This document shows positions 1 to 52,892 of a stretch of DNA of 52,892 nucleotides, one piece after another. The stretch comes from an uncultured bacterium (GTDB lineage Bacteria; Bacillota_I; Bacilli_A; RF39; UBA660), in assembly GCA_947169285.1 (NCBI GenBank), contig CAMVPB010000006.1:1-52892 (forward strand), in the 5' to 3' direction. The translations under genes and the position numbers were made by a program. Under the pieces are notes generated by a model that ran no database searches, was not told where the DNA came from, and saw only the letters and a program-made list of their open reading frames with translations. Each line of letters begins with the position of its first letter. Position 1 is the first letter of the stretch.

Positions 1-170
1 TCTTCTTCTTTCTTTTTCTTGTTTTCAATAGCTCTATCTATTATATCAGGATCTTCACCTTGTTTTATTAACTCTTGTCTCATATATTCTAATTTTTCAA
101 AACTCATCTTTTCTAATGCTCTATCAGCATCTGAATAAAAATAAATATTATCATCATCTGACTTCTTCAT
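1..170 (-). CDS. Small charged hypothetical protein, C-terminus outside the window
   Basis: The reading frame starts at an ATG at 170 and runs off the left edge, so only about 56 residues are visible. It begins MKKSDDDNIYFYSDADRALE and continues as a hydrophilic, Glu/Lys-rich sequence. A clear AGGAG ribosome binding site lies about 6 bases upstream of the ATG. No signal peptide or membrane segment is seen. It lies 36 bases downstream of the SPFH gene on the same strand, so the two are probably co-transcribed. Function not recognised. Confidence 0.7.
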   Translation of the reverse strand, partial: MKKSDDDNIYFYSDADRALEKMSFEKLEYMRQELIKQGEDPDIIDRAIENKKKKEE

Positions 171-206
171 AATAAACTCCTATATATTTATTATAACATG
201 TATGAG

Positions 207-977
207 TTATCTATTTAAGTTAAATAAACCTAAGATGTTTTCTCCTGCATAAGTAGAAGGTAATTTACCATCCCATTTTTCTATAAATTGTTTTGAAATT
301 AATTCATCAGTTAAACTTTGTTTTACTAAATCATTAGCTTTTTTAGTTGCTTCTGCTTCTACTAATTTAGCTTCTGCTTCTAACTTTGCTTTTTCTAATC
401 TTTGTTCTGCTACTTGTTTATCTTCAATTGCTTTTGTATATTCAGAACTAAAGCTTAAGTTTGTAATATTAAAATCATCAATTACTATCCCATATTTTTG
501 AACCTTAGCTTGTAATTCTTTTAAACATTCAGATGAAACTGAACTTCTTTCAGTTATTACTTCAGCTGCAGTATACTTTGCAATAGTTGATTTAATACTT
601 TCCTTAATAGCCGGATCTAATATAGTTGATTCATAATTATTACCTACAGTTTTATAAAGATAAGATGCTTTATCACTTTCAATTCTATAGTTAACTGCTA
701 TATCAGTTTGTATAGGTTGTAAATCTTTACTTGAGCTTTCAGTTTTTAATTCAATCTTTTGAACCTTTATATTAACAATAACAATATCTTCAATATAAGG
801 AATCTTAAAATTAAATCCTTCATTCAATTGACTACTAACAATCTTACCAAATCTAACCTTTAAACCAACTTCACCACTTTTAATAGTTTGGAAACTACTT
901 ATTATAGTTATTAAAGCAAATAACCCAACAACTACATATAAAACAATTTTTTTATAATTTCTTAATTTAAATTTCAT
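207..977 (-). CDS. SPFH/prohibitin-family (band 7) membrane protein
   Basis: The product has 256 residues: a short basic N-terminus, one membrane segment at about residues 10-28, an SPFH domain at about 30-185 and an Ala/Glu/Lys-rich coiled coil at about 180-225. This is the order found in prohibitin, stomatin and HflC-like proteins, which form ring-shaped membrane scaffolds and often modulate membrane proteases. No protease gene is adjacent, so the partner is unknown. A strong AGGAGG site precedes the ATG. The gene has its own promoter at 1175-1203 and a structured leader with an intrinsic terminator, so expression is probably controlled by attenuation. The family call is secure; the role is inference. 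Confidence 0.85.
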   Translation of the reverse strand: MKFKLRNYKKIVLYVVVGLFALITIISSFQTIKSGEVGLKVRFGKIVSSQLNEGFNFKIPYIEDIVIVNIKVQKIELKTESSSKDLQPIQTDIAVNYRIESDKASYLYKTVGNNYESTILDPAIKESIKSTIAKYTAAEVITERSSVSSECLKELQAKVQKYGIVIDDFNITNLSFSSEYTKAIEDKQVAEQRLEKAKLEAEAKLVEAEATKKANDLVKQSLTDELISKQFIEKWDGKLPSTYAGENILGLFNLNR

Positions 978-1039
978 TATTAACCTCCTATTTCAAATTT
1001 AAATCATTTAATTAAATATATCAATATTAATTCTTCATA

Positions 1040-1168
1040 ATCCCTCCTAGAAATATAAAAAGACTTTTATATTTCTATAAAAGTCTTGTTCTTTACATAT
1101 AATCCAGGTTATTAAACCGTGTTATTGAATTATAACATCAATATTGATGGAACTACTCCCTTTCAACG
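1040..1168 (-). promoter_or_regulatory. Riboswitch-like attenuator leader of the SPFH gene (yybP-ykoY/Mn-like?)
   Basis: Between a strong promoter and the SPFH gene, the minus strand holds about 130 bases of structured leader. Near its 5' end is GAAAGGGAGTAGTTC and near its 3' end GAACAAGACTTTT. GTTC pairs with GAAC, and GAAAG can pair with CTTTT, leaving an asymmetric loop of GGAGTAG facing AAGA. That arrangement resembles my recollection of the P1/L1/P2 core of the yybP-ykoY (manganese) riboswitch. Smaller hairpins (CATCAAT/ATTGATG, GTTAT/ATAAC, GGTT/AACC) fill the middle. The 3' P1 strand is also the 5' half of the terminator at 1060-1087, so folding the aptamer would prevent termination (an ON switch). 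The switch architecture is well supported; the ligand class is tentative. Confidence 0.55.
1060..1087 (-). terminator. Intrinsic terminator inside the SPFH leader
   Basis: Perfect 11-bp stem AAGACTTTTAT/ATAAAAGTCTT with a 6-base loop, followed on the minus strand by TTTATATTT. It lies upstream of the SPFH start and downstream of its promoter, so it acts as an attenuator rather than an end-of-gene terminator. A tiny frame (ATG AAG AAT TAA) with its own AGGAGGG site follows directly. Confidence 0.75.
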
Positions 1169-1174
1169 ATATTA

Positions 1175-1203
1175 ATTATACCATAATTGAGTGATTTTTT
1201 CAA
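1175..1203 (-). promoter_or_regulatory. Promoter of the SPFH leader transcript
   Basis: TTGAAA (1198-1203), 17-base spacer, TATAAT (1175-1180) on the minus strand. Initiation would fall near 1168, just before the GAAAGGGAGTAG motif of the leader. Confidence 0.8.
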
Positions 1204-1253
1204 GCTATTTATGTTTTGAGCTCTTCAGATAAGGTGAAGACATTGTTCAGCAT

Positions 1254-3549
1254 TTAATTGTTTTTTATAATCTCATCTATTTCTTTTACAAACTCGCTTC
1301 GCTTGTTAGCATCTTTATCAATTATTAAGTACACTTTATTCTTGGTTCTGGTTAAAGCAACATAGAATAATCTTCTTTCTTCTGCAAATGGTATCGATTC
1401 ACCAATTGGCTTATTTTTATATAAGTCTTCATACCAATAAATATCTGTTTTAAAAGAAGGGAAGTTTTTGTTTAACCCAATTAGTATCACCTCATCAAAA
1501 GTTAACCCTTTTGATTTATGCATAGTCATTCCTTCTATTTGAATGTCTTCATATCCTTTAAATACAATTTTAGATCCTATGTCATCTATTAATTCTTCAT
1601 CATCAGTAATTTTATCTACTATTCTATTGGTTCTTCCTAGTATTAGTATTCTATGTTCAGGATGCTCTTTATATATTTCTTTTATTGTCTCTTTTAAACA
1701 TTCAATTTCTTTCGTTGGATCAGATATGTTATCCATGGATGAATCAATAGAACTATCAAAATATCTATATTCAATAGGATTATCTATGTGCTTATCCGAA
1801 ACCAGTTGTTTCTTTATTTGATCTTCGTTTCTCATAATGAATTCACCAGAGCAATCTATTAATTCTTGACTATTTCTATATGTTTTAGATATTTTAAAGC
1901 TTTTAGAGCCTTTAAAAAATTCATTAAACCTATAAATATATTCAATTCTAGAACCGCTGAATGCATATATACTCTGCCAATCATCTCCAACTGCATATAC
2001 ATTTGCATCATTTCTTTCAGCAGTCTTAAATGCTAATTCGTATTTAATTTGAGATATATCCTGATACTCATCAAGAATTATATAATCAAATCTTAATTTT
2101 GTATCTGTTGTCAATTTTTCTAAATATTTAACTGAATAATATAATAAATCAGAAAAATCAAAATAATATACTGCACCGCCAAAAGCTACATTAGTATAAA
2201 ATCTATTATAGTCCATTATATATTTATATTGTATTCTTATTTTGTCATTGTCATCCCCAGAATAATGTTCCACAAAGTCTTTAGCAATATCATAATTATT
2301 TCTATAGTAAGATTCTTTTCTACAAGTCATACAATTATGAAGAAAATACAAAAATGGGTATACTTGAGAAATAGGATTTAGCCTTAAAATGTGTTCATAT
2401 ATTTTTTCTTCGGATAAATCATTATATTTAACACCTAAAGCAATTAATTTATTATTCAGTTCTTCTACTATCTTATCAAGTGGTAGTCTATTTATTTCAA
2501 TGAATTTATTACCGTTTTTTTTCATGAAAGTCTTCTTTCCATTTTCTAATTCTATTATATTTCTTGTCATCTAATCCAAAATATTCTATATATATTTTTT
2601 CTCCACCATAATTAATAGTGAAATCCGGCTTATAAATAGATTTATTTTCCATTATTTCATCATAGACTTCTTCATAAGAATAATCTAGTCCATGGGAGAA
2701 TAAAAAATTAGCAATAAATAGCTCACCAGCGGATTTAACATATTCTCCTTTAATTGATGTAATCCCCACATCTTTTTTTGCTTGGTAATCAACCCAATCA
2801 TTTATTAACTGTCTGAATTTGTTCTCACTCTTTTTAGCTTCCTCTATTTTGTAATTAACATATGCATCTAAAAATTCATCATATTTTTCATACTTCATAT
2901 AATTATCCATAAAATAAGAACTAAACACAAATTTAAGCTTTCTTTGCTGTTTTAATATATCAAAGTTATCTATTATTTCTTTTATCTTATTTTTATCTTC
3001 AAATATCTTACGAAAATAGTTTAATTGTATTTCATTTAGCATATTTCTATCTAATATTACACATTTTCTATTATAAAAAATTTCTTTTATATAATCGTAC
3101 CCTAAAGAATGAAATGTTGTAACATATACTGGCAAGCCAAAATTTTCTTCTATTCTATTTGCTATTTCTTCAGTAGCTTTTCTAGTATAGCTCATAACTA
3201 GAATTTTCTCTGGATCAGCATTTTTCTTATCAACTAAATATTTGACTTTAGATACCATAGTGGTAGTTTTACCGGTACCTGCTCCTGCAATTATTAATGA
3301 GTATTTTTCATCAGCAAGAATAGCTTTGCATTGTTCTTCATCAAGGTGTATATTATCATCTATGCCTTTGTACATATTATCAAAATAATCTCTATTATCA
3401 CTATACATTTTATTAAGTACAAGATCGTTATATACATCAATATTAAAGCCAGAAGGTATTAAACTACTATTTTCTTTTTTTATATATTCATATAAATAAT
3501 TAGATATATATTCTTGATTATTAAGTCTGTTAGTAAATTCTTTTATCAT
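1254..3549 (-). pseudogene. UvrD/helicase IV-like DNA helicase, frameshifted
   Basis: Two overlapping frames make one superfamily 1 helicase. The N-terminal piece (3549 to 2509) has a Q-motif (LDEEQCKAI) and Walker A AGAGTGKTT at residues 88-96. The C-terminal piece (from about 2570 down to 1254) has DEYQD (motif II), GDDWQSIYAFSG (motif III) and a motif VI region with VALTRTK. The frames meet at a run of eight A (T8 on the plus strand, 2515-2522). Removing one A joins them seamlessly as DFHEKNGNKFIEINR, giving roughly 770 residues. The ATG at 2570 is therefore probably not a genuine start. The gene is either inactivated by a homopolymer indel, phase-variable, or the victim of an assembly error. 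Confidence 0.85.
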
Positions 3550-3631
3550 ACTACCACCATATTATAAATAAATTATATCAAATAATTGAAAATATGGAAA
3601 GCATTTGTTTGTTCTCTTCAGGGGGGCCTGC

Positions 3632-3650
3632 TCTCTTCAGTTAGAAGAGA
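3632..3650. repeat. Small hairpin in the left flank of the element
   Basis: CTCTTC-N5-GAAGAG forms a perfect small dyad. The surrounding TGCTCTCTTCAG (3629-3640) recurs exactly at 19684-19695 beyond the other end of the element, so it may be relic target sequence. Otherwise the 3550-3780 interval holds only the element boundary and no gene. Confidence 0.45.
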
Positions 3651-3726
3651 CCAAATTGTGTTAAACCCTTTAAATACGAGTCTTTTTATATTGGCATAAA
3701 CCGTTATTTACCGTGGCTTTTTAGTA

Positions 3727-3752
3727 TTTTTGTACCTAAATTGTACCTAAAA
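3727..3752. repeat. Left copy of the 26-bp direct repeat (integrase arm or att site)
   Basis: Five T, then GTACCTAAATTGTACCTAAAA. It is identical to 19589-19614 and internally contains two tandem TGTACCTAAA units, as expected for paired arm-type integrase binding sites. The distance to the right copy is 15,862 bases. Confidence 0.8.
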
Positions 3753-3780
3753 AAAGAATTAGCACCTATTCTACTAACTC

Positions 3781-4131
3781 TTAAAATGAATACTTTTCTC
3801 CAAACAATTTGCTTTCAACTATACACAATATAGCATACCCTAAAATAAATAGAAATGCTACTAAGTAAAGATTAGTTATAAATTTAGTTATCATTAAAAA
3901 TAAACCTGTTAATATTGCATAGTTGAATAAAAAACCAAGGCTACCAACGAATTTTACATCCCCATCATACCATGTACCTGTTAAAAAATATGCGAGTGGT
4001 ATAAGAGCACCTCCGAATATCCAATTAACTATTTCCGCCGTTCCAGGATTCTTAATTAAATTAGTAAATGGATTAGGTATTAAAAATTGTCTTACTAAAT
4101 AGCTAATTACTTTAATCAAATGATACAACAT
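3781..4131 (-). CDS. Small multi-pass membrane protein, unknown
   Basis: The product has 116 residues and about three hydrophobic segments (roughly 38-55, 64-85 and 88-108), with no recognisable catalytic motif. A GGGGGTG ribosome binding site precedes the ATG. An extended -10 (TGG-TATAAT at 4155-4163, minus strand) gives it its own promoter just after the terminator of the restriction operon. It is the first gene inside the left end of the element and may be accessory cargo. Function not recognised. Confidence 0.65.
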   Translation of the reverse strand: MLYHLIKVISYLVRQFLIPNPFTNLIKNPGTAEIVNWIFGGALIPLAYFLTGTWYDGDVKFVGSLGFLFNYAILTGLFLMITKFITNLYLVAFLFILGYAILCIVESKLFGEKYSF

Positions 4132-4183
4132 ATCACCCCCTAAATTTAATAAATATTATACCACAGTATTTCTATAATTTAAC

Positions 4184-4211
4184 TAAAAAAAGTCTGGAGC
4201 AATTCCAGACT
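4184..4211 (-). terminator. Terminator of the type I restriction-modification operon
   Basis: Stem AGTCTGGA/TTCCAGACT around a short loop, followed on the minus strand by seven T. It sits 8 bases after the stop of the YgjP-like gene, closing the operon that starts at 11810. Confidence 0.85.
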
Positions 4212-4218
4212 CATCTTA

Positions 4219-4914
4219 TCAATCAATTTTATTTGGATTTAGCAATTCATTAATTGATTCATTATATTCTTCCCATTTTGGACAATATTTATCCATAAGT
4301 AACTTAAAATTATTATTGTGTTTTCTTTCAATTAAATGAATTAACTCATGAATTATTACATATTTAATCTCAGCATCTTTCTTTTTGGCTAAATCTAAAT
4401 TAAATATTATTTCTTTCTTATCAGTATTACAACTGCCCCATTTGTTTTTCATTTTTCTAATAGAATAATTTTTAGCTTTAACTCCAATTAGTTCTTCAAG
4501 TACTGGCATAAACTTTTCTATTTTAACTTGTAAATTATCTTTGTAAAATGAATTTAATAGACGCTCTTTATTATCAATACTTGAAGATTTTCTAACATAC
4601 ATTGCAATTATATTATTTTTTTCTATTTTAACACTTGGAACATTTGAATCATAAACTCTTAAAATATAACGTTTTCCATTTAAATAATGATCTTCTCCAG
4701 AAACATATTCTCTTTTAGTAATACGATTTTGTTCTTCATATTTTTTTAGTTGATTCTTTATCCACTCGTCTTTTGAAATGATCATTGCTTTTATTTTCGA
4801 TATATCCATATTTTTAGGAACTGACGCCTTAATAGATAAATCAGGATATACCTTAAGATTTATGTTTTTTACATCTTTTCTATTTATTTCAATATTATAG
4901 TTATTTATTAACAT
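4219..4914 (-). CDS. YgjP/SprT-like zinc metallopeptidase-fold protein (DUF45 family)
   Basis: The product has 231 residues. The zinc motif HELIH is at 189-193 with a third ligand candidate at H199, preceded by KMKNKWGSC at 154-162, the signature of the YgjP/DUF45 (WLM-like) family. Members are frequently found at the end of type I restriction operons, as here: it starts 6 bases after the hsdR stop and shares the operon terminator. Its role in restriction is not established; processing or turnover of a restriction subunit is a guess. The family assignment is strong. Confidence 0.85.
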   Translation of the reverse strand: MLINNYNIEINRKDVKNINLKVYPDLSIKASVPKNMDISKIKAMIISKDEWIKNQLKKYEEQNRITKREYVSGEDHYLNGKRYILRVYDSNVPSVKIEKNNIIAMYVRKSSSIDNKERLLNSFYKDNLQVKIEKFMPVLEELIGVKAKNYSIRKMKNKWGSCNTDKKEIIFNLDLAKKKDAEIKYVIIHELIHLIERKHNNNFKLLMDKYCPKWEEYNESINELLNPNKID

Positions 4915-4920
4915 TTATAC

Positions 4921-7900
4921 CTAACACCCTCTTGTATTTTTCCATAAATTAAAGATTTCATCAGCTTTTGCCTCATCATCTAATTGCATTAATAATGATA
5001 GCTTTAATTCTTTTTGTTTCATCTTAGAATCCATGAAGTCTTTAGGTACATTATTAATTAAAAATTCATAAAGATCAAGTGTTTTATTTTCATCACTATC
5101 TAATATGTCATATAATCCTCTTAATCTTGTGTTATGTATAGAATTAGGATAATGACCACTTAATTCTGGATTTTTAACTTTCTTAACAAGTTCTATTAAC
5201 TTTTCTAAATATGCCTGATAATCAAGATTTTGTTCTTTCTTTAGCTCTATTAACTCACTCAACAATTCTGACATTTTACTATAATATCTAGGGTTTTTAT
5301 TTTGATTGTTAATTATTGTTGAAGCAATATTATTTTCAATTGCTAAAGCCATTGCTTTTTTATTTTTTCTAAATCCTTTAGGCATAATTTCAGTTGCCTT
5401 ATCAAGCCCACTAGCTACTATTACATCTAGCAATGTGGCCTCATCTAATTTATATTGCAATTCAGAAGTATCTGCTCCAATATAATTATCAATCATATAT
5501 CTCATTGAACTATCATAATTTTTAAGTTCAATATAATCCCCTGCAGATTTCATCACTTCATCTCTAGCATTATTGTAATAATTAACATCACTCTTTATTT
5601 GTTGAATTTCTTCTCTAGAGTATCCTGCCTTAGTCATCTCATCTGCTATATTTGTATAAGCTATTACCAAATCTGAAACTGCATCATAAAATTCAATTCT
5701 TTTAGATTCAGTATTTTTTAAATTTTCTTCTCTTGACTCACTTATTGTATCAAGATCTTGGGCAACAAAGTAATGCAAAAATTCAAGAGTTCCTTTGGGA
5801 TTCTCAACAGGTTCACAAATAGATTTTATTTTCTTTAAAGCATTATTTAATCTATCACTACAGAACTTTAATCTATCTTTTAGTAACCCCGTAATATCTT
5901 CTTTATCAAAATTATCAAATGCACCATTAGTATAATTTTCTACTGCTCCCTCAATATTTTCAAATAAATCTTTATAATCAACTATGTAACCTAAATCTTT
6001 ACCTGCATCAAGTCTATTTACACGACATATAGCTTGAAATAACCCGTGGTCTTGCATTTTCTTATCAATGTATAAATAAGTTGCAGAAGGTGCGTCAAAG
6101 CCTGTTAAAAGTCTATCTACTACTATTAATACTTTCATTTCAGAAGGACTATTAATAAACTTATGAATTGCATCATCTTCAAAACATTGAGTATAATCAT
6201 CGTGCTCATTATCGCTTCTTAATTTAGGATATTTATTTTTATCCCACATTTTATCATACACTTCGTAAATTTTTTGTTTATCAGATATTGTAAATTCACC
6301 ATCTTCTTCGCCTTTAATATCTGTTATGTATGGTGAATATGAAGATATAATTGCACATTTATCAAAACCTTTTGTTTGAAAGATTTCCCAATATCGACAT
6401 GCTTCATAAATAGAACTTGCTACTAGCATTGCAGTTCCTTTATTCTGTTCAAGTCTTGGGATTTTTTCAAAATCAAATATTATGTCCTTTACTATTTCTT
6501 CCAATCTACTACCTGAGCTAGTAATGCTTTGAAGATTGCCCCATCTTTCTTTCAATTTTTGTTTAGCATATTCATTTAAACCTGCAGTTTTCGCTTCAAA
6601 CCACTCATCAATTTTTGCTTTATTATTAATTCTTTGTTCTACGTTTCTTGATTCATAGCATAAATCAACAACTATTCCATCCTTTACTGCTTGATCAAAT
6701 TTATATGTATGAATATACTTCCCAAATTTTTCTAATGTTGTAGCTTTTGATTTTTTCATTAATGGAGTTCCAGTAAAACCGAAAAATGTTGCATTAGGTA
6801 ACAAGCGTTTCATTTCATCATGTAACAATCCAGCCTGAGTCCTATGACATTCATCTACGAATACAAACAAATCTCCTTTAGCAGAAAACTCTTCGTTTTT
6901 ATATTTAGTTAATTCTTTAACATACTCAGAATAGTTTTTGTCTGATTCCTCATCAACCGAACTACCTACTTTATGTATTAAAGAGCAAATTAATCTACCA
7001 TTAGAATAATCATTTAATGATTTTAATAGATCACTACTGCTGGTTGCTCTATGAATCCTTTCACCTGTACTTTCAAAAACATCTTTTATTTGTTTATCTA
7101 ATTCTTTTCTATCAGTAAATATTAATACTCTTGAGTTATCAATATGAGATAAAATCCATTTTGCAATTAAGACCATCGATAATGATTTCCCTGATCCTTG
7201 AGTATGCCATATTATTCCACCTTCATGCTTTAAGGCAAATTCTCTTGCATTTGTTACTCCAAAATACTGATTATATCTTGGGACTTTTTTAATACCACCG
7301 TCAAATACGATAAAATTATCTAATAAATCAATTAATCTTTCTTTTTCAAATAATGATGGTATTTGTTGATCTATTAATAATTCATTTTTGTTAATAAGAT
7401 CATTCACTTTTTCATGTAACTTACCGATAGCTTTATAATCTTCTATCCATGGTAGATAATATTTTGCTGGAGTTAACGTTGTTGCATACTTTAAGCCTTC
7501 AGAATCATTTCCCGCTACTATAAATTGAATTGTTGTAAAAAATCTTTCTATGAATATTGGCTTTTGATTATCAAGGTTTTGTCTTATTCCTTCATTTATA
7601 GATACAGTACTTCTTTTTAATTCTATTACGCCAATTGCAATACCATTTATATATATAACTATATCTGGCCTTTTCTCATTTTGACCTCTATAAGTTACTT
7701 CTTCAGCAACATAAAAATCATTATTGTTAAAATCTTCATAATCTATAAAATATACCTTTTCCTCTTTTTGGCCAATGTATAATGTAATTCCTTTACCATA
7801 TTTTAATAATTCATATACCTCTTTATTAACTTCATATAACGATTTTGTTTCATTATGAGCAACTTTTTTTAACTCAGCTATTGCTTTGCTTGCCAGTTCT

Positions 7901-8073
7901 TTAGGATATTTTTTTACTAAAAACTTTAATAATAATTCTTCCTCAATATTAGAATTATTTTCTCTATCTTCAAAATTACCAAGATAAGTATATTTAAGTT
8001 TTTCTTCAAACACTTTGTGCAATAATCTATCTTGAGTTTTAACTTCTAATTCATTTACACTACCACTACTCAT
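4921..8073 (-). CDS. hsdR: Type I restriction enzyme, R (motor and nuclease) subunit
   Basis: The product has 1050 residues, a normal length for HsdR. The N-terminal nuclease domain shows the PD...ELK pattern (PD at 136-137, ELK at 151-153). The superfamily 2 translocase has Walker A TQGSGKS at 291-297 and DECH at 407-410. Later RecA-like motifs (LTGFDAPSATYLYID, QAICRVNR) are intact. A C-terminal helical region should bind the methylase. The start overlaps the end of hsdS by 8 bases, so translation is probably coupled. With HsdM and HsdS it forms the complex that cuts unmethylated DNA after translocation. No frameshift is visible, so the system looks active. Confidence 0.95.
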   Translation of the reverse strand: MSSGSVNELEVKTQDRLLHKVFEEKLKYTYLGNFEDRENNSNIEEELLLKFLVKKYPKELASKAIAELKKVAHNETKSLYEVNKEVYELLKYGKGITLYIGQKEEKVYFIDYEDFNNNDFYVAEEVTYRGQNEKRPDIVIYINGIAIGVIELKRSTVSINEGIRQNLDNQKPIFIERFFTTIQFIVAGNDSEGLKYATTLTPAKYYLPWIEDYKAIGKLHEKVNDLINKNELLIDQQIPSLFEKERLIDLLDNFIVFDGGIKKVPRYNQYFGVTNAREFALKHEGGIIWHTQGSGKSLSMVLIAKWILSHIDNSRVLIFTDRKELDKQIKDVFESTGERIHRATSSSDLLKSLNDYSNGRLICSLIHKVGSSVDEESDKNYSEYVKELTKYKNEEFSAKGDLFVFVDECHRTQAGLLHDEMKRLLPNATFFGFTGTPLMKKSKATTLEKFGKYIHTYKFDQAVKDGIVVDLCYESRNVEQRINNKAKIDEWFEAKTAGLNEYAKQKLKERWGNLQSITSSGSRLEEIVKDIIFDFEKIPRLEQNKGTAMLVASSIYEACRYWEIFQTKGFDKCAIISSYSPYITDIKGEEDGEFTISDKQKIYEVYDKMWDKNKYPKLRSDNEHDDYTQCFEDDAIHKFINSPSEMKVLIVVDRLLTGFDAPSATYLYIDKKMQDHGLFQAICRVNRLDAGKDLGYIVDYKDLFENIEGAVENYTNGAFDNFDKEDITGLLKDRLKFCSDRLNNALKKIKSICEPVENPKGTLEFLHYFVAQDLDTISESREENLKNTESKRIEFYDAVSDLVIAYTNIADEMTKAGYSREEIQQIKSDVNYYNNARDEVMKSAGDYIELKNYDSSMRYMIDNYIGADTSELQYKLDEATLLDVIVASGLDKATEIMPKGFRKNKKAMALAIENNIASTIINNQNKNPRYYSKMSELLSELIELKKEQNLDYQAYLEKLIELVKKVKNPELSGHYPNSIHNTRLRGLYDILDSDENKTLDLYEFLINNVPKDFMDSKMKQKELKLSLLMQLDDEAKADEIFNLWKNTRGC

Positions 8074-9202
8074 AACTTAACCTCACTTTACCAGTTAACA
8101 ATTCATTTGCCAAACCGTCTTTGATTTTTTTATATTTCAACAGTTTAGATTCTAACTCTTTTATTTCCGATTCCATATCATATAATACTCTGCTAATCTC
8201 TGCTTGCTCATTAATATCAAAAGGTATTTCCAATTCAAACGAAGCAAATTTTTTATTTGAACAAACATACCTTTTACCACTACCTTCACAATATTTTGAA
8301 GCTTGATCTAAGAACTTTTGATTTTGAAAAATATATGCTCTAAATTTCATGTCCATATCAATAGTTGGTCTAAATCTTACGATATGATAACTATATACAA
8401 GATCCTCACTATCTTCTAAAGCAACAGCACTAACTCCAATATCTTCTCTTGTTTCAGATGAAGGAGTTAAAAATATATCTCCAGCTCTTACTAAACATTT
8501 ATTGTACTTATTTTCTGATGCTGTAACGAAGTGTTTACTCATATTATTATAAATAAAATTATTATGCATAATATCCATATAATTAAGCAATCTTACTTTT
8601 CTCTCGTCTTTATTAACTTTTTTATCAACACCATTACCATTAAAGTTACCTACATCACCAATTCTGACTTTTTTCCACTCACCATGTTTGTTTTTACCAT
8701 TTAATAACTCTTGTTTAACAGAATCAAATATTTTATTTTTCTTTGTAATAAGTTCCTGTAAACTATCAATTAAATGATCTATATTTAAAAGCGAGTTAGC
8801 TATTTTTCGTTGCTTATTAATATCATCTTCATATAATATATCAATATCATATATGATCTTTCCAGAAATTACTGGTTGAGCATTTTTGTTTGCATAATTA
8901 TTCAAATTGATATAGTTTAACAGATATCTGAGATAATTATTATCATATCTACTAATAGGTTTAACAATCAATGCATTATCACTTACCCAGCTATTAGAAA
9001 AAGTGATATTTACATTTCCACATTTTTCCCCAACTCTTCCAATTATTAAAGTGTCGCCTGGCACATTGTAATTATTATTATAACCATTAATTCCATTTCC
9101 ACCATAGACAGGATAATCTCCATAATTCATTAGTTTATCTACAGCAATACCATCACCACTATGAACTTTAATCAAAGATCCTAACTTGATTGTTTTTAGC
9201 AT
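8066..9202 (-). CDS. hsdS: Type I restriction-modification specificity subunit
   Basis: The product has 378 residues and two target recognition domains (about 1-130 and 175-310). Each is followed by a helical spacer rich in Lys/Glu/Leu (around 130-170 and 335-372) with the familiar end GLANELLTGK. The first half contains VYGGNGINGYNNNYN and GRVGEKCGNV, typical of HsdS recognition domains. It decides which bipartite sequence the complex methylates or cuts. It overlaps hsdM and hsdR by a few bases. Specificity cannot be read from sequence. No partial second hsdS or inverted repeats were seen, so no shufflon is apparent. Confidence 0.92.
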   Translation of the reverse strand: MLKTIKLGSLIKVHSGDGIAVDKLMNYGDYPVYGGNGINGYNNNYNVPGDTLIIGRVGEKCGNVNITFSNSWVSDNALIVKPISRYDNNYLRYLLNYINLNNYANKNAQPVISGKIIYDIDILYEDDINKQRKIANSLLNIDHLIDSLQELITKKNKIFDSVKQELLNGKNKHGEWKKVRIGDVGNFNGNGVDKKVNKDERKVRLLNYMDIMHNNFIYNNMSKHFVTASENKYNKCLVRAGDIFLTPSSETREDIGVSAVALEDSEDLVYSYHIVRFRPTIDMDMKFRAYIFQNQKFLDQASKYCEGSGKRYVCSNKKFASFELEIPFDINEQAEISRVLYDMESEIKELESKLLKYKKIKDGLANELLTGKVRLSYE

Positions 9203-11589
9203 TTAAATCCCGCCTTATCCAAATCTTCTAAAACTAAAGATTCTAACTCAGTTGTCTTTGCAGAAAGTTGAGGCAAAGTTTCTTCATAGTTTTCATATTC
9301 AACAGTAATCCTGTTTGTTAAATCATTTATTAATGCTTCATATTTATCATCAAATTTTCTTTCAATAGATCTATACCATTTTTTATTTATAATTAAGTTT
9401 TTAGAGATTTCATCATCTAATGAATTATATTTATCAATAATTAAACTATTTAATGCTTCTTGGTGATTCTTAATCTTCTTTTTGATATCCTTTTGCAATG
9501 ATAAATTGTTAAGCAATTCTTTTAATACTGCAACATTTTCTTCTGTTTCTTCTTTTATTTTATCTTTTATCATTTTTTCGCTAACTTTTTCTTCACTATT
9601 AAATACTTCTTCGTCGCCAGTATTTTCTTCTATAATCGATTCAAATTCTAAAATGAAGTTATCTAAATCTTTATATAGTGTTTCGATTATATCATTTTCT
9701 TCTTTGAAATATTCTTGAATTATGATATTTTTTGGCAACAAGTCAGAATCAAACTCATTTTTCTTTATTTTTCCATTTTTATCTTGTGCATATATTATTT
9801 TTGGTATCCACCCATTTTCAACAATCAAATAAAAGTCATCTTTCATTGTATCACTATAATATTCCATCAAAAATTCATATGCTTCATACTTGTCAATAAG
9901 TATATCATCAGAAAACTCTTTCAACATATTGTCTGACAAAGAATTAATAATTTCCTTAGCATTACATTCTGCATTAATAGAATATAATATATCTTTGTTA
10001 TCTTGTTCCCAGGAACTAACCCTCCTATTCAATGTAACAGAATAATTAATAAATTCTTCAGAGTTCGTTATTTCTTCATTAAGATTATCCTTATCAACCA
10101 TTAAGTCAAGATAGCCAACTTTTTTATTGTTGTTAAATAATTTGTTTCTTAATTTTGGTGCAATATTCCAATACTTAGATAATCTATCAATATCTGCTTT
10201 GGGGATACCACCAAGTAAATGAGCTCTTATATCTTGAATGACTTCATCATCAAAAGAATCAATATATCTTGGAATATTTAGATTATACTCCTCCTTTTCA
10301 ATATCTTTCATAGAAACATTTTTTGAATAATGTTCTATTTCGATTTTATTTAAGTATGTATCAGTTATCTTCTTAATATCTTCTTCCCTTAATTTATTTT
10401 TATTACCATCTTTAACAAAATACTTACTAGCGTCTATCATAAATATATTTTTTCTATTACTAGCTTCTTTTTTATCTAAAACAATTATACAAGCGGGAAT
10501 CCCGGTACCATAAAACAAGTTAGCTGGCAAGCCAATAATTCCTTCTATAAAACCACTTTTTAATAAATTTTTCCTAATTAATTCTTCTTGCCCACTTCTA
10601 AATAAAACTCCATGTGGAAGAATTATAGCACCTCGGCCATTAACTGAATTCATGGATTTTAACATATGGAGTAAAAAAGCATAATCACCACAATTGTCTG
10701 GAGGAGTTCCAAAACCTGTAAATCTATCAAAATTATTTTCTGCAGTTAAATCTGTATTCCATTTTTTCACTGAAAATGGTGGATTGGCAACGCAAAAGTC
10801 AAATGATCTAATTTTTCTATTTTCTAAAAATTGAGGATTTGTTAATGTATTACCAGATTTTATTTGAGCGGTAGCATTTCCATGTAAAAACATATTCATA
10901 ACGCAAAGACCCGCAGTATTGGTATCTTTTTCTTGACCATATAAATAAACTTTTGAATTATCAACCGCTTCATTACCAGCTTTTATTAAAAGTGAACCGG
11001 AACCACAAGCCATATCATATACTTCAATTGGACTCTTTTTAGATTCTGAAATTTTTAATATTTTTGCCATTATTCTTGAAACTTCAGATGGTGTATAAAA
11101 TTGTCCTTTACTTTTACCTGCTTCTGAAGCAAATTGTTTCATTAGATATTCGTACGCATCACCCAAAACATCATTATCATCCGCTCTATTATTGCTAAAG
11201 TCTAATTCTGGATCTTGAAATATTTCAACTAAACCAGTTAAAGCATCTATCATATCCTTACCTTTGCCAAGTTTATTTTCATCGTTAAAATCTACAACAT
11301 CTATAACATTTTGCAAATCGTTCTCTTCAGCAATTTTTGCTAATATTTTATTAAATTCTTCTCCAATATTTTTCTTACCTTTTAATGAAATCATTGTGTT
11401 AAAATTTGCATCAGCTGGTACATCTATTAAAGAATCTTTTTTGTTGTAATACTTATCTGTAATAACCTTCATAAATAGAACGATTAAAACATAATCTTTA
11501 TATTGTGTTGCATCCATTCCACCTTTGCTTCTTAAAGTATTACAACTATCCCATATTTTACTATATAAAACACTTTTCTTTACTGCCAT
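9196..11589 (-). CDS. hsdM: Type I restriction-modification DNA adenine methylase subunit
   Basis: The product has 797 residues. The N-terminal helical domain is followed by FYTPSEVSRIM (motif X, about 164-174), DMACGSG (SAM-binding motif I, 192-198) and NPPF (catalytic motif IV, 269-272), so it should be an active N6-adenine methyltransferase. Many HsdM proteins are near 500 residues. This one continues with about 300 extra residues rich in Glu, Lys and Asn, partly coiled coil, as in the long HsdM subfamily. Its ATG overlaps the stop of the upstream AbrB-like gene by one base. It protects host DNA and is required for restriction. Confidence 0.93.
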   Translation of the reverse strand: MAVKKSVLYSKIWDSCNTLRSKGGMDATQYKDYVLIVLFMKVITDKYYNKKDSLIDVPADANFNTMISLKGKKNIGEEFNKILAKIAEENDLQNVIDVVDFNDENKLGKGKDMIDALTGLVEIFQDPELDFSNNRADDNDVLGDAYEYLMKQFASEAGKSKGQFYTPSEVSRIMAKILKISESKKSPIEVYDMACGSGSLLIKAGNEAVDNSKVYLYGQEKDTNTAGLCVMNMFLHGNATAQIKSGNTLTNPQFLENRKIRSFDFCVANPPFSVKKWNTDLTAENNFDRFTGFGTPPDNCGDYAFLLHMLKSMNSVNGRGAIILPHGVLFRSGQEELIRKNLLKSGFIEGIIGLPANLFYGTGIPACIIVLDKKEASNRKNIFMIDASKYFVKDGNKNKLREEDIKKITDTYLNKIEIEHYSKNVSMKDIEKEEYNLNIPRYIDSFDDEVIQDIRAHLLGGIPKADIDRLSKYWNIAPKLRNKLFNNNKKVGYLDLMVDKDNLNEEITNSEEFINYSVTLNRRVSSWEQDNKDILYSINAECNAKEIINSLSDNMLKEFSDDILIDKYEAYEFLMEYYSDTMKDDFYLIVENGWIPKIIYAQDKNGKIKKNEFDSDLLPKNIIIQEYFKEENDIIETLYKDLDNFILEFESIIEENTGDEEVFNSEEKVSEKMIKDKIKEETEENVAVLKELLNNLSLQKDIKKKIKNHQEALNSLIIDKYNSLDDEISKNLIINKKWYRSIERKFDDKYEALINDLTNRITVEYENYEETLPQLSAKTTELESLVLEDLDKAGFKC

Positions 11590-11810
11590 TATTTACTACC
11601 TCTCTTTACCACTACTTGTTCTTTATCATTATCTGGTGATACTTTGCAATCCTTCCTGTTTGAAATTTTAATATTATTTTTTTCATCCAAGTAAAAGATT
11701 ACAGAATCTCCTTCTTCTATATTCAATGTTTCTCGAACAATCTTCGGAATAGTAATTTGTCCTTTTGATGTCAACTTTGCTGAAGCTAACAATTCATTTT
11801 TTTCCTTCAT
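11589..11810 (-). CDS. AbrB/SpoVT-type DNA-binding protein heading the R-M operon
   Basis: The product has 73 residues. ASAKLTSKGQITIPKIVRE followed by LNIEEGDSVIFYL is the swapped-hairpin AbrB fold, also used by MazE-type antitoxins and transition-state regulators. There is no toxin gene next to it; it is fused by a one-base overlap to hsdM. The likeliest role is autoregulation of the restriction operon, for example delaying nuclease expression after transfer. The inverted repeat upstream at 11858-11901 could be its operator. Confidence 0.8.
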   Translation of the reverse strand: MKEKNELLASAKLTSKGQITIPKIVRETLNIEEGDSVIFYLDEKNNIKISNRKDCKVSPDNDKEQVVVKRGSK

Positions 11811-11857
11811 ATCATTTCTCCTTACTTTCCTTACTATAATAAGTATAACATAATTTG

Positions 11858-11901
11858 TTGATTTTTAAAATAAATTGACATAAATTGTTGCAAAAAATCA
11901 A
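11858..11901. promoter_or_regulatory. Divergent intergenic dyad, candidate operator of the AbrB-like protein
   Basis: TTGATTTTT (11858-11866) and AAAAATCAA (11893-11901) form a 9-bp inverted repeat between the AbrB-like gene and the divergent gene at 11939. TTGTTG occurs twice nearby. The position fits control of both promoters; binding is not shown. Confidence 0.35.
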
Positions 11902-11938
11902 TTTTTAAGTGATTAATACAAGGAATTGGAGGAATTGT

Positions 11939-12265
11939 ATGATTAGAAAATGTACTGATGAAGATATTTCTGATGAAGAATTAGAGAAAGTAATTAATCC
12001 TTTTTATGATAATTATCATGAATATATTATTACTTACGTTATGCCTGAGGTAATTGCATTTTATATTGCTAGTTCTTATAGTAGGAATGCTATGTGGGAG
12101 GCTACGTTTTATCAGCATTATAATTCTGCTAAAGATACTTTTAATATCAGTGATGATGAAGATTATAATAAGGTTAAAGCTGAAGTAATTAAGCTATTAA
12201 GATTGAAGTATTCTTTAGAAATTATTAGTGAAAATCCATTAGATTTAAAAAAAATTGAGTATTAG
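11939..12265 (+). CDS. Hypothetical acidic protein divergent from the R-M operon
   Basis: The product has 108 residues starting MIRKCTDEDISDEELEKVIN. This ATG is chosen because GGAGG lies 6 bases upstream; a longer frame from 11909 lacks a site. The sequence is Asp/Glu- and Tyr-rich and predominantly helical, without a membrane segment or a motif I recognise. It is the only plus-strand gene in the left half of the element and is closed by a strong terminator that overlaps its stop codon. It could be an anti-restriction or regulatory accessory protein, but nothing in the sequence proves that. Confidence 0.65.
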   Translation: MIRKCTDEDISDEELEKVINPFYDNYHEYIITYVMPEVIAFYIASSYSRNAMWEATFYQHYNSAKDTFNISDDEDYNKVKAEVIKLLRLKYSLEIISENPLDLKKIEY

Positions 12266-12287
12266 TTTTTGTTCTAATACTCTTTTT
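12257..12287 (+). terminator. Terminator after the 11939 gene
   Basis: GAGTATTAG/CTAATACTC stem (9 bp, 8-base loop) followed by TTTTTGTTTT. The stop codon TAG lies in the 5' arm. Confidence 0.85.
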
Positions 12288-12388
12288 GTTTTCCAAAAAA
12301 CTCACGGAAAAATTAAATTTGTGTGAATGTAGGTGGGCTGTCGGTCGTGATATTTTTTGTTTTTTTATTCATATATCCTAGGGGGGGA
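12288..12388. other. Unassigned non-coding stretch after the replication genes (possible origin)
   Basis: About 100 bases with an unusual GC-rich patch (GGTGGGCTGTCGGTCGTGAT), a T-rich tract and a run of seven G at 12382-12388. It lies directly downstream of the replication-initiation genes, where satellite elements often keep their origin. No clear iterons are visible, so an origin is only a positional guess. Confidence 0.25.
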
Positions 12389-12823
12389 CTACCTATTGTT
12401 TTCTATTTGATAATGCTTTTTACTATTTATTCTTTTACTATGATTAATATACTTTTGCATATCTTCTAATAAAAATCCTGGTATTATTCCTCTTTCTATC
12501 CATCTAATGGATTTATCATAGTTTCTTTCTTCATGTTCCGGTGATAATGGTACTACGCCTAATTTGAAGTATCCATCTTTTTTCATTTGTTCTAAAATAG
12601 ATAAATAATAATTATTCTTAACTATTTTAGTTTTATCTAAGATATCATGTATAGTTGGCATATAAGTTCTTTCTTTACAAAGTTCTATAATTGCTTTTTT
12701 AAATACTTCTGGTTCTATATCTCGTAACATTTCATACCATATTGAAATATCATCATTACTAATTACTTTTTGATAACAAGATGATAATATTTTGATTCCT
12801 TCTACAAAATCTAATTTATCCAT
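12389..12823 (-). CDS. Phage-type replicative helicase loader-like protein
   Basis: The product has 144 residues. The N-terminal half has the pattern W-x-x-x-L...FKKAIIELCKERTYMPTIHDIL seen in phage helicase loader/inhibitor proteins of the G39P type. The C-terminus is Lys/Asn/His-rich. It overlaps the upstream replisome organiser by 8 bases, matching the usual order (organiser, then loader) in Gram-positive phages and satellites. It would recruit the host DnaB/DnaC helicase. The call rests on pattern and position. Confidence 0.6.
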   Translation of the reverse strand: MDKLDFVEGIKILSSCYQKVISNDDISIWYEMLRDIEPEVFKKAIIELCKERTYMPTIHDILDKTKIVKNNYYLSILEQMKKDGYFKLGVVPLSPEHEERNYDKSIRWIERGIIPGFLLEDMQKYINHSKRINSKKHYQIENNR

Positions 12824-13637
12824 TTTGTTTATCTCTCATTTCTTTAGCTCTTCTGATTTCTTCTAAAGATATATCTTGGATTGTTTTAGTTTTTGGTTGC
12901 TGATGTAAGTATCTTTCAAATTTAGGACCAAATAAAGTTTCTGGTGTAAGATATGGTTTCATTTTAGGATTATTAATCCACTCACTTGTTTTCTTATCTA
13001 TAACTGTTTTAATATCGTTAATTGTATATTTCTTTAATATATTTGATATTAATTTTTTATATTCATCTATTAATACAAAATTAGAATGTGTTTTATAATT
13101 TAAATAGTCTATTATGTCTTGATACTCTTTTTTATTTATTTTTATTTCTTTTTTATTAGTTATAATTTCTAAATTATGTTTATTATTTTTATTATCTATA
13201 TATACCTTACTATTTGGCTTACACTTATTCTTACATTTTGGTTTACTTTTGTCAGGATTCTTTATTCTATATTCTCTCATATTCATAGCACCTACTGTTG
13301 TTTGATTAGTAAGTACTAATGCATCTTCTATATAATATTTATCATCTCTTTTTTCTATCATTCCAGTATCTAAAAAATAATCTATAGCATCATTTATTAG
13401 TTTTTCCGAATGATTAGTTTCTACTGCTAATTCTTTTATAGAATATGGAATTCTTTTAGATCCTACTTTTTTTATTAAGTAACCATCTTTATTTATTGTT
13501 TTAAATATTAGTTTAAAATACAGTATTATTTTCTCATATCCATTAGGTTGATTTTGTAAATATTTTAATACATCATTATCAAAAAAGTTTGATTTAAGCA
13601 TAAAGTAATAATATTTCTCTTTATTATACGTTCCCAT
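12816..13637 (-). CDS. Phage replisome organiser (DnaD-like N-terminus, Phg_2220_C-like C-terminus)
   Basis: The product has 273 residues. Residues 1-120 form a winged-helix domain starting YYFMLKSNFFDND with IPYSIKELAVETN, as in DnaD-like phage replication initiators. A Lys/Asn-rich linker follows. The C-terminal part (about 170-250), with DYLNYKTHSNF and LTPETLFGPKFERYLHQ, resembles the conserved phage C-terminal domain Phg_2220_C. It would bind the element's origin and recruit the loader encoded next. The start overlaps the upstream small gene by 14 bases. It implies that the element replicates autonomously after excision. Confidence 0.8.
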   Translation of the reverse strand: MGTYNKEKYYYFMLKSNFFDNDVLKYLQNQPNGYEKIILYFKLIFKTINKDGYLIKKVGSKRIPYSIKELAVETNHSEKLINDAIDYFLDTGMIEKRDDKYYIEDALVLTNQTTVGAMNMREYRIKNPDKSKPKCKNKCKPNSKVYIDNKNNKHNLEIITNKKEIKINKKEYQDIIDYLNYKTHSNFVLIDEYKKLISNILKKYTINDIKTVIDKKTSEWINNPKMKPYLTPETLFGPKFERYLHQQPKTKTIQDISLEEIRRAKEMRDKQNG

Positions 13638-13887
13638 GTTTAGAATTATTAATTGACACTAAAAAATCTACATTGATCTTAAAATAATCAATTACTTTCT
13701 CCATTGGTACTAAATTATTAGGTAGTTTAAATCCACTCGATATAATTTCTTCTGATATTTTATTTTTAATATCTCTTGCTTTATTTCTCCCCACAGCACC
13801 TATTTTCATTATATCTTGTACTGTAGCCCACTGACTGTTTAATATTTCTAGCATTTCATCTGCCGATAATATTGTTTTACTTTTCAT
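13624..13887 (-). CDS. Small HTH protein, excisionase/DUF3173-like
   Basis: The product has 87 residues. ATVQDIMKIGAVGRNKARDI resembles a helix-turn-helix, followed by LPNNLVPMEKVIDYF. The layout recalls DUF3173, a family of small proteins encoded by integrative elements and thought to act in excision or replication. It sits between the HTH gene and the replisome organiser with short overlaps. Its ribosome binding site (GGAGA) falls just after the left copy of the 25-bp inverted repeat. Confidence 0.55.
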   Translation of the reverse strand: MKSKTILSADEMLEILNSQWATVQDIMKIGAVGRNKARDIKNKISEEIISSGFKLPNNLVPMEKVIDYFKINVDFLVSINNSKHGNV

Positions 13888-13905
13888 TAAAAAATCTCCT
13901 CTCTG

Positions 13906-13930
13906 TTATAATTATTTAAGTTTACCGAAC
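13906..13930. repeat. Left copy of a 25-bp perfect inverted repeat
   Basis: Read on the minus strand it is GTTCGGTAAACTTAAA and nine more bases: the last codons and stop of the HTH gene plus ten bases of spacer. The exact inverted copy is at 15226-15250. After both copies comes ACA/GAG-type spacer and then GGAGATTT, so similarity extends past the 25 bp. Confidence 0.9.
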
Positions 13931-14241
13931 TTATCATTATCATTTTTATTATCTAAAATTTTTTTACTATTTTCAGAATCTAACATTTCTTTAATTCTTT
14001 TCATTTCTCGATCTAATTTCTTTTGTATTCTTTTCTCTTCTTCCTGTTTATCATGAACAATAAAAGAATACCAGTTATCAACATCATATACTTCTTGCAT
14101 TCTTTTTAAAAGATTATTATTTGGTATCTTAGTAAAGTTTTCAATTGATCTTAATTCTGATGTTTTAATGTTTAATAACTTAGCGGCTTCTGTAATAGAA
14201 AGACCTTTATTTACCCTAAACGCTTTAGGTGTTGCCTGCAT
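13912..14241 (-). CDS. HTH (XRE-like) regulator divergent from the repressor
   Basis: The product has 109 residues. RVNKGLSITEAAKLLNIKTS, then ELRSIENFTKIPNNNLLKRM, is a helix-turn-helix of the XRE type. The C-terminal half is a charged, Lys/Glu-rich helix. It is the first gene of the leftward regulatory and replication operon and faces the S24-type repressor, the position of str/cro-type genes in phages and satellites. A GGAGG site precedes the ATG. A candidate promoter (TTACAA-N16-TATGAT, minus strand) lies at 14263-14290. Confidence 0.7.
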   Translation of the reverse strand: MQATPKAFRVNKGLSITEAAKLLNIKTSELRSIENFTKIPNNNLLKRMQEVYDVDNWYSFIVHDKQEEEKRIQKKLDREMKRIKEMLDSENSKKILDNKNDNDKFGKLK

Positions 14242-14262
14242 TGTATCCTCCTTTCTATTTTA

Positions 14263-14426
14263 ATCATACACTTTTTATAATTGTTTGTAAGCGACCTTTT
14301 ATGCCCAATTCATTTTTTTCACTCTCCCTTCTATTATAAGAATACTACCCGATTACGAAAATGTAAATACAAATTACGATTTTTTTCATAATTTTACTTG
14401 TATGTTTTCGTATTTTAAGTTATACT
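14263..14426. promoter_or_regulatory. Divergent promoter/operator region of the element's genetic switch
   Basis: Rightward promoter: TTGTAT (14398-14403), 17 bases, TATACT (14421-14426), feeding the repressor. Leftward candidate: TTACAA-N16-TATGAT on the minus strand (14263-14290). Between them are operator-like dyads: TTAC-N6-GTAA at 14353-14366, a second ATTACGA at about 14373, and TTTTCGTA inside the rightward promoter. The repeated TACGAAAA/TTTTCGTA half-sites are the likely repressor targets. Confidence 0.65.
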
Positions 14427-14446
14427 TATTTTAGAGGAGGATGCCT

Positions 14447-15175
14447 ATGAAAAAGCAAGAAACATTTGCTGAAAAAGCAAGAAGACATAACTATTCAATT
14501 GAACAACATTTTGTTAATAACTTAAAGGCTATTATGACTGAAAAGAAAATAACAAGAACTCAGCTTGCTAAAATGTTAGACATGCCATACACTACCCTTT
14601 GTGATTGGTGCAATGGAAGAATATATCCTAAGTATGAAAAAATCGAAAAGATAGCTAATGTTTTAAAAGTTGATCCAAGTGAACTTGCAGGACTTGAATT
14701 AACATCTAGCAAAAACAGCGATGATGATTTATCTAATGAAGTTGCAAGAGTAAATGTTTTAAAATACCTTCCTTCAGATGCAAGTGTAAGAAAACCACAT
14801 CCTTCATTAGTTTGGTTTGAGACAAATATTGCACCAGAATTACTACAAAATAATAGCTACTATTTTGGTTTAAGAGTGAACGATAATACTATGGCTCCTA
14901 AGCTATATAAAAATGATTGGGTAATATTTCGTCAAACCGATATAATAGATGATGATGGAATCTATTGCCTAAGACATCCTGGTTGTGAAACAATTATAAG
15001 AAAAGTTGTTTTATTAAAAAATGGATTTTTAGTAATTCAAACTCATTCATCTTGGAAAGAAGGTAAAGATAAATCTTACTCACAATCTTATTCAATCAAT
15101 GATATTGGAAAAGAAATAGAAATACTTGGGAAAGCAATAAGATATTCTATTTCTGAGCATGATAATGAATTATAA
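14447..15175 (+). CDS. CI/LexA-like repressor with S24-type C-terminal domain, catalytic pair apparently lost
   Basis: The product has 242 residues. The start is the second ATG, because AGAGGAGG ends one base before the first ATG (14441), leaving no spacing. Residues 25-75 form an XRE helix-turn-helix (ITRTQLAKMLDMPYTTLCDW). The C-terminal domain has the S24 fold pattern, but the usual GxSM nucleophile motif reads NDNTM, with Thr in place of Ser at about 148. The region of the catalytic Lys reads TIIRKVV, with Arg at the likely position. It should still bind DNA and dimerise but may not self-cleave in response to SOS. It is probably the element's immunity repressor. Confidence 0.8.
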   Translation: MKKQETFAEKARRHNYSIEQHFVNNLKAIMTEKKITRTQLAKMLDMPYTTLCDWCNGRIYPKYEKIEKIANVLKVDPSELAGLELTSSKNSDDDLSNEVARVNVLKYLPSDASVRKPHPSLVWFETNIAPELLQNNSYYFGLRVNDNTMAPKLYKNDWVIFRQTDIIDDDGIYCLRHPGCETIIRKVVLLKNGFLVIQTHSSWKEGKDKSYSQSYSINDIGKEIEILGKAIRYSISEHDNEL

Positions 15176-15202
15176 AAAAAGACCACTGCTGGAACAGTGA
15201 TC
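15176..15202 (-). terminator. Hairpin with T-run on the minus strand after the repressor
   Basis: GATCACTG/CAGTGGTC (one G-U pair) with loop TTCCAG, followed on the minus strand by six T. It would stop antisense transcription entering the repressor gene. It has no T-run in the plus direction. Confidence 0.5.
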
Positions 15203-15209
15203 AAGTGAA

Positions 15210-15305
15210 AAATCCCTAATTTAAAGTTCGGTAAACTTAAATAATTATAACAAAGTATAATTTTGGAGATTTCTCGTATTTAATTATATCACCAATTAGG
15301 GATTT
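15210..15305 (+). promoter_or_regulatory. Pre-integrase intergenic dyad
   Basis: AAATCCCTAATT (15210-15221) and AATTAGGGATTT (15294-15305) are a perfect 12-bp inverted repeat 22 bases upstream of the integrase start. They enclose the right copy of the 25-bp repeat. It could fold into a long leader hairpin controlling integrase translation, or serve as recombination-protein binding sites. Confidence 0.5.
15226..15250. repeat. Right copy of the 25-bp perfect inverted repeat
   Basis: Exact inverted copy of 13906-13930. Here it lies between the repressor and the integrase and duplicates the tail of the HTH gene, its stop codon and part of the following ribosome-binding region, out of context. 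The two copies enclose about 1.3 kb with the HTH gene, the divergent promoters and the repressor. Confidence 0.9.
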
Positions 15306-15327
15306 CTACAAGAAAGTTGGTGAAATA

Positions 15328-16437
15328 ATGGCAGTTTACAAAGATCCTAAGCCTACTAAAAATGGTAGAGCTTGGTATTTTAAGTTTAGCTATAAAGATG
15401 CGTTTGGTGCTACTAAGCAATATAGATCTAAAAGGTATCTAACTAAAAAGGAAGCATCAGATGCAGAAAGAATGTTTTTAGTTACCTCTACTGATAAAGT
15501 AGAAGATAACAATATGACATTTAAAGACTTATATGATGAATTCAGAATGCATAACGATGAAATAATGAAAGATACTACTAAGTATGGTTATGATAATAAA
15601 GAAAAGTTTATAGAATGTTTCTATCCTGTTAAAGTGAAAGATTTTAATATTATGCAGTTTGAACAATGGAAACGGGAAATAAATAAACTTCATATATCTC
15701 TTAGATATAAAAATGATATTTACAAATTTCTTAAATCAATTTTAAACTTTGGTGTTAAATGGCATAACTTAAACTTTCAAGCAGTATATAATAAAATGAC
15801 AAAGTTCCAAGATCCTAATGAACGTAGAAAAGAAATGGCTTATTATACTTATGATGAATTCAAAAAGTTTATTTCTTATGAAGAAAATCTAAGATGGAAA
15901 TGTGTATTTGAAATATTATATTACTGTGGATTACGTAAAGGAGAATTAAAAGGTCTTACTTGGAAAGATATTTATTTTGATAAAAAAGTATTATCTGTTA
16001 ATAAACAAATAACACAGAGAAATAATCGTGTTAAATTCGAATTCTCGGACACTAAGACGAGAGATAGTAGAAGAATAGTTCCTATTACTAAAGTCTTGTT
16101 AAATGACCTTAAAATGCTCTATGAACAGGATAAAAAAGAGTATTACGGATTTAATGATGACTTCTTTGTAGTTTCTGATGCCAAACCCATAGCTGATTCT
16201 AATATATATCTTAGAAGAACTAAACTAGCTAATCTTGCTGGCTTAAAAGTTATTAGGATCCATGATTTTAGGCATTCGTGTGCATCACTACTTATTAACA
16301 ATGGTGCTAATGTTACATTAGTTGCCAAATATTTAGGGCATACAAAAATCGAGGAAACACTAAATACATATTCACATATGTTTAGTACTGCCCTCGACTC
16401 TGTTGTTTCTGTTATAGATAGCTTAGAAGATGACTAA
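15328..16437 (+). CDS. int: Tyrosine recombinase (integrase)
   Basis: The product has 369 residues. It has an N-terminal arm-binding domain (about 1-60), a core-binding SAM-like domain (60-165) and a C-terminal catalytic domain with R203 (CGLRKGEL), a probable Lys near 243, H312-x-x-R315 (HDFRHS), H338 (LGH) and nucleophile Y348 (NTYSHM). All catalytic residues are present. It should integrate and excise the element. An arm-binding domain of this kind fits the tandem TGTACCTAAA units at both ends. It ends head-on with the RloB gene one base away. Its position after the repressor is typical of satellites and temperate elements. Confidence 0.95.
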   Translation: MAVYKDPKPTKNGRAWYFKFSYKDAFGATKQYRSKRYLTKKEASDAERMFLVTSTDKVEDNNMTFKDLYDEFRMHNDEIMKDTTKYGYDNKEKFIECFYPVKVKDFNIMQFEQWKREINKLHISLRYKNDIYKFLKSILNFGVKWHNLNFQAVYNKMTKFQDPNERRKEMAYYTYDEFKKFISYEENLRWKCVFEILYYCGLRKGELKGLTWKDIYFDKKVLSVNKQITQRNNRVKFEFSDTKTRDSRRIVPITKVLLNDLKMLYEQDKKEYYGFNDDFFVVSDAKPIADSNIYLRRTKLANLAGLKVIRIHDFRHSCASLLINNGANVTLVAKYLGHTKIEETLNTYSHMFSTALDSVVSVIDSLEDD

Positions 16438-16438
16438 G

Positions 16439-17329
16439 CTATTTTTCTTTTATCATTTTATTAACTAATAATCCCACATTAGTTCCTAACTCATTTTTAA
16501 TCTTTGTAATATCTTCTGCTAAATCTTTTTCTCTTCTAATTGCATTTTTAATTCCAGGTTCAAACTCTTTAAAATTCAAAGAGTTTTTTCTATAACCACA
16601 TGCATCATGTAATCTCTTTTCAATATATCTTCTTCCAGAGTTATTCATTTTTCTATTTTTTATCAAATCTTCTTTATTTTCAGAATCAAATTCATCAAAA
16701 TGCATATATAACCATAATTCAAAACTTGGATTACTAACATACAAATTCACATTATTCTTCTTGCAGAATTCAACCACTTTATCATATTGTTCTTCTGTAA
16801 AACTATCTTTATCTCTATCGACTACCATATTAAGCGAATCAACATCAGACGAATAAGTAACATCCTGTGCTTCAAAATACTTTTCAAAGTTTCTGGCCAT
16901 ATCTTCATATGCTTCATTTTTAAATAGATGCATAAATACTGAATCTAAATCTTTATACGGTATTCTATAATTATCACCTTTATACATTTCATCTAATTTT
17001 GTAAAAGTACTATCTAAATCAATTTTACCAGGATTTTCATGATCCCAATTTGATAATTTGTTTTTCAATTCCCCTACTGTTACTTCATTAGCGGAATTAT
17101 CAATAAATGTTTGCAGTAATTTAATGACATGTGTTGGATTACTGTGTCCTTGATTTGCGTAATCTCTCAAAATATTAATAACAGTTACATTTTCTTTTAT
17201 TAATGATTCATTCAGTTTTTCAAAATATTTTGGTTCTGTTGCAGAACCTTCGGAAGCTATAAAATACTTTTTTCTATAATCACTAATTTCAGATTCTCTT
17301 TCTGTAGCAAATGGTTCTTTAATCCTCAT
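16439..17329 (-). CDS. RloB-family protein (AbiLii-like, TOPRIM-like effector)
   Basis: The product has 296 residues. YFIASEGSATEPKYFE near residues 22-37 is the RloB signature; VVDRDKD (D171, D173) and NPSFELWLYMHF (about 200-211) give the acidic set expected of a TOPRIM-like nuclease fold. RloB proteins pair with an AAA ATPase (RloA), and the same pairing makes up the lactococcal AbiL abortive-infection system. The gene overlaps rloA by 11 bases in one operon. Role inferred: the effector of an anti-phage system kept in check or armed by the ATPase. Confidence 0.82.
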   Translation of the reverse strand: MRIKEPFATERESEISDYRKKYFIASEGSATEPKYFEKLNESLIKENVTVINILRDYANQGHSNPTHVIKLLQTFIDNSANEVTVGELKNKLSNWDHENPGKIDLDSTFTKLDEMYKGDNYRIPYKDLDSVFMHLFKNEAYEDMARNFEKYFEAQDVTYSSDVDSLNMVVDRDKDSFTEEQYDKVVEFCKKNNVNLYVSNPSFELWLYMHFDEFDSENKEDLIKNRKMNNSGRRYIEKRLHDACGYRKNSLNFKEFEPGIKNAIRREKDLAEDITKIKNELGTNVGLLVNKMIKEK

Positions 17330-18635
17330 AATTAGTATCTATGTTGGCTATAGCACCAAATCTACCTTCCAAATATGCTTTATCAATTTTTCTATCAAAT
17401 CTTGCTACATCTTTGAATTCTTCTAGAGAGAATATTCTTGTGCTTCCTTCTTCTGATTTTTCTGCAAACCATATTTCATCACGTCTAACTAAGTCAAAAT
17501 CTAAAGTCTTTAATTCATGCGTAGTTATTATCAATTGGTTAGTATTATTTGACTCTAAAAATAATTTTAGTAATCCCTCAACAAGCAATGGATGTAAGCT
17601 ACTATCTAATTCATCTATTAAATAAACTTTATTATCAGTTAATAGTATATCAAGTAATTCTAATACTCTAATTGTACCATCTGATTCTTCATATGCTCCA
17701 AAAGAATATTCACTATTATTGTGCATGAATTTTAAACTTTTTACTTCAAATTTATTATTTTCATCTTTCTTAACAAGATATAAATCATTTTCAATTCTCA
17801 ATGTACAACTATTTATTTTTGCCTTTTTAGAAATCATTTCGAAGTCATTAATAAAATTAGCAAAATCAACATCTGACATTCTTGATCTAATGCTATTAAT
17901 ATCATAATCATCAGCTTTAATATTATTAATATTTATATCCATTTTATTTAAATACTTAATTATTTTATCTTTTTTATCAACATAATCTAATGGTAATAAT
18001 TTATGTGATGCAGGTCTAATAATTATCATTTCATTCGCTAAAAAATTAAATACATTTATAATATCTTTAAAGAAAATATCATTATTTTTTGACATTATTA
18101 ATCTTCTTGACATTTCAAGTAAAAATAAATCTGAATTATTATTTTTCATTTCCTTTAAACAAGTATTAAAATATTCATTTTTTTCTTTTATATCTGATCC
18201 AATTGTCTTTTTCTTTAAATCTCTTTCAAAAATAATTTTTTCTGTAGGTTTAGTCATATCAATCAACCATTCAGAAACTAACTCATTTCTTGAAAAATTT
18301 AACTCAAATCCATATGAATATAATTTTTTGTCTATTTCTATCTCATATTCAAAGTATGAATCCTTATTTGGATCACCATTTTTTCCTCTATAAAATTGAT
18401 TATTTATTAAAGTTCTTATTCCACCATTAAAAATACCTTTAATAATACTTATAGCAATTATTAAATTAGACTTTCCTGAGCCATTAGCTCCAAACAATCC
18501 AGAAAATTTTAGAACCTTTTTATTATTTGTTTCAATAATATGATTCTCATTATTTCTAACCTTCCCTGCCAACATTGAAAAATGTTGTAATTCATCAAAA
18601 GATCTAAAATTCTTAACTTTAAATCCCATTAGCAT
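17319..18635 (-). CDS. RloA/AbiLi-like AAA ATPase (ABC/SMC-type)
   Basis: The product has 438 residues. It starts MLMGFKVKNFRSFDE, the typical N-terminus of the AAA_15/AAA_21 ATPases. Walker A is GANGSGKS at 49-56. Walker B, VYLIDELDSSLHP, lies near 340-352, followed by IITTHELKTLD. The insert between the two halves of the nucleotide-binding fold is long and helical. It forms a two-gene operon with the RloB-like gene and is the probable phage sensor. Promoter at 18663-18691; AGGAGG site before the ATG. Confidence 0.85.
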   Translation of the reverse strand: MLMGFKVKNFRSFDELQHFSMLAGKVRNNENHIIETNNKKVLKFSGLFGANGSGKSNLIIAISIIKGIFNGGIRTLINNQFYRGKNGDPNKDSYFEYEIEIDKKLYSYGFELNFSRNELVSEWLIDMTKPTEKIIFERDLKKKTIGSDIKEKNEYFNTCLKEMKNNNSDLFLLEMSRRLIMSKNNDIFFKDIINVFNFLANEMIIIRPASHKLLPLDYVDKKDKIIKYLNKMDININNIKADDYDINSIRSRMSDVDFANFINDFEMISKKAKINSCTLRIENDLYLVKKDENNKFEVKSLKFMHNNSEYSFGAYEESDGTIRVLELLDILLTDNKVYLIDELDSSLHPLLVEGLLKLFLESNNTNQLIITTHELKTLDFDLVRRDEIWFAEKSEEGSTRIFSLEEFKDVARFDRKIDKAYLEGRFGAIANIDTNYED

Positions 18636-18662
18636 ATTAACAATCCTCCTATTCTTAATATA

Positions 18663-18691
18663 ATTATATTACAATTTTTCTCATTTGTGAA
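18663..18691 (-). promoter_or_regulatory. Promoter of the rloA-rloB operon
   Basis: TTCACA (18686-18691), 17 bases, TATAAT (18663-18668) on the minus strand, about 25 bases upstream of the ATPase start. Confidence 0.7.
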
Positions 18692-18759
18692 GGTTATTAT
18701 ACATCTTTTTTATAAAAAATCAATACTTTTATGTGATTTTTTCACATTTAATGCTGTTT

Positions 18760-18959
18760 TTTTTAATTATGTTGTGATATAATTGTTATGAGGAAATAAA
18801 AAGAAGTTCTGCAAAACTTCTCCTCAATGTGTAAGATAATACATCTCACAAACTAATTTTGGATTAACATCCTATTATTAGTATATCACACTTTTGTGAT
18901 CTTAAAACATTTTCTTTTAATAGGATTGTAAATCCGTTTTAAAGAAAGGAAGTGTTATT
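18760..18959 (+). promoter_or_regulatory. Structured leader of the DUF3892-like gene
   Basis: Within the gene-free 18636-18959 interval, an extended -10 (TGA-TATAAT, about 18775-18783) is followed by a nested hairpin in which TGAGGA/TCCTCA encloses AGAAGTT/AACTTCT (about 18788-18826). Next comes GTGTAAGATAATA (18829-18841), whose perfect inverted copy lies after the gene at 19184-19196. Further dyads (GGAT/ATCC, CACA/TGTG) follow. The leader is about 170 nt, long for a 71-residue gene, so post-transcriptional control or a bracketed mobile unit is possible. The rest of the interval is AT-rich with only the rloA promoter. Confidence 0.45.
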
Positions 18960-19175
18960 ATGGCAACAGTTAAGGCTATACATCAAACAAGTACAGGCAA
19001 AAACGATTTGTTCATTAACACTGGGAATCATCACAAAATGACACTTAATCAATTTGTAAAAAGAATTGAAAGTGGCAGCTCTGTTTATAGTGATAGATAT
19101 TACATTAAACATGATAGCAGTGGTAAAACTCCAGTATCAAAACCAAACGGCAATAAAAAAGACAATCTTGAATAA
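18960..19175 (+). CDS. DUF3892-like small protein
   Basis: The product has 71 residues. ATVKAIHQTSTGKNDLFINT and MTLNQFVKRIESG followed by a YYIKHDSSG segment match the DUF3892 pattern (a small beta-rich fold with a residue of unknown role). The tail is Lys/Asn-rich. An AAGGAAG site lies upstream and a strong terminator follows. It is one of several small cargo genes at the right end of the element. Function unknown. Confidence 0.65.
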   Translation: MATVKAIHQTSTGKNDLFINTGNHHKMTLNQFVKRIESGSSVYSDRYYIKHDSSGKTPVSKPNGNKKDNLE

Positions 19176-19183
19176 CTGTGGTT

Positions 19184-19196
19184 TATTATCTTACAC
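19184..19196. repeat. Right copy of a 13-bp inverted repeat around the DUF3892-like gene
   Basis: TATTATCTTACAC is the exact inverted copy of 18829-18841. The pair encloses the 71-residue gene and its leader. It could pair the 5' and 3' ends of the transcript. Confidence 0.6.
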
Positions 19197-19199
19197 AAG

Positions 19200-19222
19200 C
19201 ACTAGCTTTGGCTAGTGTTTTT
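19200..19222 (+). terminator. Terminator of the DUF3892-like gene
   Basis: CACTAGC/GCTAGTG stem with loop TTTG and five T. It overlaps the 3' end of the convergent gene at 19202. Confidence 0.85.
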
Positions 19223-19405
19223 GATTATAGATAACTCTTCGTATTGTTCTTCGGTGCCAATTCTTTTTAAATAATCTTTACCACCATCAACCGCCACTGT
19301 TCCACAAGAACATCTTTTATAATCATTTGTACTTTTTGATTCTATAATATCTCCACATTTTTTACATTTAATTTTATTACTAATTATTTCTTTTTTCTTT
19401 TCCAT
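19202..19405 (-). CDS. Zinc-ribbon DUF7695-like protein
   Basis: The product has 67 residues. IKCKKCGDIIESK and YKRCSCGTVAVDGGKDYL carry two CxxC/CxC knuckles followed by VDGGKDYL, the pattern of the DUF7695 small zinc-ribbon family common on bacterial accessory elements. The C-terminus is variable. A GGAGAT site precedes the ATG. No role is known; nucleic acid binding is a guess from the fold. Confidence 0.72.
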   Translation of the reverse strand: MEKKKEIISNKIKCKKCGDIIESKSTNDYKRCSCGTVAVDGGKDYLKRIGTEEQYEELSIIKNTSQS

Positions 19406-19439
19406 ATGTCATCTCCTCATATGTATTATATCATGATCT

Positions 19440-19570
19440 TATATCAATCATATCCTACCGTTTGCGGTATAATACCGTTACAATCATACGGATGAAATCT
19501 ATATTGTCCGTATCACTGTAAAAGAATCCATTGAAGATTTTTGCCACTTTCGGCACTTTTCTTCAATGAA
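19440..19570. other. Cluster of dyads at the right end of the element
   Basis: Three perfect or near-perfect inverted repeats in 130 bases: CGGTAT/ATACCG around 19465-19480, ATACGGA/TCCGTAT around 19486-19513, and CATTGAAGA/TCTTCAATG around 19531-19570 enclosing GCC/GGC. No gene is present. Their density next to the 26-bp end repeat suggests binding sites for recombination accessory proteins or structured termini. Confidence 0.45.
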
Positions 19571-19588
19571 CTATTCTTAAATCTTATT

Positions 19589-19614
19589 TTTTTGTACCTA
19601 AATTGTACCTAAAA
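19589..19614. repeat. Right copy of the 26-bp direct repeat (integrase arm or att site)
   Basis: Identical to 3727-3752, same orientation. ATGCC and AAGGGTTT, read on the minus strand, follow outside it at about 19636-19660, mirroring the left boundary. Confidence 0.8.
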
Positions 19615-19661
19615 TTATTTTAGCAAAACTGATGCCTCGCAAACCCTTATAAAATGGGCAT

Positions 19662-19690
19662 AAAAAATGAGAGCACGGTTAAATGCTCTC
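19662..19690 (-). terminator. Terminator of the 19734 gene
   Basis: GAGAGCA/TGCTCTC stem with an 8-base loop, followed on the minus strand by ATTTTTTA. Confidence 0.75.
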
Positions 19691-19733
19691 TTCAGGGGGA
19701 AGAAGGCAAAAAAACTACTTATTGTAGCTTTTA

Positions 19734-20051
19734 TTATTGCAAAAAATCGTATATTTTTTTGATAGAATTTGCTGATAAGTCTAATTCTTTTTTATCAGTT
19801 TCTCCTGCTAAAACAAGTTTATTATTTGTGTTTAGATATACTAATCTTTTACCATCATAAAAATATGGTGTTTTAATATTTGAAAATGCTAATTCTTTTA
19901 TAGAATCTACATAGTTAGCATATATTGAATAGTATTTATTGTCAGCCTTTTTATATAAATAGTATAAACCGTTTGTACTATAAACCTCTAATACACTTTC
20001 ATCTAATTTTTTAGTTATTTCTTCTGAGTATTCATCAATTATATAAAGCAT
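19734..20051 (-). CDS. Hypothetical protein, possibly a 5'-truncated remnant
   Basis: The product has 105 residues, rich in Tyr, Lys and Asp, with beta-type repeats (NGLYYLYKKADNKYYSIY, FYDGKRLVYLNTNN). No membrane segment or catalytic motif is seen. The ribosome binding site at this ATG is weak, and the frame stays open far upstream across the LysR remnant on the other strand, so a longer gene could have lost its 5' part here. A terminator follows. It lies immediately outside the right end of the element. Function not recognised. Confidence 0.5.
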   Translation of the reverse strand: MLYIIDEYSEEITKKLDESVLEVYSTNGLYYLYKKADNKYYSIYANYVDSIKELAFSNIKTPYFYDGKRLVYLNTNNKLVLAGETDKKELDLSANSIKKIYDFLQ

Positions 20052-20385
20052 ATTATCTTCTGTTATTATAAGTTTTCCTACTATAGTACTTCTTCCATTA
20101 GGTGCAAGTAATAGAAAAAACTTTGATAAATTTTGTTTATCAAATAATATAATTATTAATCCTTTAATGGAAATAGGAAATGATCTAATAGTTGAAGAAT
20201 GCGCCCAAGGCGGTTTAGGTGTTGGATTAGTAGTAAAAGAATATGTTCAAAAGAAATTAGATAATAAAGAATTATTTGAGCTTCAAACTAATTTCAATAT
20301 AGAAGAAAAAGATCTAGTATGTTTAATAGATCAAAATAGAAAAAATAATATAATTATTAAGAAATTCATAGAATTATTAAAATAA
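20047..20385 (+). pseudogene. LysR-type regulator, C-terminal fragment
   Basis: About 113 codons are open from just after a TAA at 20044 to the TAA at 20385. The sequence reads IVLLPLGASNRKNFDKFC, then NPLMEIGNDLIVEECAQGGL and GVGLVVKEYVQKKL, the second half of a LysR substrate-binding domain. The DNA-binding domain and first half of the effector domain are missing, and no ribosome binding site precedes the internal ATG at 20167. It is therefore a remnant. It meets the 5' end of the divergent hypothetical gene at 20046-20051, suggesting an old deletion or insertion scar. Confidence 0.75.
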
Positions 20386-20388
20386 AAA

Positions 20389-20411
20389 AATAAAAGCATA
20401 CTGCTTTTATT
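20389..20411. terminator. Bidirectional terminator between the LysR fragment and the RiPP operon
   Basis: AATAAAAGCA/TGCTTTTATT with a 3-base loop, T-rich on both strands. It ends the RiPP operon 10 bases after the last radical SAM gene. Confidence 0.85.
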
Positions 20412-20420
20412 TTTTATCAA

Positions 20421-21698
20421 TCAAACATTGTGTATTTTTTTAAATAAATGCTTAGTATACTCACAATTGTTTTTATCAATTCCACAAATGGACTGACTAC
20501 AATTGTAAGATCCAGTCGCACATCCACCACCACAAGAAATAACACTAGCACAATTTAAACATTCATTATTATCAAATCTAGATCTATTTCTCCATTCAAA
20601 CCAATTAGCATTACTAATATAATCATTCTGAAGTGTCCCCATATTATTAACTCCTAATTTTTCCATAGCTTGGCATGCATAAATGTTACCATTTGGAAAA
20701 ACAGTTATTTTTCTTGTAGCACCACAAGAATTTTTTGAAATAGCCTTATCTTCACCTATTAATCGATTATACAATTCTACAAATGCATAGTCACTCGCAA
20801 TTTTACCGTACTTTTCATAAGCTTTTAGCATTTCTTCTGCTAATTTTTCGGCATAACTATCACTTGAATTAAATGAATTTGAAATCAAAACATTAACTGC
20901 GTAATCATCTATACCCAATTCTTTAACTATTTTATAAATTCTTTCTGAAAAATTATCTAAGTTATCATCAGTAGCGGTTATCATAGGAAGAACTTTAACA
21001 CCACTATCTAATAATTTCTTCATATTGTTAATAACTATTTTATAAGTTGGTTCACCCAAATGAGTTTTTCTATGAAGATTATGCTTTTCTTCATCCCCGT
21101 CCAATGACACCTGTACTTCTACACTATTCTCTTTAAAAAGATGAATGTCATTATTATCTAATAATGTTGCATTAGTATTTATTACTAAACTTGTATCACT
21201 ATCAAATAAGTGTCTTGAATAAGGAATTACATTATAAAGCAGCTCTTTATTTAATAATGGCTCTCCTCCATAAAAAGTAATTTGCTGCCAATAGTCATCA
21301 CCTTTTATATTATTTTTAGTTATTTCCTTGAATTGCTCTAACGCTTCCTTTGCAACGCTAAATTTCATGTTTTCTCTCCTATGTAAAGAACCTGAAGCAC
21401 TTGACCTATAAAAACAATAGTCGCAATTCAAATTACACGCTGTCGAAGTTATCAAATACAGTGATTGAAATTGAGTATCAGTTGTTAACTTTTTGAGTTT
21501 TAAAAACATTTCTTTTTCCTTATCATATGTTGTAACAACTCCTAACTCTATTAAATGTAATGGTATATTACTATCTTCCAAATGTTCTTTGTTATTTTTA
21601 ATATATTCTACTTCTTCTGGTGATAACTTCAAAAATTCTTTATTTAAAGCATCCCATATTCTATCTCCAAAAATGTGTATAAATGATGATATTTTCAT
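20421..21698 (-). CDS. Radical SAM/SPASM peptide maturase (second enzyme)
   Basis: The product has about 425 residues. The start MKISSFIHIF at 21698 is preferred over an upstream ATG inside the previous gene because GGGA lies at proper spacing. Residues 1-85 form a domain like the N-terminal regions of RiPP maturases (possible RRE). The radical SAM cluster motif CNLNCDYC binds the SAM-type [4Fe-4S] cluster. The C-terminus has a SPASM-like cysteine set (CGATRK...CQAMEKLG...CLNCASVISCGGGC...C...C) for auxiliary clusters. It overlaps or abuts the other radical SAM gene. Expected role: a second modification or crosslink on the 25-residue precursor. Confidence 0.88.
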   Translation of the reverse strand: MKISSFIHIFGDRIWDALNKEFLKLSPEEVEYIKNNKEHLEDSNIPLHLIELGVVTTYDKEKEMFLKLKKLTTDTQFQSLYLITSTACNLNCDYCFYRSSASGSLHRRENMKFSVAKEALEQFKEITKNNIKGDDYWQQITFYGGEPLLNKELLYNVIPYSRHLFDSDTSLVINTNATLLDNNDIHLFKENSVEVQVSLDGDEEKHNLHRKTHLGEPTYKIVINNMKKLLDSGVKVLPMITATDDNLDNFSERIYKIVKELGIDDYAVNVLISNSFNSSDSYAEKLAEEMLKAYEKYGKIASDYAFVELYNRLIGEDKAISKNSCGATRKITVFPNGNIYACQAMEKLGVNNMGTLQNDYISNANWFEWRNRSRFDNNECLNCASVISCGGGCATGSYNCSQSICGIDKNNCEYTKHLFKKIHNV

Positions 21699-21700
21699 AA

Positions 21701-22792
21701 TTATCCCATATAAGAGCAATCTTTGCTCTCATCTTCCATTGCATATTTTGGAAACTTACCTAAGTTATACACATTTTGGCATTCTGGATCTGGTGCATAA
21801 AAATCGCCTTTATATTTCATCATAGCGTGTAATCTACAACCGCCTCTACATAAATTTCTAGCCAAACAATTACCACAAATACCTTTCAAATTATCAGGAT
21901 TTAATTTTTTAAACTCTAATAATTTTTTATTTTCTTTCCATATTTTTGATATAGGAGTTTTTCTGACATCATCAAAAATAAACATCTCGTTATCAGAACC
22001 AACATGGCATAAAGCAACTTTTCCTGAATAACCTATTCCTAACATCCCTTTTCCCCAAGGGCATAAACTATGTTGATAAATATCTATTGGTATTATAGCT
22101 GTATTTAATTCTATTGATAGATTTTTATCATCTTTATGGCTTCTTAAAAAATCATAATAAAAATCATCCATTAGTTTTTGTACTTTATCATAACTAACTG
22201 ATTCCGTCTCATTAGCGTCTACTCCTTTACCATATTCAATTATATTGGGTAACAAGCGAAATCCTAATCCTAATTCTTCATGAATAGTTTTAGCCAATTT
22301 TGGAATCTCATCATAGTTATTTTTACTTAAAACTGTGATTATTCTAAGAGGAATGCCATACTCTTTAATAATATTTATTGTTTTAAATGCTTTATCAAAA
22401 GAACCAATACCACGAGTTTTATCATTTGTCTCTTTCTTTATTCCATCTAAACTTATAGATATTGAAAGATGATCTTTAAAATTTGATAATAGTTCTATTT
22501 GTTTTTCATTTATTATTGTTCCATTTGTTTCTATGCTAACATCTAATCCTAATTCTATAGTTCTTTCAATAATTTCCAAAACATCTCTTCTACAAAAGAT
22601 TTCTCCACCAGTCATATTAACTTTCTTTAGACCAACCATTTTTGCATCTTTAAAAATGCTGATCCAATCATCTGCAGATAACTCCTCTTTTAAACATAAA
22701 TTATCTTTATTTTCATTTCTCCCACAATAAACACAGCTTAAATTACATCTATTTGTAAGCAACACTGCTAACACTTCTAATTTGTCTTTCAT
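21701..22792 (-). CDS. Radical SAM/SPASM peptide maturase (first enzyme)
   Basis: The product has 363 residues and begins almost directly with the radical SAM domain: CNLSCVYC lies near residues 16-23, then MTGGEIFCRRD (the GGE SAM-binding motif). The C-terminal SPASM-like region has CPWGKG, CHVGSD and CGNCLARNLCRGGCR. It lacks an N-terminal recognition domain, unlike its partner, so it may rely on that partner's domain. GGAGG precedes the ATG. It lies 59 bases downstream of the precursor gene, across a stem-loop. Expected role: introducing a crosslink or epimerisation in the precursor's VVYNCRRG core. Confidence 0.88.
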   Translation of the reverse strand: MKDKLEVLAVLLTNRCNLSCVYCGRNENKDNLCLKEELSADDWISIFKDAKMVGLKKVNMTGGEIFCRRDVLEIIERTIELGLDVSIETNGTIINEKQIELLSNFKDHLSISISLDGIKKETNDKTRGIGSFDKAFKTINIIKEYGIPLRIITVLSKNNYDEIPKLAKTIHEELGLGFRLLPNIIEYGKGVDANETESVSYDKVQKLMDDFYYDFLRSHKDDKNLSIELNTAIIPIDIYQHSLCPWGKGMLGIGYSGKVALCHVGSDNEMFIFDDVRKTPISKIWKENKKLLEFKKLNPDNLKGICGNCLARNLCRGGCRLHAMMKYKGDFYAPDPECQNVYNLGKFPKYAMEDESKDCSYMG

Positions 22793-22816
22793 TTTACTAC
22801 CTCCATTTTTATTTGT

Positions 22817-22837
22817 CAGGGAGATTAAAACTCCCTG
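22817..22837 (-). promoter_or_regulatory. Stem-loop between precursor and maturase genes
   Basis: CAGGGAG/CTCCCTG with a 7-base loop and no T-run on the minus strand. RiPP operons often have such a hairpin after the precursor to stabilise its mRNA or limit read-through, giving more peptide than enzyme. Confidence 0.7.
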
Positions 22838-22851
22838 GCAAATACTAATAG

Positions 22852-22929
22852 CTAACCTCTTCTGCAGTTATAAACTACATTGCCTTCAGCCATTTTGTTA
22901 ACTTTTTCTAAAAATTCTTGTTTTTTCAT
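22852..22929 (-). CDS. RiPP precursor peptide, 25 residues, ending YNCRRG
   Basis: A short frame in the gap between the arginase-like and first radical SAM genes encodes MKKQEFLEKVNKMAEG followed by NVVYNCRRG. The ATG overlaps the upstream stop (ATGA), and GAGGTG sits at proper spacing inside the end of the upstream gene. The leader-like first half is amphipathic (KKQEFLEKVNKMAEG). The C-terminal core holds Tyr, Asn, Cys and two Arg. Its position between an arginase-like enzyme and two radical SAM/SPASM enzymes makes it the evident substrate. No transporter or leader protease gene is adjacent, so export is unexplained. I know no exact described family; it is a strong inference from context. 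Confidence 0.8.
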   Translation of the reverse strand: MKKQEFLEKVNKMAEGNVVYNCRRG

Positions 22930-23882
22930 CTCTTTTTCACCTCCCTCTTTAATAATTTATTTATTAATTCAACCATCATTTTAGATGTTAAATTACCATA
23001 ATCATAACCATTTATTTCCATTATTTGAAAATAGGGTCCATCATCTAAACCGAAATTTATATTATGAGAATGACAATAATCACTTAAACAATTTACTATT
23101 CTAATTATATCTTCTTTTGTAATATTATTTTCACCTGCATGATAATAATTAGAATACCCTAATTCATTTTTAACGAAAACACAACTCTTGATCTTTTCTA
23201 TGTAGTTGTTTTGGTCTATTTCATCAATGTGACTTATATTATTTAAAATAGTAGCTGGCGAGTATTCAACTGCTGTATAACAAGATTTTCTGCAATTCAA
23301 AACATCAACATCAATAGATATAAAAATATTTTGTGGATTAATCATGTCAAGTGTTTTAAATATATCTACTTCATCTATTAAATGAACCCTTGATCTAAGA
23401 TCCTCGTTAGTATCATTAATGCTGCTTTGTCTCTTATGCTCAGGTACCCCAATAACAATATAATAACTTATATACCCTTCTTTCATTAATTTTGAAAAAC
23501 TATTTCCCTTCCATAAAAAGTCATTATAATCATATGTATCACTATGCATATCAAAACAAACTATTGTTAAATCTTTTTTATCTTTGTTAAGTTCTTTTAT
23601 TGTGTAATATGAATTAAGATCACTGGATGAAATAATAGCATCTGACTCTCTCAATTTTCCATCTATAACAAGTTTATCATTATAGTTATTTATTAAATTT
23701 TCTTTTAACAATAAAGGTTCTGTACTTAATAGTTCTGCATATTCCTCATATATTTGCTTTATATAGTTTATCATCTCATCTTCACAATTTTGCTTACTCA
23801 CAAATTGCATTATTTTTACCAAGTTTTCAAAGTCTACCATTCTTGCGTTTTTTTCATCTTCGCTACTAATCCAATTAATCAT
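22926..23882 (-). CDS. Arginase/ureohydrolase-fold enzyme, probable peptide arginase
   Basis: The product has 318 residues. CFDMHSD (D111, H113, D115) and SIDVDVLN (D191, D193) are the two main manganese motifs of the arginase fold. The first canonical motif (GGDHS) reads SSSDLNS, so the usual first His ligand is absent. The surrounding sequence is unlike metabolic arginase or agmatinase and closer to the UPF0489-type branch. Peptide arginases such as OspR turn RiPP core arginines into ornithine. Here the gene overlaps the start of a precursor with two core arginines. It is therefore read as a modifying enzyme, not arginine catabolism. It starts 3 bases after ABC-F. Confidence 0.75.
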   Translation of the reverse strand: MINWISSEDEKNARMVDFENLVKIMQFVSKQNCEDEMINYIKQIYEEYAELLSTEPLLLKENLINNYNDKLVIDGKLRESDAIISSSDLNSYYTIKELNKDKKDLTIVCFDMHSDTYDYNDFLWKGNSFSKLMKEGYISYYIVIGVPEHKRQSSINDTNEDLRSRVHLIDEVDIFKTLDMINPQNIFISIDVDVLNCRKSCYTAVEYSPATILNNISHIDEIDQNNYIEKIKSCVFVKNELGYSNYYHAGENNITKEDIIRIVNCLSDYCHSHNINFGLDDGPYFQIMEINGYDYGNLTSKMMVELINKLLKREVKKR

Positions 23883-23885
23883 ACA

Positions 23886-25514
23886 TTACCTCCTAATTGA
23901 CCTATTTAATTCTTGGTAATGTTCTACTATATTTCTATCATAATAAGATATTTTACCATCTGGTAGAAGTAGCAATCTTTCTATTCCTAAATTATCAACA
24001 AATTCAGGATTGTGTGAAACCACAATCATTGTTCCCTCATATGTTTTAAAGACTTCGGCTATTATCCTTTGCGTTTCCGGATCCAAATGGTTAGTTGGTT
24101 CATCTAATAGCAATAAATTTGCTTTACACATAGCAAGCTTAGCTAAAGCAACTCTACTTTTTTCTCCGGGAGATAGAACACTAACATTTTTAAATACTTC
24201 ATCCCCATAAAATAAGAATTTTGATAATATATTTCTTATTTGTTTTTGGCTATAACTAGTATCTGAAAAGTTTTCTAAAATATTTTTTTCTGTTTGCAAA
24301 ATTTCTAATTCTTGTGCGTAATATCCCATGTCAGTTTTTTCATTAATATTTATTTCGCCTTCATCTGGTTTTAATAATCCTACTAGTAATTTTAAAAGAG
24401 TAGATTTACCAACGCCATTTTCACCAACAATCAAAAACTTTTCCCCTTTATGCAAATCAAAATTTAAATTATCTATTATATAATTAGTACTATTTTTATC
24501 ATATTTAAAACACAAATTTTTAATTTGAAGTGGAATACTAGATGTCTCTCTTTCCATATCCATTTTAAAATTCACGTTTTTATTAGGCCCTGCTACTTCA
24601 ATTTTTTCTTTCAAAAGTTTTTCTAGCTTCTTCTCCCTATCTTGTGCCATTCTTTTACGATTTCCGGAAGCATTTGCATATTTATTAACAATTTCTCTTA
24701 ATTTCTTTTCTTCTTTCTCTTGAATTTGTGCTTGTTTTAATAAATACTCTTCTTTCTCTGATTGCAATTCTTTAAATTTAGAATAATTACCATCATATAA
24801 TTCGAATGTTTTTGTTCTTTTATCTAAAAACAATGTTTTTGATGTAACTTTATCTAAAAATTCAATATCATGTGAAATAATAAGAACAGTTCCTTTATAA
24901 TGTTTTAAAAAATTAACAACATATTCTTTGCTTGCCTCATCCAAATGGTTAGTAGGCTCATCTAATAATATAATTTCCGGATTGTTATAAAGTAATTTTG
25001 CAAAAGCCACTTTTGATTTTTGACCACCAGATATCTCTGATAACTTCCTCTCTAAAATATCTCCACCTATATTTAGCCCATCTATAATTTTTAATAATGT
25101 AGACTCTGCATTATAACTATCCCAATATTCTAATTTTTTTTGTAAACTTTCTATTTTAGCAAAAGCTTCTTGTTGATTTGTATCATCATTAGAAAGCGAA
25201 TCATACACACTTTGAAGTTCATTATTTAATTGATCAATAGGTCTTCCGGACAACAAATAATCTAATACACTTATACTCATGTCTTTTGCATCCATTGTAA
25301 TTTCTTGTGGTAGCCAATCAACCCGAGCATCTTTTTTAAAATAAATTTTGCCACTATCAGGATACTCTAATCCCTTTATTATTTTGAATAATGTTGTTTT
25401 ACCAGCGCCATTTACTCCTACTAAGCCTATTTTTTCATTGTCTGGAATATTCAAATTAATATTTCTAAAGACGTCTTGAGTACCAAATGACATCGATAAA
25501 TCTTTTATCTGCAT
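23886..25514 (-). CDS. ABC-F family ATPase (possible ribosome protection/self-immunity)
   Basis: The product has 542 residues: two ABC domains in tandem, without membrane segments. Walker A sites are GVNGAGKTT (about 33-41) and GENGVGKST; the LSGGQ-like signatures read ISGGQKSK and LSPGEKSR; Walker B is ILLDEPTNHLD and LLLDEPTNHLD. A charged coiled-coil linker (about 245-300) is typical of ABC-F proteins that enter the ribosomal E site, including antibiotic-protection factors. It is the first gene of the RiPP operon, driven by a strong promoter, so self-protection against a ribosome-targeting product is an attractive inference. A housekeeping translation factor is the alternative. Confidence 0.88.
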   Translation of the reverse strand: MQIKDLSMSFGTQDVFRNINLNIPDNEKIGLVGVNGAGKTTLFKIIKGLEYPDSGKIYFKKDARVDWLPQEITMDAKDMSISVLDYLLSGRPIDQLNNELQSVYDSLSNDDTNQQEAFAKIESLQKKLEYWDSYNAESTLLKIIDGLNIGGDILERKLSEISGGQKSKVAFAKLLYNNPEIILLDEPTNHLDEASKEYVVNFLKHYKGTVLIISHDIEFLDKVTSKTLFLDKRTKTFELYDGNYSKFKELQSEKEEYLLKQAQIQEKEEKKLREIVNKYANASGNRKRMAQDREKKLEKLLKEKIEVAGPNKNVNFKMDMERETSSIPLQIKNLCFKYDKNSTNYIIDNLNFDLHKGEKFLIVGENGVGKSTLLKLLVGLLKPDEGEININEKTDMGYYAQELEILQTEKNILENFSDTSYSQKQIRNILSKFLFYGDEVFKNVSVLSPGEKSRVALAKLAMCKANLLLLDEPTNHLDPETQRIIAEVFKTYEGTMIVVSHNPEFVDNLGIERLLLLPDGKISYYDRNIVEHYQELNRSIRR

Positions 25515-25583
25515 TTTTCCACGCCCCTTTTTTAAATTGCTTCATCTTAAATTTGAAGATACCTTATCCCAATTTTTTTCATT

Positions 25584-25612
25584 AGTATACATAAAAAAAT
25601 ACTTATTGTCAA
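25584..25612 (-). promoter_or_regulatory. Strong promoter of the ABC-F/RiPP operon
   Basis: TTGACA (25607-25612), 17 bases, TATACT (25584-25589) on the minus strand, about 70 bases upstream of the ABC-F gene. The leader carries a small dyad (CTTCA/TGAAG). Confidence 0.85.
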
Positions 25613-25648
25613 TATTTTCCACTTTTCTATTTTTTCTTTCTCTTTTAA

Positions 25649-26716
25649 TTATAATTCTTCTAAGACCTCTTCCATCCTATCATCATTTGTCATTGATGAA
25701 ATAAGCTTTATATAACTTTCATATCTCATTTTGTTTATTATCCCAAGTTTAACTGCTTGTTTAACACCACAGTCCTCTATTGGAATTATATAATGTAAAC
25801 AACCTTTATATTTACAAGTATCATTCCATTTATCAAATTCTGGAAAATAATCTTGTATTTCAGAAGGTTCAAAAGAAGATACATCTAGACTACGAATACC
25901 CGGAGTATCTATTATTGAAGAATTATCATTCCACACATAATATTTTGAAGCTGTTGTTGTATGTCTACCCCTTTTTGTTTTATCACTGACATGAGCAGTT
26001 TTTATTTCATCTTCACCCATAATAGCGTTAGTTAAAGAACTTTTGCCCACTCCACTATTCCCAACAAATATTGCTTGTTTTCCTAGTAAATAAGATTTAA
26101 TTTCTTCAATTCCAATATTACTATATGTCGAAGTTTCTATAACGGGTATATTTAAATTACGATAAATATTTAATATATTTTCTTCTTTTTCTGTTTTCAA
26201 ATCACATTTGTTTAAACATATTATTGCTGGTATTCCACTATTTTGAAGAATCATTAAATATCTATCAATAAATTTAGGATGTAATGGTGGCTCTTTTGCA
26301 GCAACAACTATTACCGCTAAGTCAACATTTGATGCTATATTTTTAGTTGTTCCAATATCATCATGCCTTGTACTATCTTTTTTAATTCTTGAAAGCATTG
26401 ATGTTCTTTTTAACATATTAGTAATGACATAATTGTCTTCATCTTTAGATACAACTACTTTATCGCCAGGAAACACAACTTGATTACAAACTAAATTAAT
26501 ATTCTTTCTTAATTTTGCTAAAACAATTTCACCATCATAAAGAACATAAGCATCATCATATCTTACCTCAATGACTATACCATAATTATCAGCGGCATAT
26601 ATTATAAAATCATTTACGTCTTCGTTCTTTTTACTAAATGCTTTTTCTTTTGCTCTTCGCTTATTTTCCATACTTTTTTTAGTTTTAAAACTTTCATAAG
26701 CATTATAATGCGGCAT
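25649..26716 (-). CDS. RsgA-like circularly permuted ribosome GTPase
   Basis: The product has 355 residues. After a basic N-terminus and an OB-like domain (about 45-125) come the permuted GTPase motifs NKCD (G4), GNSGVGKSS (G1) and DTPGIRSL (G3). A C-terminal zinc motif, CKYKGCLHYIIPIEDCGV, completes the RsgA plan. RsgA acts in late 30S subunit maturation; this looks like a divergent paralogue because of its neighbours and extended N-terminus. Its ribosome binding region contains eight consecutive G. It lies upstream of the ABC-F/RiPP operon on the same strand, so it may add ribosome-linked tolerance. Confidence 0.85.
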   Translation of the reverse strand: MPHYNAYESFKTKKSMENKRRAKEKAFSKKNEDVNDFIIYAADNYGIVIEVRYDDAYVLYDGEIVLAKLRKNINLVCNQVVFPGDKVVVSKDEDNYVITNMLKRTSMLSRIKKDSTRHDDIGTTKNIASNVDLAVIVVAAKEPPLHPKFIDRYLMILQNSGIPAIICLNKCDLKTEKEENILNIYRNLNIPVIETSTYSNIGIEEIKSYLLGKQAIFVGNSGVGKSSLTNAIMGEDEIKTAHVSDKTKRGRHTTTASKYYVWNDNSSIIDTPGIRSLDVSSFEPSEIQDYFPEFDKWNDTCKYKGCLHYIIPIEDCGVKQAVKLGIINKMRYESYIKLISSMTNDDRMEEVLEEL

Positions 26717-26721
26717 ATTTT

Positions 26722-26729
26722 CCCCCCCC
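26722..26729 (-). promoter_or_regulatory. Ribosome binding site with an eight-G run
   Basis: Eight consecutive G (C8 on the plus strand) form the Shine-Dalgarno region 5 bases upstream of the RsgA-like start. A homopolymer here is prone to slippage and could tune translation. Confidence 0.5.
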
Positions 26730-26733
26730 GTTT

Positions 26734-27501
26734 TTATAAAAACAATTCTGTTAATAAAATATAATATTCAATTGCTTCATAATTTGGCTTAATATTTAAT
26801 TTTTTAAATAAATATTCTTCAGCTTCATCTGTTTCATAATTTCTTCTTAATGATTTTACTAATATTGCAATATCATACCACATATCAGCAATCCCACTAT
26901 CTCCCAAATCAACAAAGCCAGTTATTCTTTCATCTTTATAAAATATATTTGGTATACTTAAATCTCCATGAGAAAAGCATAATTTTTCTTCTTTTATTTT
27001 ATTATTTATTAAATATTCATATAATTTTTCTACACTACCAAATCTCTTTTGATTTTCTTCATTCATATCAATTGTTGTAACAAGATTATTATCTATATTG
27101 TATTTTGCAGTTGCTAATTTTATATCAAGATTATTATAGAAAGGACAACTACTAATATCAATACTTTCCAATATTTTTATAGCGTCAGCAGCCAAATCAA
27201 TAACATGATACATATCATCAAATATTTCATCACAACAAATCATATCACCATCTAATTTTTTAGTTATTAATGTGCTTTCTTTTCCATCATAATTAAAGTG
27301 AATTACTTCAGGTGCTAATGATTTATCTTTTAAATAGTTAAACATAAAATATTCTTTATCTAATTTATTAGATTTAGCAACTTTTATATAATATGTTCCA
27401 TCTGCTTTTACGACTTCTTTTAAACTATCTCCAGAACACCCTATACTTATATCATTAATCTTTGCATTTTTTATAAATTCTTTTACAAATGTATTATCCA
27501 T
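26734..27501 (-). CDS. Aminoglycoside 3'-phosphotransferase-like kinase
   Basis: The product has about 255 residues starting MDNTFVKEF. This start is preferred because GGTGA lies 5 bases upstream, whereas the longer start at 27513 touches the previous stop. FSHGDLSIPNIF (catalytic HGDxxxxN) and TGFVDLGDSGIADMWYDIA (metal-binding D) match the APH(3') pattern closely, including the D-x-G-x-x-G-x-A-D spacing. The length is normal. It may phosphorylate an aminoglycoside or a related natural product. Genuine resistance cannot be judged from motifs. It lies between a Nudix gene and the RsgA-like gene in one apparent transcript. Confidence 0.8.
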   Translation of the reverse strand: MDNTFVKEFIKNAKINDISIGCSGDSLKEVVKADGTYYIKVAKSNKLDKEYFMFNYLKDKSLAPEVIHFNYDGKESTLITKKLDGDMICCDEIFDDMYHVIDLAADAIKILESIDISSCPFYNNLDIKLATAKYNIDNNLVTTIDMNEENQKRFGSVEKLYEYLINNKIKEEKLCFSHGDLSIPNIFYKDERITGFVDLGDSGIADMWYDIAILVKSLRRNYETDEAEEYLFKKLNIKPNYEAIEYYILLTELFL

Positions 27502-27513
27502 ATTAATCACCAT

Positions 27514-28026
27514 TTATTTTTGATCCAAATATTCTTTAATAGCATCTATCATATCAGGAGATATAACTTTATTCTTTTCATTTTTAGGCATATTATCTTT
27601 AATATATTCAATTGATTCATTCAAAGGAACAAAATCAACTTTAAAGTTTTGTTCTTTCTCCGAGTCTGTCAAATTAATGTTTTCTAAATTAGGTAATTTA
27701 TTAGTGTTAACTACATAATAATATATTTCACATTTTCTATTTTTACCTTCACTTGGCCAATCTCTATTTAACCATACTACTTTTAAAAAGCATTCGACTA
27801 TTTCATTATCTTCTATTTCTATTCCAGTTTCTTCTTTTATTTCTCTTTTTAAGCAATCATTTAAAGATTCGCCATCTTCTAAATGTCCTCCAGGAAATTG
27901 TAAAACATCATTTTCATTGGCTAATAAAAGATTATCGTTATTTAATACTAATGCTTTTGTTCTAATTACTAATTCAGTAACTTCACTTTCTAAAAGATTA
28001 TCATCATTATGTATTATTTCTTTCAT
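27514..28026 (-). CDS. Nudix hydrolase
   Basis: The product has about 170 residues from the ATG at 28026 (GGTGGT site upstream; a GTG at 28038 is the alternative). The Nudix box is complete: GGHLEDGESLNDCLKREI then KEETGIEI. Nudix enzymes hydrolyse nucleoside diphosphate derivatives; the substrate here is not evident. It is the first gene of the leftward group with the APH-like and RsgA-like genes. A dyad over the -10 region suggests repression. Confidence 0.85.
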   Translation of the reverse strand: MKEIIHNDDNLLESEVTELVIRTKALVLNNDNLLLANENDVLQFPGGHLEDGESLNDCLKREIKEETGIEIEDNEIVECFLKVVWLNRDWPSEGKNRKCEIYYYVVNTNKLPNLENINLTDSEKEQNFKVDFVPLNESIEYIKDNMPKNEKNKVISPDMIDAIKEYLDQK

Positions 28027-28040
28027 ATTTACCACCACAC

Positions 28041-28058
28041 TTACATTATATCATGTAA
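28041..28058 (-). promoter_or_regulatory. Operator-like dyad over the -10 of the Nudix operon
   Basis: TTACAT-N6-ATGTAA is a perfect 6+6 dyad whose centre contains the TATAAT -10 box on the minus strand, about 20 bases upstream of the Nudix start. A repressor binding here would block the promoter. Confidence 0.5.
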
Positions 28059-28118
28059 ATTATTGATTGCTGATAGATTTTTCAATAAAAACTTAATATA
28101 ATACATTTAGGTGATTAT

Positions 28119-28549
28119 ATGAAAAAAATAACTTTAGGAAATAAAGATAAAAATTTAAAATATGATTTTAGAGAAACTGTTTTGGTCTTTATAGAAAAGA
28201 AAATAAGTTATTAGTAACATTTGATAAGAAGCACAATCAGTATTCTTTAATTGGTGGCGGAATTGAAGAAGGAGAAAAAAAGCATGACACTTTAAGAAGA
28301 GAGTTTTTGGAAGAAACTGGTATTAAAATAAAAAACATTAAACATTTTGTTACAATAGACTGTTTTTGGTTAGCTGGTGGAGATTATCCAATGGAATCAC
28401 TTGCTAATTTCTATTTAGTTGATATAGATGAATACTTAGATATAGAGTGTGAAAGTTATTATTAATTTATTGACGTTGATAAATTAGAGTTACCTCTTCC
28501 TTATCAAAAGAAAGCATTAGAATTATTTATAAATAATATAAAAAAATAA
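28119..28549 (+). pseudogene. Nudix hydrolase pseudogene (frameshift plus nonsense)
   Basis: An ATG with GGTGA upstream opens MKKITLGNKDKNLKYDF and REtVLVFIEK, then hits TAG. Losing one A in an AAAA run near 28195 accounts for this: the next frame reads NKLLVTFDKKHNQYSLIGGG and an intact Nudix box (IEEGEKKHD...LRREFLEETGI). A second defect is a TAA where YYQFID-like sequence would be expected, after which the frame continues to KKALELFINNIKK and a real stop. Two independent lesions argue for a decayed gene rather than a sequencing error. A terminator follows. Confidence 0.8.
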
Positions 28550-28577
28550 TTTCAAAATATTGAAATTACTTTTTTTA
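28548..28577 (+). terminator. Terminator after the Nudix pseudogene
   Basis: AATTTCAA/TTGAAATT with a 4-base loop, then ACTTTTTTT. Confidence 0.8.
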
Positions 28578-28589
28578 TTAATATTCTCA

Positions 28590-28928
28590 TTATCTATATA
28601 TTTCTGATTCAAAAAATTTCTCTTGAAACTCTGTAAGAGCTCTTATTTGATCATCTGTATAATTATTTCCATCTTTTGTAACAACTAACTTATCATCATC
28701 ATCGTTAGTTCTATGGATAATCGCAATTACTTTACCAGTAAATTCTTCAAGTGGTTTAAATTCACCTAAAACATAAGCATCTAATTCTTCACCATCTCCA
28801 CTTACAGTATTTGGAATATATCCATAGTTTACTGTATAAATAAATCCCCATTTAGGATGAGCAGTTCCAAGTTGTCTATCCATTTTTACTGTAACTTCTT
28901 TTCCCAAATACTCTTTAACATTATTCAT
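28590..28928 (-). CDS. Inorganic pyrophosphatase-like protein
   Basis: The product has 112 residues. NYGYIPNT, SGDGEELDAYVLGE and IIHRTNDDDDKLVV match the active-site region of family I soluble pyrophosphatase (YGYIP, D-x-x-x-D-D-type acidic loop), though in a shortened protein. It lacks about 60 residues compared with full-length enzymes. A GGAGG site precedes the ATG. It may be a real small phosphohydrolase or a divergent relative. It lies among Nudix genes, so a phosphohydrolase theme is plausible. Confidence 0.75.
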   Translation of the reverse strand: MNNVKEYLGKEVTVKMDRQLGTAHPKWGFIYTVNYGYIPNTVSGDGEELDAYVLGEFKPLEEFTGKVIAIIHRTNDDDDKLVVTKDGNNYTDDQIRALTEFQEKFFESEIYR

Positions 28929-28974
28929 ATTATCCTCCTAAAATTATTTTATCACATCTATATTGTTTTCCAAA

Positions 28975-29529
28975 TCAAATATACAGCTTTTTATTTTTAA
29001 CAATTACCGGTTTCCCTTCAATTATTTCATAATGTCTATTATAAAAATTGTTATAATATATTTTAAAAATATCATATCCAGAATTAATACCAGTTCCATT
29101 TTCTATCATTTTTTCAAATTCTTCAATGCTTACCCACTTTGCTGCTTGTACCTCATTAGGATCCAATATAAGTTCGCTTTCAGAAATATTTTTCTTACAC
29201 ACCCAAACTTCGACAAAATCACTAATTCTTTTATTTGAGCCGATAAACTCTAATTCTTCTTTATTCGAATTTATTCCCAACTCTTCTTTTAATTCACGAA
29301 TAGCGCCCTCTAAACTTGTTTCACCACTTTTGACACCACCCGCAGTTGTTCCCCACATATTTGGCATTTTTTTCGTTGTAGATAATCTTTGTTGTAATAA
29401 TATTTGATCATTATCATTAATAACCCATATAAATGTAGATAATCTGTATTCTCCCTCTTTTAGTTCTTTTCTTTCTCTTTCATAATTCAATTTTTCGTGT
29501 CTATTATTATAAATATCAACTAATTCCAT
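28975..29529 (-). CDS. Nudix hydrolase, isopentenyl-diphosphate isomerase-like subgroup
   Basis: The product has 184 residues. It starts MELVDIYNNRHEKLNYERER, then STFIWVINDNDQILLQQR, the opening typical of the IDI-like Nudix subgroup that includes many hydrolases. The box reads GGVKSGETSLEGAIREL then KEELGI. PNMWGTTAGG precedes the box, as in this subgroup. GGAGG lies upstream. Substrate unknown; true isomerase activity is unlikely without the family's other catalytic features. Confidence 0.83.
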   Translation of the reverse strand: MELVDIYNNRHEKLNYERERKELKEGEYRLSTFIWVINDNDQILLQQRLSTTKKMPNMWGTTAGGVKSGETSLEGAIRELKEELGINSNKEELEFIGSNKRISDFVEVWVCKKNISESELILDPNEVQAAKWVSIEEFEKMIENGTGINSGYDIFKIYYNNFYNRHYEIIEGKPVIVKNKKLYI

Positions 29530-29642
29530 TTTATTATTCCTCCTTTAATAATTATAACATTTAATCACTCAATTTTTTAATATGAATAAAATCCAATATT
29601 TTAAATATTTCCAAATTTATGTTAAATTTACATTCAAAGTAT

Positions 29643-29671
29643 TTGACATTTATCAAAAAACATTATAATAT
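29643..29671 (+). promoter_or_regulatory. Promoter of the candidate small RNA
   Basis: TTGACA (29643-29648), 17 bases, TAATAT (29666-29671); TATAAT at a 15-base spacing is the alternative -10. Confidence 0.6.
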
Positions 29672-29677
29672 TAAATT

Positions 29678-29781
29678 AGCATAACAGTAACACTGTTATG
29701 TGAATAAGCTTTTACGAATTTTAAGTGTGAAAGCGTATTCAACCAAAACCCCCTGAGAGGCCGAAAGGCCTCATTTTTGTT
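29678..29781 (+). ncRNA. Candidate small RNA or attenuator upstream of the kinase gene
   Basis: The gene-free interval 29530-29841 contains a promoter followed by three hairpins. They are ATAACAGT/ACTGTTAT (29681-29699), a longer arm with GAATA/TATTC and GCTTT/AAAGC (29702-29740), and a GAGGCC-GAAA-GGCCTC terminator followed by ATTTTTG (29757-29779). The predicted product is about 100 nt. The final 29 bases recur exactly at 30882-30910, upstream of the next plus-strand gene. I do not recognise an Rfam class. It may be a stand-alone RNA or a leader controlling the kinase, which has a further -10 (TATAAT) of its own. Confidence 0.5.
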
Positions 29782-29841
29782 ATATATAAAGGAATTTAGG
29801 TATATAATATTTATGTTATAATTGTTATAGGATGTGGTTAT

Positions 29842-30750
29842 ATGCAGGAAGCAGTAAATAGAATTGTAGAAATTAATAAAGATTTATTTGGAGACAATCT
29901 TACTATTAAAAAAGTAAATGTTGGTTTTACTAATACCATATACAATGTTAATGATAAATATATTATTAAGATATGTTCTGATATAAAAAATGAATCTAAT
30001 TTTCAAAAAGAAATAAATTTTTATAATACAAATAAAGATAACAATTTAATTCCCAAATTGTATTATTCAGATAATTCAAAAAATGAAATTCCATATTATT
30101 ATGAAATCCTTGAAAAAATAGAAGGTGTAACACTTTATAATGTTTGGCATACATTTAGAGAAAATGAGAGAGAAGAAATTATTAAACAATTATGTGAAGC
30201 AATGAAAAAAATGCATTCGAATATTGGTGAATATTACAATTGGTCAGAATATAATAAAAAAAGATTTAACAAATTGTTTGATGAAGTAAAAAAGCAAAAA
30301 TTATTCAATGATGATAAAATTGAAATACTTAATAAAGTTTATTCTTTATTTGATAAATATTTAGTTTCTGATAAAGTTGTATTAGTTCATAATGACATTC
30401 ACTTTGATAACATATTTATAAATAAAGGGAAAATTAAAATAATTGATTTTGAAAGATCAATGTATGCTCCAAAAGACTTTGATTTACATATTTTATACTA
30501 TATGATAAGACAGCCATGGAAGCACGCAAGTGAAGATTGTGAAAAATTTACTAAAGTAGAAGATTATTCAAATATAATGAGCTATATAGAAAAATATTAT
30601 CCTGAAATAATCCATATTCCTTATTTATATAAACGATTAGCTATATATGATGTAATATATGAATTATCACATTTTATTCAATTTCCAAAACATCGTGATG
30701 AATTAAGTAAAGCAGTTTTTGATGCCGCTAAGATTGTTCTAGGAAATTAA
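29842..30750 (+). CDS. APH/choline kinase-family phosphotransferase
   Basis: The product has 302 residues. The kinase-like catalytic loop LVHNDIHFDNIF and the metal-binding IIDFERSMYAP are clear. The N-terminal lobe shows GFTNTIYNVNDKYIIKI for nucleotide binding. It belongs to the broad APH superfamily (aminoglycoside, macrolide or choline-type substrates). It is the divergent plus-strand neighbour of the Nudix gene. The preceding leader with terminator hints at induction. Substrate cannot be deduced. Confidence 0.82.
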   Translation: MQEAVNRIVEINKDLFGDNLTIKKVNVGFTNTIYNVNDKYIIKICSDIKNESNFQKEINFYNTNKDNNLIPKLYYSDNSKNEIPYYYEILEKIEGVTLYNVWHTFRENEREEIIKQLCEAMKKMHSNIGEYYNWSEYNKKRFNKLFDEVKKQKLFNDDKIEILNKVYSLFDKYLVSDKVVLVHNDIHFDNIFINKGKIKIIDFERSMYAPKDFDLHILYYMIRQPWKHASEDCEKFTKVEDYSNIMSYIEKYYPEIIHIPYLYKRLAIYDVIYELSHFIQFPKHRDELSKAVFDAAKIVLGN

Positions 30751-30881
30751 TTAGGTGATATTTAGGTGCTAAAATATATATAAATGAATAAAAAGCAATA
30801 AATTAAAATAAAAGGGAAAGTTGATAAATATAGCGGTCTAACAAATTTTAAAAAGTAAGAAGCTAGCTATTAATTGGCCTT

Positions 30882-30910
30882 CTGAGAGGCCGAAAGGCCT
30901 CATTTTTGTT
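30882..30910 (+). terminator. Second copy of the 29-base GAGGCC terminator unit
   Basis: Identical to 29753-29781 (CTGAGAGGCCGAAAGG, CCTCATTTTTGTT). It ends transcription from the kinase gene, 40 bases before the HTH gene. The 30751-30881 segment ahead of it is AT-rich with weak dyads only. Confidence 0.8.
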
Positions 30911-30950
30911 TATTTAATTTTTATGTTATAATACTATCTAGGAGTTATCT

Positions 30951-31637
30951 ATGGATCAAGAAAAGTTTGGTAAACTTATTAAAGATATAAGAAAAAAGCA
31001 TAATCTTACTCAAAAAGATTTAGCGGATAAATATAATGTTACTTATCAAGCAGTATCTAAATGGGAAAATGGTATTAACTTACCTGATATATCTTTAATT
31101 AAAAAAATATGTGAAGATTATGATATAGATATTAATAATGTTTTAGATGTTAAAAGTAAAAAGAAAAATAAATATTATTTATATCTAATTCTTAGTTTAG
31201 TTATTATATTAGGTATTATATTAATTATTAAAATGAATTCTAATAATGACTTTGAGTTTAAAACATTATCCACTAGTTGTAATAATTTTAATATAAGTGG
31301 TAGTATTTCATATAACAAAAATAAATCTGCGATATATATTTCTAACATTGATTATTGTGGTGGAGATGATAATGAGGTATATAAAGAAATAACTTGTACT
31401 TTATATGAAAAGAATAATGACACTTCTAAAGTAATAAGTTCTTGTGAAGTTAATAAGAACATTAAATTAGAGGATTATTTAAAGAATGTAAACATATCTG
31501 TAGATAATTATGTTAAAGATTGTAAAGAATATTCTGAAAATAGTTTATATTTAGAGATAAATGCATTGAATAAAAATAATAAAACCATTAATTATAGAAT
31601 ACCAGTTATTTTAAATGATACATGTAAAAAGGATTAA
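30951..31637 (+). CDS. Membrane-anchored HTH (XRE) regulator with extracellular domain
   Basis: The product has 228 residues. Residues 5-60 form an XRE helix-turn-helix (NLTQKDLADKYNVTYQAVSK, WENG). A basic stretch (KSKKKNKYY) then precedes one membrane helix at about 72-93, and the remaining 130 residues with four Cys lie outside. This plan suggests a sensor that links an outside signal to DNA binding. It is monocistronic with a terminator just after. The regulated gene is unknown; the upstream kinase is a candidate. Confidence 0.8.
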   Translation: MDQEKFGKLIKDIRKKHNLTQKDLADKYNVTYQAVSKWENGINLPDISLIKKICEDYDIDINNVLDVKSKKKNKYYLYLILSLVIILGIILIIKMNSNNDFEFKTLSTSCNNFNISGSISYNKNKSAIYISNIDYCGGDDNEVYKEITCTLYEKNNDTSKVISSCEVNKNIKLEDYLKNVNISVDNYVKDCKEYSENSLYLEINALNKNNKTINYRIPVILNDTCKKD

Positions 31638-31656
31638 TCAAATGATTAATCCTTTT
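31627..31656. terminator. Bidirectional terminator between convergent genes
   Basis: AAAAGGATTAATC/GATTAATCCTTTT with a 4-base loop. It separates the HTH gene from the convergent AAA+ gene. Confidence 0.88.
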
Positions 31657-31658
31657 AA

Positions 31659-33263
31659 TTATCTATGTAATGTTTTAACTTTTATATCAGTTATTACATC
31701 AAATTTAGTATTATCATTTATCATTTCAGGAGTTAATACTAATTCTTTTTGAACATTCTTGTCCATTAATGATATTCCTGCTTCAGCTATCTTAGTTGCT
31801 TTTCTAAACTCTTTATATAAGCTTCTAGCACCGCAACCAGAATCGTGTGCTTTTTGAGCAAGTGCATCAACAAATTCATCTGTTACTACTACATTTGTGT
31901 TAAATCTTCTTTTCATTTTTTTAGTAAACAATTCTAACGGGTTTACTTTTCCTGTTGTTAGTATTTCTTTTAAAGTTGGTACACTTAATTCATCAAATAT
32001 TTCTAAATCAAGTCTACCTACACATTCTTTTGGAATACCATATTCACCAAGATTATCTACTCCATAAACAACATCTATTGTGTTTTTTACTTCTTCTCTT
32101 CCGAAACCAGGTGCAGTCTTTAGTGAAACAGTATTTGCTAAGTTAGAAAATGCCCCAGATAATACGATAGTTGTATTTAATGTCTTAAATGTTCTAAGTT
32201 TTCTACTAATACCACTTCCAGTTTCATATGTGTAATCTTTACCTTCAAGTATTTTTAACATTGATTGAAGAACAGATTGCCCAGAAACATCATCTGTTCC
32301 TTTACTTGCCTTTTTATCTGCTTCATCAAAGATAAGTATCCCTAATTGTGCAAGTTCAAGATCACCATTAGCTGCTTCTATTAAATCTTCAAACGCTTCA
32401 CTTACATCTCTACCAACATAACCTGTTTTTGTAAATTGAGTTGAATCTTCAATTTTAACTGGCAATCCAATTAAACTAGCAATTCGTTCAATTACTGCAG
32501 TTTTACCGCATCCAGTAGGACCACACACTAAAATATTAACCTTTTCTTCTGGTATCTCAGCATTTAAATTATCATTAATTGCATTAAGCAATGGCACGAT
32601 ATGTTTATCTTGTCCCTTAATATATTTTCTAACTTCATCATATGTTTTTCTGATATCAATTTCGGTTGATAATGCTTTATACATATCTTTATAGTCAACA
32701 TCAATATCATAATCATCTGGGAACTTTAATCCTAGTTCATCTGTAAATATATTGGAAATTGGTCCTTCCATTTCAACATCATATACTAGTGGATCTTTCC
32801 TTTGGCAAGATGTTTCTATTTCTCCATATCTATTAACATTTTGATAAAAAGTATACATTTTTAATGCTGTAACATAACCTTCTTTTAAATTATTTACATT
32901 TTCATTATATTGTTCATCTGTAGTTTTTACTCCAAATGCTTTATCCAAAAATCCTAAATTGTATACTACCAAATCTTTTAAAACACGAGTATTCATAGGA
33001 GTTCCATAAACATATTTAGTAGTTATATTATTTCTATATTCCATGAATCTTAATACTTTAGTATTCTCAAAAAATTCATATAGTTCTTCTTCTTTATCTA
33101 ATTCTTCTAAAGAACGTTCTCTAAATTCTGGATCAATTATAAAATATTTTTTACCTTTTATTTCTTTTTCAATACCTTCTACATAATCAACTGCTTCTAA
33201 AGAGCAACCTTTTCCTTCTACAAACTCGCCTCTTCTAAATATTACTGCATAATTTTTTTCCAT
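31659..33263 (-). CDS. ClpX/HslU-like AAA+ ATPase with unusual N-terminal domain
   Basis: The product has 534 residues. Walker A is GPTGCGKT at 248-255. It continues with FTKTGYVGRDVSE and ILIFDEADKKASK (Walker B), as in ClpX and HslU, plus a ClpX-type C-terminal small domain (TDEFVDALAQKAHDSGCGAR). The first 200 residues have no Cys4 zinc domain and resemble no ClpX N-terminus I know. It may unfold specific substrates, alone or with ClpP, which is not encoded in the window. It follows yebC by 25 bases, so the two are probably co-transcribed. Confidence 0.85.
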   Translation of the reverse strand: MEKNYAVIFRRGEFVEGKGCSLEAVDYVEGIEKEIKGKKYFIIDPEFRERSLEELDKEEELYEFFENTKVLRFMEYRNNITTKYVYGTPMNTRVLKDLVVYNLGFLDKAFGVKTTDEQYNENVNNLKEGYVTALKMYTFYQNVNRYGEIETSCQRKDPLVYDVEMEGPISNIFTDELGLKFPDDYDIDVDYKDMYKALSTEIDIRKTYDEVRKYIKGQDKHIVPLLNAINDNLNAEIPEEKVNILVCGPTGCGKTAVIERIASLIGLPVKIEDSTQFTKTGYVGRDVSEAFEDLIEAANGDLELAQLGILIFDEADKKASKGTDDVSGQSVLQSMLKILEGKDYTYETGSGISRKLRTFKTLNTTIVLSGAFSNLANTVSLKTAPGFGREEVKNTIDVVYGVDNLGEYGIPKECVGRLDLEIFDELSVPTLKEILTTGKVNPLELFTKKMKRRFNTNVVVTDEFVDALAQKAHDSGCGARSLYKEFRKATKIAEAGISLMDKNVQKELVLTPEMINDNTKFDVITDIKVKTLHR

Positions 33264-33288
33264 TCAAAACTCCCTACCTAATAATTTA

Positions 33289-34002
33289 TTATAATTCTAC
33301 ATTATGATATACATTACTTACATCATCAATTTCATCTAACATAGAAAGAGCTCTTTTAAATTTTTCTAAGTCCTCTCCTTCTAGTTTGATTGTATCTTTA
33401 GCATATTTAGATATTTCTTCTAATTCTATTTTTTTATTTGGAAAATTATCTTCTATAACCTTTTTCATTTTATAAAAATCTTGTGGTTCACCATATATTA
33501 ATAAAGTATCTCCATCCATTTCAATATCTTTAAGATCTACTCCTTCATTAAACATAGCTTCCATTATTTCTTCTTCATTAGCATCTTTAATACCTATAAC
33601 TGAAAGATGGTCATACATATATGAAACTGCCCCCATTGAAGCAAGTTTTAATCCTGTTTTATTAAATACAGTTTTAATTAAAGATAATGCTCTATTAATA
33701 TTATCAGTTAAACATCTAATAATAAGGTTACTTCCTCCTGGTCCAAATGCTTCATACTCACATACTTCATAATTTTCTACAGTACCTTTTTTGACTTTTT
33801 CAATATTTCTATTAATAACATCAGCAGGCACTTGTTCTTTTTTAGCTTTTTCTATAATTCTTTTTAATTCCAAGTTATTAATTGGATCTGGATTAGATTT
33901 AGCTGCTTGATATATCTCCTTTGCATAAATTGAATATAATTTTGATTTAGCTGCAGCAGTCTTTGCCATAGATGCAGCCCTAACTTCATGTGCTCTTCCC
34001 AT
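33289..34002 (-). CDS. yebC: YebC/PmpR-family protein
   Basis: The product has 237 residues, the standard length. MGRAHEVRAASMAKTAAAKS and a SKLYSIYAKEIYQAAK segment form the conserved N-terminal domain; GPGGSNLIIRCLTDN is the conserved central region. The family was long annotated as transcriptional regulators and more recently linked to translation of proline-rich stretches. One conserved housekeeping gene here suggests the flank is stable chromosome. Confidence 0.9.
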   Translation of the reverse strand: MGRAHEVRAASMAKTAAAKSKLYSIYAKEIYQAAKSNPDPINNLELKRIIEKAKKEQVPADVINRNIEKVKKGTVENYEVCEYEAFGPGGSNLIIRCLTDNINRALSLIKTVFNKTGLKLASMGAVSYMYDHLSVIGIKDANEEEIMEAMFNEGVDLKDIEMDGDTLLIYGEPQDFYKMKKVIEDNFPNKKIELEEISKYAKDTIKLEGEDLEKFKRALSMLDEIDDVSNVYHNVEL

Positions 34003-34074
34003 AATTCACTCCTTAAATAAATTTATATATTTATTTTACTACAAAGAAAATATAAATAAAACATTTTTATTAAT

Positions 34075-34099
34075 AAAAAAGAAACTATTCTATAGTCTC
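34075..34099 (-). terminator. Terminator overlapping the stop of the 34085 gene
   Basis: GAGACTAT/ATAGTTTC (one G-U pair) with loop AGA, followed on the minus strand by six T. The stop codon lies in the stem. Confidence 0.7.
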
Positions 34100-34339
34100 T
34101 TTTAAATTTTTAATTAATTCTTCTTCATTTCTTCTAACAAGTTCATTAAAAGCTTCATTAAATTCATTATCATCTTCTATTTCATATGTTGTATCATTTA
34201 TTATTTTAATTAAAGTGGCTTCTTTAGTTTCTATTTCTACAACATATAAATACTTATTATTATTTAAATCAAATGAATCAGCTATTGCGTAACTTTTACC
34301 ATCTTCTAATACTATTTCTTTACCTTTTTCATAATTCAT
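34085..34339 (-). CDS. DUF1292-like small protein
   Basis: The product has 84 residues. GKEIVLEDGKSYAIADSF and NNKYLYVVEIE followed by a Glu-rich tail resemble the DUF1292 (YrzB-like) family. No catalytic motif is seen. It follows the small membrane-protein gene at 34351 by 11 bases. Function unknown. Confidence 0.65.
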   Translation of the reverse strand: MNYEKGKEIVLEDGKSYAIADSFDLNNNKYLYVVEIETKEATLIKIINDTTYEIEDDNEFNEAFNELVRRNEEELIKNLKETIE

Positions 34340-34350
34340 ATTATTACCTC

Positions 34351-34659
34351 TTATTTAGATGGTTTATATTCATCATTATGGTAAATTGTCTCTCCAAATG
34401 CATAATTAGTTTCACTATGATCATACATTCTTTTCATCTTATCATTATGTTTCTTAGTGCCAATTATTGCTGCTAATAAAGCAAGACTTGCTAATGTACC
34501 AATTAAAACCATTTTACCATTTATTTTTATTTCTCTAACTTCTTTAACTTTTTTATTATTTAAATTATTATGTCTAATTTTATTTGCTTCTTCTATTTTT
34601 GAAGCTTTCATTCTTTCCATCATTCTTTTAGTATCAGAATCTTCTCCTACATATGTCAT
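34351..34659 (-). CDS. Small single-pass membrane protein
   Basis: The product has 102 residues. It has a hydrophilic, Arg/Lys-rich N-terminal half (TKRMMERMKASKIEEANKIR), one membrane helix at about 50-67 (MVLIGTLASLALLAAIIG) and a charged tail. No known family. It pairs with the DUF1292-like gene in a short operon. Confidence 0.65.
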   Translation of the reverse strand: MTYVGEDSDTKRMMERMKASKIEEANKIRHNNLNNKKVKEVREIKINGKMVLIGTLASLALLAAIIGTKKHNDKMKRMYDHSETNYAFGETIYHNDEYKPSK

Positions 34660-34714
34660 ATATTTTCTCCTTTACTATACTTTTATTTTACTATATTAAT
34701 AATATTTTATAAAT

Positions 34715-34743
34715 AAAAAAAGTTAAACTTTACATTTAACTTT
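34715..34743 (-). terminator. Terminator of the 34742 gene
   Basis: AAAGTTAAA/TTTAACTTT with a 7-base loop, followed on the minus strand by a T-rich tract. Confidence 0.75.
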
Positions 34744-34954
34744 ATTTAATTTTTTTTAACACAACTTCACAATCTGGATCATCAACAATTATACCTGTAT
34801 GATCAATTGCTTTTCCTTTTTCCTTTAAATTATCATATGAACATTTTACACAAGCAGCAATTCCTACTGATAATCCAACTATTGTTAAAAATAATTTAAA
34901 TTTTCTCAAAAATTCTATATCTTCTTTTGTATTTACATGTTTTTCTTTTCCCAT
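34742..34954 (-). CDS. Small membrane-anchored hypothetical protein
   Basis: The product has 70 residues from MGKEKHVNTKED, with one membrane helix (LFLTIVGLSVGIAACVKC). The start at 34954 is chosen because GGGGGAT lies upstream and because the promoter (-10 at 34979-34984) would place the transcript start downstream of the longer ATG at 34990. Function unknown. Confidence 0.65.
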   Translation of the reverse strand: MGKEKHVNTKEDIEFLRKFKLFLTIVGLSVGIAACVKCSYDNLKEKGKAIDHTGIIVDDPDCEVVLKKIK

Positions 34955-34978
34955 TTTATCCCCCATAAAACTGCGATG

Positions 34979-35007
34979 ATTATACCACAAAATAAATATA
35001 AAGTCAA
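34979..35007 (-). promoter_or_regulatory. Promoter of the 34742 gene, merged with the recG terminator
   Basis: TTGACT (35002-35007), 17 bases, TATAAT (34979-34984) on the minus strand. The -35 box is the 3' arm of the recG terminator hairpin. Confidence 0.75.
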
Positions 35008-35024
35008 TTTAATCAATTGACTTT
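35000..35024 (-). terminator. Terminator overlapping the recG stop codon
   Basis: AAAGTCAATT/AATTGACTTT with a 5-base loop containing the stop region, followed by ATATTTATTTT on the minus strand. Confidence 0.65.
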
Positions 35025-37000
35025 ATACTTTCTATGAACTTATTATAACATTCATAATTTAAATAATCTTTTGAACTAATAAATTCTTTAACATCTTCTT
35101 TTGCCTGTAATAATATCTTATAATCTTCTTTAAGACTTGCTATTTTAAATGACATATCTCCACTTTGTTTAACTCCGAACAAGTCACCTTCTCCACGCAT
35201 TTCAAAGTCTTTTTCAGTTATATAGAATCCATCATTACTTTCTGTCATTACTTGCAATCTTTTATTTTTATTTGAACCTATTAACACACATGTTGAATCA
35301 AAAGAGTTTCTACCTATTCTACCTCTTAATTGGTGAAGAGTAGCAAGTCCAAATCTTTCAGCATCATATATAACCATCATAGTAGCATTTTTGACATCTA
35401 CACCAACTTCTATAACTGTTGTTGATATAAGTATTTGAGTATCTCCTTTTATAAAGCTATCCATTACTTTTTCTTTATCAGTTTTAGACAATTTACCATG
35501 AAGAATACCTATTTTAACTTTATTATTAAAAGCTACACTCATTTTAGTTTTAAGTTCATTAACAGTTGTTAAATCTAAAGTATCACTTTCCTCAATTAAA
35601 GGAGAAACTACATATATTTGATGATTATTGTCAATTTCATTTTTCATTAAAGACAACACTTCAGTTATTTCACTTTCACTTTTAATAATAGTCTTTATCT
35701 CTTTTCTGCCAGCTGGTTTAGTTTTAATATATGATATATCCATATCACCATATAAAGTTAAAGCATATGTTCTCGGAATTGGAGTTGCCGACATGTATAA
35801 AGTATCAGGAAGCATTCCTTTGTTTTTAAGACTTGCTCTTTGGTTAACTCCAAATCTATGTTGCTCATCTGTTATTACTAAACCTAAATTTTTAAATTCA
35901 ACTGCTTCACTTATTAAAGCATGAGTTCCAATTACTAAATCATATTTACCTTTTTTAATGTCTTCTTGTATAGTTTCTTTTTCTTTTTTAGTAAAACTTC
36001 CAAGTAATAAACCAACTTTTATATTAGTATTAGATAATAAGCTTTTAACCGTATTATAATGTTGAATTGCAAGTATCTCAGTAGGTGCCATTAAAGCAGT
36101 TTGGTAACCTGATAAATTGTTAATATAAGATGCTATTACACTTACTACTGTTTTACCAGAACCAACATCTCCTTCAAGCATCCTATTCATTCTAATATTA
36201 CCGCATAAATCTTCATATATATCATTAACTGCTTTAACTTGATCGCTAGTAAGTTCAAATGGTAAACTTCTAATAAATTCATTTACTTTTTCTTTATCAA
36301 TAATTCTTATATACCCTTCTTTTTTAGATTTATTTACTTTTTTTAAATAAGATATTTTAAACATAAACTCAAAAAATTCTTCATATATAAGCTTTAGTTT
36401 AGCCATTTTTAATTCTTTAGCACTTATAGGATTATGAATATATTTTAAAGCTTTATTTTTATCAATAAATTTATATTTTTCGTTTAAATAAGTTGGTATT
36501 CTATCTTCAATATTTACATTCATACTTAATGCATTAAATATATATTTTTTAAGCATTGTATTAGATAATCCACTTGTTAAATGGTAGTAAGAATCAATTC
36601 TACCACTTGGAATTTTCTCTAATTTTATATCAGAAGCTACAAAAGTATTATTATTTGCACTCCATTTACCTATTATAGTTATTTCCATTCCAAGTTTAAG
36701 ATTTTGCTTTAAATACGCTCTATTAAATATAATAACTTTAAATACTTTCTTATTAGAACCTACTCTAAAAGTTAAACTATTCATTCTAGCATTAAATCTT
36801 CTTAAAGTAGGATAACTATCTATAATTGCATGCAAAGTATAACTTTTGCCATCTTCAAAAGTAGTAACTTCATCTATTTTACTAACTGTATATTTATAAG
36901 GATAATAATTAATTAGATCTTCAATAGTATTTATACCTATTGTATTTAAATACTTTAATGATTTTTCCCCTATTCCTTTTACTTTTAATAATTCACTCAT
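35009..37000 (-). CDS. recG: ATP-dependent DNA helicase RecG
   Basis: The product has 663 residues, full length. The N-terminal wedge/OB domain (about 60-150) is followed by superfamily 2 motifs: Walker A GDVGSGKT, DEQHRFG (motif II), SATPIPRT (motif III) and QLRGRIGR (motif VI), and by the C-terminal TRG region with FGVKQSGD. RecG remodels stalled replication forks and recombination intermediates. It is a chromosomal housekeeping gene with no sign of damage and marks the left edge of the secretion-like locus. Confidence 0.95.
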   Translation of the reverse strand: MSELLKVKGIGEKSLKYLNTIGINTIEDLINYYPYKYTVSKIDEVTTFEDGKSYTLHAIIDSYPTLRRFNARMNSLTFRVGSNKKVFKVIIFNRAYLKQNLKLGMEITIIGKWSANNNTFVASDIKLEKIPSGRIDSYYHLTSGLSNTMLKKYIFNALSMNVNIEDRIPTYLNEKYKFIDKNKALKYIHNPISAKELKMAKLKLIYEEFFEFMFKISYLKKVNKSKKEGYIRIIDKEKVNEFIRSLPFELTSDQVKAVNDIYEDLCGNIRMNRMLEGDVGSGKTVVSVIASYINNLSGYQTALMAPTEILAIQHYNTVKSLLSNTNIKVGLLLGSFTKKEKETIQEDIKKGKYDLVIGTHALISEAVEFKNLGLVITDEQHRFGVNQRASLKNKGMLPDTLYMSATPIPRTYALTLYGDMDISYIKTKPAGRKEIKTIIKSESEITEVLSLMKNEIDNNHQIYVVSPLIEESDTLDLTTVNELKTKMSVAFNNKVKIGILHGKLSKTDKEKVMDSFIKGDTQILISTTVIEVGVDVKNATMMVIYDAERFGLATLHQLRGRIGRNSFDSTCVLIGSNKNKRLQVMTESNDGFYITEKDFEMRGEGDLFGVKQSGDMSFKIASLKEDYKILLQAKEDVKEFISSKDYLNYECYNKFIESIKSID

Positions 37001-37056
37001 AGTCCCTCTAAAAACACATATATTATATCAAAATTAATTAAAATATAAAAGAAAAA

Positions 37057-37080
37057 GTTTTAGATTTTTTAATCTAAAAC
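37057..37080 (-). terminator. Terminator of the virD4-like gene
   Basis: GTTTTAGATT/AATCTAAAAC with a 4-base loop, then TTTTTC on the minus strand, 7 bases after the stop. Confidence 0.88.
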
Positions 37081-37086
37081 TATTAA

Positions 37087-39390
37087 TTATTCTTCATCAA
37101 AGAAATCATCGAAGAATTCTTCATCATTAACATTATCATCAACAATAACACTATCAGTATCAATACTAACTTTTGGTTTTTCTTCTAATTTTTCAACTTC
37201 ATTACCAGTATCTTCAACTTCAGTAAATACTGTATCTGTATTAGATTTTGGTATATTTATATTAATATTAACATTATCAATTGGCTTAGATTTTGAAATT
37301 GTTGGTTCTTCAAGATATTCAATATTTTTTTCAGCTTGAGGTGTAGTATTTATTTGAATATTAATTGGTCTTTCATCAAGCTTATTTGATACATCTTGAA
37401 TGGCTTCATTTGGCTGTTTTCCTTTTTCAGCTTCGATTGCTTCTTCTTTCTCAAGCTCTGCAATTTTTTCATCTATTCTTTTAGATAATGCTTCAAAATC
37501 TATATCCCCAATTGGACTAGAATTTGCATTACTTTGAGGTTGAGTTGGTGCAAAAGGATTAAATCCAGAAGCTCCCATACCTGCAAAAGGCATCCCCATT
37601 CCTCCAAATGGATTGCCCCCCATTGGGCCTGAACCAGGAACAACTTCTCCAGATTCTTCTTTCTTTTTGTTAACAAATGATATTAAATCAAATGTTGAAG
37701 GTGCTTTAAATTCTCTTTTTGGAAATGCTAATTTTTCATAAGAACAATTCCAAACATTATCCTTTACTAATTGATAATCTGGAGTAAACATTGTTTTAAA
37801 AGGTGAAAATCTCATTCTTTTTATTAAAAACTCAAATTGTTTCATATGTTGAAGATCACTTATTGTAACAAGAGGTCTAATTGGTTCTGCCACTTCACCT
37901 TCTTTAGGTTTTTTTGGTTTCTTATCTCCACACAATTTAGATATTTCTTCAAGTGCTTTTAACTCTGTTGTCAAAAGGAAATGAACATTACAGTTACCTT
38001 TAATAGTTTCCGCCATATCAGCACCATAAACTTGATTTAATTGTGAAAAGTTTTGAATAATAAATGTAAATCTAATATTTCTGCTTCTTGATGCAGTTAT
38101 CATTGAGTCAACATCTTTAAGTGCTGGCATATTAGCAAATTCATCAAGTAAGAAATTAGTTCTAATTGGAAGCTTACCATTTTCGCATTTAAATGCTTCG
38201 TCTATTAGACTTTCATAAACTTGTTTTACAAATATTGTAAGTAAGGCATGATATGTTTTCTTTTCATCATGAATTGTCATAAATACAGCAGTCTTTTCTC
38301 TACCTATTTTACCCATATCAAAGTCTGATCTTGCTAACATTTCACTTAGAGCTTGACGAGATGAGAAAATTCCAGTTTTAGTTCTAAATGTAGATAAAAC
38401 ACCAGCTTTAGTATCTTGAGCGGTATTTATAACCGCAGAAGCTTTATTGTAGATTGGGGTATCTTCACCTTTCATAGCAAAGTATTCTCTATCATAATAA
38501 CTTCTACCAAATTTATGATCACCTTGTGTAACCATCAAATTAATGCTATTTATATTAATTGCATCTTCTTCTGCGTCTTCGAATAATCCCATTGATAAAG
38601 CTGTAAAATAATCTTTTGAAGCATTTTCCCAGAATGGATCATTTGCTTTACTATTAGGATCAGTTAAAATATTTGCTCCTAAGTCTTCCAAAAGTTCCAT
38701 TGCTTTATCAGTTTTACCTTCTTTATAAAATTTATATGGTAAACTAAATGGATTCCATGAATTACCTTGTTGAGGTTCACGGAAGTTAAGTATTATAATG
38801 TTGTATCCTTCTTCTTTTAATAAGGCTCCCGTTTTTTGATAAATTTCACCTTTAGGGTCAGTAATAATCATACTTTCTCCAGCTTTAGCAAGAATTCTTG
38901 TGGTTGGAAGTATGCCACATTCTGTTTTACCAGAACCAGTAGAACCTATAATTATAGTATGATCTTCGCCGTTATTAACATATGCCTCTTTTTCATTTAA
39001 GATAAATGGAACTCCACCAGCATTATAATGTTTTTCTTTTAATGATACTTTAACTATATTTTTCCATTTTTTAACATCTTTTTCACTAGCCATTTTTTCA
39101 AAACCATCTGGCTCATTTTTAGGGCCAGCAAAGCCGAACCCTTTTTCTCTTGTTATAAAAAATCCGGATACACTTAAAATTGAAGCTATTACAGCAAGAA
39201 TATAAAAAACAATTGTAGATACAATAAATTCTGGTCCAAATGCAGGAATAGGATTTAATCCCCAAAAATATCCCTCTGTTGCAAATGAACGTATATTTAA
39301 AATAGCAATTGCAACTAAATATAAAAGAAAAATACAATATACTATAAACTTAATAACATTCTCTTTTTTGGCTCTAAATAACAACTTCAT
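37087..39390 (-). CDS. VirD4/TraG-type coupling ATPase
   Basis: The product has 767 residues with two N-terminal membrane helices (about 12-32 and 53-78). Walker A is GSTGSGKT at 149-156; Walker B is FLLDEFANMP, followed by TASRSRNIRFTFIIQ, diagnostic of type IV coupling proteins. After the ATPase come a Gly/Met/Pro-rich segment (GPMGGNPFGG, GMGMPFAGMG) and a strongly acidic tail ending in EEFFDDFFDEE. It selects DNA-protein or protein substrates and hands them to the channel. It has its own promoter, separate from the rest of the locus. No relaxase is nearby. Confidence 0.92.
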   Translation of the reverse strand: MKLLFRAKKENVIKFIVYCIFLLYLVAIAILNIRSFATEGYFWGLNPIPAFGPEFIVSTIVFYILAVIASILSVSGFFITREKGFGFAGPKNEPDGFEKMASEKDVKKWKNIVKVSLKEKHYNAGGVPFILNEKEAYVNNGEDHTIIIGSTGSGKTECGILPTTRILAKAGESMIITDPKGEIYQKTGALLKEEGYNIIILNFREPQQGNSWNPFSLPYKFYKEGKTDKAMELLEDLGANILTDPNSKANDPFWENASKDYFTALSMGLFEDAEEDAININSINLMVTQGDHKFGRSYYDREYFAMKGEDTPIYNKASAVINTAQDTKAGVLSTFRTKTGIFSSRQALSEMLARSDFDMGKIGREKTAVFMTIHDEKKTYHALLTIFVKQVYESLIDEAFKCENGKLPIRTNFLLDEFANMPALKDVDSMITASRSRNIRFTFIIQNFSQLNQVYGADMAETIKGNCNVHFLLTTELKALEEISKLCGDKKPKKPKEGEVAEPIRPLVTISDLQHMKQFEFLIKRMRFSPFKTMFTPDYQLVKDNVWNCSYEKLAFPKREFKAPSTFDLISFVNKKKEESGEVVPGSGPMGGNPFGGMGMPFAGMGASGFNPFAPTQPQSNANSSPIGDIDFEALSKRIDEKIAELEKEEAIEAEKGKQPNEAIQDVSNKLDERPINIQINTTPQAEKNIEYLEEPTISKSKPIDNVNININIPKSNTDTVFTEVEDTGNEVEKLEEKPKVSIDTDSVIVDDNVNDEEFFDDFFDEE

Positions 39391-39411
39391 AGCTCACCTC
39401 TATCAATAATA

Positions 39412-39440
39412 ATTATATAACAAAACGTTATTTTCTTCAA
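39412..39440 (-). promoter_or_regulatory. Promoter of the virD4-like gene
   Basis: TTGAAG (39435-39440), 17 bases, TATAAT (39412-39417) on the minus strand. Confidence 0.78.
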
Positions 39441-39447
39441 TCAAATA

Positions 39448-39481
39448 CAACAAAAAAAAGCAAAAAGCTTATTTTGTTGTT
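39448..39481 (-). terminator. Terminator after the 39469 gene
   Basis: AACAACAAAA/TTTTGTTGT arms enclosing AAGC/GCTT, with a run of eight T on the minus strand; it overlaps the end of the 39469 frame. Confidence 0.65.
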
Positions 39482-40236
39482 ATAGATAAAACTTGATATT
39501 TAAAGAAATCTCCATCAGGAATTTCTTTGAATTTAATATTTTTTTCTTTATAATATGGTAAAGTTTTATTAAAATTAATAAGATTATTTCTATTTATACT
39601 ATTAATCAAATTATTTTTAAAATTTTCTTTTTCACTTTCAGTTTCAAAATCATAATCATATAAATATATTTTTGCAGTAATAGATTCACCATTTGTTTCA
39701 ATACTTTGAACCCCTATAAATGTATCATAGTCATATAAAATTTCATCTCCTATATCGAAACAAACACTATCATTTGAATACTTTATAAATGAAACATTAT
39801 TAAATAAATCAAATGATTCTGAAATATCATATCCTAAAAACTCTTGAATTGATTTTTTAAATGCTTCTGTACTCATACAAAAATTAAATATTTCATCTCT
39901 TAATGTAATCTCTTCAGTAGGGTTTTTAGTTATATTTAATAAATAATAAATCATTACATCCTCAACATTACTCTTATTTATATAACCATCATATTTCTCT
40001 ATTCTAAGTAATGAAATTAAGTAAGCATCATCTATTAAATCAGTTTTGGATACATTTGAAATGTTATTTGCTAAATCATGATATTCATAAAATTGAAAAC
40101 TTTTTTCTTTTAATTTTTCATTTTTAATATTTTTATAAATAAATAACATTCCAAACATTAATACACCAATTAAAACAAAGCCTATTAAAAACTTTAATTC
40201 AAAACTTATTTTTTTCATTATTTTGTTTGTCTCCAA
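39469..40236 (-). CDS. Membrane-anchored hypothetical protein of the secretion locus
   Basis: The product has 255 residues with one N-terminal membrane helix (LKFLIGFVLIGVLMFGMLFI) and an acidic, Asn/Tyr-rich outer domain. It overlaps the M15-peptidase gene by 19 bases, so the two are translationally linked. No family recognised. The topology (short inside, large outside) resembles VirB8-like or accessory channel proteins, but the sequence alone does not establish this. Confidence 0.65.
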   Translation of the reverse strand: METNKIMKKISFELKFLIGFVLIGVLMFGMLFIYKNIKNEKLKEKSFQFYEYHDLANNISNVSKTDLIDDAYLISLLRIEKYDGYINKSNVEDVMIYYLLNITKNPTEEITLRDEIFNFCMSTEAFKKSIQEFLGYDISESFDLFNNVSFIKYSNDSVCFDIGDEILYDYDTFIGVQSIETNGESITAKIYLYDYDFETESEKENFKNNLINSINRNNLINFNKTLPYYKEKNIKFKEIPDGDFFKYQVLSITTK

Positions 40237-41075
40237 TCTATTTCAAAATGCATACCGTCATATGTTCCAGAGTTACCATTTCTTCCCCAGTTTCCACCCC
40301 AATTAAACCCTAATGGCTGAAATACTTTTTTCCATAATATAAAATTAACATTTCTTGAATCACTTTCACTTCCAAGAGCTCTTACAAAGTTATTATATAA
40401 CTCTTTATCTCTACCATATGGGGTTGGGTATCTTTTACCATTAACTCTATAACTTTCTGATGGATTTATATCTATAGCGATACCATAAGAATGAAGACTT
40501 ATATATTTTGAATTAGATACGAATCTTATAACAGTTGGGCCACTTATAACTATTTCTGATGGTTTATATGTTATTCCATCTACTCCAGTTGTTATAAACT
40601 CACAAAATTTTTCTTGCACTTTTTTAAAAGAACTTGATGCTTTTACATTTACATACCAGTTATATTTTGTCCCATTAGAGCAAGTTGTAGTTACATATGT
40701 AAAATTTTTGCTTTGCCATGCTGGACACATTTTCAAAGAACCTCTATTTGAGGTACTTGATGGTTCAGAATCATAATATGGGAAAGATCCAAAAATACCC
40801 TTTGCAGGAGATAATAAATTATATTTGCTTCCACATCCAGCTACGCCTCCTCCTTCATCAGGATTAAAATGTCCAGGATCTACATCAGAAGGATCACCAG
40901 TTCCAACATCACCGGATTCTCCACTACCACTGCTACTGTTATTATTTCCACCTTTATTAAAACATTCACCATCATCACATTTTATTTCAAAATCATCAAA
41001 CGTAAATCTACACCCTGACAAAGTTACTAATATTATAAATATTAAAGAAAAAATTATAAAATTCTTTTTTTTCAT
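40218..41075 (-). CDS. Lipoprotein with M15 (VanY/D-Ala-D-Ala carboxypeptidase) domain
   Basis: The product has 285 residues. A lipobox follows the signal peptide (VTLSGC). A Gly/Ser/Asp-rich linker comes next. The C-terminal domain has SLHSYGIAIDINPS (zinc His and Asp) and YDGMHFEIDW (catalytic Glu and zinc His), the M15 peptidase set. It probably trims peptidoglycan cross-peptides to open a path for the secretion apparatus. It overlaps the next gene and belongs to the T4SS-like operon. Confidence 0.85.
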   Translation of the reverse strand: MKKKNFIIFSLIFIILVTLSGCRFTFDDFEIKCDDGECFNKGGNNNSSSGSGESGDVGTGDPSDVDPGHFNPDEGGGVAGCGSKYNLLSPAKGIFGSFPYYDSEPSSTSNRGSLKMCPAWQSKNFTYVTTTCSNGTKYNWYVNVKASSSFKKVQEKFCEFITTGVDGITYKPSEIVISGPTVIRFVSNSKYISLHSYGIAIDINPSESYRVNGKRYPTPYGRDKELYNNFVRALGSESDSRNVNFILWKKVFQPLGFNWGGNWGRNGNSGTYDGMHFEIDWRQTK

Positions 41076-41116
41076 ATATTACTCCTATTTTTAACTTATT
41101 ACATAATTTATTTTTA

Positions 41117-42415
41117 TTAACTAGTACAGTCAGTTCTAAACTCTGATCTTTTATCTTCATACGCTTTTGGAAGACTAATTTCAGCACCAGATAAATTTTT
41201 TAAACAAGCATGATTATCTTTATAATAGCCTTCCATTTTTGTTAAGCCATAATACTTTTCATTATATAAATCTTTATATGTATATTTTCCCATACCTACA
41301 GGTCTAGTTCCTTCATATACATATATTCCATTAGAAAACGTACCAATAATAAGTCTAACATGGCCATCTTTTATAATTATATCTCCTATTTCAGCTTTTT
41401 TATATATAGTATCAACTAAAGTATCATAATTTTTTAATGACTCACATACATCTTCGCCACTGCTATTTTTACCATATCTGTTACAAGCTTTTATTACTTT
41501 GCTTCCAGGGTAACTAGCATAAGTGTCTTCAGCCTTAAATCCTCCGTTATGAACAGCCCATCCAACAAAAGCTTGACAATCGATTCCACCATAAGCTCCC
41601 AAACAATAAGATTCAATCTCTTCTTCCTTTACTTCATTTCTTACAGAATAATCTATCATAGAAAGCGTTATTGGTATTCCCCATTTTGGATTAGCACCAA
41701 AACTAGTATTATATCTTTGAATAAAGCATTTATGATTACTTATATAAGGAATGTTCACTCCATATTTTATAAATAAATAATTTGAAGCTGATATACTAGC
41801 AGTAGCAACTCCTTCTTTTGTAAATAATCCGGCACTTTTTACAGACCAAGCCACAAAATCATTTAAATTACTTATACTATCATTTTTACTTTTTAAAAAA
41901 TCAGTCAATTTAGTTGTCAAGATTGGCGCTTTTACATCTCTTGATTTTGGTCCGTCATTATATAATTCGTCATATGTTATTATTAATGAGACTGGATCAC
42001 TAATATTATTTTGTTCATCTTTTACATATACATTGTAGTTTCCTGGTAGAACAGCAATTTCAAGAGTATTAGTTGATTTGTTAACCCAATTATCCTCATA
42101 ACCTGTAGGAATCTTATCATCAACCGAAAAATAATAACCTGAAATCTTATTATCAGCTGATTCACTTGTAGCATGTACAGTAACAAAAGAAGCTTTATGC
42201 TCTACACTAGTAATTTCAAGCTTACCATATAAATCATCATTATTACTAGAACTATTACCATTTTGTTTATCATAATTATATTCATAAAAATTGCAGTTTT
42301 TTCCATCTTTATCGCATATTATTGAAAATTCATCAGTCACTATTTCACAAGCACAAAAAAGAAAGAGTGAAATAAAACACAAAAATAATATTCTGAATAA
42401 ATTTCTCTCTTTCAT
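41117..42415 (-). CDS. Lipoprotein cell-wall hydrolase, NlpC/P60-CHAP-like
   Basis: The product has 432 residues with a signal peptide and lipobox (LFCAC). Residues about 60-160 form an Ig-like beta domain. The C-terminal part has DCQAFVGWAVHNGGF (catalytic Cys) and GDIIIKDGHVRLIIG (catalytic His), the pattern of the NlpC/P60 or CHAP cysteine peptidases, as in VirB1-like hydrolases of Gram-positive conjugation systems. With the M15 protein it gives the locus two wall-cutting activities. The starting signal (LFLCFISLFLF) supports export. Confidence 0.8.
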   Translation of the reverse strand: MKERNLFRILFLCFISLFLFCACEIVTDEFSIICDKDGKNCNFYEYNYDKQNGNSSSNNDDLYGKLEITSVEHKASFVTVHATSESADNKISGYYFSVDDKIPTGYEDNWVNKSTNTLEIAVLPGNYNVYVKDEQNNISDPVSLIITYDELYNDGPKSRDVKAPILTTKLTDFLKSKNDSISNLNDFVAWSVKSAGLFTKEGVATASISASNYLFIKYGVNIPYISNHKCFIQRYNTSFGANPKWGIPITLSMIDYSVRNEVKEEEIESYCLGAYGGIDCQAFVGWAVHNGGFKAEDTYASYPGSKVIKACNRYGKNSSGEDVCESLKNYDTLVDTIYKKAEIGDIIIKDGHVRLIIGTFSNGIYVYEGTRPVGMGKYTYKDLYNEKYYGLTKMEGYYKDNHACLKNLSGAEISLPKAYEDKRSEFRTDCTS

Positions 42416-42430
42416 CTTAATCTCCTTTTT

Positions 42431-44221
42431 TTATAGGCCACCGCCACTACCAAATGAATCTAATTCTTGTTGAGTAGCAACTATATTTATTCTCATTCTT
42501 CTAGCACCACAAACAAATAATGCTTGACCCTGTTCAAATCTTTTAATTGAATCCTTTTCTTGATCATTTAAATCTATTAATTTAGCTAAATCTTCAACTG
42601 CCTGTTTCTTTAATCCCATTACAATATAATAAGAAGCATTATCAAATATTGCTTTACCATGAATAATTACTTCTGGAGAAGCAAAGTCTGTAGGTTGTTG
42701 TGTAATAATTATTGTACCAGTATTATACTTTCTACTTCTTCTTTGAACTTGCGCTAAAAATTCAGCGCCTAAAGTATTTTTATCAGCAAGTAATACGTGT
42801 GCTTCATCAACCATCAATATTGTATTAACATCTTTATCTAATGTTAATCCCCAAGCATATTTCAAAATATTAAAGAATAAGGCATTTCTAATATTATCAT
42901 CACTATTCATTACTTCTTTCATATTAAATACTATAAAATCACTTGAAAGTTGAATTGTTGTATGACCAGTAAAATAATATCTTAATTCTTTCACTAATGG
43001 TCTAATTTTTAATTCAAGTCGTTCTAAAACATCTTTTTCTCTAGTTTTTTCTATTATAGAACGAAGTCTAGCTGTTATTGTTGTATATACATCATCAAAA
43101 GTTGGAAACATATCAGAAGTAATTTTTGAAAAATCAGTGTTCTCATCTATTTTAAATCTTCTATATGTTTCTTGTAATATTTCACTAAATAATGTTAAAC
43201 AATCCTCTTCAATATCTGGTGAATAATATTTTAAAAATGCTTTTACATTTTGAAGTGTTCTTGTTATTACAGTATATCCAAGACCAGCTTTTAAATCTTC
43301 TTCATCAACATCTGGAACAACTTCAAGTGGATTTATCATTCCAAATTCTCCACCTTTTCCAAGGCTTATAAAATCTCCACCATATAAGTTAGTCATATCT
43401 TCTAGTTCACCCTCTGGGTCTATCGCTACTATTTTATGACCATTTCTTATGTTACTTCTTAATAGAAGTTTAGCTGTTACAGATTTACCACTACCAGATG
43501 TACCTAATATAACCATATTGGCATTATTTCTATTAAATTCTTTTTTTACTTGATATAAGAATTGATTAAATAATACTATTCCGCCCGAAAAATCAACTCC
43601 TAAAAGACATGATAATCCTGGATCTTTGATACTATCAAATATAAATGGATACATAGCAGCCATTGTTACAGATGGCATTGGAATTCCAATTCTCTCCTCT
43701 ATATCAGATTTAGGGAAAAGTGCAATTGCACTTTTTAATACCTTTTCTTGTTCGAATCTTAAAGGAACTGCTCTAAGACCTAAAGCATCTAAATAGTTTC
43801 TAACTTGAACTTTCTTTCTATCTAGTTCTTCTTGACTATCTGCCATAAGTAATAAATGCATTTGAAAATCAAATATTCTTGCATTAGTTGCTGCTAACAT
43901 ACTAACAAAAGATTCAATTGAATCATAGTCTTGTCTAATTCTTTCTTGAATAGTTATATCCTTTTCTTTATCCAATCTATCTTTTAATTCAGCAACTTCT
44001 CTATTTAACATTTTGCTCAATGAAGAAAAAACAATTGGTATATGTTTTATTAATAATTTTACTCCATCAAGTTGAGTTATATTAGATAAATAACCACTAT
44101 AAATTGATTTTGGATAACTTATTACTGATAAAATAGTACAATACTTGTCACCTATTACTATTTCTGAATTTTTAAATTGTAGTCCTTTTGGAGCTATTTC
44201 ACTTTTAAAAATATTACTCAT
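42431..44221 (-). CDS. VirB4-type secretion ATPase
   Basis: The product has 596 residues. The N-terminal domain starts APKGLQFKNSEIVIGDKY as in Firmicutes VirB4 (TrsE-like) proteins. Walker A is GTSGSGKS at 240-247, Walker B ILMVDEAHVLL near 460, then the conserved QRRSRKYNTG and TQQPTDF. The gene overlaps the upstream 44214 gene by 8 bases. It powers assembly or operation of the channel. Intact and full length. Confidence 0.93.
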   Translation of the reverse strand: MSNIFKSEIAPKGLQFKNSEIVIGDKYCTILSVISYPKSIYSGYLSNITQLDGVKLLIKHIPIVFSSLSKMLNREVAELKDRLDKEKDITIQERIRQDYDSIESFVSMLAATNARIFDFQMHLLLMADSQEELDRKKVQVRNYLDALGLRAVPLRFEQEKVLKSAIALFPKSDIEERIGIPMPSVTMAAMYPFIFDSIKDPGLSCLLGVDFSGGIVLFNQFLYQVKKEFNRNNANMVILGTSGSGKSVTAKLLLRSNIRNGHKIVAIDPEGELEDMTNLYGGDFISLGKGGEFGMINPLEVVPDVDEEDLKAGLGYTVITRTLQNVKAFLKYYSPDIEEDCLTLFSEILQETYRRFKIDENTDFSKITSDMFPTFDDVYTTITARLRSIIEKTREKDVLERLELKIRPLVKELRYYFTGHTTIQLSSDFIVFNMKEVMNSDDNIRNALFFNILKYAWGLTLDKDVNTILMVDEAHVLLADKNTLGAEFLAQVQRRSRKYNTGTIIITQQPTDFASPEVIIHGKAIFDNASYYIVMGLKKQAVEDLAKLIDLNDQEKDSIKRFEQGQALFVCGARRMRINIVATQQELDSFGSGGGL

Positions 44222-44783
44222 TTGAAATCACCGCCTTAAATTCAGTTCTTACGTTAGAATTGAAAAAGCTATCTAGCAAATCCCTTAGATCATCATTTGT
44301 TGTTTGCCTTGAATCAAGTCCACAAGCAGCTAAACCAGAAATTAAATTTCTTATTCTTTTAGCAATAATATCTGGTTTCTTTTCTTTAAATAATATAAAG
44401 AATTCTTTATCGACTGCGCCTAATTCCTTATTCATAAATAATTCAGCTTTATTAATATCTTCTCTTAATAATTTTTTAATGCCAATGTTTTGCATTGAAT
44501 TTAATTGTACTTGCAAATGATTTATATATAAACTAAGATCTACTGGTTTATCAGTTACCATTAGCCAAAATTCATAATCAATAGTTCCATAAAAATCTCT
44601 TAAATTATATATAACATTATTCTGACTATCATTATCTAAAATAAATATGTTTTTAGGTGTAATTTTAACACCTGTTAATAACATATTATTCTCAAGTTGA
44701 ATTGCATTATTCTCAATTCCTTTTACAGGTAACCAATTTTCAGCATACTTATTATCTTCAGTTTTATTTTTCATCGTATACAC
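44214..44783 (-). CDS. Small cytoplasmic T4SS component, VirB4 N-terminal-domain-like
   Basis: The product has 189 residues without a membrane segment. It begins MKNKTEDNKYAENWLPVKGI and contains VDLSLYINHLQVQLNSMQ and FFILFKEKK, reminiscent of the N-terminal domain that precedes the ATPase in longer VirB4 proteins. It may be that domain encoded separately (split VirB4). It overlaps PrgI-like by 20 bases and virB4 by 8 bases. Confidence 0.6.
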   Translation of the reverse strand: MYTMKNKTEDNKYAENWLPVKGIENNAIQLENNMLLTGVKITPKNIFILDNDSQNNVIYNLRDFYGTIDYEFWLMVTDKPVDLSLYINHLQVQLNSMQNIGIKKLLREDINKAELFMNKELGAVDKEFFILFKEKKPDIIAKRIRNLISGLAACGLDSRQTTNDDLRDLLDSFFNSNVRTEFKAVISNE

Positions 44784-45081
44784 ACCAACCTTTCCATTTA
44801 AATTCCTTTGTATTTGTAAAATAATCTACAACTTCTTTAATTAATACCAATGTATTATGATAATTCGGTATTGGTAAAGTTAAGAAAGCGCCTATTAAAG
44901 CTGGTAATAGTTCAATTATAACCAATCCAAATGAATCAGCACCTAAAATAAAGAAAAGAGCAAACGTTATTAACCCACCTGTTAAAACAATAGCTAAATC
45001 AATAGGTCTATACACTGATAGAATTAACATTCCCCTTTTACTATTAGCAGGAATTAAATATTCTTGTCGTTCTACATCCAT
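44764..45081 (-). CDS. PrgI/TcpE-like small membrane protein
   Basis: The product has 105 residues with two membrane helices (about 27-50 and 53-72). The N-terminal YLIPANSKRGMLILSVYRPI and the helix pair match the PrgI family (VirB3-like) that sits next to VirB4 in Gram-positive T4SS. Position and topology agree. Confidence 0.75.
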   Translation of the reverse strand: MDVERQEYLIPANSKRGMLILSVYRPIDLAIVLTGGLITFALFFILGADSFGLVIIELLPALIGAFLTLPIPNYHNTLVLIKEVVDYFTNTKEFKWKGWCVYDEK

Positions 45082-45096
45082 ATTCTTTTTTCCTTT

Positions 45097-47241
45097 CTAT
45101 TCTCCAATGTCCCCATTAAACTCTTCATATTGTCTTGTATTTTCCGCTTCATTAAGATGTTCCTTATTTTTTTCTATTTGTTCTGCGTTTAATCTTCCAT
45201 CATAATTTATAGATTCTTGTTCTTCTCCTTCGCCACGATTTTCATTTAAAGTAGAATCATTCCCCGAAACTCTTTCGCCTCGTGCCAATCTTTCATTTCT
45301 TTGTTCTTCAGCAGCAGAATCTTCTATTATTCTAGGTTCTGCCTCTGGGATAGGATTTGTGTTTGGAGTTGGATTTACATTTTGAGGACGTTGTTGACCT
45401 TCTTGATACTTTATTTCAGCATTCATATCAATATCCCCAAATGCTGAACCGCTTGCAACTGATGGAGCTCCCATATCCCTTGCTGGAGCATGTGTAGTTC
45501 CACTTGCGTCTAATTGACCACCTTGATTTCTCAATTCATCATCTTGTCTTGTTTGATACTTCATTTTCAATGTGTTTTTTAATTGCTGCTGAGCATTTAA
45601 ATGCTCTTGATCATCTAATACCGAAGCATAAGCACTACTTGTATTATATCCTTCTTTCATCGGGGTTTGCTCTGAATTTCGATTAATAGGATTATTGATA
45701 GTAGTAGCTTCCACTGGATTATTAGTACTAGAATTTGCTGTTTCTCTTGCACGTCTAAGTGTTTCTTCTTCTCGAAGTTTTTGCTTTGCCGCTTTTTCTT
45801 CTGCAGCCGCAGTTTTTCTTTCTTTTACACTGTTACTAGCGTATTCATTAGCTTGTTTTTCATTTGCTTCTTTTCTTTTGCTCCTAGCTTCTTGATTATG
45901 ATTATTAGCAAACTTTCCAATATTTGAAGTGGCTTTTTCTCCAATTGTGTTGTTTCCTAGTTTAGTTAAACCGTTTCCAACATTCTTTTTAAATCCTTGC
46001 CCAGCATTATGCAATGCTGCTTTTGCTGTTCCGACAAAACCTGCTTTTCCTCTGATTCCACCTGCTATACCAGTTCCTAATCCGCCAATAATACCAGATG
46101 TTGTTCCTAAAGTGAGTGATGCTATACTGCCAACAATGCCTAAAGTTTTAGCAACTAGTCCTTTACCACTTGTTATTTCTACTCCAAGTATTTTGCTAAT
46201 TAACTTTGGTAAATTTATATAAAATAAATATAATGAAACAAATATAACAATCAATAACGCAACTTTGAAAAATATTGGAAATGATGCTAAAAAGTTTTGA
46301 TTATTGAAAGCAATAACCATATCTCCACTTATTACATCATTACCAACTCCTGTTATCAATATGCTCATTAATGCCATCATTAGATATACAATTAGGTATG
46401 AAATAAATATTTTAGCAAATAACTGAGCATATGTGCTTACATATGTTGATATGTATTTTTTTAATATTTCTTCTCCTTTTTTAGGAATTATATACCCCAT
46501 TGCAGCAACTGGCATTATGACCCTTAAAATCATTATATTAAACGCCCTAACTCCAATATCAATAGCGAATGTTACATACATTACTACTGCTAATAAACCA
46601 CAAAACGTTGATACTATTGGATATTCATATTTAATGTCATCACTAGCATGTTCAACTATTTGATAAAATTTTTTTTCTCCATTAAGAATTGCAGGTTTTA
46701 AAGTAGCATCTCCTTCTGCTGCCGCATCTGAAGGATCCGGATTATCATAAAACGAAAAAAACAAATTATATGATATCCATCTTCCCGACCCAATAAAAAT
46801 TTCATATTGATTTTTTGCAATACTTTCATCATCTGGTTGATTGTTACTTTCTACACTATTATTACCTATCACTAATTTTTCTATTACATTTTCATCCAAA
46901 ATAGCATTTTGAAGATTATCAAGTAAACCAAAAGCAAAATTACCTGCTACCAATAATCCGACAGATACAATAATTTTTGTTATAAGTTTTGAGCCACCTT
47001 CGAGATTCTTGTTAGAAGGATCTATAATGAGAGTAAGTAAATTAAATGCCACAATGAATAGCATTACAACACCGAATAATACTTGTATACGTACAACAAT
47101 AGTAGATAAAATAGCTTGTAAACTTGAAAAATTCAATCTACACATCACAGCAAAAAGTGCATATGCATAAGTTAATAATTCATACACAACCCAATCAAAC
47201 CATAATGCAATTGTTTTTAAAACTATGAGTAAGTATTTCAT
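45097..47241 (-). CDS. VirB6/TrbL-like polytopic channel protein with long disordered tail
   Basis: The product has 714 residues. About seven membrane helices fall in residues 1-380, with a Gly-rich segment (TSGIIGGLGTGIAGGIRG) at its end. The final 320 residues are hydrophilic, rich in Gln, Asn, Glu and Ala, and partly coiled coil, unusual in length for VirB6. The topology and its place between PrgI and the putative pilins fit the inner-membrane core of a T4SS. Confidence 0.78.
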   Translation of the reverse strand: MKYLLIVLKTIALWFDWVVYELLTYAYALFAVMCRLNFSSLQAILSTIVVRIQVLFGVVMLFIVAFNLLTLIIDPSNKNLEGGSKLITKIIVSVGLLVAGNFAFGLLDNLQNAILDENVIEKLVIGNNSVESNNQPDDESIAKNQYEIFIGSGRWISYNLFFSFYDNPDPSDAAAEGDATLKPAILNGEKKFYQIVEHASDDIKYEYPIVSTFCGLLAVVMYVTFAIDIGVRAFNIMILRVIMPVAAMGYIIPKKGEEILKKYISTYVSTYAQLFAKIFISYLIVYLMMALMSILITGVGNDVISGDMVIAFNNQNFLASFPIFFKVALLIVIFVSLYLFYINLPKLISKILGVEITSGKGLVAKTLGIVGSIASLTLGTTSGIIGGLGTGIAGGIRGKAGFVGTAKAALHNAGQGFKKNVGNGLTKLGNNTIGEKATSNIGKFANNHNQEARSKRKEANEKQANEYASNSVKERKTAAAEEKAAKQKLREEETLRRARETANSSTNNPVEATTINNPINRNSEQTPMKEGYNTSSAYASVLDDQEHLNAQQQLKNTLKMKYQTRQDDELRNQGGQLDASGTTHAPARDMGAPSVASGSAFGDIDMNAEIKYQEGQQRPQNVNPTPNTNPIPEAEPRIIEDSAAEEQRNERLARGERVSGNDSTLNENRGEGEEQESINYDGRLNAEQIEKNKEHLNEAENTRQYEEFNGDIGE

Positions 47242-47259
47242 TATGTACCTCCTTTTATG

Positions 47260-48675
47260 TTAATTTAAAAAGCATAGTCCATTTTTAATTTCAATTATTG
47301 ATAACACTATATTTATAAGTGTTGGTAAAATCAATAATACTAACAATATTACAAATCTTTTTGTTAAATTCTTAGTTGCACTCTTAATCGGTGAATCATC
47401 TGCACCAGAAATAGCTTTAATAAAATCTAATGTTGTAAAAATAACAAATAATGACACAGCAACAATTCTCATATATTTGAAAATTTCTCTTAATATTTTG
47501 CCTAGTTGCCCTTTACCATTTTTGCCGAAAATTCCTTCACATGTTATTTTTCCAGTACCAACAGCATATATATTACTTAATGAGGCGGCAATATTATCAC
47601 CATCAAATTTTTCCATAGATTTTATTGTATTATAGTCAGTTGTAAAATATTTTTTATCCTCAGTCCAATCGCCATTTTTAAATTTTGTATTTCTATTTTT
47701 TGTTCCAAGGCAATAGTATGCATTAATGTCTTTTTCTAAAGTCCCAATATATGACTTAGTCTTTGAATGAAATTCTTTAGGTGACACACATTTTCCAAAA
47801 CAAGAGTTTTCACAATCGCCTAAAACTTCACACACCCAATATCTGTCTCCCAAATCATCAATATAATTCCAACAGTTTTTGCCGCTTTGTAGTGTATAAA
47901 CTGATTTATTGAGAGCTTCATCATCTGTATATAGTATTTTTCCATAGCAATAATCATGCTCTTGTTTTAAACATTCATCCATCGTGTTATCAAATAATTC
48001 CATTGTTCCTGTTACTTTCTCCCAATTCCATGGAAATGAAAGAGTCCATAAAACTCCCCAGCCAAAATTTGACCAAGAATCACCTTCACCTTGAAAGTTT
48101 AATGGTGAGTATGTGTAATAGTTTTTCTTTAAATTGTAATCATCGCAATAATATGCATATCCATCTTTTGTTGAATGACAAGTACCGCAATACTTTTCAC
48201 ACTCAGACTTTGCGTAACTAGAGTCTGCATTTTTTACATTTTCTAAAATTTCTTGTTCTTCTTGTCTTTTAGTGATACCGCCCTTGTAAGAATCAGTAAA
48301 AGTAAAAATCGAGTCGTTTTGATATTTATTAGGATTATTCTTTTTATCCCAATAAATTACTGGAAAAAAAATTTTTTTAGTTGGATTTGGATTTAGTTTG
48401 AAATATGTGAAACCGATTCCTCCTCCATCACTATCTTTAGATACACAGTAATATATGCCTGTAAAAGAATTGAAATTTTTAAGAAAAAAAGGCTTATTAT
48501 CGTATAATTTTGAAGATCCACCTGTTGGAATATAATTTCCAGTTTGTGCATCACAAATTGTAGGATTTATTTTTGCCACTTCCTGTGCATTTGCCGCTTT
48601 TATATTATTTATATTAAAAAGAAAAATTGATATTATTAAAATACTAATAATTCTTCTAAAACTTTTCTTATTCAT
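47260..48675 (-). CDS. Secreted Cys-rich protein with VirB2-like C-terminal helix pair
   Basis: The product has 471 residues with a signal peptide (ISILIISIFLFNINNIKA). The ectodomain of about 370 residues contains roughly 20 Cys, including CEKYCGTCHSTKDGYAYYC and CENSCFGKC, which is exceptional for this AT-rich lineage. The C-terminus carries two membrane helices: MRIVAVSLFVIFTTLDFIKA, a charged turn (GADDSPIKSATKNLTKR) and FVILLVLLILPTLINIVL. That helix pair matches the other two pilin-like proteins of this locus. It may be a surface adhesin anchored through a pilin-like module. Confidence 0.7.
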   Translation of the reverse strand: MNKKSFRRIISILIISIFLFNINNIKAANAQEVAKINPTICDAQTGNYIPTGGSSKLYDNKPFFLKNFNSFTGIYYCVSKDSDGGGIGFTYFKLNPNPTKKIFFPVIYWDKKNNPNKYQNDSIFTFTDSYKGGITKRQEEQEILENVKNADSSYAKSECEKYCGTCHSTKDGYAYYCDDYNLKKNYYTYSPLNFQGEGDSWSNFGWGVLWTLSFPWNWEKVTGTMELFDNTMDECLKQEHDYCYGKILYTDDEALNKSVYTLQSGKNCWNYIDDLGDRYWVCEVLGDCENSCFGKCVSPKEFHSKTKSYIGTLEKDINAYYCLGTKNRNTKFKNGDWTEDKKYFTTDYNTIKSMEKFDGDNIAASLSNIYAVGTGKITCEGIFGKNGKGQLGKILREIFKYMRIVAVSLFVIFTTLDFIKAISGADDSPIKSATKNLTKRFVILLVLLILPTLINIVLSIIEIKNGLCFLN

Positions 48676-48742
48676 TTTATCACCTATTCTAAAATTTATT
48701 ATATCATAGTTTTATGGAATTTCAAACATATTTATTAAAGAA

Positions 48743-48787
48743 AAGAATTAGAATTTTGCTTTATTATTAAGCTAAATTCTAATTCTT
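48743..48787 (-). terminator. Terminator after the 48779 gene
   Basis: AAGAATTAGAATT/AATTCTAATTCTT stem of 13 bp around a long loop, overlapping the stop codon; moderate T-run on the minus strand. Confidence 0.65.
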
Positions 48788-49672
48788 ATGGTATTTTATT
48801 TCTATTTTAAAATCTTTGTATTCAGAACTATTAAAACTTATAGTGACGCCAGAAGGAAAGTTTATTAGTTTAAAATTATTACCACTCATATCAGAAATTG
48901 TAAATGTTTTTTGCCTTATTTCACCAGTTTCCTTATCATAAACACTTGGATCAAGTTCAAATTGAATATACATACTATTATCAAATTCTAGTTCTTGTGT
49001 AACATTAGAAAAACTAACATTTGTATCTAATTTTCCAATTTCATAATTCTTACAAGAGGAACTAGAACCATCATAACGAACGGTGTCCTCAGTTGAAGTA
49101 TCTGTTTCATATGTTTTTTCGCCATCATCAAAAATAGTTATTTCTGCCCAGTAATCAACAAGTTTTGAGCAATCTTTTATCTTCACAGGAACTTGCCAGT
49201 GATAATCTTGAGTTGGTTGTATAGGAGTATTTTCCGAACTGCCGCCAGAGCCGCTTCCTGAACCACTTCCAGATCCTTGGCTATAGCACACTTCCGGATC
49301 AGAAATATAATTGAAATTAACTCTATTTGTACATTGTGAAGAAGTTGCATGCAATACACATATACCTTCTATATCGTCTTTGTCTGAAGTTGTATGAGTA
49401 AGATTTAATAGAATTGAAATGAAAGTTGGAAGTAAAAACACTATGGCCGCTAAAACAAACTTTATACCCAAACGTTTTACAACTGGCATCATTTCTTTGT
49501 CTGAACCACTTGTCACAACTTTTATTAAGTCAATTATACCGAATATAAGTAGTACAACTGGTACAGCAATTCTTAAAACAAAAACTCCTAATCCAAGTAA
49601 ATAAAAAGTATTTATTTTACTTTGAGTCATACAATCAATTATCAATAAATTATTTATAAATAAATTCATCAT
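48779..49672 (-). CDS. VirB2/pilin-like membrane protein with extracellular tail
   Basis: The product has 297 residues. The N-terminal region has two membrane helices (VLRIAVPVVLLIFGIIDLIK and FVLAAIVFLLPTFISILLNL) around a charged turn (TSGSDKEMMPVVKRLG). A Ser/Gly linker (GSGSGSGSGG) then leads into a secreted beta-rich domain of about 140 residues with several Cys. It combines a pilin-like module with an exposed domain in the reverse order of the 47260 protein. It is probably a T4SS surface component. Confidence 0.68.
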   Translation of the reverse strand: MMNLFINNLLIIDCMTQSKINTFYLLGLGVFVLRIAVPVVLLIFGIIDLIKVVTSGSDKEMMPVVKRLGIKFVLAAIVFLLPTFISILLNLTHTTSDKDDIEGICVLHATSSQCTNRVNFNYISDPEVCYSQGSGSGSGSGSGGSSENTPIQPTQDYHWQVPVKIKDCSKLVDYWAEITIFDDGEKTYETDTSTEDTVRYDGSSSSCKNYEIGKLDTNVSFSNVTQELEFDNSMYIQFELDPSVYDKETGEIRQKTFTISDMSGNNFKLINFPSGVTISFNSSEYKDFKIEIKYHKN

Positions 49673-49720
49673 TCATCATTCCTAATCATAATATGATTAT
49701 AACATATTTTAATATAAAAA

Positions 49721-49740
49721 AAAGCACAATGTTGCGCTTT
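49721..49740 (-). terminator. Terminator after the 49740 gene
   Basis: AAAGCGCAA/TTGTGCTTT (one G-U pair) with a 2-base loop, then a run of T on the minus strand. Confidence 0.7.
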
Positions 49741-50093
49741 TATTCAACTCTAAATGTAAAAATATTTTTTAAAGCCGTACAGCTTTGAGTTATAACTTCA
49801 CCATTTTCTGTTGTGTATTCATTTCCAACAACTCTTAGTAGCAAACCTATTATGATAGGTAATAAGAATACCGCAACCGCTGCAACCACTTTTTTAATAA
49901 GTAAATTTGTAGCTTTTTTGATTTCTTTATCTTCCTGCGATGTAACAGCCTTAACTAAATCTGTTATCGCAACAACAAGCAAAACAACTGGTACTACAAT
50001 AAATAAAACAGTAACTACAATATCAACATATCTTACTATTTTCAAAACGTCTGTATCTGTGCAGAAATCAAATAATAAATATAAATAATTCAT
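49740..50093 (-). CDS. VirB2/TrbC-like pilin candidate
   Basis: The product has 117 residues, mostly two helices: VDIVVTVLFIVVPVVLLVVAI and VVAAVAVFLLPIIIGLLLRV, separated by TDLVKAVTSQEDKEIKKATN. The size, helix spacing and charged turn match VirB2-like pilins. The same helix pair recurs at the C-terminus of the 47260 product and the N-terminus of the 48779 product. Its own promoter at 50130-50158 and terminator suggest high independent expression, as expected for a pilin. Confidence 0.7.
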   Translation of the reverse strand: MNYLYLLFDFCTDTDVLKIVRYVDIVVTVLFIVVPVVLLVVAITDLVKAVTSQEDKEIKKATNLLIKKVVAAVAVFLLPIIIGLLLRVVGNEYTTENGEVITQSCTALKNIFTFRVE

Positions 50094-50129
50094 TTTTTTC
50101 TCTCCTTCTTACTAATAATTCATAATTTA

Positions 50130-50158
50130 AGTTTATATTAAATAGTTTTAAATGTCAA
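50130..50158 (-). promoter_or_regulatory. Promoter of the pilin-like gene
   Basis: TTGACA (50153-50158), 17 bases, TAAACT (50130-50135) on the minus strand. Confidence 0.7.
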
Positions 50159-50178
50159 TAATTGTTTACATAATTTTG

Positions 50179-51147
50179 TCAAAAGAATGATTTTCTTTTT
50201 TCTGTATCATCATGGATTATATTTCCATTGTTTGTTTTATTAAACCCTAACTTTGTTAATAAATTTATAACTTGAGGGTTTACTTTATCTCTTTCATTTA
50301 TATTTCTAATAATATCAAATAACTTTAAACCGCTTTCTTTTTCAAAATCCTGTAATTTAGGTAATGATATACTAGTTCTATTAATAACTACTTTTTTATC
50401 TTGCAAAAAAGATAATAAATTTGGGTTTAAATCTAAAGCTTTATTTAATTTTAATATACTAGGTTCTAACAAATATAATGTTTCTTTTATTATAAACTCA
50501 TTATCATAATCATTTTGATCAACAAGTATTACGTCAGGATAAGGTTCATTTAAAATTTCATTTATAAAATCATCACTACTAACGCTTATCATATTTTCAT
50601 TTTGAAAGTATTTGAAATCATCTTTATTAATCTCTACACATTTAACAATATATTTTTTAGATAATTCTTGCATCATCATGTAGACTAGTGTTGTTGCTCC
50701 TGCATTTGAAGTTACATTTTTTATACCTATTACTCTAGATTTTACATTTATTTCTGGAGCATTAATAGAATCTTGAAAATCTAACGATGTTCTTGGATTA
50801 TTATAAAGTTCAATAACATCATTTAACTCAAATGCATAATTATATATTTTTAAATTTACTAAATTATTTATAAAAATAGCGTTGTCAAATTCTGGAATAT
50901 TATCAATATATAATATTGTTTTATTAACATCTAAAATACTAAATATTTTTTTGAGTTCCTCAATTAAATATGAAATATTATTGTAGTTTTGTATTGAAGT
51001 TATATCTAGTATTATTCTTTCATAATAATAATTACTAAAAGCATTAATAATTTGCTCTGAAGTAAAAGTTCCTTCTAAAACTCCCGATACTTCTATGCCA
51101 ATGTTTCTTAGTTCATTTCTATATTTATTTGAAACTATGACATTCAT
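50179..51147 (-). CDS. CpaE/TadZ-like ParA-family protein
   Basis: The product has 322 residues. An N-terminal receiver-like domain (about 1-120) is followed by a MinD/ParA-like fold starting VIGIKNVTSNAGATTLVYMM. The deviant Walker A (KN..NAGATT) lacks the usual GKT, so ATP hydrolysis is doubtful. VILVDQNDYDNEF takes the place of the Walker B region. TadZ/CpaE proteins localise pilus machines to the cell pole; here it could position the T4SS-like apparatus. It follows the sortase gene by 1 base. Confidence 0.7.
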   Translation of the reverse strand: MNVIVSNKYRNELRNIGIEVSGVLEGTFTSEQIINAFSNYYYERIILDITSIQNYNNISYLIEELKKIFSILDVNKTILYIDNIPEFDNAIFINNLVNLKIYNYAFELNDVIELYNNPRTSLDFQDSINAPEINVKSRVIGIKNVTSNAGATTLVYMMMQELSKKYIVKCVEINKDDFKYFQNENMISVSSDDFINEILNEPYPDVILVDQNDYDNEFIIKETLYLLEPSILKLNKALDLNPNLLSFLQDKKVVINRTSISLPKLQDFEKESGLKLFDIIRNINERDKVNPQVINLLTKLGFNKTNNGNIIHDDTEKRKSFF

Positions 51148-51148
51148 A

Positions 51149-52756
51149 TTATTCCTCCTCTATTAACACTGCATGCACTGCCATTCTTTGATTTGTATTA
51201 GATGGTCCATAACATGTTGATAAAGTTAATATTTTATCTCCATATTTAACATTCACTCCAAAATTATAGACACTTCTTTTTATCATCTTATTAATCCACG
51301 AATTAAAATCATCTTCATCTTCAAAATTAACTTCTAAATAATCTGAAGTATAATCAGTTCTGTAAACTGATATTATTTGCCATTTCATTTTTTTATATGG
51401 TGTATCAAATGAAATAATTTGATTTTCTTTATTTAAATACCAGTTCTTATTAAGGGCATTTGATAAAGTTCCAAACATCATTCCACTTTTCATTTTATGC
51501 CCATAAAGAATTGTATTTGTATCTAAATCCTTAGGATTATTTCTAAAATCCATAAATATCCATCCAAGCGAACTAGATTTTTTATAAAAATCATGCTTTA
51601 AATAATAATTATTGTCTTTCCCTTGGACAGCAGGATAATTAATCATTGTATTATTAACAGTTATCCAACCTACTGTATCTTTATTCTTAGATAATAATAA
51701 ATCAAATGATTTTTCAAATTCATATTTACTTTTTACTTTTTTCGTTTCTTCACTTGATGGTTCTTCATCATATTCCTCAATTGAAGGATTACCATCTTCA
51801 TCTGTTAAATTTGCATAACTCATATACATTTCATAATTTAATTTATCAAGGTTGATTTTAGTAGAATAAGTATATAATTGTGTAAATATCACTCCAACTA
51901 ATAAAACATAAAACGCAATTAAAAATGCAAAATTAATATGATTATAGGTAAACTGTTTAAATAAATTGTTTAAAATAAAATTCTTTGAATATATTATTTT
52001 AATATCTCCATTCAAACTTTTTATATAATTTTTACTTATATTTTTTAATTTTTTAAAATCATTAGAAGGCAACGTTGATTCTTGATACAATAGAATAACT
52101 ACATTTTTTCTTTTATCTTTTTCTAAACATTTAATAATACTATTTAATATATCAACGTTGTAGTTATGAAGATGAATTGTTTTTAAATTAATATTTAACT
52201 TAAGAAACTCAATAAAATCTTTTTCTTTATAATTATATTCTCTATTAAAATGTAATACTTTTTTAAAGTATAAAGCATCATTATCAATAGTATCTTGTGA
52301 TACCATAAAAGAATCAGAAATATAATTCATATAATTAAGATTTACTTTTTTCTTAGTACCAATTATTTTTTTTAAATAATTACTAGGAATATAATATGCA
52401 TTAACATATCTTAAATACTTATTAGATATTATTAAATTGCATTCATTAGTAGTAAGCGACTTAAAGTTTTTTAAATATATTGAATGAATGCTTAATATTT
52501 TAATAAATTTTAAAACAATTTCTGTTAATCTATAATCTTCTAAATAAACAGAATGAATATTATTTTTTATTAAAACTTTATTTATTAAATTTAATATATC
52601 AGTATTATTTTTATTAAAATACTTATAAGTGTATATATACATGTTATGAAATATGTTATTTGAATTTATTACTTTTGTAGGAGATATAATTTTATTAGTA
52701 GAACTAAATACTAAGAAATTATTTTTAAATGATAAAATTATGTATTTGTCATCCAT
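51149..52756 (-). CDS. Class B sortase with a large N-terminal extension
   Basis: The product has 535 residues. Residues 1-270 are a Lys/Asn/Ile-rich region, unlike other sortases I know, with leucine-rich repeat-like spacing. One membrane helix lies at about 277-297 (FAFLIAFYVLLVGVIFTQLY). The sortase domain follows (about 345-533): ILYGHKM gives the catalytic His, LSTCYG the Cys and NQRMAVHA the Arg. It may anchor or polymerise surface proteins of the secretion locus; no LPxTG-type substrate was recognised among the neighbours. It heads the CpaE-like operon. Confidence 0.82.
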   Translation of the reverse strand: MDDKYIILSFKNNFLVFSSTNKIISPTKVINSNNIFHNMYIYTYKYFNKNNTDILNLINKVLIKNNIHSVYLEDYRLTEIVLKFIKILSIHSIYLKNFKSLTTNECNLIISNKYLRYVNAYYIPSNYLKKIIGTKKKVNLNYMNYISDSFMVSQDTIDNDALYFKKVLHFNREYNYKEKDFIEFLKLNINLKTIHLHNYNVDILNSIIKCLEKDKRKNVVILLYQESTLPSNDFKKLKNISKNYIKSLNGDIKIIYSKNFILNNLFKQFTYNHINFAFLIAFYVLLVGVIFTQLYTYSTKINLDKLNYEMYMSYANLTDEDGNPSIEEYDEEPSSEETKKVKSKYEFEKSFDLLLSKNKDTVGWITVNNTMINYPAVQGKDNNYYLKHDFYKKSSSLGWIFMDFRNNPKDLDTNTILYGHKMKSGMMFGTLSNALNKNWYLNKENQIISFDTPYKKMKWQIISVYRTDYTSDYLEVNFEDEDDFNSWINKMIKRSVYNFGVNVKYGDKILTLSTCYGPSNTNQRMAVHAVLIEEE

Positions 52757-52768
52757 TTTTATTCCTCC

Positions 52769-52800
52769 TACTCTACCATCTATATCATAACATATTTTAT
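52769..52800 (-). promoter_or_regulatory. Candidate promoter of the sortase operon
   Basis: TTTATA, 17 bases, TATGAT on the minus strand just upstream of an AGGAGG ribosome binding site. A weaker match than the other promoters. Confidence 0.45.
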
Positions 52801-52821
52801 AATTTTTATAAAGATTAAAAA

Positions 52822-52839
52822 AAGATTATTTCTAATCTT
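52822..52839 (-). terminator. Terminator of a gene entering from the right edge
   Basis: AAGATTA/TAATCTT with loop GAAA and seven T on the minus strand. It ends a transcript coming from beyond 52892. Confidence 0.8.
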
Positions 52840-52845
52840 GTAGTG

Positions 52846-52892
52846 TTACAATTGATGTGACACCTCAAACATAGAAAAAAGTGATTTGATAC
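52846..52892 (-). CDS. C-terminal end of a gene beyond the window
   Basis: One minus-strand frame reads IKSLFSMFEVSHQL to a TAA at 52846-52848, 7 bases before the terminator hairpin. The terminator supports a gene ending here, but only 15 codons are visible and another frame also ends nearby (TGA at 52865). Product unknown. Confidence 0.35.
   Translation of the reverse strand, partial: IKSLFSMFEVSHQL

What the first reader, a model, noticed from the sequence alone, without database searches (positions are those of the whole stretch)
20421..25612. Undescribed-looking RiPP operon: ABC-F, arginase-like enzyme, 25-residue precursor, two radical SAM/SPASM enzymes
Seen: a 25-codon gene with its own ribosome binding site overlaps the stop of an arginase-fold gene (ATGA) and is followed by a stem-loop and two overlapping radical SAM/SPASM genes. 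The core ends in Tyr-Asn-Cys-Arg-Arg-Gly. Known: radical SAM/SPASM enzymes modify RiPPs (streptococcal examples include Arg-Tyr crosslinks), and OspR-type peptide arginases make ornithine in RiPPs. Inference: the product is a small ornithine-containing, radical-crosslinked peptide. I do not know a described family with this combination. There is no exporter or leader protease.
Basis: partly seen in the sequence, partly recalled or inferred. Interest (0 to 1): 0.95.

Follow-up and report, generated by a model that had tools for sequence, protein, structure and literature searches.

The report
New ornithine-type radical SAM peptide cassette
Some uncultured, small-genome gut and rumen bacteria carry a five-gene cassette that makes a 25-residue peptide with an unchanging tail (Tyr-Asn-Cys-Arg-Arg-Gly) and apparently modifies it with two radical enzymes and an arginase, next to a ribosome-protection-type protein; it looks like an undescribed family of small peptide natural products, perhaps translation inhibitors.

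Summary
The minus-strand operon (ABC-F, ureohydrolase-fold 'arginase', 25-codon gene, two radical SAM/SPASM genes) recurs colinear in uncultured, small-genome Bacilli. In every copy a 25-27 codon frame with a strong RBS sits before the first rSAM gene, is under purifying selection, and ends exactly YNCRRG-stop, while the enzymes diverge (arginase down to 38%). The four proteins evolve as one unit (distance r 0.95-0.99), so the ABC-F belongs to the cassette. Corrections: the arginase is PF00491, like enteropeptin KgrD, not OspR-type; arginase-plus-rSAM RiPPs are thus described (enteropeptins), though not with two rSAM enzymes, an ABC-F and a Cys-Arg-Arg core. rSAM2 is CteB/PapB-like with a predicted RRE-like domain (thioether likely); rSAM1 is PqqE/WgkB/NirJ-like. 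The ABC-F lies in the PoxtA clade. Best reading: a new RaS-RiPP family making one fixed, thioether-bridged, ornithine-containing short peptide, with the ABC-F as probable self-protection, hence possibly a ribosome-targeting antibiotic. Product structure, target, protease and exporter are not shown. New variant of a known kind; interest 0.72.

The parts
25584..25612 (-). Putative operon promoter TTGACA-17-TATACT
   Evidence: Best sigma-70 match in 20000-26000, 11 of 12; consensus match only.
23886..25514 (-). ABC-F ATPase, PoxtA clade (probable ribosome self-protection)
   Evidence: NF000355 'ribosomal protection-like ABC-F' above cutoff; closest solved chain PoxtA, E 2e-147, next 2e-76; 47% to plasmid PoxtA; tree; only ABC-F found in this genome at E<=1e-30.
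22926..23882 (-). Ureohydrolase-fold enzyme, probable peptide arginase (Arg to Orn), PF00491
   Evidence: PF00491; AlphaFold model matches formimidoylglutamase/agmatinase, Foldseek prob 1.00, but low TM scores; D111, H113, D115, D191, D193, E289 invariant; the canonical first His ligand is D88 here and His in the L006 clade.
22852..22929 (-). Precursor gene, 25 aa MKKQEFLEKVNKMAEGNVVYNCRRG; leader about residues 1-18/19, core YNCRRG
   Evidence: Present in all related cassettes with invariant YNCRRG-stop, strong RBS, dN<dS. Leader/core boundary is inferred from the hypervariable residue before Tyr.
22810..22844 (-). Stem-loop between precursor and rSAM1 (expression-ratio or mRNA-stability element, inferred)
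   Evidence: -20.9 kcal/mol, z -4.3; a hairpin of different sequence at the same place in L002, L004, L059, L060, L006.
21701..22792 (-). rSAM1: radical SAM/SPASM enzyme without N-terminal RRE, PqqE/NirJ/WgkB-like
   Evidence: Pfam Radical_SAM + SPASM; C16-x3-C20-x2-C23 and SPASM C306-x2-C309-x5-C315-x3-C319 conserved in all copies; best NCBIfam WgkB, NirJ, ScmF, AhbD, PqqE, all far below cutoff.
20421..21698 (-). rSAM2: radical SAM/SPASM enzyme with RRE-like N-terminal domain, PapB/CteB-like
   Evidence: Best NCBIfam PapB and SCIFF maturase, below cutoff; closest solved structure CteB 5WGG/5WHY over residues 7-419; model residues 1-71 fold beta-beta-beta-alpha-alpha-alpha; SPASM C379-x2-C382-x5-C388-x3-C392, counted from K of KISSF.

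Best explanation
A new family of radical-SAM RiPPs. The 25-residue precursor is bound through its lysine-rich leader, probably by the RRE-like domain of rSAM2. rSAM2 makes a thioether from Cys22 to a neighbouring residue of YNCRRG (Arg23 or Asn21 are the nearest candidates); rSAM1 makes a second bond or oxidation (Tyr20 is the obvious partner). The PF00491 enzyme then hydrolyses one or both Arg to ornithine, as KgrD does in enteropeptins. A general cellular peptidase removes the leader. The mature product is one fixed, cationic, probably bicyclic peptide of about six residues. The PoxtA-clade ABC-F, first gene of the operon and co-inherited with it, most likely protects the producer's ribosomes, so the product is probably a translation inhibitor. 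Shown: gene order, conservation, coding selection, family and motif assignments, co-evolution. Inferred: every chemical step, the order of steps, the target and the immunity role.
For: Small frame conserved at the same place in L002-L008, L013, L015, L016, L017 with invariant YNCRRG-stop; synonymous changes in four of the six invariant core codons and dN<dS in 27 of 28 pairs. Five-gene cassette colinear in different flanks. Distances of the four proteins correlate at r 0.95-0.99. Radical SAM and SPASM motifs intact in all copies. rSAM2 matches CteB/PapB (thioether formers) with an RRE-like N-terminus. Ureohydrolase fold. A PF00491 arginase acting on a rSAM-modified Arg next to Cys is known for KgrD (PMC12703449, PMC10028609). 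PoxtA clade of the ABC-F.
Against: No protease or exporter in any cassette. The arginase lacks the canonical first metal His (Asp88 in most copies) and the His of the HG(T/M)PF motif (Lys125), so its activity could be lost or different. ABC-F membership alone does not prove resistance: standalone PoxtA-clade genes sit in ordinary contexts in other genomes, the ARD loop is 3 residues shorter than PoxtA's, and PMC8987054 stresses that resistance and housekeeping ABC-Fs are hard to tell apart. An invariant core is unusual for bacteriocins.
Confidence: 0.6

Rival explanations
1. Same RiPP chemistry, but the ABC-F is a translation helper rather than immunity: it relieves stalling on charged sequences, and the product is a signal or bacteriocin that does not act on ribosomes.
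For: ABC-Fs such as YfmR/YkpA promote translation of difficult charged motifs (PMC11381351); compact ARD loop; standalone relatives in genomes of the same family; this genome has no other ABC-F at E<=1e-30.
Against: PoxtA-clade ABC-Fs are absent from most related genomes but always present with the cassette; tight co-evolution with the enzymes; a 25-codon gene hardly needs its own factor.
Confidence: 0.25
2. The ureohydrolase-fold protein is not an active arginase: it has become a binding partner, or hydrolyses another group, and the product keeps its arginines.
For: First metal His replaced by Asp in five of six aligned copies; Lys in place of the second-motif His; fastest-evolving member (38-42% to the L006 clade); weak family score.
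Against: Five of six metal ligands and the C-terminal Glu are invariant; Asp is a plausible metal ligand; Arg-Arg is invariant in the core.
Confidence: 0.2
3. The product is a small redox cofactor or metal-binding small molecule excised from the core, as PQQ or mycofactocin are, not an antibiotic.
For: Invariant hexapeptide core across enzymes diverged to 38%; precursor of PqqA size; rSAM1 matches PqqE, mycofactocin and NirJ models.
Against: No partner dehydrogenase or oxidase in or near the cassette; sporadic occurrence (5 of 291 family genomes); ABC-F member; arginase not expected.
Confidence: 0.12
4. The 25-codon frame is not translated; it is part of an RNA leader or attenuator.
For: Stable hairpin directly after it.
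Against: Strong RBS in all copies, dN<dS, invariant peptide end with synonymous codon changes.
Confidence: 0.02

Closest known systems
Enteropeptins (KGR family RaS-RiPPs; rSAM enzyme, KgrD PF00491 arginase, N-methyltransferase; Enterococcus cecorum)
   Same: Short RiPP with a Cys next to an Arg; rSAM enzyme plus PF00491-type arginase; ornithine expected.
   Different: Enteropeptin core has Arg-Cys (SMKG-Orn-CPPS), here Cys-Arg-Arg (YNCRRG); two rSAM enzymes here; N-methyltransferase there, none here; ABC-F only here.
OspR-type peptide arginases (pfam12640; landornamide, FlmR, OhkR, PbsE)
   Same: Ureohydrolase fold acting on RiPP precursors; one target type contains CRR (SCCRRSCN).
   Different: Different Pfam family; [quoted passage not shown] here CFD(M/L)HSD, WKGNxF, SIDxD.
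CteB / PapB / SCIFF-ranthipeptide maturases
   Same: rSAM2 matches over nearly its whole length including the RRE-like N-terminal region; CX3CX2C and SPASM cysteines.
   Different: Scores far below curated cutoffs; substrate has one conserved Cys and is not SCIFF.
PqqE / WgkB / NirJ-like rSAM enzymes
   Same: rSAM1 domain plan without N-terminal RRE, SPASM motif.
   Different: Below every cutoff; no PqqD, no matching substrate motif.
PoxtA (ARE8 ABC-F)
   Same: Cassette ABC-F falls in its clade, 47% identical.
   Different: ARD loop 3 residues shorter; located in a biosynthetic cassette; resistance not tested.
Ryptides (RRR), NxxC and other streptococcal RaS-RiPPs
   Same: Short precursor, rSAM/SPASM enzyme, Arg/Tyr or Asn/Cys residues as crosslink partners.
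   Different: To my knowledge no arginase or ABC-F; no matching core.

Membership tests
RiPP (radical SAM class, RaS-RiPP) | Small precursor gene adjacent to rSAM/SPASM maturase, conserved across clusters | tested here: met
RiPP (radical SAM class, RaS-RiPP) | Precursor is modified by the enzymes | not testable with these tools
   Needs mass spectrometry.
RiPP (radical SAM class, RaS-RiPP) | RRE in a maturase | tested here: inconclusive
   Model of rSAM2 residues 1-71 has beta3-alpha3 order at moderate local confidence; near whole-length match to RRE-bearing CteB. Overall model pLDDT only 55.
Enteropeptin (KGR) family | PF00491 arginase in cluster | tested here: met
   (30.4 bits, cutoff 22).
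Enteropeptin (KGR) family | Arg-Cys core with KGR motif | tested here: not met
   Core is YNCRRG in all copies; enteropeptin sequence from PMC12395415.
Enteropeptin (KGR) family | N-methyltransferase in cluster | tested here: not met
   None in any cassette.
[quoted passage not shown] pfam12640 match | tested here: not met
   Only DXHXD present; the Pfam hit is PF00491.
Ranthipeptide maturase PapB / SCIFF maturase | Score above NCBIfam cutoff | tested here: not met
   PapB 146.8 of 340; SCIFF 122.6 of 425.
PQQ / mycofactocin biosynthesis | PqqE or mycofactocin rSAM equivalog score and partner genes | tested here: not met
   124 of 381 and 116 of 265 bits; no partner genes.
ARE-ABC-F (PoxtA-like, ARE8) | Phylogenetic placement with PoxtA | tested here: met
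   Clade support 1.000 with PoxtA and standalone homologues.
ARE-ABC-F (PoxtA-like, ARE8) | Confers resistance / protects ribosomes | not testable with these tools
   Needs susceptibility or in vitro translation assay.

The most novel reading that the evidence does not exclude
A new antibiotic class: a six-residue, doubly rSAM-modified, ornithine-containing peptide with one invariant structure that inhibits the ribosome, made by reduced-genome gut bacteria and countered by its own dedicated PoxtA-clade ABC-F. This would give the PoxtA type of ABC-F a natural ligand and a possible evolutionary link to self-immunity.
Probability: 0.3. Interest if true: 0.92.

Novelty: new variant of a known kind. 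Interest (0 to 1): 0.72.

Why it matters
It would add a RaS-RiPP family from uncultured, small-genome Bacilli in which an rSAM thioether, a second rSAM reaction and Arg-to-Orn conversion converge on a six-residue core. The fixed core plus a PoxtA-clade ABC-F makes a clear prediction (a translation inhibitor with ABC-F immunity), which bears on the open question of what natural molecules PoxtA-like proteins evolved against. The parts are small enough to reconstitute in a laboratory E. coli strain.

Tried and rejected
Viral contigs hold no relative of rSAM1 or the arginase; plasmids hold none of the arginase. None of the other 394 class-level and 391 phylum-level genomes sampled has this arginase type, and strict searches for rSAM1 and rSAM2 in 376 class genomes found only the window, so no wider family with variant cores could be assembled. 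A defence-system reading was checked: PADLOC hits are generic rSAM (viperin) and ATPase similarities and were rejected. The AAC(6')-like acetyltransferase upstream of five cassettes was considered as a sixth member: a decayed remnant lies near L004's cassette and an intact gene stands without the cassette in G269, so it is treated as a neighbour. L018 matched the core pattern by chance (frame FYIYFFYNCSRG, no enzymes). Pair-by-pair covariation on the hairpin alignment was not counted because loop lengths shift the register. The AlphaFold model of rSAM2 is poor beyond residue 297. The literature search for YNCRRG returned plant RALF and unrelated papers.
Full report
What is there. The five genes lie on the minus strand: ABC-F 25514..23886, arginase-fold gene 23882..22926, 25-codon gene 22929..22852, rSAM1 22792..21701, rSAM2 21698..20421. 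The small gene starts inside the arginase stop codon (ATGA), has a strong RBS, and encodes MKKQEFLEKVNKMAEGNVVYNCRRG. A promoter-like TTGACA-17-TATACT stands before the ABC-F. A stable hairpin separates the precursor from rSAM1. The window is contig 6 of a 981-kb draft genome estimated 91% complete.

Is the small frame real? A search of a genome collection with rSAM1 gave seven close loci (75-83% identity), all uncultured metagenome assemblies, six titled Bacilli or Bacillales. Each has a 25-27 codon frame just before rSAM1. A degenerate DNA search for YNCRRG-stop in 291 genomes of the host's family gave six hits, of which five (the window and four other genomes) lie in the same cassette and one is chance. 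Eight distinct precursor sequences all end YNCRRG; the codons for G, the first R, C and N vary synonymously; dN is below dS in 27 of 28 pairs, the exception being two nearly identical sequences. The residue before Tyr is V, L, C, N or A, so the constraint begins sharply at Tyr.

Is it one unit? The order ABC-F, arginase, precursor, rSAM1, rSAM2 is kept in L002-L008, L059 and L060 (where the contig allows) although flanking genes differ: RsgA in the window, acetyltransferases in L002 and L059, an SRP-GTPase-like gene in L004, a glycosidase-like gene in L007/L008. Pairwise distances of the four proteins correlate at 0.95-0.99. rSAM1 is the most constrained and the arginase the least. The cassette is rare: 5 of 291 family genomes, and no arginase relative in the class and phylum samples other than the window.

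The arginase-like enzyme. It matches PF00491 weakly (30.4 bits, cutoff 22). The profile finds formimidoylglutamase and arginase structures, and the AlphaFold model (pLDDT 76) matches formimidoylglutamase and agmatinase at Foldseek probability 1.00 though at low TM score. D111, H113, D115, D191, D193 and E289 are invariant. The position of the canonical first His ligand is Asp88 in the main clade and His in the L006 clade, and Lys125 replaces the His of the HG(T/M)PF motif. A metal site is therefore likely but altered. It is not pfam12640, so OspR is the wrong comparison. The proper one is KgrD of enteropeptins, a PF00491 enzyme that acts on an Arg already cyclised with Cys (PMC12703449; PMC10028609).

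The rSAM enzymes. Both carry intact CX3CX2C and SPASM CX2CX5CX3C motifs. rSAM2 scores best against PapB and SCIFF maturases, aligns to CteB from residue 7 to 419, is closest to CteB in fold, and its first 71 residues are modelled as three strands then three helices, the order of an RRE, mostly at local confidence 65-86. These relatives form thioethers from Cys, and the core has one invariant Cys, so a thioether is the likeliest rSAM2 product. The acceptor is not determined: Arg23 would give an enteropeptin-like ring, Asn21 an NxxC-like bond. rSAM1 lacks an RRE and resembles WgkB, NirJ, ScmF, AhbD and PqqE. A C-C bond involving Tyr20 is plausible and unproven.

The ABC-F. NCBIfam assigns it to ribosomal protection-like ABC-F above cutoff. 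Among solved structures PoxtA scores about twice any other; identity to plasmid PoxtA is 47%, to OptrA and EttA about 32% and 28%. In a tree, cassette ABC-Fs and PoxtA share a fully supported clade with standalone genes of related genomes. One standalone gene, L020, falls inside the cassette group. The ARD loop is 3 residues shorter than in PoxtA and 3 longer than in EttA. Because resistance and housekeeping ABC-Fs are hard to separate by sequence (PMC8987054), immunity is an inference, supported chiefly by co-inheritance with the enzymes. Rescue of stalls on charged sequences is the main alternative (PMC11381351).

Model. Leader binding by rSAM2, Cys thioether, second rSAM reaction, Arg to Orn, trimming by a housekeeping peptidase, unknown export, ABC-F self-protection. 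Confidence by step: RiPP precursor and maturases 0.9; thioether 0.7; ornithine 0.7; ribosome as target 0.4.

Novelty. The parts are known; this combination and core were not found in the literature library searched, which lacks most subscription journals, including the enteropeptin paper itself. The finding is a new family of a known kind, not a new kind of system.

Noticed in passing
26734-27513 (-), 27514-28038 (-): An APH(3')-like phosphotransferase (NF033068, 197 of 205 bits) and a Nudix hydrolase lie upstream of RsgA on the same strand as the cassette.
   Followed up: partly
L002:1088-1609, L059:3061-3591, L060:10094-10675: AAC(6')-Ie-like acetyltransferase directly upstream of the ABC-F in several cassettes; a decayed remnant near L004's cassette; intact without the cassette in G269 (L076).
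   Followed up: partly
L049 (G413): 6015-7658: Standalone ABC-F nested in the cassette ABC-F group (64% identical) beside divergently transcribed ACP, adenylating-enzyme and PLP-decarboxylase-like genes; may mark another biosynthetic locus.
   Followed up: no
37087-52756: Probable conjugation/type IV secretion gene block: coupling-protein-like ATPase 37087-39390, VirB4-like 42431-44221, large membrane protein 45097-47241, sortase-like 51149-52756 (read from the ORFs; not profile-searched).
   Followed up: no
4921-11589: Type I restriction-modification set (HsdR, HsdS, HsdM-like ORFs), read; not profile-searched.
   Followed up: no
14441-18635: Phage-type repressor, tyrosine integrase (15328-16437) and an AAA ATPase plus RloB-like pair (16439-18635): a likely integrated element with a defence-like pair; read, not profile-searched.
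   Followed up: no
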